Below are positions 1-64,000 of a stretch of 64,000 nucleotides of DNA, piece by piece. The first letter of the stretch is position 1. The number at the start of each line of letters is the position of its first letter. A program made the position numbers and the translations under genes. The notes beneath the pieces are model-generated. The model worked only from the letters and a program-made list of their open reading frames with translations. It did not search any database and had not been told where the DNA came from. Source of the stretch: Pagrus major (Eukaryota > Chordata > Actinopteri > Spariformes > Sparidae); assembly GCF_040436345.1 (NCBI RefSeq), contig NC_133216.1, positions 20,361,792-20,425,791 of the forward strand, given 5' to 3'.

Positions 1-329
1 AAACTGCTCCTGCATTTTTGAAGACGATGATGCAAACACTAATGCTTTGCCACGGATTGTCACTCCATTCATCAGCGATTCTCTTTGAGGATTATTGTCG
101 AGGACGCCTCAGGGGTGCGTAGCGTGCACTTGGAAGACAACACATTTGGCGAGGAGCCCCCCCCCGCTGAAAAAATAAAGATCCCAGGAGAAGAATGGCA
201 GGAAAATCAGGAAAAACAAGACTGAAGTGAGCAGTCGTCTGTGACTATTTAATGTGGGACTGTTTAGGACGGTTAAAATGCTTAAATATTAGTTACAAAA
301 ATGACAACAAGGAAGCTGAAGATGAATTT
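1..329. other. Gene-free flank below fzd9
   Basis: No open frame, RNA gene or recognisable repeat was found. This is 3' flank of the minus-strand fzd9 gene, possibly including late polyadenylation signals. Confidence 0.5.
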
Positions 330-854
330 CCACAAATTTATTATCCTCCAAAAGGCCAGAACCAGAGTTCTTAGAAAAGGCACTTAATTTCCCTTTACCT
401 TTTAATAAATGCATCTAAACAACAAATCTGATAAGAGCCGACTTTAAATTAAATATATTTACAATAAATAAAACATTTATACAGATTTATACAGATAATC
501 ATGCCACTTTCAAGGGAGGAGACTAACATTTCCCAAAAATACCTCCCAGAACAGTCTTCTTCTTCTTTTTTTTTGCATTCAAACACTGGGCATGTCTACT
601 GCACTGAACACTACTGAACAGAACTTATGGGTAACAATACTGAACACTTTCCCTTTATGCACTGAATACTGTTTATAGTTTCTCATAGTGACTCTTGTAC
701 CTGTGTGTCCCTTGGCAGCAGCAGAGCAGTAACAGTTCAATTCAACCACTCGTCTTCTTACAAAGTCTTTAGCAGCTCCTTTACTCAGGGCATATGTATG
801 TGAGTGTGTGAGTGTGTTTGGCAGTGTGTGTGTGTGTGTGTGTCATGCTCCCTC
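330..854 (-). other. Probable fzd9 3' UTR
   Basis: AT-rich sequence directly downstream of the fzd9 stop codon (855-857). It contains a (GT)10 microsatellite at 824-843. A canonical AATAAA on the minus strand, read from 337-342, would end a 3' UTR of about 0.5 kb. No coding signal was seen. The true polyadenylation site is inferred. Confidence 0.4.
824..843. repeat. (GT)10 microsatellite
   Basis: Uninterrupted GT dinucleotide tract in the probable fzd9 3' UTR, about 11 bases past the stop codon on the gene strand. Confidence 0.95.
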
Positions 855-2612
855 TCAGACATGTGTGGGGTTGTCTGAGTGCAGGTCAGTCTTGGCCATG
901 TGCAGAACCACAGCAGGAGATTTGTAGTGGCAGTGTGTGCTGCCGCAGCTCACCCCGCTGCAGGGTTTCCTGCTTCTAGTCCTGTCTGTCAGCTTCCTGC
1001 TGCACAGGCCCTGCCAGGTCTGCAGGGTCTTGGAGCTCCACACCCACACCCCGCTGGTGATGCCCACCACCAGCGACATGAAGATCTTCAGCATGAACAC
1101 GGCCACCGTGGGCACGGACGTCTGCAGCGAGCAGTCGCTGCTGAGCCCGTTGAACGAGCCGCACTTCATCTGCAGCCCCCTCAGCTTCCAGTAGTCCATG
1201 TTCAGCCTCTCGTAGAAGTAGCAGACGATGACGCAGGTGGCCGGCACCGTGTAGAGGATGGAGTAGATGCCGATTTTCACCATGAGCTTCTCCAGCTTCT
1301 CCGTGTTGGTGCCCTCCGTCTTCATCACTTTCCGGATGTGGAAGAGAGCCACGAAGCCGGTGAGGATGAAGGAGGTGCCGATGATCAGGTAGCAGGACAG
1401 GGGGATGAGGACGAAGCCTGTGAGCGCCCCAGAGTCCATGCTTCCCACATAGCACAGGCCGGTCAGCTCGTCTCCAGCCACCTTCCTCATTGTGAGGATG
1501 ATGATAGTCTTGAGAGCGGGGATGCCCCACGCAGCCATGTGGAAGTAGTTGCTGTGGGCTTCGATAGCCTCGTGGCCCCACTTCTTCCCCGCAGCCAGGA
1601 ACCAGGTGAGGGTGAGGATGACCCACCAGATGGAGGAGGCCATGCCGAAGTAGTAGAGGATGAGGAAGACGATGGTGCAGCCCGTGGACTCCAGCCCTTC
1701 CTGGATGATGTACAGCTCGCCGTCCTCCCTGTCGCAGGCGATGTTCTCGGCCCCGGCCACCGAGCGGATGATGAAGGCCACAGAGTAGACGTTGTAGCAC
1801 ATGGACAGGAAGATGATGGGCCGCTCGGGGTACTGGAAGCGGTGAGGCTCCAGGAGGAAGGTGAGGACTGTGAAGGCGGTGGAGACGAAGCACAGGATGG
1901 ACCACACCGTCATCCAAATGAAGGCAAAGTCCTTGTCCTGCCTGGACCAGAAGACGTCCACAGCGGGGGAGCAGCGGGGCGCACACGACTGGCTCTTCTC
2001 CACAAACTGGAACTTGTCTGGGTTCTCACAGGAGGCCGTGCCGCCCGGAGAGCGTCCGCTGCTGGTGCCCGGCTGCCTGGGGCGAGGGGGCACCGGAAGC
2101 ATGCCCTCGCCTTTCTTGACCTCCGTCCTGGTCTCGTTCTCGGGGGCCTCCATGCACAGAGCGTTGGGGTCGTTCCTGGTGGGCAGCTTGGAGCAGTCGA
2201 GCGAGTCGGGCCAGGTGTAGCTGAACTTCTTCATGATGGGGGCACACTTCTCCCTGGCCTGCTCGCACATGGGTCTGCAGGCCGGGATGGAGGTGGACAC
2301 TTTGTCCGTGCACATGGGGGCGTAGAGGGAGCAGAGGAAGAAGCGGAGGTGCACATCACAGCCGTAAGCCACCAGAGGGGCGAACTCGTTCAGCTTGATG
2401 GCAGCCTCCTTCTGGTCGTCGTGGTCCATGAAGTTGGGCATCCGGGTCAGGTTGTAGCCGATCCCCTCGCACATGGGGATCACGATGGGCTCGCACTTGG
2501 CTGGTCTGCCTCGTTCCAGGTCGTAGGAGCCGATCTCAAAGCTGGAGCCAGAAATCACCAGCAGACACCACAGAAAAATCACCACCTTCAGCGGGCAGCC
2601 GTCCACGCTCAT
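855..2612 (-). CDS. fzd9: Frizzled-9 Wnt receptor, single exon, intact
   Basis: The 585-aa protein is a seven-pass Frizzled receptor of the plasma membrane that binds Wnt ligands and signals through Dishevelled. A hydrophobic signal peptide covers residues 1 to about 24. The cysteine-rich Wnt-binding domain carries the ten expected cysteines at 40, 48, 85, 94, 101, 112, 116, 123, 140 and 153, with N-glycosylation sites at N54 and N159. Seven membrane segments follow from about residue 230 to 525. The cytoplasmic tail has the Dishevelled-binding KTxxxW motif (KTLQTW, 528-533) and ends in THV, a likely PDZ ligand. It matches FZD9 rather than FZD10 in segments such as FLLEPHRFQYPERP, THCHYK and VVLHM-KTD near the C terminus. 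The gene is intronless, as is usual for FZD9. Whether it is fzd9a or fzd9b cannot be told here. High GC at third codon positions leaves long open frames on the opposite strand, which are shadows. Confidence 0.97.
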   Translation of the reverse strand: MSVDGCPLKVVIFLWCLLVISGSSFEIGSYDLERGRPAKCEPIVIPMCEGIGYNLTRMPNFMDHDDQKEAAIKLNEFAPLVAYGCDVHLRFFLCSLYAPMCTDKVSTSIPACRPMCEQAREKCAPIMKKFSYTWPDSLDCSKLPTRNDPNALCMEAPENETRTEVKKGEGMLPVPPRPRQPGTSSGRSPGGTASCENPDKFQFVEKSQSCAPRCSPAVDVFWSRQDKDFAFIWMTVWSILCFVSTAFTVLTFLLEPHRFQYPERPIIFLSMCYNVYSVAFIIRSVAGAENIACDREDGELYIIQEGLESTGCTIVFLILYYFGMASSIWWVILTLTWFLAAGKKWGHEAIEAHSNYFHMAAWGIPALKTIIILTMRKVAGDELTGLCYVGSMDSGALTGFVLIPLSCYLIIGTSFILTGFVALFHIRKVMKTEGTNTEKLEKLMVKIGIYSILYTVPATCVIVCYFYERLNMDYWKLRGLQMKCGSFNGLSSDCSLQTSVPTVAVFMLKIFMSLVVGITSGVWVWSSKTLQTWQGLCSRKLTDRTRSRKPCSGVSCGSTHCHYKSPAVVLHMAKTDLHSDNPTHV

Positions 2613-3290
2613 CGTGTTAGTGAAGATCTGAGCTCTGCCTTTGACGAATAAGCATTAAAAAACAAAGTCAAAACAACGGGGGTCGGGAGACAGAGAGAGC
2701 CCCGCTATTTCCCCATGGCGAAGGCAGGTCCCAAATGATCCCTCTCCCGCTCCGTTAGAGGAGAAAAGCCCCTAAAAAACAGCCTCGCGCTGAAAGTAGC
2801 TGAGCGCTGGATTAGTCGGCGTTGAATTAAAAACGATTAATCCCACATGCAGTCGAGATAAAGGTCCGTAACTGAGACGTGACAGTCGGAAACTTCGACA
2901 AACAATGGAGGTGGGAAAAATGAGCTAAAATGAGACGCGGAGAGCCGGGTGATAATCCTCAGACCGACCGCTGGCGAGCGGATGAAAAAGCAGGTATCGT
3001 AGCGGCCGTCTGCGCTGTTTGTCCCCGGTCCAAAAGGGCTGTTTAGCCGCCTGTCGGCTCCTGCTCTGTCTCTCTCTCTCTCTCTCTCTCTCCGTCCTCC
3101 TGCCTTCAGCCTCGACACTGAAGTTTGAGAGCCGCTCAGTGGGACTCCAGTCAGGGGGAGAGAGGAGGGGAGGAGGAGGGTGGGCGCTCCGTGACGCTCA
3201 CATTTCAGCCGGCAGCAACCACACAAGGAAAATTATCAGACAGATGCTGCAGGAGGGTCAGACGCCTCCGATGTGTCCTGTAGTGTGGTA
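2613..3290 (-). promoter_or_regulatory. Putative fzd9 5' UTR and promoter region
   Basis: This is a GC- and CpG-richer block immediately upstream of the fzd9 start, in contrast to the AT-rich DNA beyond 3.3 kb. It holds a (TC)12 tract at 3069-3092, which reads GA on the gene strand, and a GA-rich stretch near 3160-3182. No TATA box at a convincing distance was seen. The call rests on position and composition only. Confidence 0.45.
3069..3092. repeat. (TC)12 microsatellite
   Basis: Pure TC tract in the fzd9 upstream region. On the gene strand it reads as GA repeat, a GAGA-factor-like promoter-proximal sequence. Confidence 0.95.
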
Positions 3291-5150
3291 ATACAACAAC
3301 ACAACAATGCAAACACTCATTTATAGGAGAAGTAATGCGTTCAGAGTTCAATTAGATGGAAGATTTATCAACAAAATGCACATTGCAGCAGTGGAGTGTA
3401 TGTTATGTTTAAGTATTATACATAAATTGCCATGAGTAGGCTCCATTTCTATTTATTTGACATTTCATACATTTTTCAAACACACATGTGAGATTATAAA
3501 CCAGTATAAAGTGGTACAGATGTGCTCCACCACAACCAAAAAGCTTTAATAATTAAATAACACTCAGATGTGTCATTTCTTTGCATAATGAATACTTTTA
3601 CTTTTGGTACATTTTGCCTGTAATAGAGATTTTTATACTAGTTTCGCCACTTTTACTCAATTAAATGATCTGAATACATCCTCCACTACTTCTCTTTTTT
3701 GCAGAATGGCCCTTTAGTTTAGTGTGTTATTACTTATTATTCACATAGGCTACATGTAAAAGTACTCCATAACAAGTAAAAGCCTTGGATTAAAAAACAG
3801 TATAAACAGGGCCGGATTAACCTTGTAGAGGGGGCTCGGGGCATAAATGAGTTGTGGGCCCTAACTTGACCCCCTTCACCTCGAGTTGCACAAGTTATAA
3901 GTTCATTAAATTCATTATTTTAAGAATCCATCAAGGATATCAAGGATAATATCAGCAAAAAATGTAAAAAACTGACATAAAAAGAGAGAAATACGTCACA
4001 AGTGTTTGTATTAGTGACTACACAGATCATTTAGTATACACCTCTACTTGTATTCAAATTTGCCTATACTTTTTAAGTATTAAAACAGGTCCTCTATCGC
4101 CTGTTTTGCCCAGATGTTCCAGGCTTGAGTAAAAGTACGGAAGTATAATCAGCAAAATACCTCAAGTATTAATTAAAAGTGCCTTTTAGATCATTATTAT
4201 TAATTATTATTAAACATTATACTTACAAGCTTATCTTATATTTGTTATATCCATTTTTAAGTTGCAAGTACTAGTTACTGTGGCTGAATGAATGCAGTGT
4301 GGCAACAGGTTTAACATCACATTGTATGGACTAAAGTACAACAGCTGGACGACTGTGCAGTCTGTCAGAGAGTCATATTAATAACCACAAAATGCATCGG
4401 AAACTATTATCGTTTATTAAGTAATTATAAAAAACTAGAAGGACGTTAAAAAGGTGAGCAAAACTTTCCCCTCCGGATCCGTAATAAGAAACCTGTCAAC
4501 ACTTTCCTCCAGTCCAGTTGTAAGAAAATGCACGCTCCTCTTGTAAAGTGATAGTCCCAGTAGTGTTGTACTGCTGCGCACTCATTATTACTCTGTCACC
4601 ATTTTCTGCTAATGTTCTCGTGCAGTATAATTTGAAACTTTATTGAGCCCTGCAGGTCAGGTCTCATCTGTAAAACAAAGCTGGGAGGGGGGCTTTCACT
4701 GCCTTGCTTGAGGACACTTCAGCAGGCGTGGGTCTCAAATCCACATGCACAGTGAATCCATAAATGGGATGATGAGAGAAAAAGACAAAACGGTGCACAG
4801 AATCAGGCACAACGTGTAAACAAATGAATGCACAGTGATTGTGCAGAGCCGAGGACTATTGTTTCCATCTAGTGGCTGAATGGGGCGAGTCTGCAGCTCC
4901 ACAGCTGTCGCACTGAGCATTTGATCTTTTCTCAAACAGGGGAGGAACTCAAGGATTTTGGCCTCTTGCCCTGCAGGACTGAACTGGTTGTCAACTGCAT
5001 ACTGTCTCTATTAGCCCCTGTGTTAAAACTCTGCTGCAGGCAGGTTTGCATTTGTTTGTTGTGAGAATGACTCGTTGTTTGTGACATTTTAGATCAATAC
5101 TAGCTGAGAAATAATCATAATGCTGGAGAAACAGAGAAATGACACATTTT
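3291..5150. repeat. AT-rich gene-free DNA with interspersed-repeat fragments
   Basis: No coding signal. Two pieces (about 3690-3790 and 4125-4330) resemble a teleost repeat recognisable by phrases such as 'gcagaatggccc' and 'agtaaaagtacggaagta'. Around 3809-3895 a stretch starting 'cagggccggattaac' resembles the end of a hAT-type transposon. All are fragments without clear boundaries, and family assignment is from memory of teleost repeats. Confidence 0.35.
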
Positions 5151-5161
5151 AAAAGGCATTT

Positions 5162-5900
5162 TTTTACACATTTTTGGGAAATATACATCAGCCTATTCAC
5201 TTTTTTTACCCCCCAAAGTGAGATAAGCAATATCACTCTCATAAGGCTGGAGGTAACAGCTATTATCTTAGCTTAGCAAAACGAAACAGCTAGCCTTGCT
5301 TTCTTTAAAATCTGCCAACCAGCACCTCTTATACTCACAAATTAACAAACTCTATGCTGTTTAATTAATCTTTTACAAAACATGTAGCGTAAAAACCTCA
5401 ATTTGTTGTTTTATTGTGGTCTATGTGCTGTTTGTGTGAATATTTCTTGGCTGTAAAACCACAAATTGTAGTCTTTAGATTTAAACTGGCAAAGACAACT
5501 TATAACCTATAAAATGACACCATCTGTGTATATATTGGTTCGCTGTAAGCCTCACATTTATTGTGCTGCGTGGTCTGGCAACGGGCTCGAGCAAAAGTGA
5601 AGGTTGAATCACGGCATGGAGGAAGGATGCGTCTGCCATTGTGCAGGAAGAGTCATTGTTTTCCCCGGTCACTATCCCCAGGTAACGGTGGAACAACTGG
5701 AATAACTGTGGAAACTGTTTCCGCTTTAGGTTTTTATGTGGATTAAACACACATGATTATTTTCTTGAGGGCGAGCAGGAGGATTCAGACTAGCTTCTCC
5801 TCCTTTTGCTAAACTAAGCTAATCTCTAGCTTCATATGTGGGAGTGGCATCAATCTTATCTGAGTCTCAGAAGGAAAGCAACTGGCAAACTATTTCTTTA
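5162..5900. mobile_element. MITE-like foldback element, copy A
   Basis: The left side reads 'tttttgggaaatatac' followed by 'cttagcttagcaaaacgaaa' and 'cagcacctcttatactcac'. The right side carries the reverse-complement relatives 'gctaaactaagctaatct', 'tagcttcatatg' and the terminal 'aactatttcttta'. This is the structure of a common teleost non-autonomous palindromic element of about 0.5-0.7 kb with ends close to TAAAGGAATAGTTCGACATTTTGG. No coding capacity. Related copies occur at 6567-6958, 6985-7297, 12258-12567, 14393-14581 and 54080-54155. Confidence 0.6.
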
Positions 5901-6059
5901 AGACGATTATATCCCACAATATTTTGATCTTCTCCAGCGAGGTGTGAAAGCACTACTGCTTAAATACTGCACTCTGTATTATCAGGCCATGAATAAACTG
6001 CTGCCTTATGAAAGGAAATCTGTCCGTATGCTCGCTAGATGACAAATTGGGCTCGATGA

Positions 6060-6540
6060 AGGCAGTGTGTGTTGTTTTATCAGATCTGGCATCAGGTAAA
6101 GAAAAAAAAAAGCCTCCAACTTCAAATTAAGCCCGATCGAGCGGGGGAGGAAATACATTCCAGGCTCCGAGATGATATCTTATTGTACGTCAGCACTGAG
6201 GCTTTTGGTGAATCAAATAGAAATGCTTTGACTGAAGCTCCATTACTACTCAGCAGCCTCTCCACTTTAACATTTTCAAGTTCACACTTCAAAGACAAGG
6301 GGTCATTGGAGAGGGCCTGGAGAGGCCTGAGTGTGCCCTTAGAAGGCTTCAGATTATTATCAGACTGATATCTTTCTCCAAGGTAAGCAGCACATATCAG
6401 GATGCATTAGTATCCAAGTCATAAAGCCTCTTATGGTGGGAGCGCTGGTGGATCAAGGTCTGACCCTTAAAGCAGTTTGAAGATAATTGATCCTCAATCC
6501 GTATCAGTGAGGGTTGAACTAAGGAGAGCAACCCCTTTCT
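6060..6540. other. Candidate conserved non-coding block
   Basis: Non-repetitive DNA of moderate GC between two foldback elements, without a coding frame. It contains homeodomain-like cores such as 'caaattaag' and 'gataattgatcc'. It looks like the kind of sequence that forms vertebrate enhancers, but this cannot be shown without an alignment. Confidence 0.2.
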
Positions 6541-6566
6541 GCTCAAAACATTTTTTGTATGTGATT

Positions 6567-6958
6567 TAAAGGAATATTTAGTCATTTTTGGCAATAATAT
6601 TTGCTTTCATGAGAAAACCACTTTGATATCTGCAGGGGTAAATTTGAAGCTACCACCAGGAGACGGTTAGCTTAGCATATAGACTAAAAACAAGGGATAA
6701 CAGCTAACCTGGCTCAGGATAGCACTTTAGTTTTTTGTGTTGTTTTTAGACAGATTTAACAAACAAGATGTAACGTAATTACTGAGTTTTAGAGGTGCTG
6801 GATTGATTACTGTCAGACAAAGCCAAGCTAGCATTTTGGCGCCAGTCGATATGCTAAGTTAAGCTAAGCTAACCAGCTGCTGAAAAATATAGTACGAGAG
6901 TGATATCTATCTTTTCATTCACTCCTATATTTCCCAAAATGGCGCACTATTTCTTTTA
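6567..6958. mobile_element. MITE-like foldback element, copy B (complete)
   Basis: Imperfect terminal inverted repeats: left end 'taaaggaatatttagtcatt', right end '...ttcccaaaatggcgcacta' running into 'tttctttta'. Inside are the family marker 'gttagcttagcat' on the left and its mirrored form 'gttaagctaagctaacc' on the right. About 390 bp, no coding capacity. It is the most complete copy in this cluster. Confidence 0.65.
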
Positions 6959-6984
6959 GAAATTTGCAAACGATGGTCCAGATA

Positions 6985-7297
6985 GCCTCTGGTTACATCT
7001 ACGGCTAACAAAACCTGCCTACCAGCAACTTTAAAGTTCAGTAACTTGCATATTTATATTTCAGAAAGTTTATATTCCAGTATTTTGCCACAAATCCCTC
7101 TTAAATTAAACAAATGTTGTTAGGCTACTTTTGGAGAGAGCTAAGCTAGCTGTTTGCCTCTTTTGAGACTTTTGAGTCACTAAGCTGAGCTAACTTGCTG
7201 CTGGTTGTAGCTTAATGTTTATCACATGGTATCGATCTTCTCCTGGCATGAAACTGAATTAGTAATTGTAGTTTCCAACATGTCAAACCATTCCTTA
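6985..7297. mobile_element. MITE-like foldback element, copy C (5' truncated)
   Basis: It begins inside the element ('ggctaacaaaacctgcctac' and 'cagcaactttaaagttca') and runs to a normal right end with 'gctgagctaacttgctgctg', 'ggtatcgatcttctc' and terminal 'caaaccattccttaa'. The left inverted repeat is missing. Confidence 0.55.
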
Positions 7298-7329
7298 AAT
7301 CCATTGTGACACAACTTTCTGGCTTGATC

Positions 7330-8120
7330 TACAATCGGGCACATTGAGTTTGGGTGGCTTCTGATTCTTAGCTGATCAGTTCAGGAGACACAAGGTCTGA
7401 CCGCACCACTGCTGTGTGTCCTGGGCTCTACAATAGGATACCATTGTGCTTTCTTTGTGTGTTTTTATTTCACCTAATTGTGTTATTTCATCTTGACCTT
7501 AAAGGAGAATGGGGAAAGAGCAGGAATACTTGCAACTGTGTATTTTGATTTGGGCAATCGCTGGCTTGCAGCTGATTTGTTTTAAGAAGGTCAATGCTAT
7601 TTACTTTACCATTCTGGTGGAGGAAATGGATATATGCTATTTATTTCTCCCCCTGCTAGCGCTCTCCCGCTCAAAATACTGCCGCATGTCAAGTCTCTGT
7701 ATGTCTTTGTAATAACCAGCCTCCACACAGAACCCCCCATCTTTTATTTCACGCATTCATCAGGCGATCCGGTGGAGTGTGGGCCTTGTAATTACTACCT
7801 CTTACTTATTGGTTATCATATATCAGGCACAAAGCTATAAACATCCCGTGGAGAACAATGGGAGAGCCTTGCCACAGCCCGGCATGACATTACTATCCTG
7901 TCTGAGACTGTTATGGGTGTAATAAGAGACACCTCACACTTAAAGCAATACATCTGGCCCAGTGTGCTGCCTTTGACAGGGAGTATAATGGCAAATTGTT
8001 GAGGCTTGGATCATGTAATTATCTCTTTGTTGGCATTGTGTAGTAATTTATGTAGTGCTAGAGGAATAAGCAGACACAGGAGACGAGTGAAACCTAGCAG
8101 CAGCAGTTGGAGTTTTCTTG
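7330..8120. promoter_or_regulatory. Candidate enhancer-like non-coding cluster
   Basis: About 0.8 kb with no repeat signature and no coding frame. Homeodomain cores GTAATTAC (7788-7795) and GTAATTAT (8015-8022) are present, followed at once by CTTTGTT (8025-8031) and CATTGTG (8034-8040), both SOX-type sites. The density of sites in a repeat-free island is suggestive. Function and conservation are inference. Confidence 0.25.
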
Positions 8121-8279
8121 TTTTCTAATCATGACTGGAGAATTATGATGTCTCTTTAAGTGACATTGTTCACTTCTTTCCAAGTCCACAATTTGAAATT
8201 GTTATTTGCTGTAATGAGAGGACAGTGTGCACAAAATGTCTCAGTTTCACTGTTATGCAATTTTATGTAGTGCTATTAA

Positions 8280-8700
8280 GTGACTGAGTGAATGGGCCTG
8301 ATTCATCACCTCAGTCCATCTGTGTTCCTCATCCTCCAGTGTTTTGAAATGAGATAATGTCCTTTACAGCCTGCGGCAGGTAGCAAAGAATGACGCTGCT
8401 GTCATATCCTCACAATGTCAGCATTACTGGAGTTAAACAAGTGGATAAAGTGGCCGTTTCGCCGTCGCAAAGTTTCCAAATGAACCTCGATCCTTTGAAA
8501 TGTTTTTGCACACAAATAACTGATAAAAGCTGTGAATATGAATGCATGCGAGCCAAATGAGCTACTAAAAATATTAACGTCTTTGGTCGTATGCCCACGC
8601 ATGGATATTATAATCACTTGATTTATGAGTGTGCTGTTGATGGTCCCACAGTGCAATACACAGCGGAAATGAACGACCAACTCACAGCTGGAAAAAAGTT
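8280..8700. other. Candidate conserved non-coding block
   Basis: Single-copy-looking sequence with no convincing protein. Short open frames on the minus strand here have no recognisable domain. It lacks the low-complexity and inverted-repeat signs of its neighbours. Confidence 0.18.
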
Positions 8701-11700
8701 AAATGAGTGTGCATGGTGGCGCAATGGTTACAACAGCTCAAAACACAGAAATTAAAGTAATAAATCTATGGAAAATATTCGTGACAGATACATTTTCAGA
8801 TTATAATAGCTGTTATCATTTGGTACAGACATTTTCGTGATAATAAAAAGTGAGTTTAGTTCAGTAGTTTCTTGTTCTTGTACCTCGAAACAGTGAATAT
8901 ACATTGTATTTTATAGTGTAAACAGATGTGTCTATATATTAGTGTACAGTCGCTGCTATTTCCGGCAGCTGTTTTGAACTTAAAATCCATCCTGCACTGT
9001 TATATTTGTACAGCTGGTCTGTGAAGTACACATAAACCAAACATTAATACTGGAAACTAGGCTACAGGTTGAATTTAGAAACTTATCTGTCTTTGCTACC
9101 AGCTGGCTACAGACAACATTTTAACAGTGCTGCCAGCTCTCTTTTAAGGACGGAGCAACTTGTTGCTAAAAGGGTTTCTAGAAACTTGCCAGATGATGGC
9201 TCATATAAATAGGATATATTTTATACAGTCCAGAGAAAGGGGGGAGTGCACAGTAGTCACAGAACTGGTAGTTGTTGTGTTTCGGTAAGCGTTGTGATGT
9301 TTAGACTTACTTTAACCTACGACAAAGTTCCCATCTTAGTTATTTTTGCATCTTTTTTTGCCATTTATAATATTATCTACCTGCAGCCAACATTTTCTAC
9401 AAGTCCAGACTCTGTCATTCACTCAAAACACAGCAATTGGCTTTTTCCACAACAGATATTTTCCAATAAGCGCTTCAATAACGAGACCTACGTCTCTGTT
9501 CTATTCATGTTTCCCACTGAGCCATGACAGTGTGACAATACCAGGATCCTGAAACTGAACGGGCTGAAGGGAATCAGCCATTATTGTTTTTTTTTATTTA
9601 CATCTCTGCTTTAGACTGTGATGTGAAAATATCTTCTGTGAAAAAGGCCTTTTGTCACCAGCTTTTCTTATAATTCACCTGACCTTCACCTGCCTGCACA
9701 CCTGTCCCTCATTCCCCTCATCAACCACCTACATTATACACCTGAAGTATACAGAACTGCCACATTATGTACTCGGTCTCATCAGTCCTGGTTTTGTCTT
9801 CCATTTCAATCTATCTTCCCTTTTGGTCTTTATTGCCTTCTGTTAACAGGTTTTTGAATCAAGACCAAGAAAACTGTTTTTTTTTTAACTTTACCTGCTC
9901 TGCCTTTGCATCCTGGTTTGGGGTTCATGGCACCAGTAAGTACACAAAAACATCAACATCAGAGAAAACTGGAAATCTAAATGAAAATAAGTTGAAAGAT
10001 TTGTCACCAGATTTTCTTTAAGGAGCAAGATTTTTAGTTAAAAACATTCAAAAAACTAACAAACATTATCAGCAGTGTGAGTAAACAACAGTGTTGACGT
10101 TATGTCAGAGACGTCTATATATTGTGTTGAGATGTCTACTGAAGTTAACATGCTAACAAGCTCTTCCCTGCCCGTCCTGTCTTGTTATACCACTTTATAC
10201 CAGAGAGAGAGATGATAGTAGTAATCTCAACACAAAAACAGGTTTTCTTTCCACAATCACCTCTGGTTTGGTCCAAATAAATCCTCAATTCACAGAGTAA
10301 GATGTGAAAATATTCCTGTTCTACACGCCGTTTTCATCCACTGCTGATTTCTGACTCTGTAAATCACCTCCATCCCCTGTTGTCAAACTGACCCCGGTCG
10401 GTCTTGGAGGCTTTGTTCAGTCCAGGTTTAGTGTTCGGCCGGTTTCACTTTCACGTCAGGCTGCCAAATCCATTTGAGTTGGGCCCTGTCGCCTGTGGTG
10501 ACTCCCGCTGTGATCCGAGGTCCTGGTCCAGACAAACCCTTGGGCCACTGGCCCCATGGCTAACTGAGCAATGAGTTAATTATCCAGTGTTAGCTAGCTA
10601 CAGCCAAGGTTAGCAAGTAAAGGGCAGCAGTTGTCCGTTACTCTGGTGATATGCTGCCCCCTGTGTTTTTGGAGCTACGAATTCTGGCCATATTCAACAA
10701 ATTACACTTTTAAGTCAAAAGTCTGAAAAATTGCTGAATTCTGGTAAAAATATGCCACCTTTTGAAAAATATGTGACTTATACACATGCTGTACATTTAA
10801 AAAGGTAAAGATTTGCATTCATCACTGCAGATAAATAAGTCTATGATAAGAGAATAATAATATTTAGTCTAGCAAAGAAGGTTAAACAGTTGGTGCACAA
10901 CAGCTGGCCTCACTCTGAACTATCCCACCCCGGGTGTGACATAAGTTCAAAATGGCTCCTGTGGGAAACAGCTCCATAGGGTTTCAGTCTGCAGCCAAAT
11001 CATCAACTCGTAAAAGCAGAGAAACACAAAAATAGAAGCACAGATGTTGACAACAGCACCAAAGTGTCCTCAGTGGGAAGAAAAAGGCAAAGTTTTGTGA
11101 TGAAGTTTTCTCACAGTGTAGGTAAAGTAACCATAATTAATATTTATCAGTACAGATTATAAATGTGTCAACCTCAGGATGTTTATCCATACTTTAGCGG
11201 GATCATGAAGTCCGGATGTCAACACTCTCTCTGGTTCTTCTGTAAATATGTAATGAATGTGAGGTGCCAACGAGAGCAAACGTTTTTTAAAGGGCTTTCT
11301 AAAACAAATGGGCTCCGTTAGTCCCTGTGAGAGGGATTTATAAAAGTATCAACAGTGTACAGTGTTTGTAGAAGAGAAAAATAAAGGAGGAGTTCAGCAA
11401 ATGTGGATTATAATCTTCTGTCCTTTAACCATGTCAACAAAATGAAATATACTTGTGATGTGTGTGTGTTTATGTATGTCATGCATGCAATGTGTGCATG
11501 TTTGCACTGGAGAGCTAATGCCGCATGACTCAATTTGCAACAGTTAAACGTCTCTGCTTTGTTTTTAAAGGCTGAAGTTTCTGGGCACACTCAGGTCCAC
11601 TCTTGGATGTCCTTGGGGAGCAATGCAGTTGAAAGCAATACTACTGCGCGGCCATACAGCCGTAGTGGAGAGAGGTGGGGGTGTTTTGAATGGCTGAGGC

Positions 11701-12240
11701 TTTGCACAGAGGGAAAGTGGGGTCAGAGGATTTAGAAATATTTAAAGATAAAGTTTTTAGGGGAGGGAAGTCTAAACAATGATATCTTGTCGTTTAAATT
11801 GTTAGAATTTCTGTGGGAGGACATGAGAAGAAACAAAGCCTGTGTGCCAAAGTTGTATAACTGGAGAAGATGTTATATTCTTCTTTCCCAGAATATGAAT
11901 TCTCCACAGGCGTCCTGCACTGGTAAGTGCTGGGATTGATTGTATTTCACTATGGGTCGGAGAGCAGCTAGTGAAAGACTGTAGACTGTCGGCCAGGCCG
12001 GCCTGGAAGGACTAAAAATGGACTGAGGGGGGTGGTGGAGTGAGCAAGGTTAAAGGAACAAGTAGCATATCTGACTTGAAATAACACTTGCAGTTGCCGT
12101 TTATTTTGTCAAAGCCTGTCAATCATGTTTCGAAAGTGTACTTACAGAACGAAAAAGCATACAGAAGTTAACTTGACATTCAAATATGCCATGTAAATCC
12201 TGTTTTATAATCTTACTGAGTAACTGAGAGAAGTCGGTGG
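8701..12240. other. Gene-free AT-rich DNA with scattered repeat fragments
   Basis: No gene recognised. About 10060-10290 holds a fragment ('agacgtctatatattg', 'gagatgtctactgaagtt') related to the complete element at 58575-58922 and to a piece near 61360-61430. About 10560-10715 ('gttagctagctacagcc' to 'caaattacacttttaa') looks like the end of another short inverted-repeat element. Confidence 0.35.
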
Positions 12241-12257
12241 GGTATTTGGATCCAGGT

Positions 12258-12567
12258 TAAATGAATAGTTCAACATTTTTGTTGCGAGATGGACAAGAAC
12301 ATTGATACCGCTCTCACGTCTGTGTGCTAAATATAAAGCGGGAAACAAGAGTCAGTTAGTTCAGATTAGCAACTGGAAACAGGGACAGCTAGTTTTGCTA
12401 ACTTCCTGAGATATGATATGCTAATATGTGAACTTTAAAGGCGCTAGTAGGCCGCTTCTAATCAAGACATTGGCCAATGGACAGAGTCAAGCTAGCTGTT
12501 TCGAGACTTTGTGCTAAGCTAAACCGGTGCATAAGTAAAAATCCCAAAATGTTGATCTATTCCTTTA
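12258..12567. mobile_element. MITE-like foldback element, copy D
   Basis: The left end 'taaatgaatagttcaacatt' and the right end 'cccaaaatgttgatctattc' plus 'cttta' are near-mirror images. The interior has 'ccgctctcacgtctgtg', 'ggaaacagggacagctag' and 'gtgctaagctaaaccgg', all markers of the same family as 5162-7297. About 310 bp, internally shortened. Confidence 0.65.
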
Positions 12568-12739
12568 TCATCATCTTTGCATGAGAGCATAAAAATACTG
12601 TTGCATTGTTATTTAAGGAAGTAGGCCAGTTGTGTAAAGGTGGTCTAGTAGTAGATAATGATGCCTTGAATTCTAGTTACAGGATCTTTTCATTGAAATA
12701 CAGTAATCAGGTAAATGTTTAATGGCTTTTTGTCCAACT

Positions 12740-12882
12740 TGTGCACCCGTCTGAGAAACCCTCCACGGTGCACAGGTTCAAGTCTCGGCCCCCTGCCAGG
12801 CCTTCACATATCCCCCTCCTCTCTTTCCCTCCTTCTCTTCTTCATCTCTGTACTGTCGGAAAACTAATAAAATACTGAAGGA
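12740..12882 (+). mobile_element. tRNA-derived SINE fragment
   Basis: A Pol III B-box-like GGTTCAAGTC sits at 12775-12784. It is followed by 'ccccctgccaggcc', a pyrimidine-rich stretch typical of teleost SINEs ('cccctcctctctttccctcc') and a tail 'aactaataaaatactg'. The A box and 5' head are degraded. Confidence 0.45.
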
Positions 12883-12889
12883 GGGCAGA

Positions 12890-13380
12890 TTGCTCGCGCT
12901 TCTTTGAAAAAACGAAAGGAGAGGATTACTCCTCACAGCTGTGCAGTCCTGAGGCCGTATCTAAGGAGCCGCCACCAGAGAGGTCAGCCCTGTCGCAGCC
13001 TCACACTAGCCTTTAAATCAATCACATGTCAAGGCTGTGAATAGCAGGCCAATAAGCTCAATTAACACCAAAATACTCTGAATCCGTGCCCTTCTGCCGC
13101 CCGTCACCACCTCCTGGGAGAGGCCTCTCAGATCTCAGGACATGAGAAGATACCGACAGCCCGACCCAACGGAGCTGCCCACAAAGCTGCGGCCTCGCAG
13201 CCTCGTACAGCCCCTATCAAGCTATAGTCACATAACTTAAGCCTGCACTCACACACAAACAGCTCCGTGCCTATTTATACATCACATCCTGGCAACGCAC
13301 ATGGGAAAACAAGACCCCTGCACTATCAGTGTATCCAGTGTTGTCTGCCTCTCACTGCTCTGTCCCCCGTCTGATGTCGG
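12890..13380. other. Candidate conserved non-coding block
   Basis: Repeat-free, GC-moderate sequence without a coding frame. It contains clustered homeodomain-like motifs ('aatcaatcac', 'caataagctcaattaac') at about 13018-13066. It could be an enhancer of a flanking developmental gene such as fzd9. This is inference only. Confidence 0.22.
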
Positions 13381-14390
13381 AGGGGACAGAGACATAAGAT
13401 AGCTGCTTAGGATAGCTGAAAGATGGCTGCTTTAGATAGCTGGAGATACCAAAACAACTTGATTATGCATTTGGCAGCAGGGAGCAGTTGTTGATATTCC
13501 AGACGTCGCATTCCCTGCCGACATTCCTGTGCGTGTAATTGTCTGTAGTGTCGTGTTATCAAATCATTATCGACATGAGTTAGCTGCAATAAAACAGCGG
13601 GACGGTATAATTTAAGTCTGCCTGCGGCGCTCTGCCCTGCGCTCTGAAATGAAAAGACACAAATGATTCTCTAACCACTGAGCTTTATTTGGATCCTGAT
13701 TCAACTGATACCTCGATCAGAAAAAGACCAGACACCACAAATAGACGGAGCTACGTGATGTTACATGTGGCAGGCAAAAAACACCAGGATGTTGCAATCA
13801 GTACAGTGATATCTCTGCAGTAAATGTGAGTTTATGTTAAGACTGTGTTTGGGCTGTCTTGACTTTAATATCTTAAAGTCAAGACAAAGTTTGACTAATG
13901 CCATCACAAAAACTAAAATATATAACTAGTTAAGACTCTTCCACAAAACAAATGAAAGCATTTTTTTAATGAAACGCAAAAAACAAACCAACACAGATCA
14001 CAGATCCATGCTGTAGAGCCTCTCTTCAGCTGCCAGGCTCCAGCAGATTTAGACCCTTGGTGGAGGCTGAAAAACTCTTAAGACACCATTAAAACAGGCC
14101 TGTTCATGGAGGAATCCCAGGGTGGTGTTGTGTTACAGAAGGACATCTGTGTCATGCTTCAGTTTTTCATCATCCCAAAGATAATTATTCTGTGAGCAAC
14201 AACAACAACAACAAAACTTCTGTTATCATTTTCTAATTCTCCTTTTGAATAAAGGCAAAATAAGAATAAAAAAAATTAAGTTTATTAATTCAGATCACAA
14301 AATCTTCATCATCTGTTGATGATGAGTACATTAATAAAAAACTTAAGCATGTCTGAACAATGATAATGAAATATGAAAACTTATTTAAAC
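13381..14390. other. Gene-free DNA
   Basis: AT-rich, with a short (CAA)n run near 14200. No gene, RNA or bounded repeat recognised. Confidence 0.4.
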
Positions 14391-14392
14391 TT

Positions 14393-14581
14393 ACTTTCTT
14401 GTTGAGAGAAGCTTGACGCCTCTCTCACGTCTTCGTGGTAAATACGAAGCTGCAGCCAGAAGACAGTTAGCTTAGCTTAGCACAAAGACTGGAAACGGGA
14501 AAACAGCCATACAAAGGTAACAAAATCCACCTATGGGCACCTCTAAAGCTTATTTAGCAAAATGTCAAACTAGTCCTTTCA
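14393..14581. mobile_element. MITE-like foldback element, copy E (left half and end)
   Basis: The family markers are clear: 'gttagcttagcttagcacaa', 'agactggaaacggga', 'aggtaacaaaatccacct', 'gggcacctctaaagct'. They run directly into a right-end-like 'aaaatgtcaaactagtcc', so the middle of the element is deleted. Confidence 0.6.
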
Positions 14582-14799
14582 GTTAATACCCTTATATGAA
14601 CTTTTCTGGAGCTTTTCATGACCATCATGTCAACTGAGCGACTCCATCCAAAGTTAGTCAGTGGACCATAAGTTGTCAAAAAAAAAGCACGTCATGTCCA
14701 ACATTACAACACGTGTTTTAAAGTGAACTGAGCAATTGATAAAATGAAGGACGCAAGAGTAGCTTAAACATGTCAATGTTCAATAACTGTTGTAACTAA

Positions 14800-14990
14800 G
14801 TATAATTTTGAGGTACTTCCACTTTACTCAGGTGTTTCCATTTTCTGCTGTTCTTCCACAACACTTCATGTTGGAGACAAATATTGCACTTTTTACTCCA
14901 CTACATTCATTTGTCAACTTTAGCTACTAGTTACTGTTTATATGGGCGACTTTAACTTTTACCAAAGTAACATTTTAACACAATATCTTG
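14800..14990. repeat. Teleost interspersed repeat fragment
   Basis: Phrases 'gaggtacttccactttactc', 'ttttactccactacattc' and 'caactttagctactagttac' match a widespread fish repeat of unknown class. A related fragment lies near 45330-45470 and shorter pieces near 39610-39715. Confidence 0.4.
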
Positions 14991-14994
14991 CTTT

Positions 14995-15180
14995 TTACAA
15001 CACTGGTGTTAATTCCCCTCTAAATATGCAGTATATAAGGAAGAAGAAAAGACGAGAAGCTGCTCTGTAGTGTGGTGTTAAAGCAGCAGATACTCTGTAT
15101 CTCTTGTCAGATGGCAGCAGGGTGAACAGACTGTGGCTGGGGTGTGTGTTGTCTTTTAGTATCCTTTGTGGATGATCAGA
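14995..15180 (-). pseudogene. LINE reverse-transcriptase C-terminal remnant
   Basis: The minus strand encodes HPSHSLFTLLPSDKRYR, which resembles the C-terminal signature H-P-x-H-x-L-F-x-L-L-P-S-G-x-R-Y-R of fish non-LTR retrotransposon polyproteins. The reading frame then degenerates. Only this short piece is recognisable. It is a dead retroelement fragment, not a gene. Confidence 0.5.
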
Positions 15181-15707
15181 GTGACACAGTGTGACCAAAC
15201 CCGTCACCTTTTTTATCAGTGTGTCGCGTTGCTGTCAGGACTGACAGTTGGTGATGAAACCCAGGTCCCAGCAGCTCAGCGTGGTTCCTGCGGTCTTATC
15301 TCGATTACTGTTTCTATCTGTGTTTTCTTACCAGAAGAAGCCTCCATCACGGCACCATGCAGGAAGTTTGGCTTGTTTAGTTTAGGGCACTTCAGCGGTG
15401 GCTCAGCAGTGATCACACAATGTGAGCCAAAAATGATACGCTCACACTAAAGACGGGGGTTTAAAATCAATTTGTTGTTCTCCGCTCACTTAGACTCTGC
15501 ATTTAATCTCGTTGATCTTCTTTGATCTTGTTAATCTGCGTATCCCGTTTCTCAGGGACGCTGTTGGGAAATTCGACATGTGCAGGCCAAAGAATCATTA
15601 TTCGTATATTCACACATGTCGACTCATTCTCTGCTGCAGCCAAGTGTGTAGATATGTTCAGGTCGGTGGGGAGGGGGGGAGCAGAGAGAGGGTTTGGGGT
15701 CCATTAT

Positions 15708-15910
15708 AATTATGATGATGAAGCACAAATACCTCTGAGCATTTGCCATGTGTCTGAGCAGTCAGATTACAAGCTGTCAACCGAGCTCCAGCTGAAAGGA
15801 GAGCGAGACGCGGCAATGATGATGATGAGGCACAAATACCTCTTACCATTTGTCATATTTTTCATGTGTTTGACCATTTCAATTACATGCTGTCAGCTGG
15901 AGGGAGAGAG
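15708..15910. repeat. Two-copy diverged tandem duplication, 107-bp period
   Basis: Copy 1 (15708 to about 15805) and copy 2 (15815 to about 15910) share 'gatgatga-gcacaaatac', 'catttg-cat', 'ttaca-gctgtca' and the GA-rich ends, offset by 107 bases. The copies differ at many positions, so the duplication is old. No recognised function. Confidence 0.6.
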
Positions 15911-16072
15911 GAAAGGGAGAGAGTGCCTGAGAGATACGGTGCATGCCAGAGAGAGTGCGAGTGACACATGTTGCACCGAGTGAGTGAGGGGGGACACATG
16001 GTGGGCAGAGATAGAGACCTAGAGAAAGAAAGAAAAAAAAAAAAGCGATGCATGTGAGACAGAGCTGGCAGC

Positions 16073-16096
16073 GGAGAGAGAGAGAGAGAGAGAGAG
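16073..16096. repeat. (GA)n microsatellite
   Basis: GA tract within a broader purine-rich region (15890-16110). Confidence 0.9.
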
Positions 16097-16340
16097 CAGG
16101 GGGGGTTATATACAGAGTGAGAGCGGGTAGAGGACAAGCACAGGGATATCAACTATCTTTGACCCTCCATCGCCTCCTAAAAAACCCCGCCCCGCCCCCC
16201 ACAGGCCCACCCTGTAAGCCTCGGCGCTGGTACGTCAAACGAGTCCTATTTATAACCTGTGGATGGATGAGGGAATCAGGTGGACTCTTCTCTGGAAACA
16301 GTCCACGTCTGAAGGGTGTGTGTGCGTGTTGTTAATGTAT

Positions 16341-16359
16341 GTGTGTGTGTGTGTGTGTG
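16341..16359. repeat. (GT)9 microsatellite
   Basis: Pure GT tract in gene-free DNA. Confidence 0.9.
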
Positions 16360-16775
16360 GAGGGGTTGGATGTTAGCATGTGTGCATTTGTGCCTGTGAA
16401 TGTGCACAGGAATGTATCACATGACTTAATGTAAGACTGTAAATGTGGGAACAGAGTCAAGTTTTTTCTTTTTCGTTTGTTGCAAAAAGGTCCCTTGTGT
16501 GTTTCTCTCCCTTTATTTTTTATATTTTATTTTGTATCTTACTTTACTTTAACTTTGTTTGGATAGTTTGGATAGCTTTATCATAACTATTTCAAAGCTC
16601 AAAAATCGACTTTTTGTTTTTTGATGTTTTCTAAGCTTGTGTTCACACAGTCTTTGTCAGAGCGTGTCACATAATATGGCACAAATATGCGAAGTGGCTC
16701 ACTGATCATCAGTTTGAGACAGGAAGCATGGTGAAATACTACAACCAACACAGTGTGCAGAGACTCTGATGGAAG

Positions 16776-17069
16776 TTAAAGCTGCTGTAAGCACTGTTGG
16801 TGTTTTTTAGTATAAGCCATCACCTGTTTACCTGTTTTACCTGTTCCACCATCGCCGGTGTTTGTACCCGAAGAGGAGAATCCTGCTCTTTGTGTGCCCC
16901 CCTCGCAGACAGCACCGCCTTTTAACAGAGTTCTCTGTCCTGATTGGATAAAGTGGGCATGGATAGAAAGTGTCTTATCTCTTTTACTGCATGAGAGACA
17001 CAGGTTACCGACCAAACACTCTATAACAGTGATTACTGTTGGACTATAGGAGCAATATATCAGCTTTAA
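16776..17069. mobile_element. Short inverted-repeat (MITE-like) element
   Basis: The left end 'ttaaagctgctgtaagcac' is mirrored by the right end 'gcaatatatcagctttaa'. The element is about 294 bp, non-coding, and begins with the TTAAAG type of terminus seen in several other elements of this window. Confidence 0.5.
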
Positions 17070-17870
17070 TGACAATAAAGTGTTTGATAAGTTACAACCA
17101 ATCATATATTAGTTGCAGCGGGACTTCTCAACCTGGTAACCAAGAAAATGGAGGAGAAGCTTGCTGTGGGTGTGTCTCTCCATCCAGAGCTGCCGTACAC
17201 TGACTGTTGCTGATGACTGTGGTGCTTTTGTAACCGTATGCATTGTAAGCATGTTACTAACTGTGCAGTCAGCCCTCTGTTACCATGCTGTTAGCTAATG
17301 TCAATCAAAACCAATGTGCAGCATGGTTTTTTTCTCACCGCACAAGCAAGCACTTCATCCCAGAGCTCCCAAGCACACTGCCAGCACTTGACCGCCAGAA
17401 ACAAACTTTGTTATGTGGACACGAGCCTCTAGTAAATTTTGCTTTGTGAAATCTGATCTCGGCGCTTTATTTGGGTGTAATATCTCCAGAAAACCACAAA
17501 GTATTATATTAAAAATATGCTGACACTTTCACATATGTCTCTTCACATTGTTGGTGATGCATTAGCACTTTACTCAGAGAGACGTCACACAGATACGAAG
17601 CCAGGACTGCTGACGTAAATATCATGCTATAACATGATCCAGGAGAGTGACCTGGATAAACATCAGGTGTCAAACCTTGATGAAAAAAACACTTGGTATG
17701 CAGATGCAAGGATAGTGATCTTTGCACCTCATCCTCAGCAGTTCCTCTTTCTTTTTCCCCATCATCAGCACGTGTGTGTGCCGAGGCCGAGGTGTAAGGC
17801 TAAACCTGCGCTAACACCAGACAGCTAATAGGCTCATCCATCATGGAGGAAATGAGACAGGCTCTCCCCT

Positions 17871-17926
<56 letters not shown>

Positions 17927-18700
17927 CTCAGCCAACTCTTGAGCCCAGACAAACTCAAACACTTACAGGCAAAATTACTGCAAAGTTCTCCACCAGGGTA
18001 TCCTTTCTTTATTATTCTAAGTGAACAAGGGGGCCCTTCATAGTCAACGTAATTTATCCAGTGTCTCATTTCGGATAAAAAAGCTAAAAAATGAAGCGAA
18101 GGGAGCGAGAAGGTCGCTGTGGTTAGAAACCTCCAAACCTCAGGCCTTCCTGAGCAGCCTGAAATTTGGAACTGAGGCCAGAGGGTCATGAGGAGGCCCA
18201 TTCAGTCCTGGCTCTGTTTTGACACTGGCGAAAACACAGATCCATCAGTAGGACCATTTACAAAACCTTTGCATTCCTACACTTTGTTCCCTTCTTAATA
18301 ATTTTCTGGCCTGTAGTTGCAGAATAATTCATGCCTTTTAGAGCCTTTGGCACTAAGAACATCAGATCTGGTGTTAAAGGAAATGACAGAAAATAAACAT
18401 TTTGAGGACGGCATCTTAGAGCTGGCTTATGCTTTTAAATTTCAACTGATGATACTAAAACTTTTACTAGGGATCCAGGACTTGTGCTGCCTGAGGAAAC
18501 AGTAAAACAAAATATTTATAGCAAATGTGTGAGCCTGATGTGTTACACATGAAAAAACTTTGGGTTATTTAGCCAAATACAGTCACATGAACTTGCTGAA
18601 AGTTTAAATTATGTTAAGAAATCAGTATATCATTGGTATTCAGTTTCCTATTGTGCTTATTTTGTCAAAAAGTCCTGAAGTCGGCTAGTTTTTAATATCA
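17070..18700. other. Gene-free DNA with long TC tract
   Basis: Apart from the microsatellite at 17870-17925, no gene or bounded repeat is recognised. Open frames here are short or consist of the dinucleotide repeat. Confidence 0.4.
17870..17925. repeat. (TC)n microsatellite, about 56 bp
   Basis: Nearly pure TC with one TTT interruption at 17882-17885. It encodes artefactual Leu-Ser or Glu-Arg runs in the flanking frames. Confidence 0.95.
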
Positions 18701-19080
18701 CTTCAGTTCCAATGGCACACACAGGTAGCTAGCTAGCTGTGGGGCTAATGTCGTTAGTATGGTAAGGTAGTATAGTGTGATTCGAGCATGTTCATTACTC
18801 GATGTCGTGATTTGAATCACAATTACAATCATAATGTTTTCAAGTCTGGTCGTTGCTTGCACCACAACTAGACACATGGAAGAGAAACAGCTAAAGCTAA
18901 CCAGAGCTAGCTTTGTTATAATGTGGGACAAACACAGCACAGACTTTTTTTAAACAGTGTGTGAGAGTTGCCTATGACTCAGCATGGGCTAATGTCTACT
19001 GGGAATCAGAGCTAACATGACCAAATTAGGCTAGTTTGCCATCTTGCTAGTTTCCAAGAGTGGAGTACAAGCAAATAGAA

Positions 19081-19190
19081 GTTACGCTGGAAAGAAGTAG
19101 AATGGGGAGCGAGACGTCGGCATCGGTCTACAGCTCGCCATCGTCTTCCCAATCAGCAAATGCTCCCCATTCTACTTCTCTCCAAATAAC
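19081..19190. repeat. Inverted repeat with 18-bp perfect core
   Basis: Arms 19081-19110 and 19162-19190 are reverse complements. The core AGAAGTAGAATGGGGAGC (19093-19110) is perfectly mirrored at 19162-19179, and the outer bases match with a few changes ('gtta' at the very ends). The spacer is 51 bp. It could be a tiny transposon or a long hairpin. Confidence 0.75.
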
Positions 19191-19589
19191 TCGTTAACGT
19201 CTGCAAGACATATGCGTGCTATTGGGGCTATTACCTTGGAAACTGGTTAAGTGACAGGAGGCACTGGAAGTTGAGCCCATAATTCTTGCAAGGTAACATG
19301 GAGGCTAGGAATGAGGTAGATAGCACACCACAAAAGTTACCAGTGGGTCTCCAATGATGGCTCTCAAATGTCAAGTCAACCAGCGCCAGGAGAAAAGTCG
19401 ACTTAGAGGCCTAAAGCTTAATGTTTACAGAAAGATGTCCAAAAACAGATGTCACTGTATCCATTTTGGGAAAATATGCACAAATCTCAGTATCACTGTA
19501 GATTTTTTTCACAAAAAGTGAAGAGAAATCAATCATTTTAGTTGGATTTGAAGATTTATTTGGGGACTGGTTTACTTTATGTAGGCTAC

Positions 19590-19677
19590 ATATATATATA
19601 TAACAGACAGACAAGCAAACAAACAAGTACATCCACGCACACACACACACACACACACACGCACACACACACACACA
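19590..19677. repeat. (TA)n and (AC)n microsatellites
   Basis: A TA tract at 19590-19602 and an AC tract at 19637-19677 with one G interruption, about 35 bases apart. Confidence 0.9.
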
Positions 19678-20269
19678 ACACACACACTTTTTGATGGTAA
19701 AAGACGTCTTTGATTTGGTCCCAAGTGCTATACCCAGAAGTCTGTATGTTTTTCCCAAAAGCAGGAAAATCATAAAAAGTGCAGGTTCCTAAATTACTGT
19801 CACTCAAAGAGTTCCTTTCTCCTTCTCGCTCTCTCTCCCCGTCTCCATTCACCTCTCCTCCCGCCAGCCCCGCAGTCTCCGACCCTTTCCTGCTTCCACC
19901 AGCAGCAATGGGGGCTTTCTCTTGTTTCCTGGTGCTGGCGCTGCTGGATAAACACACAACCTCCCCCTCGTATAAAGGCTCAATTCTTCTCCATCATGTT
20001 TAAATATGGATACAAAGAGAAACTTGTATGATAATTTTTGGCATATGGTGGTGGGGGTCAGCGGGCGGGGTGTGTGTGTGTATAAGGGAGGTGGGGGTGT
20101 GTGCAGGCTAGACAGAGTTCTGCCTTGTTCTGATACTTGTCTAAGATTTCGAGGTTTTTGTTTTATGCAAGACCAGACCGATGCCATCTGACAGAGTGAG
20201 TGCCAGAGCGGGCGTTTGTGTTTGAGCGTGCCTGAAAATGTGAGGTTCAACAAACGCTTGGCTCCTTCC

Positions 20270-20720
20270 AGTCGTGTGTGCTGATATGGTAAGTGTTGGC
20301 AGGGTACGCCGCCGCATAAAGCAGCACTGTTATGGAATTTGGGTGGCATGTGGAAAACACACTGAGGAGCCAGAGATTAAACAAAGACTTAATTGCAAAA
20401 AAACTCAAATGAGGGAGAGATCGCTTCTCCTCTCCGATGGTGGGCTGTCTGGTCCCCGAGCACGCAGCTATCTTTCATCTTTGATTTTTGCGATGGAGTA
20501 ATGGAAATGGAGACAGAATCTGGCTCCTGGGTTGGAACATGCCGGAGATGACACAGATAGCCTGGATGATACTGATGGCCTGCTGATAGCCTGTAGATCA
20601 CCTTACTGCCCCGGTGCCAACAGCATACAGCGAATTAAGTACAGGCCCCTGAGGAGAGTGATGTTACCCTCCGTGGATGCTTCAGAGGCTACAACAGCTT
20701 CCAGTTATACAGCAAAGTAG
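20270..20720. other. Candidate conserved non-coding block
   Basis: Repeat-free, GC-moderate sequence with a TCF/LEF-type CTTTGAT at 20479-20485, and no coding frame with a recognisable domain. It may be a distal regulatory element. Unproven. Confidence 0.22.
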
Positions 20721-20942
20721 CTGCACGCTTTAAAAATATACAAGAGCTGTTGGTTGTAAACCTCGTTTTATATTTCAAGGTATCACTTTCTAGAAAGGCG
20801 TACTGCAGTGAGTTGTAACTATGGCTGCGTTATTATTAAAAATTGATAGATCAGTCATTAAAGCCTCAACAAACAACTTCTGTCAGTCGCCAGGTTTAAA
20901 CAAACAGGATTCACTTTAGCATGAAAGGCAACTCTGTTTTAT

Positions 20943-21300
20943 AAAGGTGCATTATGTAGTTTTGGAAAGATCTTCACTGACTGATTTTTTTGAATGCCTA
21001 AACAATCTAAATAAACAAACTATCTTTGTTTTCAATAAAAATTAATACAATGAATAAACAAACTGATCTTAAAAGACAACACAGTTTCGTACTGTTTTAC
21101 TTTGTTTATATGTGGCGGACCCTGCCACCTTTCTAGCTTCAGACAGTGATCTGGACCTATTTTTTTCTCTGAGAACAACTTGTTTATTCGGTTATGGAAA
21201 AGATACATATTTCTGAGTTTGTATTATTACCTCATTAATATTGTAAATATTAAAATTCTGAGTTTGAATTTCCTGTTCAAAACTACATAGTGCCCCTTTA
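20943..21300. mobile_element. MITE with TAAAGGTGC termini
   Basis: The left end 'taaaggtgcattatgtagtt' is mirrored by the right end 'aactacatagtgccccttta'. Length 358 bp, non-coding, AT-rich interior. Directly abutting it, at 21300, begins a second relative ('aaaggtgcaatatgtaagaa') whose right end I cannot find. Confidence 0.7.
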
Positions 21301-21600
21301 AAGGTGCAATATGTAAGAATTATCCACCTGTTGAATTCATACCGCCAACAGCTAGGAGCAGCACATCACCAAACTGCTAACTGCTGCTAACTGTATCCTA
21401 TTTATACATCCATGACTGTAGCCACTGTTAGCTTGTTAGCTCAGTTAACCATACTGGACTACCAGGGCAGCGTTGGTGTTTACACCGCTAGCACAGGAGC
21501 TTTGGAAGTAATCAAAAATGTAGTATTTTTTGACACCGTCACTAAAATCTAATTACACATATTCTGAAATGTAAATTTTGGCTGATTATAGTACCTTAAC
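21300..21600. repeat. Partial MITE (left end only)
   Basis: It starts 'aaaggtgcaatatgtaagaa' immediately after the preceding element and continues through 'ctaactgctgctaactgtat' and 'gttagcttgttagctcag'. No matching right terminus, so it is truncated. A similar left end occurs at 28311 ('aaaagtgcaatgtgtaagta'). Confidence 0.4.
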
Positions 21601-22019
21601 GTAATCCCGATTACATGTAGTCCATTACTTCCCAAACCTGAATTTATAACGTTATGTTTCTCTTAAAAGAAAAATAATCCAAAACATCCAGAATATATAG
21701 TAAAAATGTTGTGAACGATTGGCTGAACAAAGCGTGTGACTTTGATGCAGGCGACCTCTGTCCTATGTCTGACTAACAATCAACTTAAACCAAATAATTC
21801 ACCACATCTTCTTTCTGTGTCTCACAGATAGAAGCACAGCATTTCATTCTTCAATCTCTCGATAGCAACTGGAAAGAACTGGAATCCGAGTCCAATTACA
21901 AGCTTCTTCTGGAGCTTACTAGCTAAATATTTAAACCTCAAATTGGTATTTTGTCAAACTACCATTTACAGGATGAAGAATCCTTTTATTGCTTACTTAT
22001 GAGAAAAACAAGTCCTAAA

Positions 22020-22620
22020 AGTGCGACAGAGAAAATCATAACAGCTGTCTACAGATCCATCTCCTTGGCCTCCGAGCAAACTCCGTCCGCTGATGATTGT
22101 TTGTCAATGCGATCCAACATGACCCAATCTATTTTCCCGTGTATAGTATTTGATGCTTATCAACACTGGAAATGAAAGTTGGAGGAGAGGCAGCGACCAA
22201 AAACCATCAGATAGGAGGAGCTGGCTCCAGGATGCTTTGTGGTGATAAAACAGGATCAGCCGGGATTTGAGTCGGACACTGGGGAGTAGGTGGAGTGTGG
22301 AGATGGTTGAGGAAGATGGGAGGATGTGGATTTTCCACAACAGATAAAATGACAGGGTGCATGGCAAAAAGGTGGAGATGAGAAAATCCTCTCTGTGTAG
22401 AGGGACTTTGTTATTCACTGCAGGAATGCTGCATGCAGTGCAGATTATTGTAGTGGGACGACAGTGAATATATGTGCACCTGGAACTAAATATCTCAGTA
22501 TATTCTGGCTGTTTTTGCAGCAGAGTGTGAGGGATACCTATAATGATTGGCAGCCGTGTGCAGAGGTAATAAAGCAGCTCATTCTTCTGTCTGTCAGAAC
22601 ATAGAGCACACATTCACCAG
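22020..22620. other. Gene-free block, possibly conserved non-coding
   Basis: GC-moderate and repeat-free. A 169-codon open frame on the minus strand (22104-22613) has no recognisable domain, no family resemblance and no splice-consistent partner, so it is not called as a gene. Confidence 0.2.
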
Positions 22621-23242
22621 CCGCCAACGGACACAGCCTACTCTGACGAGGACACATAAAAGTCCTGTTTCTTTTGTATTCGTCCCAAAAACCTATTTGA
22701 TTTTTTAATCCAATCTCACCTTACCCCCGTCTCTCCCAAAGATCTGGAAAAACAACACATTAAGTTTACATTTGGCTCGACCCTTTCCATTTTGACTTAT
22801 TCCAACCAAATGAATGACTGTTTGTGTTTTTGTGGAATAAGTATAAAAGTCCACATCAAATGGCGTGTAATTACTCATGCCCGTTTCAAGGGGAACTATT
22901 AACAATCACAGCCACAGTTGGATCCTTGCACAAGATTTCCAACCAGATAAAACTACAGCAAATCTTTATTCGACGGAGCAGGCGTTTCCTTGCGTTTACC
23001 GAGTCCGGACTGTTGATTTTTAGACCAAATATTAAAACTCTCTCTCCTCTGGTGACTTTGCTTCATTACTCTTTCAAAAGCCTCGACTCCAGACCCTCCC
23101 ATGAAGAAGAAGGACAAACACCAGTGGCGTCTTTATCGGAGGTGGCTTGTCTGAGCAGTTTGTAGCGTTTTGAATTCATTCAAATTGAATCTGGCTGTAA
23201 TTGTATCATTGTTACACAAAGAAAGGAGGGTTTTTAACTATG

Positions 23243-23243
<1 letters not shown>

Positions 23244-23274
<31 letters not shown>
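23244..23274. repeat. (GT)15 microsatellite
   Basis: Pure GT tract in gene-free DNA. Confidence 0.95.
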
Positions 23275-23276
<2 letters not shown>

Positions 23277-23819
23277 GGTCACCTCATGCCCTCATCTAAC
23301 ACTGAGGCACGAGGTGGGGGGGGAGATTAGGAGACACGCTGTAGGGAGGATGATGTGAGATAAAGCGCCCCTATGCCAATCTGTACAGCAGAAAACTGAT
23401 CTCCGAGATAATAAAGATCTAACACACTGATGTTCAGGTTTCCAGTCAGTAACTCTGACTCATAACAACCTCCTCAGTGCAGCGGGCATGAAAGAAAGAC
23501 CTTGAATGATTTTGACATGTGGAGGCGTGAGAGATATGGTCAGTGAAAAAAGGCAGACAAGAAAACAGACAAGGCTCGTAGTGTTTCCAGTGAGAGTTTT
23601 ATGTTGTCTGTTTGGTAGGGAGGGTCGTGTACACACATTTATCCATGGCTCTGAGTCTTTTTTTTTTCCAGTGAAGACCGTGACAGCTCAAAAAGAAATG
23701 GTATCTCATTCATCTCATTCTCATTCATTGCATTTTTGGATAATAGACAGCTGCCAAGCCAGAGGCCACTGTGTGAGATGGAGTTTCATCATTTGTAAGG
23801 GTGAAACCAGTGGATATTT

Positions 23820-24060
23820 TTAACCAGACTTCGAACATTTTCCATCTGTTTGTGGCAACAAAACTGGATATTTCTAACGGGATGTCGAGAGAATTTCGAG
23901 CCATGTTTGTGGCAACATAACTAGATAAGCAAAAACATGATCAAATTTTCATCTGACAAACAGGCTTCACTAGATAAGACTTTATTCTGGTGGGTGCCAG
24001 TTGTTTGTTGACGTTAGCGGACTCTAACGTTAGCTACTGTTGCTGTGCTGCAGGGGAACG
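23820..24060. repeat. Interspersed repeat fragment
   Basis: Internal near-duplicates 'tttgtggcaacaaaactgga' and 'tttgtggcaacataactag' at about 23850 and 23907. The same family ('acaaagccggatatttt', 'ctaaacctaacc') appears at 60040-60180 and 53930-53995. It is a common teleost repeat of uncertain class. Confidence 0.4.
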
Positions 24061-25348
24061 GCAAACCCGTCCCCAGTCCTTTATGTTGAAATCAATCCAC
24101 ATGCTGTTATATGCAGCCAAGAGAGTAGGGACATTCACACACTGGCAATACAAAGTGATAAATAAGTTTATATCTGATATCTGATTGTACCTGGTACCAG
24201 GTTTGATTAGGTTTAGGCAGAACAACTTAGAGAAATTCAGGTGAAAAGAAGATTTCAACTTCTGCTGATATCAAGTGCTGCAGCGGAGCTGTAATATCTC
24301 AGAATATGGACAGTGAACCTCAGGGACATGCTTAATTTTCTCAGAAAGACAGATGAAAGAGGGATTGCACCGAGTTACAGAAGCTAGCGGAGCAGAGGGC
24401 AGACAGGACACGACGTCATGATTTGATCTTGGGTGTCACATATCGCTTAAGACTCTGCTAAGTGCATGTTTGTCAGTAGCAGTAGGCTGATCATCAGCAC
24501 TCGGGGAGAAGGATACACATGCAACACTTGCTGCTCAATTAATTAATCTCATATGACAGAAACATAACATTGGCAACTCTGTTGCTCAAGTGCATGCTGG
24601 GAGGCCCCTGGACTCTAAAGTTATCCTCATCCTCCTTGTGCGGCTAAACTAGATGTATTTTCTTGAGTTTCTGGGTTTTAACTTTTGGACAAAGTTGTTC
24701 ATATTCACTAAAACTTGACTGAAACTGGGTTAACTCAGGCCAAGCAGCAAAATATGTGCACTGAGATCTGTCTTAAGCAGAAGGGTGAATATATCCTGCC
24801 TCTCTCTGGTCGTACGTTGTCTCGGCATGTCTGCACTGTGATATGATTTTGGGAAAGCCGCCACTGTGTAGAGCATTAATCAGCCAGAGCTTTGCCTGTC
24901 ATCATTCAATAATGTACTTTACTGTGTTCTTGATCCTATAAAGCTCCAGCCAGCATCACAAACTCTCTCAGCCTCAACAGAGGGATGAGCTAAAACATTG
25001 ATTGCTCTCACTTCTCTACATAAATCCTGTTAGCAAGAATGCTTCATCTATCGCAGCTGTTGGACGGAGAACCTTGTGGCTCCAGGATTGAGAAAAACAT
25101 TAATATTGTGTGTGAATTTCTGATACATAGCCACGTCTTTTGAAAGCAACATTTCTCACATGGGCAAGAATGCGGTCATAAATGATTGAGTTAGTGTGTA
25201 TTAAGTAATGTAACGTTTCAGTTTGGCTCAAGTGTTGAGCGCTCAGCCCCTTCAGATGAAACCCTGTTCGGTCCAGGTTAAACAGACGTGAGTTATGATG
25301 CGTGTTCACCGACAGGAGAGTTTTAGCTTCCTTGGGTGTTATTGTTCT

Positions 25349-25409
25349 GGCCTGTTGATTTACAGCACGTGTCTGAACTGTTTGGCCTGTTGATTTACAG
25401 CACGTGTCG
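25349..25409. repeat. 34-bp tandem duplication
   Basis: The segment beginning 'tggcctgttgatttacagca' occurs at 25349 and again at 25383. 26 bases are identical before the copies diverge, indicating a recent slippage or duplication event. Confidence 0.85.
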
Positions 25410-25740
25410 AGACCATTTCCCCCGGCCCGAGAGAACCGAGGCCCTCGGCTGTGGGTGCTTGCTGCCAATCAGGGCCCGGAGTGGTTCGGGTCACGCTGGG
25501 TGACGTGGTTCCACAGGGAGGCATACTGAAGTCTAATAAAGCTCCAGCATGTCTGAGAGTAGAGAGGCCCCGATCCATGGGGGGGACTCAATCTGTCATG
25601 GCCCATCAGTGAAGCCCTAAAGCACAGCAATGGCTGTGTTCCTAACAGCTCACTGGGGCGGTGTTTGTTACTGAGCAGGTCTGAGCTGCTGTCTCCGCTC
25701 CACAGTCCATCCCACAAACACAGGAATGACCAATACGCCT
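25410..25740. other. GC-rich single-copy block, nature unknown
   Basis: Distinctly higher GC than its surroundings. Overlapping open frames on the minus strand contain no recognisable domain. It could be a conserved non-coding element or a lncRNA exon. Neither can be supported from sequence alone. Confidence 0.2.
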
Positions 25741-26298
25741 GTTCTGTGAAGGCTGACGAGGCTTAGCCCTGAACTGTGTGAGACAACTGATGCTGACTGA
25801 CAAACACTGTCATGCAGTTTGTAGCACACACAAAAATTGAGTCAACATTGGAGACGGTCAAAATCTGCTGGGTGGTCTAGGATCTCGCTCCATTCCCCGT
25901 AAAGATTTAACAAATTGGATGAAATTTACGTTCTGACAACACTTTAGCTCAACACTGCCAGATGTTAACCATTCATAAAATTGAAAAACCTTCTATCACT
26001 TTGCAGAAACCATCACAATTGGCATACACTCAGATAACACTCCTCTATTCCACTTCTCAATAAGTTTGAAAGAAATTAATTGCAGAGACAGTAAACTGAC
26101 ATTGACTGTGCTTACAGCAGTCAAGCAACAGCTTCTTCTGGGGTACAGCAACACCATTTCGACTATCCATGCGTGGATTGCATTACACCTATGATTATGA
26201 TTACATTTGCTAATGATTGTTCCTGACAGGGGTACATGGTGCATTCTACTACAGAAAGTAGTAGTCAAACATTTTCACATCTGACCCCACGGTGGCCG

Positions 26299-26748
26299 TA
26301 AAGGTGTAACTTGTAAAAACTGGCAAGAATTCAAAAGTAGCTGGACTTGCTATTCTTTGCTATCGTTGGCTGTAGCAACTAGCTGCTGTTAGCAAGTGAC
26401 CCAGTTAGCCTTGGAGCTAAGTGGCCATCTCAGCTGACTGGAGGCTGCCTGAACCGCAGCCTTTGATGACGAGGGGAGTCACTGTCGTCAACAGGACTCA
26501 GCTCAACCGTGTTCCTCCTTGTGAACTCGACTGGACACCAGACTGGGACTGACCACAGCCTCGGGGATCGATAGATGCCAGTTTGAAGATCAAATATAAA
26601 GTACAGAGGTGATTTACAGCAGCTTTGACTGGCTAAAATATTTACTTTCCTGACATTTTGTGAGTTTATTTTGCTTACTTATTAGGCTAAGTAGCAAGAA
26701 AGCTACAAGCAAACGTCCTTCTTTATCATCTTACAAATGGCCCCTTTA
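26299..26748. mobile_element. MITE-like element with TAAAGG termini
   Basis: The left end 'taaaggtgtaacttgtaaaa' and the right end 'ttacaaatggcccctttaa' are imperfect inverted repeats about 450 bp apart. Same terminus type as 20943-21300 and 58575-58922. No coding potential. Confidence 0.5.
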
Positions 26749-27059
26749 ATCTCACAATCTTGAAGTTACAATACTGAGTGACTAAAACCAAAACTCTGAC
26801 ATTACGTTTAACTTGTCCATGTTAAGTAACAGCATAATAAATCTTTGTTCTCAGCATGTAGCAGACATAAATTATGACGTGAAGCCGGTGCTGAGGCAGC
26901 CGCGTTTCTTCTGTCATCTCCTAATGACTCCTGACATCAATGAAAGGTGGAAGAATGACTGAGAGTTTGGCTCAGATACCATTTTGTTTTCTCTGCCAGG
27001 GTTTGTCACCACACCTCAGGGTTGAAAAAGTAATTCAGGTCAGCTAACGTGACACAGGA

Positions 27060-27310
27060 CATTATGGATTACTTCACAGGGTCAGGCGATACGTGTATGA
27101 ACCGCAGCCTAGTGTTAAATGTCGAAGACAGACTCGGGCTGCCACTGCTTTCCGGGAGACAGCACCACAGCGGGACGATACGAGCCTCCAGGAGCTGACA
27201 GGTAGTGTTTGTGCTCCAGCTGCTCTCCAGCGCCAACTCAAACCGAGTCACTCCGCTGCAGCGTCACAGGGGCCAACAGAAACAAGAGGGCAGTTAGGTG
27301 AGTAAGTGTT
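27060..27310. repeat. GC-rich segment, possible repeat interior
   Basis: A GC-rich island ('cgggacgatacgagcctcc', 'gccaactcaaaccgagtcac') ending at 'ttaggtgagtaagt', which resembles a splice donor on the plus strand. It may be an exon of an unknown transcript or part of an interspersed repeat. No protein family recognised. Confidence 0.2.
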
Positions 27311-27712
27311 TCTGTTGACTAAAGCCGAGTGTATATCTCTGATGCATTGATCTTTTTTACTTTCATTTTAATGATCTTAATGTGTTTTTGATTTCTCTGT
27401 AAAACACTTTGGTCACTTGACGTGTTTCATGATATAATTTGGTGGTTATGATGCTAAATGCGTTTCTGTTTTGCCTCTCCCTTTCCACTCACACTACAGT
27501 CATTGTTTAGTTATGTGTACATTGTACAGGCGATGTTGGTTGTGTTTGCACACTGGTCAGGGTGAACGGAAACACTTTATCAGCAGGTGTGATAAGAGTC
27601 AAATAAACAGCCCATCATGTTGGACTGCTCTGTGGGTTTGCTGCTGCCAACTTCATACACGATGCCTGCTGGTACCTGCAGACGCTCTGAACAGAAGAAG
27701 AAAGTTTTACTT

Positions 27713-27945
27713 ACCCATTCACACACTGATGTAGAGGCTTCTGTGCAAGGTGCTGACCTGCTCATCAGGAGTGATACAGCGCTTCTAAAGCGCCCCGCAA
27801 TATTTCTATGCTCAGCCATTCATGCATTCATTCACACTGCGATGGAACAGCCATTGGGAGCAATTTGGGTTCAGCATCTTGCCCAAAGACACTTCAACAT
27901 GCAGCCGGAGCCGAGGATCGACCACAGACCTTCCAATTACTCATT
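27713..27945. repeat. Teleost interspersed repeat fragment (SINE/LINE tail type)
   Basis: Phrases 'cccattcacacactgatg', 'gcaaggtgctgacctgctca', 'tcagcatcttgcccaaagac' and 'acttcaacatgcagcc' are a familiar fish repeat. A related piece in the other orientation lies at 44750-44880. Confidence 0.5.
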
Positions 27946-28379
27946 ATTGTCATTCTTGCTACATCATATTGTAATTCTACCGCTATTACTTCTGTCCAGT
28001 CCTCCTCTGTTGCGTAAGTAGAGGGTCTAAGGGTGAAGAGAGTCATATGTTATGCAGATAATTTAACCCCGTGAGGCCATTTTGTTATTCTGGCCTCTAT
28101 AAATAAAATTCCCTGGACGTGAATGTGCACAGACTGGATGTTCACATAATTAGCTCAAAGGTCCCTTTTATTGTCAGACAATCCGTCTCCATGCACATAC
28201 ATTCATAGACAATATACTGTAGCTGCTTTGACTTCAGCCTGCACTTACACATCTTCTTTCAGTTTGTACTGTTGGACTGGCACTAATTTATTTTTCAGGT
28301 CTTGCACTTAAAAGTGCAATGTGTAAGTATTATCTATTATTGTTATATATACAGTATATTAGCATGCAGACCAGCTATC

Positions 28380-29030
28380 CCGTCCAAAGCTCCCCTGGTG
28401 CTCCGAGCTCACAGTCCAGACCACTAGCTGCATGTCCACTGAATAAGACTGAAACCGAGGAGACTCTTAAGAATGCTATTTTCATTCTTAAGTGTAGCTG
28501 ATACCGAGCTGACAGACACGCCTTTCCTCTCTGCAACCTCCCAATACTGTCCACTATGTTTTCAATGTACGGAGGAACGCCAGCTCGACTTACCCAGATC
28601 TCACAGAGGTCTTCCCCTCTGGTCATAAAGGCCACTTTATACAGCTGTACATCTGTGACCCGGCCTGTGGAAATGTCACAGGCGGGCTGTTTGTGGCCTC
28701 TGTGCTCTTCCTGGCGTGAGGGACACTCTCTGTTACACCCTCTCACCCACAGATGCCAGTCAAGGATGACCGGGGGCCTCGCTAATAAATGCTAATGCAT
28801 GCGGAGTGGAACATGTGCTGCGAACCGCACATTTCTGCGTACTGTACGTCGATGCTAATGTTTAAAACATTTGACCTCCCTGTAGTCTTTATCGGTGCAG
28901 AGCAAAATGAGTTAAATCTGACCTCCGTCGATGTGTTGGGTCCACTGATGAGACCTCTGCAGCACATGTGCACAGCGCCATCACGGAGCGTATTTGCAAG
29001 GGATTACCCCGATGATCTGTGATAAAGTGC
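28380..29030. other. Candidate conserved non-coding block with hairpin
   Basis: Repeat-free and GC-moderate. It contains a perfect 10-bp inverted repeat (28466-28475 and 28483-28492, loop 7) and octamer-like ATGCTAATGCAT near 28789-28800. A 123-codon minus-strand frame (28375-28746) has no recognisable family, so it is not called as a gene. Confidence 0.28.
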
Positions 29031-29400
29031 TCAACTGTTTTCCACACACTGCTCTCATGGCCACAAGGGCATTAGAGGCGGGTAGAAAGCGGGGCGAGCG
29101 AGAGGAAGAGGGAAGGGGGACTGAAATAGTAAGCGGGCAAGATGGACGTAGAGTGACAGGGAGACATTGAGAGGTAGAAACAGAGGAGGACAGACGGACG
29201 GGCAGGGGGAGAAGTGAGCAGTGGCAGAAGCGACAGACTGCGAGTGTGAGATGGCAGAGAGGGAGAGTGAGAGAAAGAGGGGAACAAAGAGCATATTGTC
29301 AGTGCTGGGCGCTAATCGTCCCCTCTTAGGCTGCCAGAGACAACAGGTGAGAGCAGTTTGACTCCCTGCAGGCTCCATGAGGCTTTCAGGGTTGTGCATG

Positions 29401-29433
29401 TGAGTGTGTGTATGTGTGTGTGTGTGTGTGTGT
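29401..29433. repeat. (TG)n microsatellite
   Basis: TG tract with small interruptions. Confidence 0.9.
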
Positions 29434-29531
29434 TTAGGGGACCTCAGGAGAACTCTGCCAATGCCAACTCAAACGGCAAATGAGGAGTGAGGGCCGCACC
29501 ATCAAAGGGTTCTTTTCAGAAATGCCCTTGG

Positions 29532-29534
<3 letters not shown>

Positions 29535-29575
<41 letters not shown>
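29535..29575. repeat. Compound (TA)n(TG)n microsatellite
   Basis: About 28 bp of TA followed directly by TG. Confidence 0.95.
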
Positions 29576-29779
29576 ATGAGTGCACATGTGTGTGTGCTCT
29601 GTGTGCAAGGTATACACGTATTCCAAGAAACTCTCCGTCTCCTCACACCAGCAGTTTTAACGGTGTGTGTGTTCAAAGCAAAACAACAGAGGGGACGTTG
29701 CATCGACGTGCAAAGAAAAAGACGGTCTTTGATGTTTACCAGGGTGCGTGGGCTTATTATGTGTTAACAATGTGACGGA

Positions 29780-31880
29780 GCATGTGACCCAGAGCAGCTG
29801 TTTGCACGACTCTCACCTACAGGAGCACGGAGGTGGCTGCAGAATATCAAGCAGGAGAGATTAAGGAAGAAACCCGAGGAGAGGAGGGTTTTCTGGCGCG
29901 ACTCTGAAAGCAAAAGAAATATCTAAAGAGGTAAAGAAGGAGTCTTTATCCATTACACGATTAAATTACCATGCCAGCTAGGAGCTACACCCTTGACACT
30001 GGTGGTAGTGGAGATCTGGAGATGTCTTTGGTGACTGAGGAGAACTTTTTCCTGGAGATGGGATGTGATCTGCAGCAAGATGGCGCCTGGACTGGACCTT
30101 AGCTGAATCACACTCACGAACTGAACATTGAAGGATTATAATTATTTTCATCACTTACTCCATCTGTTCTGTTGTGTTGTACAAAATAGCTCTTAGCAAA
30201 CTAACTTTTGTAAGTTGGCAACTTTAGTAAAAACATGTCCATCGGGCCAACACTTTCTTGGGAGGACAAACTAAAAGTGAGCACACCCAGACTGTCTGCA
30301 AAACCATGAGGGAGTGCAGTTACAATACAGGGTTGTAATTTTAAACATTTTCTCAGCAGTTACTTTCAGTCGCAATCAATCGTCATAATATCATAATGAT
30401 GATAATACATTCTATTTATATGCCACAAAAACAAGTTTGCAAAGTGCTGCAAAGACATTAAAACAGAAAATACACTGTGCAGGCAGGTGTATCCTAAGTA
30501 CTGGTCCTGCAATAATCCATACTACATACATAAAATCTGCACACACCTGTCATCCTCTCACACAGGTGTTTTCATTTACATTGCCTGATGACACTTTGTG
30601 GGCGTGTCCACATCTGGCTTGATTGACAGCTCCCTCAATATCCTGTTAGTTTTAGTATGGAAGTGGCAGCCACGGTAAGACCTGTGAAGGTGCTTCCTTT
30701 CTTATCTCCTTTAGCATTATGCTGCATTCACATGCTCCTGGACGGTCCCACTTCCCAAGTTCAGATGTCGTTCCTCCAACTTTGGTCTGGAACAAGTCTG
30801 AATGTGGGGGCAACATGTTTTGCATTTTATCACAGAGCCTTTAAACAACACATTGACAGCTGTTTCACGTGTTAGAATGACAAGGAAGTGCAAAGGAAGC
30901 GGATCATGCATATATGGATATTTCACAAATATGCGAGTATCTATCAACCCAATGTTTACTTTCGTCTGACTTTCCAAGTTGTTGCTCTGATTTGAGGGTG
31001 TTCATATGAATTTTCCCCGTCGAAATACTTTTTTTCTGATTTTTTCTGACACCACATGAACGAACTATGACAATGTCAGCCCACAATTCCTTGTGGCAGT
31101 ACCACAGATCACATCACATCATTATGTGGTGCAGTCAGATTCTTGTAGCAGTGTGGTTTCCTTTTCCGAAGTCCTTATACTTGTCTTTCACATCTTTTCC
31201 TTGTGACATTTTTCATAGGACCTCATTTTTTTGAATACTCACCAGTTTCGTGACATCAGGTAAATTCCAGTACAGCAGCATCGAACTTTGACCTGACTGG
31301 ATGTCTAAATAGTAATTGAAAACCCCTGTGAGAGAGTGCACAGAGGTTAGATTGAAGTGCATAGTAGTACAAGAAACATGCATAAATATGAAGAAAGTTT
31401 AAAACTTGAACTCTCACAAAGCAGCATTAGTAGCCTCACAGCACACATTACTTAATGCTCATCTGGATGCACTTTTGGGACACCTGCCATGGCATGTCTA
31501 ATAATACAGTCATGGAAATATGTGTGTTGGTTTGCTGCTGGTGTTTCACGCCAGAGAGCAGATGTGTAACAACCAGAGTGGCATCTTTTGGCAAAGCCTT
31601 CTGTATTCATGATTTCTTTCTCGCTCTATGTCCACTAATGCAATAACTATCATTTTATGTCAAAGTATGCAAGAAGCAACCGGCGATCACAACCATTCTC
31701 AGTGTACTAACGGATATTTGTACTGTGTTTCTGTTCAGAAGACTTAAGAAGGAGCGAGTGGAAAAGAGTTCCTGTGGAAAAGTGCAGAGTTCTGTTGTGC
31801 AGAGCGTGGAGAGTTAACTACGCATGCAGGGATAAACAAATGGACCGGAGTCACAGCAGACCATGTCAAGAAACATCTGG
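29780..31880. other. Gene-free DNA
   Basis: No protein family, RNA gene or bounded repeat recognised. A 43-codon frame at 29971-30102 is too short and lacks homology. About 30395-30470 has a fish-repeat flavour ('cattctatttatatgcc'). Confidence 0.35.
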
Positions 31881-31882
31881 GG

Positions 31883-31885
<3 letters not shown>

Positions 31886-31919
<34 letters not shown>
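31886..31919. repeat. (GT)17 microsatellite
   Basis: Pure GT tract. Confidence 0.95.
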
Positions 31920-31921
<2 letters not shown>

Positions 31922-32849
31922 ATGCTGGCACATTAGCATTTGTGTGTGGGAGACCACATCCTCATGATGATCAAGATAAAACCGATTAATCCATCATACA
32001 TGTGAGTATATAAGACGTCACTGACCGAAGGTAAAAATAAGAGCGATAAGGTTACAGCGTGGAGTTTTTAGATTTGAGGCATGTTGCTACTAAAAGTATT
32101 CTTAACACAAGTTATGACCGTCGTTACTGGACTGGCAACTTGAGCTCAGTTGGATTTGCCAAGAGACGGCCTGCAGCAACATAGAGCCCGAAGTCCAGAG
32201 AGAGCGGTTAAATCTGCATTTTCATCTGGGAGCTAATCATTAATCTTTCCTCACACAAACACAAAGAGGCTCATTCGGATAAAAGATATTTAGTTCCTGT
32301 TCTTGCTTGAATTGTGTTGGACTACAGTGCCTTCATTTAACTGACAACATCTACAATAACATTAATATAGTGTACGTTATCCATCCATTCAAATATCTGT
32401 AATGACGGCGAACGTACTAATCAATGCAGGATTTTGCACATTTTGTCACTTTCTGCATCTGAAGCATCTTTTCTCTTGTCTGTGTGATGGCTTCACGAGA
32501 GGGTCCACAGCTTTCACGGGATGTTCTGACACTCAGCAGTTGCAGCAATGGAGGCTAAATCACTGCTCGTCTGTCCCTGACTCACCTCTCTGCTCCATTT
32601 GCTGAGATACATCTTTCTTCCTTTTTTTTCTCCTTTCCGCTGATTCCCAGAGAAGTCAGGAATCTTGAAGCTGATGGTGCAGAGAAGCCTCTCAGACCAA
32701 CAGGGACCGGTCGTACCATCCTCTTTGCAGATTACATGATCAAAACTTTAGGGGAGGTTCGCTCTGTAACTGCTTTGACAGACATCTTGACAAAGTTTAG
32801 GTTTAAAACAAGGCCAACAATAATTATATGACTGATGCAGTGTTTTCTG

Positions 32850-33320
32850 TCTTAGCTGCCAAAACAAAACCTCAACATATCACCTGTTGTACTTGTTTTA
32901 CTCAAAGGGAACAGCCAGGCTGTCCGCCCTCTGTCTCTGCAAACCGACACTAGAAGTTGATACTTTGAGGCTTTCCTCTCATGTACTTCTTGGCAACCGT
33001 TCCCCCATGGCACTGCGAGATTTACCAGAATTATCTTCTTGACTTCCAGAGTCTGGACACTTAACAAAACATGATGGACAGCACGAAGGAATCCAAATGA
33101 TTCCTCTGTGGCTCGACTACTTTTTAAACTCACTGACGGACAGTCTTCACAGCCTCTTCCACCTGGAGCAGCTGCTTCTCTCTACCTGGGGCCACAAACA
33201 TGACGTCATCTGAAAACAACAGAGTTGCCAGGCTGCTGTCACCAAAGCGGAAACCATCCAGACCTGGAGAGACACACATCCTGTCCTTAATGAATGAAAA
33301 AGAGGACAAGGTGCATCCTT
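32850..33320 (-). pseudogene. Decayed LINE (non-LTR retrotransposon) fragment
   Basis: Reading the minus strand, 33320 to about 33175 encodes a reverse-transcriptase piece containing LLFSDDVMFVAPG, where the Asp-Asp pair (codons at 33205-33210) is the catalytic box; fish LINEs usually read LLFADDV there. Below it, 33133-32860 encodes AVPWGNGCQEVHERKASKY and C-R-x-x-G-R-x-A-W-x-F-P, which resembles a motif in C-terminal regions of fish retroelement polyproteins (VPWEE...EEAHERKxxKY). Stops and frameshifts separate the parts, so the element is dead. Confidence 0.65.
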
Positions 33321-33680
33321 TTAGGAGTCCAAACTAAAGTGTGTGAATAGACGTATGTGAATAGACCTCTTCCTCCTCCTCCTGCTAGCGAACAAGGACC
33401 AAATGAGTCACGGCATGAGAGGAGTACCTGTGTACCTTCAGTGTTATAAACAGACCCGACCTTTGTCTTTCAACAAACACCAGCTCGTTCACACACACAC
33501 ACATCCTGCACTTTTCATTATTAATGAAACAGCTTTGTGGAATTTTATCCATTAGCAGCTGTGCTTCAACACACCCCAGATGTCTGAGGACGGTGTGATG
33601 GGTTTACAATTAGTGAGACCCACACAGACAGGGTGATACTGAGAGTTCGAAGCACAGTGTCAGACTAGAAGAGGCAGGTT

Positions 33681-33704
33681 ACACACACACACACACACAC
33701 ACAC
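33681..33704. repeat. (AC)12 microsatellite
   Basis: Pure AC tract. Confidence 0.95.
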
Positions 33705-34478
33705 TAACAGCAGAGATGGACTTGGATCGGGTCCAGACTGCCTGCCGCGCCAACTGTCAGTCATATTACACCGCTGACAAAGAATGCAATAAGTACCAGC
33801 TAATTAAATCAAACTGGATACACTCTTAGAAACTTATACCAGCTCACAGCTTATATTTCTGTTTTCTTGTGTCGCCGTCATCCAACACTGTGGAATCGAT
33901 CGCCATTATACCTGCTTCTGACGGGGCGGGCTGAGACGTCCACACAAACACAGATGTCAAAACCAGCTCGGTCTCTACTGTAATTAAAGTACATTAACAC
34001 ATGCACCACAACTGTTTTCTCCCCCTCGCAGTTCAGGATGAAGGGTTGTAAAGTGTTTCCCTGATGCAGTATTCTGTATCATTATATCCTTCTGCCCTCG
34101 TTTGATGTGCTGATCTTCAATCACCCTGCAGTGGAGGGCTGAGGAACATCAGAAAGCTTTATGCTGCAGTCAACTCGGGTTTCAGGATGCTGTAACTTTT
34201 TGAACTTTAAGCTGTTTCCTTGGGATTTTCTACTTGTGGGAGAGGACTTTATTTCTAGTGACAGGTGACCGGAGAGATGTGGCAGAGAGAGAGAGAGAGA
34301 GCGCTGATGGTGGAAATGGGTAAACTGTGAAAGTTAAGAAGTAGGAGAGGAGTTTAAAAGTTTGGTGTAGTCGCTGCAGACTGATAATCAGATTGAGCAG
34401 CGATGATTCACAGGTGCAGGTCGATACTCTGGATACTGCAGCTGCCAGGGGGCGGACGGGAGGATTGTAGAGCGACTC

Positions 34479-34770
34479 AACTACACCGCCGATTTCAAAA
34501 GGCTGTGGAAAACGTACATAAAAACAGAATCGACTGTTTTACAAAGTGTGATCCCACGCCCATGTAATAATATCAACGATACAATCCTGTGTTTCACAAA
34601 GTGGTGAACCTCGCCATATCTCTGCTTGTGAGCGACTGAGCCTTTCGAGGACGACCCTTTCAAACCCAATCATGAAAATGTCAGTCGGTTGTTGGTTCTG
34701 TCCCATCTTGTCTGACAGGTGTGCTACGCAGTGTCCCAACTTTTTTTGCAATCAAGGTTGTAATTAGAAA
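34479..34770. mobile_element. DNA-transposon remnant, common teleost family
   Basis: Sequence blocks 'ttcaaaaggctgtggaaaac', 'cgcccatgtaataatatcaa', 'atcctgtgtttcacaaagtg', 'gtggtgaacctcgccatatc', 'caaacccaatcatgaaaatg' and 'gtgtcccaactttttttgca' occur in the order I know from an abundant fish DNA transposon. The family name is uncertain to me. It is a 3' fragment, not coding. Confidence 0.5.
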
Positions 34771-35289
34771 AAGAAAATAGAAATCATGACTTGATGAACA
34801 TATATCAACATATATTACAACTGTAGCACCTAAACATGGTGTGTTCTGCTAGTTTTCATTAACTACACTAAATTCTTTATGTGTCTGCATAAACTGTCAA
34901 ACAAATACAATCAAAGACAGAGATTTAACAGCAGTGCTTCACATCATCACCAACAACAAAGAATAAATATGCCCCGCCGGTCCTCACAAAGCAGGGTCGT
35001 TTGTTGTCGTTTACTACAAACAGTGGAAAATGTGTTGAAAAGCTGAAAGTAATGAATGAAATATTGAAATAAACACACACTAACCTGTGCACGTTCACCA
35101 GATTCATTTCAGCACCATGTGAGCACGACATAAAGTAAAATAATTCTAATTCATTTTGTCTCACAAAGACGCAAGATTAAGAAATTAGGGAATAGTCTTA
35201 GTTGATATTGTACTTTAATGGTGCAAAATCCTCAGCACATGCAATCAGTTCTTCAACTACAGTTGTATGTAAGTATGTCTGCCACCATG

Positions 35290-35451
35290 TTCTTCAATCC
35301 TAGTCCCAGGGGCCCTGCATGTTTTAAGTGTTTCCTGCTGGAACACACATGATTCAAATGAATGAGTCGTTTTCAGGCTTCAGCTGAGCTCCATGACGAG
35401 CTGATCATTTGGATCTGGTGTGTTGGAGCAGAGGAACATCTCAACATGTCC
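35290..35451. mobile_element. Palindromic interspersed repeat
   Basis: Left arm about 35317-35364 ('tgcatgttttaagtgtttcc', 'gaacacacatgattcaaatg') is mirrored by 35401-35451 ('ggatctggtgtgttggagca', 'ggaacatctcaacatgtc'). It is a typical fish foldback repeat, non-coding. Confidence 0.55.
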
Positions 35452-36032
35452 ATTCTTCTAGATATTTTATCTTCCCTTTCTCTTAATGGACTATAGCCTT
35501 TACACTGAATAGCCCCTCTCCATTACATCTTTTGTTTCTCATGTGTATATTATCTTGTGTAAACCAATCAAAAGAAAAGAAAGAAAGTAAATCTGTGTCT
35601 CTGGAACACACAGGTGAGTGCTGGGTTGGTAACTCATTCATTCATTTAGCAAAAAGGTAGTTTTTCAGTAACTTTTTTCTGCATGATCTGCAAATACCCT
35701 GTCAAAAGTCCCTGTTTAAGTAATTTAAAACGCAAATCAGCTTGTCTCAGGATTTCTGTGCAGACATGTCATTTTTGTCTTGATTCTCATGCCATGCAGC
35801 AATGATTCAGGACATTGATACTCTTTTCTGGGCAATTCCCAAAACATGGGGTTATACAGGGAGCTGGAGGCACTGTTTGGCCCCACTGGCAGCATTTTTT
35901 CGTTGTTGAAAGAAAAATAAATCTTGAAGTCTGAACATGAGATTAAATGACATAGACAGATGATTTCATGCAGTAAAGGGACCAAACATGGTGCAGAGAT
36001 AGGACAGAGGCTGAGAGTGTGGGACTGTTTAC

Positions 36033-36081
36033 ATGTGTGTGTGTGTGTGAGTGTGAGTGTGAGTGTGCGTGTGTGTGTGTG
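36033..36081. repeat. (GT)n microsatellite, interrupted
   Basis: GT tract with GAGT interruptions. First of five CA/GT tracts within 1.05 kb. Confidence 0.9.
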
Positions 36082-36188
36082 ATCAGGCTCTATCCATGAC
36101 GTTGTCCAGCCCCTGGCAGTGGAAGGGGTCTGAGGTCTGGGCGCCATGGAAACTGCCCATTGGGCCTCAGTGGGGAAGAACATCATGC

Positions 36189-36206
36189 ACACACACACAC
36201 ACACAC
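36189..36206. repeat. (CA)9 microsatellite
   Basis: CA tract on the plus strand, opposite in orientation to the GT tract 110 bp upstream. Confidence 0.9.
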
Positions 36207-36645
36207 GCTGTGTTTCTGTTGGACCGCCCTGCAGGAATTCACTTATTTGTGGAAATGTTAAGAATTCAAGCAATGAAGCTCAGAAAAATTGAACGTTGAC
36301 CAAAAACTAAACACTTCCTGAGCGGTGGTGGGATCACCTCGGCAGCTCAGTATAATGACGCTCTTTGTCCTGATCTGGGTTCTTGATTTCTTTATTTTTT
36401 GTGAATTAAAAAACCAACCTGGAGCTCGCTGTGAGTACGAGACAACGAGCTTCAATCCTCTTCCTCCTTCAATCTCTCTCCCACATGGCCGCCTCTCACT
36501 TTCACCTCAGCAGACAATGGCCTCTCTGTCTTCACTGTTTAACCTCTTTCTCACCTATCCTACATCCTCACGCACACCCTTGTGGGACACACCCTTGTGC
36601 ATGTAAGACACAAATCAGTGCAATTTACGTCTATGGAAAAATGCC

Positions 36646-36673
36646 GACACACACACACACACACACACACACG
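36646..36673. repeat. (AC)n microsatellite
   Basis: Nearly pure AC tract. Confidence 0.95.
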
Positions 36674-36870
36674 CAGCCAAAGAAGGGAAATAGCAGCAAT
36701 ATCACTGGTGTGATACCATCCTGAGGATGCCAGAGCTGAGCTGAAGTGTGGCACATGCCTTTGATGTGAATCCAGAGCATGGGCATGTAACAAACGCAGA
36801 TACCAAATTACACCCTGTCCTGCTTTGATCTCTAAAACCCCATGCCTGCTTCTACAGAGGTAATAAGATT

Positions 36871-36884
36871 GTGTGTGTGTGTGA
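36871..36884. repeat. (GT)7 microsatellite
   Basis: Short GT tract followed by GAGAGTGTGT. Confidence 0.85.
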
Positions 36885-37030
36885 GAGTGTGTATCAGAGT
36901 GTGTACAAGACAGTGTTTATTTAGGGGTTTGTGTGCATCTTTTCTCTGCATGATCAGCGCTAGATATGCATAAATGTTCATGCATGTGTGTGTGTCTGCA
37001 TGCATGAGTGCAAATGTGCAATGATACGTG

Positions 37031-37034
<4 letters not shown>

Positions 37035-37072
<38 letters not shown>
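37035..37072. repeat. (GT)19 microsatellite
   Basis: Longest pure GT tract of the window. Confidence 0.95.
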
Positions 37073-37073
<1 letters not shown>

Positions 37074-38057
37074 GGAGGGTCAGGCCTTGGGGAGCTAAAC
37101 CCTGGCAGAGGCTTGTAGGCGCCTGGTAAAAACATGTTCCTGGAGACCTTCTGCCGAGTTTGTCTTGTCGTCACGTCGTCCACAGTGGACTCCCCACTCT
37201 GCCTCCACGGCCGGCGGTGATCAGGTTGCATCTTGGATTTCCATCTGAACCACCCTCTAATCTCACGACAGTCTAGCGTGAGTGGAACCACTTCTCGGCC
37301 CCGTAAGGTCACCCCCTCGCAGGAATTAGCACAACACATGTTTATGTGTCCCACATTACCGTAATGTGTCTGAGGTTTTTGGAGCGATACTCTGAGTGAC
37401 GGATGATTCACTCTGAATGACGTTATGTTGTAATTATGAATGTAGTGTGGGTTGCTGTGGTGTTTTAAAGAGACAAGCACCTTCCTTTTCTCAGAGTGGA
37501 CAAATGATGATGGATGATATGAGATGAGCAACGAGACCTTGAATGTCATCGCTACCAAGAGTCATCTGTTAACAGAAATCACCGCAGCAGTGTAGCATGA
37601 GGATTTGCTTTATTTCACTCAAGCTTTTTCCATCACATCTCATAAAGATGTTGTCACCTGGCTTTGACGTTGGGTAAAAAAAAAGAAGAAGAAGCACAAA
37701 ACATTGTTGTGAAAAACACATGCATGAGGCAAGACGGCTATAAACAGCATATAAAATCATTACAAGCCAAAACAGTCACATAAAATATGGGAAAAGGTTG
37801 AGTCATCGTTATGAAATCACATTTAAATATTGCAAAATATCATTGGCACTGTCACGTGCTGACAATCTCTTTATGCGAGTTATGAGTAAAAAAAGGCATG
37901 ACAGAGTTCATCTTTATTGAAGACTTAAGGACCAGAACAAAGTATAAAAATGATCATCTGAGTCAGAAATAAGACACCTGAGACATCCTGACAGGTCGAA
38001 GGTCAACGATGATAAAAACATATAAGGCAACTCTTCGGGTGCGTTCGTCCTGTCTTT

Positions 38058-38690
38058 GTGATTATATTTTACAGAAGAGTGTCGCAAAACTTATACGTTA
38101 CATGTTGTCTGAACCAAATGTTCAATTCTGCACCCTCAGACTGGAATAAACAGGAAGCGCTCCAGGAACGTTTTTATAAGGGAGGAGGCACACAAAATGT
38201 TGGGGTTGCCACCAAAAGGTGGGACACTTGCAATTTGGGGGCCCTTTGGGTGGCCAACAGTTGTATCAGGGGTCATGGTGCCCCCTGTCCCTCCATTGGG
38301 GACGTCACTGGGAATAAACTGAATGTTTTAAAGCTGCTCGATCTGATTTCTTTGAATGATTTTAAAACCATTTTGAAAGACCTCGAGAACAAACTGTGTG
38401 TGCTTAAACTGATATATCTGGATGAACTTGCACTTTGTTCCTTGAGATGTTATATAGTGTAATACTGTCTGTTTTTTGGTTTTGTATTTGTTTTGTAACA
38501 CTTTATAATAACCATCATTTATAAATGGAAAATGTATTGTTAATTAATTTGGTTATAAGTTATTTCACTGTTAACAAACAATGAAATGCTTAAAACCACT
38601 TACTAAGCTGTAAAGTTGACGCTCATAACACATAATGATTTGTTTCTATCTCACTGGGACCTATCCTGGTTAAATAAAGCTTAAAACAAA
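38058..38690 (+). pseudogene. LINE 3' end, interrupted by a hAT-type insertion
   Basis: The plus-strand frame encodes NSAPSDWNK (ending at 38150), then resumes after the insertion as LNVLKLLDLISLNDFKTIL, matching the C-terminal pattern of fish LINE polyproteins (SAP..WN.LQ..LKL...ISLN.FK..L). The frame ends with TAA at 38460-38462. The region then closes with 'gggacctatcctggttaaat' and 'aaagctt' at about 38657-38683, a known LINE 3' tail of fish. It is a 5'-truncated dead copy, as is normal for LINEs. Confidence 0.6.
38151..38310. mobile_element. Non-autonomous hAT element with 8-bp target duplication
   Basis: A 160-bp insertion starting CAGGAAGCG and ending GACGTCACTG is flanked by perfect 8-bp direct repeats, GGAATAAA at 38143-38150 and 38311-38318. 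CAG/CTG ends and 8-bp duplications are hAT hallmarks. The G-rich interior ('ggccctttgggtggcc', 'gccccctgtccctcc') is also typical of hAT derivatives. It sits inside the LINE frame. Confidence 0.75.
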
Positions 38691-38699
38691 ATGAAAAAT

Positions 38700-40150
38700 A
38701 ATATATCATTACATTGTCCCTGGTTTGGTCCAACCAGAGACCTCTGACCCTCCCCCAAATCATTTCTTCCACATGCTCACTGTCAAATAAAGGCCAAAAA
38801 TAACTGAAGAAGCACTCAAGAGAAAAATAAAATCTCTTTGTTGTGCTAAAGTAGTGTCTTAGTCCATATATGGCTACAAGAACCAACCATGTGTGGACGC
38901 TAAATAGATGTTTTCTGTTGCTATGTTGTCAGCAGTTAATGTCGGTTTCTTTCACAGGGTGATTTGGGGGGTAATAAAGGGTGTTGCATTGTTAAAGCCA
39001 AAAGTTTAACGTTAACATGCTTTTTTTTTTTTTTAGTGGAAAAACTATGTGTACATACGACAATTTGTCTCCCTGCATCCCCTCGTTAAAGCTGAACGAG
39101 TCATCCAGTGCTTGTAAATGCCTGAGCAGCTCAGCCAGGATAATGAGGATGATGAAGCCTGCGGGAGGCAGCTTCACGGGTGTCTGGCGGCACTTAGTGG
39201 TGAGAGCGTGCTACTGAGAGACTTCACGTCAGCCCGCAGCACCGAGGTCGCAGAGACAAAAGGCATTCACGGCATTCGTGTGAGACTCGAGTCCGTCGGG
39301 CAAATGTGGCACATTACTGCAAATACTGCTAATAATCCTGCTGCTATTCGGTGACACACGAGCATTAATGGAGCCTGTTTACAAACACATGTAAACACTT
39401 AGGCCTGCCAACATGGCTGAGTGATGTAATGGAAAGTATGAATGCGCCGGGGGTCTGCTGTCTCACCAGGAATAGAGGGCAAAGTGTGAAGCAGCAGTCG
39501 CAGCACGTTGTCAGAGTGTGTTTGATTTTAACGGAGTCGCGTCATGTTTGGCTTCAGAAACAACGATGCCGTGAGAAATGTGAGAAATTCTTCTTTACAG
39601 ATGATTCCTCATTAATAACCAGCGGTGGATTGCAACTAAATGCTTTTACTTAAAAATTTGAGGTACTTTGCCACTTTCTACTAGGACTACACTTTTAATT
39701 TTAATGGGGAATACTTTACTTTACAAATCAAGATTTTCTTTTATACAAAACTTATAAAATATAATGTTTTGTCATAAATTAAACCACCAAACAGTTAATA
39801 GTTCTCAGTACGCCTGAAATGATCAATCAATTAATCGACTCGTTCCTTTTAAAATGTTTTTAAATGTATTTTTAATAATGTCGAGGAACTGATGGTTCGA
39901 CAAAGCAAACCGTGTTGAAGGCGTCACTTTGGGCTCTGGGTGACTAGAATTTTTAACAAACTTGATGATCTATCGATTAATGGAAGAAATAATCAGCTGA
40001 TGGGTCCATAATGGAAATAATCATGTACAGTTCACATAACAAAGTATTTTCACAGTGTGGTATTAGTACTTCCTCCACCACTGTTAGTAAACAAATACAT
40101 TCAGATTAAGGTACCTGAGGTGCTTCATGTAGTTTTGTACCAGGCACTTA
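38700..40150. other. Gene-free DNA downstream of grk7
   Basis: No gene recognised. Fragments near 39610-39715 and 40020-40085 ('ttttacttaaaaatttgag', 'gtacttcctccaccactg') belong to the fish repeat family at 14800-14990. A T tract lies at 39022-39035. Confidence 0.35.
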
Positions 40151-40157
40151 AAGATAT

Positions 40158-40414
40158 TAAAGGTCCAGTGTGTAGGATTTAGGGGGAAGTATGGACTATA
40201 ATATTCATAATTAGGTGTTCATTATATGTGAAGTGTATAATGACTTGAAACTAAGAATTGTGTTGTCATTATCTTAGCATGAGCCTTTTGTATCTACAGA
40301 GGGAGTGGCTCCTCCACCATGTTTCTACAGTAGCCCAGAAAGGACAAACCAAACACTGACCCTAGAGAGGGGCCATCACTAGATGCCACTAAATCCTTCT
40401 CACTGGACGTTTAA
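40158..40414. mobile_element. MITE with TAAAGGTCCAGTGTGTAGG termini
   Basis: The left end 'taaaggtccagtgtgtagga' is mirrored by the right end 'aatccttctcactggacgtt' plus 'taa'. The interior has 'gaaactaagaattgtg', 'ccaccatgtttctacagta' and 'gcccagaaaggacaaaccaa'. This is a very abundant percomorph element, here 257 bp. It lies 84 bp past the grk7 stop on the gene strand and probably within its 3' UTR. Confidence 0.75.
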
Positions 40415-40497
40415 ATTAAAGGACTTCTGTGTATATTCAAGTATTCAAAAGGAAAAATGTTTTCCTAGTTGCACATATTGATGAGTAGATAGAAGGC

Positions 40498-43400
40498 TTA
40501 CAAAATGGCGCACATCTTGGACGCCCACACAGTCTCAGAGCTCAGACCGGGGTCGTTCAGCTCGTCAAACACTCCGCTGTCGATCATCTCCTTCTGCCAC
40601 TTGACGGAGACTGCGCCTGTGCTGAACTCCTTGAAGAATTTCTCATCTTTAGCATCAAACGTAACGTTCTCATCCTCCGAGGTGTCTCTGAACTTGTCCA
40701 TGTTGTTGGCGTAGACCACGTTGGATTTTGGCACCCAGGGGGCCTCCACCAGCCCGGCCTCCAGACGGTGGAAATTAATGTTCTTGAAAAACACGTGTTT
40801 TCGCGGGTCCTCGTTGCTGGTGTTAGAAAGACACAACATGTGTTTAATGTTTGAATGGAGAATGAAACCTACGTTACACATTTTCTTGACGTTTGATTTA
40901 TTCCTTGACGTCTACACCAGCTAACCTCATTTCACAAATTACTGTATGTGCTTGAGAAAATGGGAGTTTGTACTCACCGGGACCCGAGGCGATACTGCGC
41001 CTTCTTCCTGAGAAAGCAGCGGATGATATCTTTGCTGGGAGCATCAAAGCATTTGTGTTCAAACTTGATGTCTTCCTCCAGAGTGCGACGGGTCACCTCC
41101 TCTTTCTGCACCTTTTCTCTGAAGTCTTTAAAAGGCAAGCGGGCGGCCACCATCTCGTACACGCTGCAGCCCAGAGCCCACCAGTCCACACACGTGCTGT
41201 AGCTCTCCTGCCTCAGGATCTCAGGGGCCATGTAACCCGTCGTACCAGCCTGACAACACAGACACAGGGGGAGACTGTGTGAGAGAGACTTTAAAGAGAC
41301 GTAATTCTTCTGGGGTTCATTTCAACGGTACTTGTTAAGGCTTGGTTAAATTCTGGGTTAACGCTCAGGGTGGGAAACCAGAACGCTGGGATAATGTAAT
41401 GTCTTCCAGGTTACAAGTCATATAAATGTCAGTAATGTGACAAACTGTTGTTTTTTTACAGCTTCCCAATTGATCAGTAACTGAAAAGATGATGGATGGT
41501 GAACATGTGGAGCAGAAGAAGAAAAAGAAAAGTAACAAATATGGCCAACTTTGACTTAAATGTATTAAACTTATTTCTATGCTAAAAATAACTTATTAAC
41601 ATGGGTAACACTTCATAATAATCATTGATAAATTATACATGTATAGATCATTCAATTTAGTTAAGTAATTGTAAAGGTTAAAAACATGTTTGTTAATGAA
41701 CTACACAGTATTTATTAACCATTTACAAAGTATTATGATTAATCTCAACTTTCCAATAAACAATTGCTAATAAATAGTTTATATATCATTTCATTGCTAG
41801 TTGACAATTAAATAACTGTTAGATAAAGTTTAATTAACTATAAATATGCCATTATTAATAATATAGAATTGTTTATTTTAATAATATAACAAATATTATA
41901 AAGTCTTACAATATATATATATATATATATATGTATTAAGATATCAAAGATCCAGAAAAAATACCAAGGACATGACCTCAGTGTCCTCAGCAGCTACGGC
42001 CCTGATTAGGAGGCACACTCGGCCATATTTCAGGGTAAAACATATTTGATCACTCGTTAGCTGATGTTAGCGTTCAACAACTTCCTGATGTGTTAATATT
42101 TCTGTATGATGTAGGATGTCAGAGGAAAATGGCTGCCATATCACTGTGGTCTATGGTCCCTGAGCTACAAGCTAACTGTGATACAAATAAAGAGATATAT
42201 ATGTATGCTAGCAGTGGTGCACTCAGGATGTTTGAGGGGCAGGGGCGAAAAACATTAAAAGAGCACCAGCTGTATGCAGGAGGGGGCACTAAATCATGTT
42301 TTATCTACCATAGGGGCATCAGCAAGGGCGTAGAGTGGTGTAGGGATGATGTTTTTTTTGTAGGCCAACCCAGAAGTACACTGCCCTGGTCCCCTGGATT
42401 TTGGATTATTGCTGAAAATAAGCCCTGTGGCAAACACAAGTTTATGACACTTATTAAATTAAATCGCTAGAAGTAAAAAGCTAATGTCAGGCTACAAACA
42501 GACTACATTGCGGTCGCGAGACATAAACGTCACCACCACTAAGCATCTAACTATGCAATTAATTTACGTGTACTGACTGTGAACGTACTGACTCATCTCC
42601 TCGTACAGACACATGCCTGGTGTTAGTACAGCAAAGATTAAGCAGCTGATGCCGAGGGCACTGGTCAGTCTTCCGTATATTTCCCAGCCATCCAGCTGGG
42701 GATGAGGTCAGTCACCTTTTAATCAGATTAATTTGGGTCTGACAGGGTTTGGTCTCCTGTGATGTTGGACAGGACATTATATCTATTCCTGGTAAGCTAC
42801 TTGTGGTGGGTGGTCAACAAAGGCGATTGTAATGGCATTAACAAGCGAGCAAAGATAGACCCTGGAGGGAACTAACCAAGCTCTTCTCCTATGGGTGTGT
42901 GAACAAAGATTATGTTGAGTAGCACAGTCCACAGGGTGCATGTCATCTGTCTGACATGTAGGTCAGTCTAGGGACAGGTCACCTCACTAACCTTCTGACA
43001 GATCATTTTGCCCTTTGGCAGCTCCACAGCTAATCCGAGGTCTGACAGCCGACACTGTCCTTTAGCATCCAGCAACACGTTCTCAGGCTTCATATCCCGG
43101 TACACAATGTCCATAGAGTGCAGGTGGAGTATCCCCGTGGTTATCTGGGCCGTGTAGTAAACAACACGCTCCATACGTATACCCCGCTCCCCGAGCTCGT
43201 AGATATGGAACCTGAGATCTCCTCCGTTCATGAGGTCCATGATCAGGCACAGGTGGGTCTTGTTGTCGTAAGCGTACGCCAGGTTTACGATGAAGAGGCT
43301 GTCCACCTTCTCCAGGATCTTCTTCTCCAGAAGAGCAAACCTCTCACCAGCTTTCTTCTTTAAGCGCCTCTTATCTAGCTTCTTGCAGGCGTACATCTGG

Positions 43401-44207
43401 CCTGTGAACTTCACCTGCACGGCACAAACCTGCAAGACAGAGTGACATCACTTTGAGCATCCACCGTGTCACCCTGAAATATGTTGACAGAAGCTAAAAC
43501 ATGACGGAAGAGGAGCAAAGATGTGCTCCCAGTGGAAGTCCATCAATCAATATTGAAGTCGAGATGCTGAGATTTCTGGTACTTACCTCGCCAAAGCCAC
43601 CTTTTCCCAAAGTCCTAAACTCATAAAAGTATTTGCTGGTGATCTTCTGCTTCTCAAACTCCTTCCACTGCAAGAACCTGTAGAAAAAGGGGCTTTTTAG
43701 GTACGCCGAGAAAGGTTTCCCCCTCAGGAAGTCCCTTGTGGCTTCTTTTATCTGGTCCATCGTCACCTCGTCGAAGTTCTTCTCTGATAAGTTCCTGCAT
43801 TTTTCAGCCGCCTCTCCCGTGAGGTAGGAGAGAAAACTCTCGGACTCAGGCCGACAGAACTTAGCGACAATTCTCTGTTTTGCTTTCTGTCTGGTTTCGT
43901 CTTCAGCAAAGCTCCACCGGCTCAGCTCCTCCAGGAACTCAGTGGCTGCCACGGACTGCGGGTCAGAGGCCAGGAGGAACTGCTGGAACAACTTCCTCCC
44001 AATAGGCTGCCGCTCACACAGTGACTCGTACTTATTCCCCACCGCCAGCTGGAGAGCAGACGACTTCTTTGGTTTCGGCAGCGTCAGGGAGAGTCTCTGC
44101 TTCCTCAGCTCATTGCGATCCACATGCTGAGCCTTCAGGTAGGCTGTGTTGGCTACCAGGGTGTCCAGTCCCACCAGGTCACCCACACTGGATGTATCCT
44201 GTGACAT
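40498..44207 (-). CDS. grk7: G-protein-coupled receptor kinase 7 (cone opsin kinase), four exons
   Basis: Exons on the minus strand are 43587-44207, 42992-43429, 40978-41249 and 40498-40816, all with GT-AG introns and a continuous frame of 549 aa (human GRK7 has 553). Family role: phosphorylates light-activated cone opsins at photoreceptor outer-segment membranes. The N-terminal helix region ([14 protein letters not shown]) and RGS-homology domain (about 60-180) precede the kinase domain: GKGGFGEV loop at 201-208, ATP lysine K223, catalytic D319 in [11 protein letters not shown] at 337-339 and MAPEI. The C terminus CAIL is a CaaX box whose Leu predicts geranylgeranylation, a GRK7 trait. Four coding exons match the human gene. 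An odd point is that the start used here adds about seven residues before the usual first residue. rnf7 lies upstream in the same orientation, as in human 3q23. grk7a versus grk7b is unresolved. Confidence 0.95.
41250..42991 (-). other. grk7 intron 2 with repeats
   Basis: A 1.74-kb intron. It contains an (AT)12 tract at 41909-41932 and, at 42212 to about 42345, a stretch starting 'cagtggtgcactcaggatgt' with G-rich interior ('gaggggcaggggcgaaaaac', 'gtagagtggtgtagg') that resembles a degraded hAT element. No exon-like sequence seen. Confidence 0.5.
41909..41932. repeat. (AT)12 microsatellite
   Basis: AT tract in grk7 intron 2. Confidence 0.9.
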
Positions 44208-45780
44208 ACCTGGGCCCGATCAACTACATACCTACAGTTCACCTATCTGCAGGTTCCAGGCACAAGTGAGCGCCTCAAGCACTTACATCCTGAACATCCT
44301 CCCCCTCTTGTGCTGCGTCTCCTGGAGAATTAAAAGCACCACAGTCCTTAGGGATTTGTTGCGAGCTAAGTATCTTTGCACGCTTATTCGTAGACGGCAC
44401 CAAGAGAAAGCAACTTATCTGGTTTGAACTTAAGAGGCTTTAGGCCCGTCTATTTTTAGAAGATGCACAGTGCTTGTGTGCAGTAATTGGGATGCCAGCA
44501 TGATGAGGTGGCAGATCCTGACCTGAACAAGTTATGGTTGATTTTAGCTCGTTAGGAGATAAAGAAGCCACTGTGAGAGCTGTGTGTGTATAATATGTGA
44601 AGTGTGCATCAAAGTATGCACACATCATTGTTTATTGTAGGAGAAAGAATGAAGACTTTAGTAAATTAACCCTAATTGGTTTAGTGGACAGCCTAAGAAA
44701 TTAATTTTCTTGAGCTGTTGGTGGAGTGACGGCATTCAATACCGGGGGAGGCTCTGGATCAGGTAGAAGTGTCCTTGTCCTCGATGTGTTGAAGTGTCCT
44801 TGGGCGAGATACTGAACTCTAACTTGCTCCTGATTGCTGTTCCAGCCATGTGAGTGCTTGTGTTAATGACGAAGCAAAGAAATATTGTGTGGTGCTTTTA
44901 GTTAGGAAGCACTGCGTCAGCAACTTGAAGCTTTAGTCGTACAGAAGTGGACACGGTTTCATCTAAAGTAGGTTGGAAAAACTATTGACTGCATCATTGC
45001 ATTCCTGTGACACTTGGACTCATTATGGACAGTTTAAAAACACGTGTTCAAATCAAACCAGCAGAATCATATCGCACTTTTACTCCATGCATTCTTCTTC
45101 CTTTTCAAGATCTGCTCCTTACAAGACCCAAAAAGCTAATTAGTGACGTGCAGCTTCCTCTGGAGCCGCTTCCTCCTCATGCAGTCCACTCCAAGACCTC
45201 TGAACACACTTTAATGTATTAACAAGTATCAGCTTATTGTGCAACCTGACGCCATTAATAGTGTTAAATGTATTATATGTTTTTTATTGGAAGTTTATCT
45301 AAGTAGCATCTGAGTCTTGTCAAGGTAGAGCTAAATGTAGTGGAGTAAAGAAAAAAATACAGCATCTCCTTCTGGTGTCGTGGAAAAGATATACTCAAGT
45401 ACAAGTACTTTAAATGTGTACTTAAGTACAGTACATGAGTAAATGTTCTTAGTTACAAACCACCACTGCTGCTGTGATCAGGTTAAGCTGCAAACTGGAA
45501 CAAGCCCAGACGTGGCATACATGTATAACAAGTGCCAGAGGTTAGCATGGCCGGCCTCCAGGTAGTTCACTTTGACTGCCAAAGTACTTACGGCTGTAAG
45601 GTGACTTAAGGATTTTAACTGGACGTTTCCATGTTCAGGGATTGTTTGGTGATGCACAGATTATGTTCAGGAGCCAACTCATACTCTGAGCCCCCGTCTA
45701 CAGGGCTACAACACGTACCCTCTCATATCTTAATACCAGGAAGTTATCTAAAATGGCTTGTTTGAAAGAAGTACATGTTT
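44208..45780. other. Intergenic DNA between grk7 and rnf7
   Basis: It contains the grk7 promoter/5' UTR, not resolved. About 44750-44880 is a SINE-type fish repeat ('gtccttgggcgagatactga', 'ctaacttgctcctgattgct') with 'gaagtgtccttg' present twice. About 45330-45470 belongs to the repeat family at 14800-14990 ('tcaagtacaagtacttt'). No gene found. Confidence 0.4.
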
Positions 45781-45797
45781 ACAGCTATACACAATTC

Positions 45798-45803
45798 TTT
45801 ATT
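45798..45803 (-). terminator. Putative rnf7 polyadenylation signal AATAAA
   Basis: Canonical hexamer on the minus strand about 340 bases past the rnf7 stop codon. It would give a short 3' UTR. Confidence 0.5.
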
Positions 45804-46143
45804 TTTAAAAAGACAGTCACATATTCAAGGTGTGCTGAACACCACCACAGTACAATAATGTAAAGCTAACATGTGACCAAACACTGCAAGGAGGTTCATG
45901 CTTCTCTTAATATGTCCACACGCATCGACCCCCTGGTTGACCGACGCGTCCTCGATGCTTCAAATTTATCCACCGTCCTCCTTCGACCAGGACTACTGGA
46001 ACATGCAATCATAAGTAGGAGGGCAGCCGTCGATGTCTAGTGGCTCTGCACGGGACGTTGCAGTGATCACTGTCAAGTCTTGTCACCACTTTCGGGTGCA
46101 TACGCAGGTGTCGTCTGAGGATCAGAACGCCTGGCACCGGAGC

Positions 46144-47226
46144 TTATTTGCCGATTCTCTGCACCACCCAGTCCTGCTGGCAGAGCGGGCAGCGATTGTT
46201 CTGCTTCACCCAGAGGGACATGCAGCAGTTGTGGAAGGAGTGGTTGCACTCGCCCCACACAACTGGAAGAAGATGAAGACAGAGGGAGAGTCAGTGAATG
46301 AGTATCAGAAGGAGCACTTCATAATTTATCAGCTGAGCTTTCACAGAATATAAAAGTACAACCTTAATTCTTTTAATGCTGAATAAAACTGATTTGTCTT
46401 TAGTTTGTCAATGACATTTAATCATGCCTTAAGATCTCTAAAGACACTATATGCACATCAATCTGGATAGAGTCAGTGATTTACAGTGCATATATCCAGT
46501 AAATCTTCTTATGTCACTCTGTGGAGGGTCATTCATACTGCATATAGTACTATTTAATTATTTTACACCACTTTACTTATGAGTTTAGTTGTATTATGAT
46601 TACTTGCTCTGCAGATGGCTCTTTAAATTAAATAAATCTGTTGACAGGTCAGTTTCAAACATTCACCCAACGCCATGTTAACTAAATAATATGTCTCTTT
46701 GACTTAGCTTACATGAAAGGACTTATTTAAATACCCTTCCTCTGTCATTAGCTGGCTTGGTCGGCTTATTTGACAGCTATATAGCTAAAGCTAACGTTAG
46801 CTTCTTGGATTAACCTGCTCACTTGTTGGTGGCTCAACGCTTTTATAACGTTTAACTACTTACCAACACAGTCCTCCTGTTTGTTTTCCGCCTGGCACCG
46901 GAGACAAGCGTCTGCAAACCAACACAGAGACATGTTACAGTGGCACTCTGACAGCGACCTCTGGTATCAGTGCAAATATTAGCCACCTTAGCTACATTAG
47001 CCGGTGTCCGAGCTAAGCTAGCTAGCCGGCTAACTAACACCGTCTGTTCCTCGGACTCACCCATCACTTGTACCCGACAAATGGCACAGGTGTCGCACTC
47101 CACGTCCCAGCTCCACATAGCTACAGCGTTCCACTTCTTTAGGGAAAACATCTTGTCCCCGCTGGACTTGGAGCCTGAGGAAGTGTTGTGAGAGAGGACT
47201 AAACCCGGCTCGTCACCGTCATCCAT
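46144..47226 (-). CDS. rnf7: RNF7/RBX2 (SAG), RING-H2 subunit of cullin-RING ligases, three exons
   Basis: Exons on the minus strand are 47061-47226, 46864-46911 (48 bp) and 46144-46262, with GT-AG introns; joined they encode 110 aa (human RNF7 has 113). The protein binds a cullin, typically CUL5, and recruits the ubiquitin- or NEDD8-charged E2. The near-invariant segment [20 protein letters not shown] (25-44) forms the cullin-binding strand. It is followed by a zinc-binding RING-H2 region rich in Cys/His (CDTCAIC, CLRCQ, ECNHSFH, CCMSLW, RCPLCQ). The C terminus WVVQRIGK is identical to the human end. The variable, acidic and Ser-rich N terminus (1-24) distinguishes it from RBX1. It is the upstream neighbour of grk7 and is transcribed divergently from the TMEM255 gene 1.6 kb away. 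Confidence 0.97.
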
Positions 47227-48819
47227 CTCTGCTGCGCTGTATCTAAGGCAACGCTAGCCGGGGCTAGCTTAACAGCTAAACAAAATGGACGAAGCTCTTG
47301 AGCAACGCTAATGCTAACGCTAGCTGGTTTAGCAAGCGACTTGCTTCAATGGGGACAGCAGAGGGCGCTGTTTTACAGGACTTAACCAAAAAATATACAC
47401 ACACAGACACACAGACAAAATGAAACAAATACATTTAGATAATCATCTCCAAGAGAGCAGATTCATTACAGGTACATGCTTCCTATCTTCTCATCTCTAC
47501 AGCACCATGGGATCACATAATGCATCTCTGCTGCCTTTTCTCTTTAACATCTTGTAAAAATGAGCTGAGCAGACAACACACAAGAGGTAGGCCATCACTG
47601 ACATAGTGTCTGTGGATGCTCATTTCTCACCCACAAACCTGTGTTGGGTCATGTGCTGTGCGTTGGCATGGTGCCACCAGATACCAGTACATGTCCTCTT
47701 AAACCCGCCTCAGAGCCGATAACACGCACATTTCTTTGGATCGGGTGTCATACAGATATAATGAATCCCCCTCTGTGTGTCTACTTGTGTTATCCTCCAG
47801 GTGCATCTGTAAATGTTACACCAACTGTGTAAACTTTTTATTTCTCCCAGTCAGTGTGCAGCCCTCCCACACTGCCTCTGCACGCCAAGCCCAGGATCAG
47901 AGCGAGAACGCCAGGAGATGAAAAACTGTGTTAAAGGTTTGTGAGTCACTGCTACTACAGGAGGATTTCTGGTTTTTATGGTTACAGACACATTTAAAAA
48001 AGCTGTGAGATTTCTATCACCTTCTCCTCTTGAATGACACTTTTAAAATATGTAATCATCATCATGTTAACACTTGAGGGTCCGATGCCAATACCACTTC
48101 ACTAAATCACTGTCAGGGAGTGCTGTAGAGCCGACTCCTTGTGTCTCTATGTCTCAACCTGTCTGTCTGCTCCATAAAAGTGGTTTATTCCACAGTAAAT
48201 CTCCCCCGGCTCCATATATGTGGAGTTTCTTCTAACTATGTCCAGCTGGGATGTGATTTATTAGCATGACGACTGGCAGGTCAGAGAGCGAAGGATAATA
48301 TAACATATATGCATGTGCTCATAAACAAAATCAAAATAAAGACATCAGTTGTAGCATTTTATGTGCCTCTACACGCATATTTCTAATTGATATTTATATC
48401 AAAATGCCTTATAAACCATTTATCAAGCAGTTGTAAAGGTTTATAAGCATCAGTTGCAACTCCCTAATACCCATCCATTAGAAATATGTCTAGATGAACT
48501 ACACATTAAACATTATTAAACATCAGATGCAACTTTGAGTCTAATAGTTTAGGATCTTCATTATTACAAGGGGTTAAATCAAGGACCCAATAATCTGCCG
48601 GTGCACAGGAGACTCCCATCCCTCCCATCCTGCTGCAGCAGCACATTAAACACACACTAATCTGCAACTAACAGGGTCAAATGTTGAGAATTTGCAGAGA
48701 CAGACTTGCTTTTATAAATCCTCGAGTGCAGTAGAGGCGCACATTTCCCGACTGTCCTTGAATGCAGCAGAGGCTGCAGTGAAGGAGACCCCCTGACGGA
48801 GGATAAGAGAGGATCTATC
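47227..48819. promoter_or_regulatory. Divergent intergenic region between rnf7 and the TMEM255 gene
   Basis: Directly upstream of rnf7 (47227-47345) is a CpG-containing stretch with repeated GCTAGC/GCTAACG motifs ('gctaatgctaacgctagctg'), the likely rnf7 promoter. The remainder is AT-rich without genes. The TMEM255 promoter/5' UTR should lie near 48600-48819. An in-frame TAA at 48715-48717 lies upstream of its first ATG. Confidence 0.4.
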
Positions 48820-51800
48820 ATGACTGCAAGGGTCCAGGGAGCAGCGGGCATGGACAAACCAGCGCCACAGAAGAGAGCAACAGGTAATTCACTGGGGGTG
48901 GAGGTGGTGATGCGGTCAGGTGCATGGTTACTTTCATTACTTACCCTGTTGAACTTATTGCATTTATTTGGATTTGTTTTTCTTGTGGCCTAATATTGGC
49001 TGATAATGACGCCTAGATGATTTTGTTTTCAGGCTGGTACATGGCTCATTTGACGTAGAAACAGATCTTCATCGACTTATTTTACAAACTTTTCTCAACC
49101 GGTAACAACAAAGGTCAAAGATGTAGTGATCACCGCTCAGATCTTTTCATTGCACAGTGTGTTAAACAGGTGTGTTTAAGACGAGAGGCTCATACTTAAA
49201 GGTCATTACAAAAGCTACATTTTTGCATCAGTAATTGTGTAATTTTTTACTGAATAATTTCAAAATAAAACACTTGGCCATGGTGGTGTTACAACCTAAC
49301 GATCCTGTTCATTGATTGGCTTACAGAACGTTGCTCTGCTGCCTCAGTTTGTATTTTTGCTTGTAATAATCAAAGGACTGTATGCACACGTCAGAGGGTT
49401 AGTATGTCCTGATATTCAATATTAAGTAAACAGTGATGATATTAAACAGTCGCATTTTGATTTGTACAGTTTTACTAGAGTATTTGTACAACATACCCTC
49501 ACAGCGTATACTTTGTTGTTTTCCCTCATTCAGTCCTTCTAAAAACAGGATTTCTACACAAGTTTTAATAAACAGAACAGAAGATTCTCGTCTCGGCTTA
49601 CACTTTAAGACAATTGTGTTGACATTTTGGCGTTTTTCAGAGTTATTAAAGCTTTGGAAAGAACACACACATTATAAAATCATGCAGTGCGGGCACTGTT
49701 CTTTGTACAGTTTAGACAATAACTCTGGTGGATTGTTGACTAGATACATTGCTGATAGATTAAAGTAAATGAAGAAGACAATAAGTAGTCCACAGCAGTT
49801 TGGACCTACATACAGACTGCTTCAGTACCCTGAGATGTAAACACTCATGACATTTAAAATTAAACAAGACGGAGACATAGGGTTTGGATGTTGTTTTTAT
49901 AATCAAGTTAAATTAAATCATTTCAAATTAGATTTGTTTTCTTTACCCTGATTTGAAAGTAGAAATATGCAGGTAGGCTCCTGCCAAGAGAATCACAGCT
50001 GGCGAGCAGTCAGACGCCAAGTTTATTGTGTTTAATTCGTCCTAACCTGAACTGTTTGACATTGTTATATGACACGGCTGAGGGTTTCTCTCTCCTCTGC
50101 GGGTTGCAGAGTCGATGGTGAGAGTCAGGGGAGCTGTGTGGCTGGTACTGGGCATGCTCAGTCTGTCCCTGCTGCTGGTGGTGCTGGGAGTCTACGCAAC
50201 AACCCGGACAGAGAGCCTGAGTGTGTCTGGATACATATCTGGAGTGATTGTAAGATGGTCCCTTGATAATTCTCTGCCATGATTTGTTCAGTAAGACGAC
50301 AGATATGATATTTGTTCAAAAACATAAAAACGTCCTCCAGTTATGAAGCTGCTCCTTTAGTCTCGCAGTGCCATTCAAATCCTCACACCTTAATGACTGA
50401 ATGCATTGATTTTGCCAAAACAACATGATAGTTGTAGTCTACTGGCAACAGGCGTACCAGACCTTCGTCCTAAGCTAGCAGTTTGGTTAGTTTCAGGCTG
50501 GTGAAAGGTCTGGCTTCACCAATTATCATTCAACATAGCAGTCTGGTAAGTTAAATGACTCAGCATTGACTTTTGATTTCACGTAAATATGTGTCATAAT
50601 AAGCTGCTTTCACAGTCAGCCTATATTTTTCTGATGAGGATGGCCTGCTGTTAAGTGCTAATGTTGGCTTTTCTTCCCTTTGGACTAGAACCAAATCATA
50701 ACAAAGTGTCGCAGCTCTGCAGAAAATTAATCACATTTCTTTATTTTGCATAACACTTAGCCTCTTGTGTTTGTTGTATTATGTTCTCTGCAGCTGACCC
50801 TCGGCTCGTTCCTGGGACTTCTGGGACTCCTCCTGGATGAAAACCGTAAACAGCTGGTATATTCTCCTGCTCCCCCTGTATATTTTCATCTGACACACTC
50901 ACACGCATACATCTTCTCCGTCATATTTTTTCTTCCATGTTTTTCTTTCGCACACCCATCCCCTGACCCGGCAAGGAGTGTTTTTTGGCCAAGAAAGAGA
51001 AACAGTATGTCAGCACAGTCACCAGTGGCGCTGCTCTGCAACACATAGCGGACAGACTTTTATATTTATCGATGAGGAGGAGGCTTAGAAATTATCTATC
51101 ACACGTTTACTGTACGTGAGATTCTGACGTGGTATTCATTGTATAGCACAGAATATAGTATTTATGTATCTACTGTCCGTCAACGCACATTCCTTCCTCT
51201 AACACCTATCACAGTGTCTCCCCGGCCTTTGTAAACTAGCGAAGCATACCTCTGCTGATCTTACCTGCTCACCACTTACAGAAGCTTTCCAAGAAAAACA
51301 ATTTAAGAGGTATGTAATTAAAGTAAATCAGATATCAACTTACGTATTGCTTCACAGTACGGGATAAGGACATTAGGCAGGTTAATTTGATTTGTAGGGA
51401 TGAACCATTTTTGTTGTTGCTGAGCTACGTGCCCGCTGTAATCATCTTATTTTCTAAATGCCGGCTCAATTAACTGTCCAGAGGTCTTTCTCCATGTATC
51501 AGATGTCATATCTCGGTCAAATGTTTGTGGTTCTGGTATAGTAGCAGTGACTCCACATGTGTAGCTGTAGTGACTCATTCTGACCCTGGGAGTGGTGGTT
51601 GTCTGGTTGACTGTCTTTGAAACACTTGAATCATCACCGGTGCAGCCAATTGGTTTTAGAAGTCTCTTACTGCAATTACTTAAATAGAGATTGTTTGTTT
51701 GTAGTCAGTTGATTTTACACGAAGCGTCAAACTTTGGTCAATTTGGCCAGAGTTGTTAAGTTATTTTTTGAAGTATTTTTTGTCGAATATGAGACAGTAT

Positions 51801-54800
51801 TTTAATATTTCAGTAATCAATAAATCAAAATACTCTGACCAACAAAAGAAAAAAAATCTTGTAAGCCCATGGGGTTGACCAGAATCTTCCACAGGGCTCA
51901 GTGGATGTATTGCTAAAGCGTTTTAGCGTGCTTCTCACACAAGAATGGCCAAAATTTCCTAATGCTAACATACCATCTTGACAGCAGTGAGTACTAACAA
52001 TAACCATGTTCGCTGTTTTATGTTCATTGTAATAATGTTAGGTGTTTTTATTATTTGATTATAGAAATCTTGTTTGCTCTCGCTGGTTTCTACCCCGACC
52101 CCAGAGGATGATTAATGTTACGATCTCTGTGACCCCAGCTGTCACCACCACCAGGCTACAGTTACTACATTTACACAGGGGAAATTACAATCCAATTTAT
52201 CATGAAAACATAAAAGTGGTTCATACTCAGGCAGCATTGCTTCATCCTCACCTGATGTTCTGTTGAAGCACGCTGTCAAAACAATCTCGGTTATCTAAGA
52301 AAAAACAGCGGACCATCCTCTTCGTGAGGGACACAAAGGGCATGGGAGAAGACTTGCATCGGGTAATTCTTGGATCCTGTGGTTCTTGGATTTGGCGTCG
52401 TGTTTTTACCCACAGGTTGTGGAATTTTATCTTGTCTTATTCAATTTATTCCACCCATGACTTTTTGCCAGAATGTTGTAAAATGAGCCTGAATGATGAA
52501 GAGCAGGAATGAAGGCAGATATTCTGCACAATCAGAGGCTCAGTTACAGTGTTGAGTGTTGACACGTTCATCTCGCTCCGCCAAGTCTCAAATAGGCAGC
52601 TAACACACACAACAATAACAAATAATGTTGTGATTTAGACAAATAAGATCAGACAAAGTGTTACAAAAACCTTTTTCTCAGCCTTCTTGTGAAACTGCTC
52701 TCAGTCGAATAAAATATCACCAGCTTTTTATCTGTTATTTTAAAGGTTATTATGTGGAAATTCTCTCATTTACAATTTTTCTTCTTTGTTCCTCGTCCAG
52801 CTGACGGCTGCCATCGTATTCCTCAGCTTCGGGATCATGGTCTCTTTTCTGTGCCTGGTGATTGATGGCGCCTGTATTGTCTTGAACATGGTGAGTTACC
52901 TGCTCTTGCATGTGTATACTGTAACACTAGACATGACTGCACTGTGTGGGTGATGAAACAAAGCAGCAATCGTAGACCGTGAGCAATAATAAACCGCTGT
53001 GCTGGTTCGCTTTGATCCACCTGGAAAACCATTCGGCCTGCCGTCGCTCTGTCGGCAGTATTGACACAATTGTGTCCCTGAAAAAATTCCCACAGGCTAG
53101 AGCTCAGTCTGTATAACCTCCACCAGCTTTGTTTTTTGTGCATTGACCAACTAAATGACCAGTTGTGAAAGTATAATGTGAGAAAACGTACTGGACCAGG
53201 ATGCACCATCAGTGCAGAAGTGTTTTCAGTTTACGTCCAGACCTCTGATGACACACACAGTTGCTGAATGTGATTGATGGTAAAACGGAGCTGCCTCCCT
53301 AAAGGAACATTCGACAGGTTAAAAAAGCAAAGCTGCATTCCTGTTTCCAACCTCAAAAATAAATACAGATGGAAGACTCCCGCTTCTTATTCAGAGAGAG
53401 AAATGAACATCTATTCACATCTCAGAGTAAAATTACAACTTCTTACACAGCATAAAGTCTTCAGAGCAAAAACACCTGAGACAAGAGTCCTGCACACAGC
53501 TTTATATTTAGCACACACAGGAGAGCGGCATCAATCTTCCAGCCTGTCCTCATCTGAAAAAAACGTCCGTGTAGGTCGACTGTGAAAGCAGCTTATTACC
53601 ACCCATATTTACATTTCTTGTTAGGCGGCTCCATCTAGTGGCCGCAGTTATTACTCCGGCAAAAAACGGCAGCAGGAGGAAGTTCAGACGAAGTCGTATA
53701 AAGAGCAACAAGTCCACACAGGGACGAGACAGGGACGGATGGTAGGGTCACACAAGGAAAGCATTCACCCAGGAGGCCGCTGCTCATGTCCAGTGTGAAA
53801 GCGAAGGTCCACGGTGAGTTATTTTAAGACACTGATGTAGTTAAGTGACGTCACGCACATTACATAACTCAATTTATGTAACGTAAGCACATTTGTATAT
53901 GAAGTTACAGGAGTTATTTTCTGCCAAACCAAGACATTTTCCTTCATATCACCAAGTTTTTTTCTTTCCTAAACCTAACCAAACTGTCAACGTATGACAA
54001 GGGCCCGGTGTGCCCGTCGCTGATGCTGCAACAGACACATTGTTTTTGGATGGTGTTATACGTGATATTCAGTCTCGTAGGTATGAGACTGTGTTCATCC
54101 AACTCTCGGCAAAAATATGTTTTTCCCAAAATGTCAAACTATTCCTTGCGACTGTATACGACACTTTTTACTACTTCTTTCCCTGATTTATACAGGTAAT
54201 ATTATTTCTATAGAATGATATATATTATTTTCGTCTTTCCTTTTGACAAACATTTACTAGGTCTGGTCACAGCTGGGACTGGTGGGTTGGTGGGTTCAAC
54301 ACGTTGCATTGTAACATCAGGTCAAAGTGACATGGCGTCCATTTTCATGCAAACTGTGATGGTTGAAATGGTGAAAATACTGTAAAAACCATACATGACA
54401 CAACCATGCCTGTTTTTGTTGAAATGCCATAATGTGTGGCTGTGTGTGTGTATGAAAGCAAAGTTAAAAATAGAATAACAGGCAGTGTAGCGTACCAAAA
54501 AGATTAGGGAAATGTAAACTAGACTTTGATTTATCGTAACTATAAATGGCTCCAGCGCTCTCATGTGAAAGGTGACATGATATAATGCTTCCTTATAACA
54601 CTGTTGTGCTCACAGTACACACAAGAGTTATGAGTGCAGACCTCCCTTTAAGAATAAATTCTCAACATTACTGAGCGAGTCTGTTCACAGTGTAGTAAAC
54701 TCTTCAAAACCGGACAAAGTTTGCTACTCCCTTTTTCCACTTGTCTGAGTTCTTTTTTATACAATATAATGTTTTATATCTCTTCTTTCCTTTTATTACA

Positions 54801-57800
54801 CAACGATGTAAAACAAACAATAACATCATCATCTAACCAACCATTGATATTTATTTCAGGTCAAGTTAACATCATGTAACTGCACACATGGTGCCAGGGA
54901 CAATGATGGAAGTTACGTCCAGGACTTCATTTGTTCCAACCTTGACAAAGTTTGATATGTTGAATCTCATAAAATGTATCAAACTGTAACAAAAACAGCT
55001 ATGATTACTGTGACCTCTACCAGAGGAACCATTTACAGTGAAGTAAACCTTATTTTAACAATTTAAAAGAGCCATAAACAATATTTGTACTTTTGGAAAC
55101 TGATCACAAATTGCCTCCAAACTCAACCTTCACTTCTTGTGCAGTACATGTCAGTTTATTTTGTTTTTTTATTCCTCATTTTTATTCTTGACTGTGTTTT
55201 ATCCTGAGATGAAACCCTGTGGATGATGTTTCTTCGTATATTTAACTTTTGCCAGGACATGCGTCCACTGAAAGCAGGGAGGTGTCAGTATTACAGCAGC
55301 GGCAGCAGCTACATCTATGAGAATTTCTACACCTCTGTGAGTAAAAGTTGTTCTCTTGTCTGCCAACTAACACACGTTATCACAATCTGAATTACAGCTC
55401 TATCAGCTCCAGCTAAATTAGATTTTTTGTCAGATATGACTCCATATTTTCTTAAATAAGTGCGTGTGACTACATTTTGAATTTGCGTTTCCTTTTTCAG
55501 GTGTCATGCTGGAATCCGACAGAGTCTTGTAACATGACGGTACGAAGTGGGACCTGCTACTGCTGCGACCTGTACAACTGCGCCAAGTGAGACGAAGCAT
55601 CATCTTCCTGTGATATTATCTCAATGTATCGTTACTACTGCCATTTCATCATTAATGAATCAATCATCGGCAATAAAAGCGGCTGTTGTTTTCCTCTGCA
55701 GTGGAGGCTACCTCAGCAACTACTATGAGTTTGTTGGAGTCGAAAGCTGTGAAGAAGTTTTCACTCTGTACATTTTGATTTGGACGCTCGCCGGCCTGAA
55801 CCTCGTGGCCTTCTTCATGGGTATCCTCACCACAGCGGTGCTGGGCAGCCTCAAGAACTTGGTAAGACACACACACACACACACACACACAGACTCAGAC
55901 TCAGACACATATTTATAAAGATACGTATATTGTGCGAACGTGACGCGCTGTGTACATCTACGACTAAAACCCCTTTCACCCTGGACGAAAACCCACTAAC
56001 ATCCACAAACATCTGGCTTTTGTCTTCAGTGGAAAAGAGTGCAATCAGCTAACCTGATGCGTCTGATTGTTTAACAGAACCATCTGGGAAGTCGTCCTTA
56101 GAGTCGGGAAATAGCAGGCACTTGGCAGGTGATTGAGGAAACCATCAGTCTATCATCATCTGTCATCGACTAACTTCAACCAATCAGATCGATGAGGAGT
56201 AAAAACATGTTTTTCCATTGAGAAAAGCCTTCTTTGCTAATCTTTCAATGAAATATACTCTCCAGTTCTGATATAACTGATGCTGTTGCAGCTATGCAAA
56301 CCTCTTGAAGTGCCACATTTGCTGTTTTCAAACAAACTAGACGCTTCCTTTACTGGTTGCATACTTATACCATGCCTGTAGCTGCCAGAAGTTCCTCATA
56401 GGACACTGATTGGTCAAACCCCTGTGGTTTGGCCACAAGCGCATAGCTGCAGCCTGGCAAGATGGATTTGTGAGATCTCACAATCACAATCTTGAGAATC
56501 AAGCTGCCTCGCAGAGTAAACAATTGCCATCCGTTGCCAGGTCGAATGACTCTGCACTAGTCGCAGGTATTTATTGTCTCCAACACTGATTGGCTGCAAT
56601 AGTAACCCTGAATGCCTGGGTGCTAGCTGCTGACACTATCTTGCAGATCAACAGTCCGACTGAACTCTGCGCGGGGTGAAGGAGTTGGGTTCAGATCGCT
56701 TTAGGTTTTTCAGTTTTATTCAGGAGAAATCACTTTACGGTAGCGTACAGCCAGCTGAACTGCAGATCAACATGAAATGAGAGCCAGAAGGTATAATGTA
56801 AATCTGATGTCTGCCAGTGAGAACTGATAGCATCAAACCACAGGTTAAGCCTTAACCTCCCTGACCTGAAGCCTCTGTCACTTATTGTTTGACTGCGCAA
56901 GCTGCTCATAGATAAATGGATAAAAAAGCAATGAGGAAGCATGCGGATGTACAGAAGATTTCGTCCATGTGCCATCTACAATGTGGGACTTATTGTGCAC
57001 AGATTTTATCCGGCTCAGGGCCCAACGTAAACTAAGTCTCCAGACCTGTCAATCAGTAGGCAATGGGCTCAGGAGAGGACTGAAGTTCATTACAACTCTT
57101 TCAGTGATGGTTACAAAGCAGCAAAAACTTTATTCTGTATACAGATTTTAAAGCCAAAAGACTTCATGTCAGAGCTATTACTTTAAATATTCAGACTTAT
57201 AGCATAGACAGTGAAGACTACTGCTCAACTTTCTTATGGCTGCAGATCATAAGCACAGTCAGTCGACTTATAAATCACATACTTGGTAGCAGTAGGTTCC
57301 AGATGGAGCCAGTTGGTGAAACAGATGCAAACCAAATGTAATTCAAGCACAGTTTCACAGAGATGTTGCTAAGCTGGGTGGTATTTTACACCAAATGTCG
57401 TGTGTTATGCAATTTTCTTTCCTTCAATGGACTGTGTGGTCTCACATTCGTTGTTTGTTTCCTGCTGTGTTATCAGATTTGACGTCATGCGTACATGGGA
57501 CTGATGAGTGAGTACTAAGAAGTATGAATCACGACTGGTTGAATAACTTCTGGTAGGAACGCAGCGCGACCAGATATCGCTTATGCAATCCGCGACGAGG
57601 TTTTTCCTTGTAGTTACATCTAATTTGCAAAATGTGGTGCTCCTTCAACAGCATGCCAACGTTCAGCCAGATGATCTCGAGACCACATGAGGGAAAGAAG
57701 ATGTGTCAGCTTGATTTAAGAGTGGGAATCTTCACATGCAGCGGTTTGATGGCTGGAAAACAGTCACATTGTATTTATTCTAAAAGTTTGCTTCTCAATA

Positions 57801-60800
57801 TGATCGCTGCTTATTGAGATCACTTTATGAACCTGTTAGTGCATGAACTCAGGTTTCCTTGTTGCTGCAGCCAGAACTCTGTCCTTCGTCTTCCACCTCC
57901 GTGCTGTAAAAGCCTGGTCTGATGCGTGTCAGCAGGGTTAGATAGTTACCCACGGCTGTCTGTTGATGATAAACCCCACTCCATCAGTGAGGTTTATCAA
58001 AAGCATTCCTACACTCCTCCTCCTGCAGCTTCCGCTTGTAAAACCTTCAGAGACACTAAGTCAAAGACATTTATCCTCCAGACTCTCCCCGCAGACTCCA
58101 ACACCATTTCATATAGTCTTCTACATTCTTTCATTATCTTCATATCGTAATCTTTCATCGTGCATCGTACTGCTGGGTTTTCAGTTCATTAGACGTTTGG
58201 ATTGCATTAATTTTTACTTTTTGGGGGAATCTTAAGGTTTTGCACCAAGACAGACGTCTGCTCGTTGCTCATTCCACAAAAACAAGACAGATGGAAGAGA
58301 AAAGAAGAACAAAACCTTTGTTTGTGACCAATTTTTTTTTTTAAATATCTAAAGTTTACTGGTTCCAGCTGAACTGATTTAATGTTGACCGTCCCTTGCT
58401 CGACATGACCTGACTACAATGTCTACACCCCCTTTACATGGTATTGAGTTGCAACAATTAATTACCAACTTTGCAATAACCGTCGTGTGACTGGTGTTGG
58501 ATTCCCAAAGCAGCTTCAACTAGATGTGACTCGTAGGTCAGCATTTACAAACTGCTTCCACCACCCTGCCGAGTTAAAGGCACAATTTGTAAGATATTGC
58601 CACAATTTTAGCTTATTCATTGTTCTGTCAAAGACATCTACAGTACATCTTACGTTGCAGAGATATCTATTGATGTTAGCATGCTAGCCAGCTAGCCCCG
58701 GCCCGTATTCAAGTCTCCCTCTTTTTACAGATTTTAGACGGGTTTAACTGCCTCATTAACTCATTGTAAAACACACTTCATTCAAACTCAACAGAACCAA
58801 AAATAAAACCCAACAAAATCGGCTTGGTTCGGTTCCAACATTCACCTCTGCTTTGGTCATAATGAATCCTGTTTGGAGCGACCTTCGACAGGTGGCCAAG
58901 CTTTACACATCGCACCTTTTAAACACCAAAGGTTCAGCAATGTTGCGGCCTTTTAAGAGCTTTATGAGAACAGAACAAGAATTTCTTTGCCAACGCCCGC
59001 TTCACTGTAATTGCTCTGCACATGAGAAATACTGAACTTGGACTTGAGCTGATCTGGCCTGGGTGAAACTCAGGAGATCACCGCCAACGGACCACACAGC
59101 CTTTCGTTATATCACACAGGATAATGATAATGATGAAGGGATTAGACTCAGTGAACAGGCTTCGTTCTCTGTTATCTTTAGATCAGTTGTTACGTCTGTG
59201 TTTTCACTGTAGGAAGGTATTCAGATTTTCCTCCTCATATTCTTTAATTTAATATGATTCAGTGCCATCCGTCAATTTCTGACTCATCTGCGTCAGACTT
59301 TTTGAGTCCATCTAGTTCCTAGAAATGTAGGAGTGGCAAATTATTATCTGGCTACATACCTCTGTGATGATAATGTTTACATTTATTGTTTTGCAGATGT
59401 TTAATGTATTTTTTCCCCTCATGTGGCCGCAGTAGATTAAATTAAAGACAGGGAAACTAACAGTTTGTAAAGTTTATGGGTTTGCAGCCTCCAACAGTTT
59501 TGGATTTAATCTCAAGCGTGCTGCAGACAGACAGACCACCCAAATGGAGACCAAAACAACAGATCCCAGATTCATTAATGCTTCATTTCCAGGGAAAGAA
59601 CTAAAATGACCTGATAAGACCGCTCGTCACTCACCGTGTGCCTTGAAGCAACTCCCATAATGTGTCGATGCTTTGTGAAAGATTCAGCATCACGCATTTA
59701 ACATGAGGAGCGTAGAGCTGAAGATGGGCTCGCATTAGCTGGTTGGCCTCTGCTGTTTTTAATTCACCCTCCATCATCAGCTGTTTGGCTTCCAGCTGCA
59801 GCCCAGTCACCAGAATTAAATGTTTGGCAGTTTACATTTGTGCAAACCACAGATTTGTTCAAATTTGTGTGTATCATATGTAGCATAATGAAATCTCTGC
59901 AATCTGCGTCATGTCCTGTTTACGTTACATGTGCATGAGCTGACAATCATGTCATAAGATGGAGGGGTGAGGATGGTGTTACAGGCGAGGAGGCTGACAA
60001 GCCAGTGACCGCTGTTCAATGTCAGGACATTTTCTAGTTGTGTTTATTGCAACAAAGCCGGATATTTTAAGCCAAAACATCTTTTCCTCATCCTCACCAA
60101 GTGTTTTGTGTCTAAACCTAACCGGAGCGTATTCGCACCGTGTCACAACATAACATTGAACCTAAAGAAACGCAGTTGCAACATCCAGGCCTTGCAGAAA
60201 CATCGCCACAGCATGGTGATTGGGTTGACTCGTAATGTCCAGTAGTTTTCATGAAGGTGTGAATTGTAACCTGAAAGTTCACTCTGCTCTCATGCCAACA
60301 AAGTTTGCTGCCACAGCTCCGTCCTCCACCATCACCACCACCTCCTCCTCCTTGGGTGCTGCATTTCTGTTTGATTTAATGTCTCTGAAAACACGTTTTA
60401 TCAACCAGCTTCTTAATGTGAGCGATGAAGTCCAACATGAACACAAATTCTGCCCAAGTTGGAAGAGTTTTGGTTATTTCACATGAGAGTCTTTTGTATT
60501 TGTGTTTCTGTCTCCCTCACACAGCAGAGCTTTAATCTAACTGTGAAACTATTAGCTGTAAACGATCAGTTCTTTGACATCAGTGTGTGTGACTGAACTG
60601 ATTTTACATATTGCAGTCGTCCAGGTTAGGTTTTTCATATTTAGGTTAATTCAGATTAGAGTCATAAATAAAAGACATGTTTTAATTGCGATGGGACCGA
60701 CTGGCCTCTTGCTCCTTTGGGAGATGAGACACTTGAAACGTAAACAAAATAGACTTGAGTCAGACTGTCTGTCATCATGGCCTCTAATCAGCCTCATCTT

Positions 60801-61048
60801 AATCCTCTACTGTAAATCCTTCTTGTGTGACTGTTTTATTTGTTTCATGTGTGCACAAAGGAAATGGTGCTTATAATAATATTGTGTGTGTGTGTGTGTG
60901 TGTCTTTGTTTTGTGTCAGAGGAGTAGCAGCCCTGTGAGCGAGCCCTCTGAGAGCACTGCATCTTCCCCTACAGCTCCTCTGCTGATGAACGCCAACACA
61001 CACACGGTTCACCAGCTCCACCCAGTCAGTATGCGGTCAACACAAACA

Positions 61049-61079
<31 letters not shown>

Positions 61080-62457
61080 CTGCAAAACATACCATCACAA
61101 GTACACGTGTATGTTTAGTTTCTCCTCATTTTTCAGCGCTCACTCTCTGACTCTTACAGACATGCAGTCGACTCAAACCTCCACATCTCCACCCTACGTT
61201 CATCCATTCCCACTGATTTCTCTTTAAATGTTAACTCAGAACAGAGTTCAGACGCTCACTGTGAGCCTGATATGGGATGTTTCCTGTCACAAACTGTACA
61301 GGGGCCACATGAACTTTCCAGCTACATCAGAATGAAGAATGTGAAGAAACAACAGTTTTGAAGTTATGTGAAAGACGTCTTTGCTCTGTGTTGCAGAGAT
61401 GTCTACTGAAGTAAGCATGCAACATGTAAGATAGTTATTCTGACACTTTAGGTTTCCCAACTTCTGGTACCTCTTATTTTCAAAATAAAAGCTCTCATCA
61501 GTGGTGCTTTTTGCATGAGTTTTAATACAAAAAGGAAAAACATTAGTTTTATCCAAATTTTAGTCATTAATACTAAGAATTGACTAAGTGTGATTTTGTT
61601 TCAGCCCGTTTTACATTCATCCGGCAACACAAGACTCCACACTCAGAAGCTGTAGTGTCAGCTAAACTTGGTCCAGCACTGGCGTCGGTGTAACTGGCAA
61701 GCTTGTGTAGAATAAACCCATAAAGATATGTCGTGTCTAGAAAACCAGCCAGGACCGATCACCCGCAAGCATTTCTCAAGATGCAGGGACACCCCAAAGT
61801 CTTCTAATCTTTACGAGTGGACAGTCTGAACCTCCTCTCTCGTCAAACACTGCATAAGATTGCAACGACCCTTTAGAGCTATTAAACAGACGATTCAGCA
61901 GTTTTACAACAACATTTCAGCAATTATCCAAAGGAGTGCGTTGAATTCAGAAACAGATCTGCACTCTTCCACAAACAGAAACTGTGAAGAAAGATCACTG
62001 AGGGCTCCACACTTGACCACCCACATCTGATCAAGTTAATTGGTTGCAGCATTTCAGTCTCGGTCAGTGTTGTAAATGTGTTTCACAGCAGGAAGGCTGT
62101 AGACCAGTTTTTCCACATGAGTGGAAGCTAATCAAAGGTAAACTGTGAATGTTTAATGTCGATCCAAAACAGCAGTTTGACAAAGTATGTGAGATCTTGA
62201 GGCTTTTTTTAACTAAAATCTAAACCAAATGTTGATTATACAAAGTAGATCATTCATCTTTTTTATATTGGATTAGTTGCAACACAGGAGACACATGACT
62301 TGAAGTCTGTGGTCAACTTTCTTTGTTTGTCTCTGTCCTTCGTCCTGTCCGTCTCATCCAGGGAGCCTCGATGTATTTGCCTGCAGCAGACGGGGCAGCT
62401 GCCTCACAGAGTTTTCCCTCATCGTCGACTCCAACCCTCTTCCCTTCGGCCCGCTGA
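48820..62457 (+). CDS. tmem255b: TMEM255 family tetraspan membrane protein (TMEM255B-like), nine exons
   Basis: Exons: 48820-48883, 50110-50249, 50794-50856, 52801-52890, 55256-55336, 55501-55586, 55702-55861, 60920-61024 and 62362-62457. All splice GT-AG and keep one frame of 294 aa (human TMEM255B has 326). Four membrane helices lie near 30-50, 65-83, 90-115 and 194-220. A large extracellular loop between helices 3 and 4 is cysteine-rich and holds the family signature CYCCDLYNC (165-173) and one N-glycosylation site (N157). GRCQYYSSG in exon 5 is closer to TMEM255B than to TMEM255A. Molecular function of the family is unknown. Exons 8-9 encode a short Ser/Ala/Pro tail lacking the PPPY-type ending of human TMEM255A/B. 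The exon 8 donor, hence the last frame, is the least certain part. The first ATG is chosen because it is the first after an in-frame stop. Confidence 0.88.
48884..50109 (+). other. Intron 1 of the TMEM255 gene
   Basis: A 1.2-kb AT-rich intron. No exon-like sequence or bounded repeat was recognised inside it. Confidence 0.6.
50857..52800 (+). other. Intron 3 of the TMEM255 gene
   Basis: A 1.9-kb intron, AT-rich, ending in a good polypyrimidine tract ('ttcttctttgttcctcgtcc') before AG. No embedded gene or complete repeat recognised. Confidence 0.55.
52891..55255 (+). other. Intron 4 of the TMEM255 gene with repeat remnants
   Basis: A 2.4-kb intron. About 53930-53995 ('tttcctaaacctaaccaaac') is a fragment of the repeat also seen at 60040-60180. 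About 54080-54155 ('ccaactctcggcaaaaatat', 'cccaaaatgtcaaactattc') is the right end of the foldback family at 5162-7297. A GC-richer patch at 53630-53815 is unexplained. Confidence 0.5.
55867..55890 (+). repeat. (AC)12 tract at 5' splice site of intron 7
   Basis: The tract begins directly after the donor sequence GTAAG, so it is in the zone next to U1 binding. Confidence 0.95.
58575..58922. mobile_element. MITE with TTAAAGGCAC/TTAAAAGGTG termini
   Basis: The left end 'ttaaaggcacaatttgtaag' is mirrored by the right end 'ttacacatcgcaccttttaa'. Length 348 bp. Internal 'gagatatctattgatgttag' links it to fragments near 10120 and 61395. It lies in intron 7 of the TMEM255 gene. Confidence 0.7.
60883..60903 (+). 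repeat. (TG)10 tract near 3' splice site of intron 7
   Basis: Pure TG tract between likely branch-point region and acceptor, complementary to the AC tracts at 55867-55890 and 61052-61079. Confidence 0.95.
61052..61079 (+). repeat. (AC)14 tract at start of intron 8
   Basis: The tract starts 28 bases into intron 8 (61025-62361) and is complementary to the TG tract on the other side of exon 8. Confidence 0.95.
61080..62361 (+). other. Remainder of intron 8 of the TMEM255 gene
   Basis: No embedded gene recognised. About 61360-61430 ('gttgcagagatgtctactga') is a fragment of the MITE family at 58575-58922. The acceptor is preceded by a good pyrimidine tract ('tttgtttgtctctgtccttc') and no TG repeat, unlike intron 7. 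Confidence 0.5.
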
Positions 62458-64000
62458 CCAGCCTGCTGCCATACAGAGTCCCCGGCCTCTCTGCCTGAGC
62501 ACCACCGGGAAATGACTAAAAAACATACAGTGTGCAGAAAGAACAAGAAAGGGATAAACATATAGATATACAACATATATATAAAGTATATTATGCAGAA
62601 ATGTAAAGATTTTGTTTTCTAAAAATATAAAACTGGATGTGGAAAGAGCTTCCTGAAGACATTAAAACACAAGAACATAAAGGCCTTAAGTTGTAAAATG
62701 TTTGTAAGTGAAATGTAACACATGTTGTCTATAGGCTTTAACTAACTTTCACAAACAGCAGTGAAACCACACACAAGAGTTAACACTTAAACGCACAGAC
62801 TGACGCGGAAAAACCTCCAGTTAATCTTCACTTTTATGAATAAAAGACGAACACGACGGGCCTCAGCTGGCCTCGCTGGAATTTATAGCCTGCATTTATT
62901 ACAACACAAGTCTGACATCGGAGGAGATCTTGGTACGCCATGTATGTGTTTTCATTCAGTATTATCAGGGGAGTCTGACACATTCACAAGGTCTCTGTCT
63001 TGCAGTGTGCCTCGTCTGTAGGACTGAAGAGGCCTCTCGGGATTTTGTAAACAATAATAGATTTGTTTGTGGTTTCACTGACCCGTTTATGTGGTAATAC
63101 CTTTGTGTGTGCACGTGTGTGAGCTGATTTATGTCCTATGAGACGCCTCAAACACGTGATTTACATACATGTAACGTTTATTTTACTAACTGTCAAACTT
63201 TTTTACACAAAAATGTATTAAATACATGAATTATCAAAACAGAACCGTCTGGATTCTTTAAGTAAAACCACTAAGAAGTAAATAACCTTGATTATCTTGT
63301 TATAATCAGGGATGCCATGACGGGGTGGGTAACATCCACACGAGTTCCAGGAACCAGAAGGTTTCTCAGCAGAAACATTGCGTTACTATTTTGAACACTA
63401 TTTTTTGTCTTACGCGGCAAAAAATATCCAAACCTGTTCGTTTGATGCGTTTACATCCTTATTTGCTGTTTATGTGGAAGCAGACGAGGCACAAAACACT
63501 ACATGGCAAAGCCTGAGGAGTTTGTTTGATGTAGGTCTGGCAACATGATGTGGAGAATAACAACGACTGACAGCACGCCAGCGCTGTGAGAAGCACAGGG
63601 TGGTTTTCCCCTGTGAAACACCCTCCAGTCTCTCCTGACCTCCAGTCAAAGACAGTCAGTGTCAGAATACAGTACAACATGAATAACTTCATGCATGCAA
63701 CTGCATTCCCTATACCCCTGGTGAGAATCTGCTGACAGACACACGGCGGTCCAAAAAAATAAAGAGGCTCGGATGTTGACCCTCGCAGTCGGTATGAAAT
63801 GTGTATATGAATGTGAAGACTGTGACGTTTCCAGACTGCTGTGAAGAGGAGGTTCAGAAAAATGTCATTCGTCCTGATAGAGAGGAAAAAACTAATTTAA
63901 AAGTTGAGAATAAAACTTAGATAGAAGCAGCTCATACAGCTGGACTACAGAGGGACATTACGTTGAGTCCATAAACTAATACGGGGGAAAACCAAATATG
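62458..64000. other. TMEM255 3' UTR and downstream flank
   Basis: Candidate poly(A) signals on the plus strand are ATTAAA at 62661-62666 and AATAAA at 62839-62844, consistent with a 3' UTR of about 0.2-0.4 kb. Beyond that no gene, RNA or bounded repeat is recognised up to the window edge. Confidence 0.4.

Follow-up and report, generated by a model that had tools for sequence, protein, structure and literature searches.

Intron 7 of a TMEM255/FAM70 gene in Pagrus major carries an AC repeat directly after its donor and a TG repeat directly before its acceptor, and the two are complementary. RNA folding predicts that the UG tract has a nearer and stronger partner, an AC tract beyond exon 8, than the one at the far end of its own intron. 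The sequence analyzed was a 64-kb window (GCF_040436345.1, NC_133216.1:20,361,792-20,425,791, forward strand), and window coordinates are used throughout; all features of the gene described here are on the plus strand. Our leading interpretation, held at somewhat less than even confidence, is that intron 7 belongs to the (AC)m-(GU)n class and that its end-to-end helix favors the joining of exons 7 and 8.

The gene was parsed into nine exons with consensus ends and an open frame, and the spliced nine-exon protein matches Pfam FAM70 (PF14967) with an E value of 2.1e-80. Because of this open frame and this match, 55862 and 60919 appear to be true intron ends, and 55862..60919 an intron of a FAM70/TMEM255-family gene, as far as sequence can show. 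Exon 7 (55702..55861, 160 nt), which was defined by its open frame, consensus ends and the FAM70 match, is followed by intron 7 (55862..60919, 5,058 nt, phase 0, GT-AG) and exon 8 (60920..61024). Exon 8 is 105 nt long and phase 0-0, as it is in both paralogs, so the frame would be preserved if it were skipped. Intron 8 (61025..62361) has the donor GTCAGT and, by tract scan, ends without a TG tract. An alternative donor for exon 8 (GTATGC, 4 nt further downstream), which leaves an open frame of 309 aa, was dropped because both paralogs have a phase 0-0 exon 8 and because exon 9, with the phase 0-0 donor, resembles that of L037 (GASMYLPAADGAAASQS in the TMEM255/FAM70 gene and GSYIFPDPAGLSDDSQS in L037, compared by eye). 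Pfam scores hardly separate the two donors (271.0 and 266.6 bits). Ten ORFs around the window were also scanned against Pfam, for the sole purpose of naming neighbors.

The donor of intron 7 reads TTG|GTAAGA at 55862. A pure (AC)12A tract of 25 nt (AC7, 55867..55891) starts at intron base +6, and a pure (TG)10T tract of 21 nt (TG7, 60883..60903) ends 16 nt before exon 8. Direct reading and parsing thus place both tracts exactly where the first-pass annotation had put them, (AC)12 from base 6 after the donor and (TG)10 ending 16 bases before exon 8. The 16 nt between TG7 and exon 8, CTTTGTTTTGTGTCAG (60904..60919), hold a U-rich polypyrimidine tract and the AG. The annotation had called this tract weak, which was ruled out: its pyrimidine fraction at -20 to -4 is 0.71, an ordinary value among the gene's eight introns (0.65-0.88), and its U fraction of 0.65 is joint highest among them. 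The closest yTnAy motif resembling a branch point, from a consensus scan only, lies upstream of TG7 (60870..60874); its A, 60873, is 47 nt before the end of the intron. A third tract, overlooked in the annotation, is present just past the exon 8 donor in intron 8 (AC8, 61040..61079, from the tract scan and the fold); it is imperfect at first and then pure AC (61052-61079).

Lin et al. 2016 (Genome Res, doi 10.1101/gr.181008.114) reportedly described (AC)m-(GU)n introns in zebrafish. Passages of PMC9024468, PMC7404189, PMC9198270, PMC12962679 and PMC9508853 describe this class, so the annotation was right that such introns are in print. From its coordinates, the zebrafish example given in a passage of PMC9024468 spans 171 nt, and a passage of PMC6883713 speaks of short introns. 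Intron 7 shares with these introns the AC just after the donor and the GU just before the acceptor of the same intron, the occurrence in a fish and, for RNA that stops just inside exon 8, the predicted cross-intron helix. It differs in its length, 5,058 nt compared to 171 nt, in its ordinary polypyrimidine tract and in the competing AC tract past the next exon; both the length and the ordinary tract count against the end-to-end helix reading, whereas the location of the tracts exactly at both ends of intron 7, in the published orientation, supports it. According to this reading, AC7 and the UG tract would pair into a roughly 20-bp helix across intron 7 in the nascent RNA, and the helix would hold the two splice sites together and so favor exon 7-8 joining. 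It may also lower the dependence on U2AF2. The helix in cells, its aid to splicing and the lower U2AF2 dependence are inferred. Intron 7 is at best a further candidate of an already published class, which adds little by itself.

The predicted folds depend on how much RNA is included. RNA spanning 55840-60960 folds as a 5-kb bridge, with 60884-60903 paired to 55867-55886 (about 20 bp) and three more pairs at 60904-60906. Once the RNA reaches 61100 and so includes 76 nt from the start of intron 8, the UG tract is paired with AC8 instead of AC7 in the fold of minimum energy, which argues against the bridge. The helix of about 20 bp that the annotation had proposed is therefore predicted in the shorter RNA and replaced by UG-AC8 pairing in the longer one. 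The energy of the longer RNA is -1462.5 kcal/mol with the exon-8 hairpin compared to -1457.2 kcal/mol with the bridge enforced, a gap of about 5 kcal/mol, and the duplex energy of TG7 is -53.0 kcal/mol with AC8 compared to -48.7 kcal/mol with AC7. Since transcription of AC8 would give that UG tract another partner, the AC7-UG helix may act only briefly.

These folds raise another explanation, which we consider unlikely: AC8 is the main partner of the UG tract, and a hairpin around exon 8 buries the polypyrimidine tract and causes part-time skipping or circularization, while AC7 competes and favors inclusion. There are 33 predicted pairs between the TG7 region (60883-60916) and 61040-61074, 21 of them involving the UG tract and the other 12 the polypyrimidine tract. 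This duplex is stronger than that with AC7, the local fold around exon 8 has a z of -4.67 (0 of 200 shuffles were equally good), and in the predicted fold the intron 7 acceptor is the least accessible of the gene's eight (0.14 compared to 0.23-0.68). The length and phase of exon 8 fit skipping, and exon looping-out is a reviewed mechanism in section 4.2 of PMC7404189. However, the hairpin is predicted from a single sequence, repeats pair readily with any complement, AC7 is transcribed before AC8, and the fold takes no account of the spliceosome or RNA-binding proteins. A stable block of the acceptor would also be deleterious should exon 8 be required. In addition, enforcing the bridge leaves the polypyrimidine tract paired with the imperfect stretch of AC8, so the two states do not fully exclude each other.

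As one element with two partners and differing predicted splicing outcomes, TG7 resembles Dscam1 selector and docking sites and looped-out exons. Unlike those systems, it involves simple repeats and one exon rather than a cluster, its outcome is predicted only, and its two states may partly coexist. The UG tract could be imagined as a two-partner switch, in which the AC7 bridge gives exon 8 inclusion, the AC8 hairpin buries the acceptor and favors skipping or a circle, and the order of transcription decides. We find this very unlikely; the bridge would have only the time taken to transcribe about 150 nt.

A further explanation is that the tracts act singly as putative protein sites, with UG bound by TDP-43 at an acceptor like that of CFTR exon 9, and CA bound by hnRNP L near donors. 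The acceptor of intron 7 has a UG repeat, then a U-rich tract right before the AG, which is the order given for CFTR exon 9 and TDP-43 in passages of PMC12171016. The U-rich tract of intron 7 is longer than that of CFTR and interrupted, and both donors neighboring TG7 carry CA tracts, while those passages mention none for CFTR. A title cited in PMC13174678 states that hnRNP L stimulates eNOS splicing via CA repeats, and introns with a single tract do exist (intron 8 of the TMEM255/FAM70 gene and one in a calcium-channel gene). Still, single action alone does not explain both tracts on one intron, and the U-rich tract of intron 7 would appear better than that of the CFTR T5 allele, which causes skipping. 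We regard protein sites as a decidedly unlikely explanation. A UG repeat in a fish intron also recalls the pUG fold, a quadruplex that takes 12 guanosines and has (GU)11.5 as its shortest pure sequence, according to passages of PMC12962679. This fold was rejected for TG7, which has 10 guanosines in 60883-60903 and thus too few; spacing in the fold is flexible by the same passages, so guanosines next to TG7 might contribute.

The tracts might instead be neutral microsatellites of a repeat-rich fish genome that happen to lie close to splice sites and are tolerated there, which seems rather unlikely. The window contains 5 AC and 7 TG tracts of at least 20 nt in 64 kb. At this density, the chance that a given intron carries such tracts no more than 30 nt from each of its two ends is 8.4e-6, and chance alone would give 1.7 such introns per assumed 200,000, which agrees with neutrality. 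The genome is highly AC/TG-rich (331,991 + 328,860 starts of (AC)12), and both tract types follow strong donors. Within 20 nt after CAGGTAAG, a strong donor, (AC)10 occurs at at least 34 places and (TG)10 at 24, and the strand counting each place once gave 14 and 11 compared to 8 and 4 for the backward-read patterns; these counts are anchored on CAGGTAAG matches. AC outnumbers TG only mildly, suggesting that the preference for AC after strong donors is weak. Coding-like sequence was found upstream of 13 of the 33 fetched AC places and 6 of the 20 fetched TG places. A literature search on microsatellites at fish splice sites returned nothing on point, as judged by title and abstract start.

Against neutrality, the gene's 12,753 nt of intron contains three tracts of at least 20 nt, and all three are no more than 30 nt from a splice site and in one orientation, AC after the donor and TG before the acceptor. 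The probability of this under uniform placing is 7.7e-6, a value biased by the fact that two of the three tracts prompted the choice of locus; the third alone gives about 0.02. The homologous intron of both paralogs was found to have no tract, which fits neutrality and weakens the end-to-end helix reading, although these introns are short (111 and 617 nt). Some introns with AC at the donor also lack a TG partner: 13 of 20 fetched AC places had no TG tract of at least 16 nt in the next 9.8 kb downstream, and AC follows the donor of a 6,385-nt intron in a calcium-channel gene, where the acceptor is plain. AC after the donor was dropped as a mark of the (AC)m-(GU)n class because TG is also seen after real-looking donors (L048 and L055) and because the L028 intron carries AC without TG.

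The same anatomy as in intron 7 was observed in three introns of another gene of this genome, which both supports the end-to-end helix reading and argues against neutrality. This sulfatase gene (L029) was met in a sample selected only by a donor plus AC, and one of its exons matches PDB sulfatases (best E 1.1e-4). We take it, with its other exons, to be SULF. AC follows 5/6 of its donors and TG precedes 4/6 of its acceptors (3 pure and 1 imperfect), and the opposite tract type is seen at 0/12 intron ends. All nine tract-bearing ends therefore share one orientation, with one being the search anchor and one imperfect, and three of the five complete introns have AC at the start and TG at the end (one TG imperfect). 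The proposal that intron 7 is an instance of the zebrafish class in another teleost is partly supported, by its anatomy and the sulfatase introns, but it overlooked AC8 and is weakened by the paralogs.

The TG-exon-AC layout also flanks exons of the sulfatase gene. On the very unlikely switch reading, this would suggest that fish introns of the (AC)m-(GU)n class that neighbor each other are in general faced with either a bridge over the intron or a hairpin around the exon. With a single UG tract and two AC partners comparable in strength, one distant and one close by, intron 7 could serve as a test case for how such introns escape pairing that spans the exon rather than the intron. This question arises in any gene with neighboring (AC)m-(GU)n introns.

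Among ten peptides upstream of AC places searched against Pfam, only a TANGO6 exon (L014, E 1.8e-9) scored above the curated cut-off; AC follows its donor, and no TG tract of at least 16 nt was found in the 9.8 kb downstream. At another place (L010), the CAGGTAAG anchor is not a donor, since this place holds an exon of protein disulfide isomerase encoded on the opposite strand. That exon has its own donor, which is followed by AC.

The FAM70/TMEM255 gene occupies positions 48820-62455 of the forward strand and has nine coding exons (PF14967, E 2.1e-80). Intron 7 (55862-60919, +) starts with GTAAG, which is directly followed by an AC tract, (AC)12A, at 55867-55891 (AC7). A TG tract, (TG)10T, is found at 60883-60903 (TG7), and CTTTGTTTTGTGTCAG extends from there to the end of the intron. 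Direct reading thus confirmed the tracts at the two ends, with the coordinates and repeat counts reported in the first-pass annotation. This layout is that of the zebrafish introns that Lin et al. 2016 are reported to have described. Such (AC)m-(GU)n introns have AC near the donor and GU near the acceptor and do not need U2AF, with the cep97 intron 5, 171 nt by its coordinates, as an example (PMC9024468). Other papers place the class in fish and lamprey (PMC7404189), describe it (PMC9198270; PMC9508853), term its introns short (PMC6883713) and report pUG tracts in fish along with complementary CA repeats (PMC12962679). For CFTR exon 9, an acceptor of similar layout is given a protein-based reading (PMC12171016).

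The intron was originally described as having a weak polypyrimidine tract, and this description did not hold. The pyrimidine fraction at -20 to -4 of the acceptor is 0.71, equal to that of introns 1 and 2 and higher than that of intron 4, and its U content is joint highest. Upstream of the TG tract, 47 nt before the end of the intron, is the closest branch-point-like motif. A third tract, AC8 (61040-61079, +), begins 16 nt into intron 8, beyond exon 8, and is pure AC from +28; no TG tract as long as 10 nt occurs in intron 8. The first reading of intron 7 as an AC/GU structured intron is partly supported. The intron is a candidate member of the known class, but that reading assumed a weak acceptor that is absent and did not consider AC8 as a competing partner.

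The predicted pairing of TG7 depended on the RNA folded. When the RNA from 55840 to 60960 was used, the proposed helix joining the intron ends was recovered, with 20 bp between AC7 and TG7, and three more pairs (55864-55866 with 60904-60906) carried it on into the donor. When the RNA was lengthened to 61100, however, TG7 shifted to AC8 (61054-61074) and the polypyrimidine tract was also paired; these were the only two end points used for the long folds. The duplex energy of the end of intron 7 was -48.7 kcal/mol with its own start and -53.0 kcal/mol with that of intron 8. Enforcing the AC7-TG7 helix cost 5.3 kcal/mol (-1457.2 vs -1462.5 kcal/mol) and left the polypyrimidine tract paired with the imperfect part of AC8, while keeping TG7 unpaired cost 41 kcal/mol (-1421.5 kcal/mol). 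With the intron ends linked by 50 A, mean TG7 pairing was 0.001 with AC7 and 0.986 with AC8. The local hairpin around exon 8 had a z of -4.67, and none of 200 shuffles was equally stable. It contains 33 pairs between introns 7 and 8, of which 12 involve the polypyrimidine tract, and the accessibility of the intron 7 acceptor within it (0.14) is the lowest of the eight acceptors, the others ranging from 0.23 to 0.68. All these folds are thermodynamic models of naked RNA that ignore proteins and kinetics; in order of transcription, AC7 is about 5 kb ahead of AC8. The most useful new point is the hypothesis, drawn from single sequences, that AC7 and AC8 may compete for TG7.

The window contains five AC and seven TG tracts of at least 20 nt. 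At this density, the probability that a single intron carries such marks within 30 nt of each end is 8.4e-6, or 1.7 such introns expected by chance per assumed 200,000 introns. The introns of the gene total 12,753 nt and hold three tracts of at least 20 nt. Each of these has the class orientation and is no more than 30 nt from a splice site, an arrangement with a probability of 7.7e-6 if tracts are placed uniformly. Since two of the three led to the choice of this locus, the independent part of this figure is that of the third tract, about 0.02.

The genome searched comprises 786 Mb in 25 contigs, the window being G000:C2:20361792-20425791. A search for CAGGTAAG followed within 20 nt by (AC)10 or (TG)10 located AC at no fewer than 34 distinct places (14 forward, at least 20 reverse; 33 among the matches listed) and TG at 24 (11 and 13 by strand). 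On the strand that counts each place once, the backward-read patterns occurred 8 and 4 times, compared to 14 (AC) and 11 (TG). Upstream sequence was coding-like for 13 of the 33 AC places and for 6 of the 20 TG places fetched from the 24, by a rough codon score whose threshold is passed by 5% of stretches from the window part taken as non-coding; the score failed to pick up a real exon (L028) and accepted L010, where the anchor is no donor. Any preference for AC over TG after strong donors is therefore at most mild. L055 and other places with TG after a donor resemble real exons. At L048 and L055, TG tracts stand shortly after donor-like sites with strongly coding-like upstream sequence by codon score, opposite to the class orientation.

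Twenty AC places were fetched, 10 kb each, and 13 of them, including a TANGO6 exon (L014; Pfam E 1.8e-9), lacked downstream TG tracts of at least 16 nt. The exon at L028 (G000:C6:37476903-37486902, minus strand) belongs to an L-type calcium channel (best E 4.4e-6). The donor of the 6,385-nt intron that follows it runs into a long AC tract, and the acceptor, at the putative next exon recognised from known calcium channel sequence, is plain and pyrimidine-rich, without TG. At L010:401-580 (minus strand) there is a protein disulfide isomerase exon (E 3.3e-17) whose donor is followed by an AC tract starting at intron base 5, with TG tracts at 149-187 in the intron; the next exon was not found within the fetched stretch.

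Another of the twenty places, L029 (G000:C7:1453956-1463955, minus strand), has one exon matching PDB sulfatases (best E 1.1e-4); the gene is presumably SULF, its name and other exons being assigned from known sequence. AC follows five of its six donors (A, B, C, E and F, not D), and TG precedes four of six acceptors (A, D, F and, as an imperfect run, B; not C or E). Both tracts are present in three of the five complete introns, namely A (918 nt, with an imperfect TG), C (177 nt, with AC34 and TG59) and E (about 0.6 kb). Intron B (4,520 nt) has AC only and intron D (309 nt) neither. No intron end carries a tract of the opposite type, and four further tracts are inside introns B and E, distant from the ends. 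Introns of AC/TG-ended anatomy therefore exist in this genome and can cluster in one gene. Lin et al. are reported to have found such introns in about 10% of zebrafish genes. L029, its 177-nt intron included, is a cleaner class example than intron 7 of the window. Exons A, B and F are flanked by TG upstream and AC downstream, as in window 60883-61079, and competition between pairing across the exon and across the intron would follow from this layout also.

Searching the genome with the TMEM255 protein returned eleven matches, of which nine belong to the window gene and the other two are at C18:30821588 and C4:19608673. The paralog introns of the same position and phase as intron 7 are 111 nt and 617 nt long, and neither locus (about 3.2 kb fetched each) contains pure AC or TG repeats of at least 10 nt, so the intron 7 tracts are not common to the whole TMEM255 family. 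Both paralogs have an exon 8 of phase 0-0, which supports the 105-nt exon 8 of the window gene and means that its skipping would leave the frame intact.

The gene is adjoined within 40977-47253 (minus strand) by a G-protein-coupled receptor kinase gene with RGS and kinase domains. The same interval and strand hold a putative RNF7-like gene, for which the ORF searched had no Pfam match. Given human synteny (GRK7-RNF7 vs GRK1-TMEM255B), the window gene may represent a third, ancient copy of TMEM255 that mammals have lost. A Frizzled receptor gene with a single open frame is also present at 858-2654, minus strand (PF01534, E 2.6e-132).
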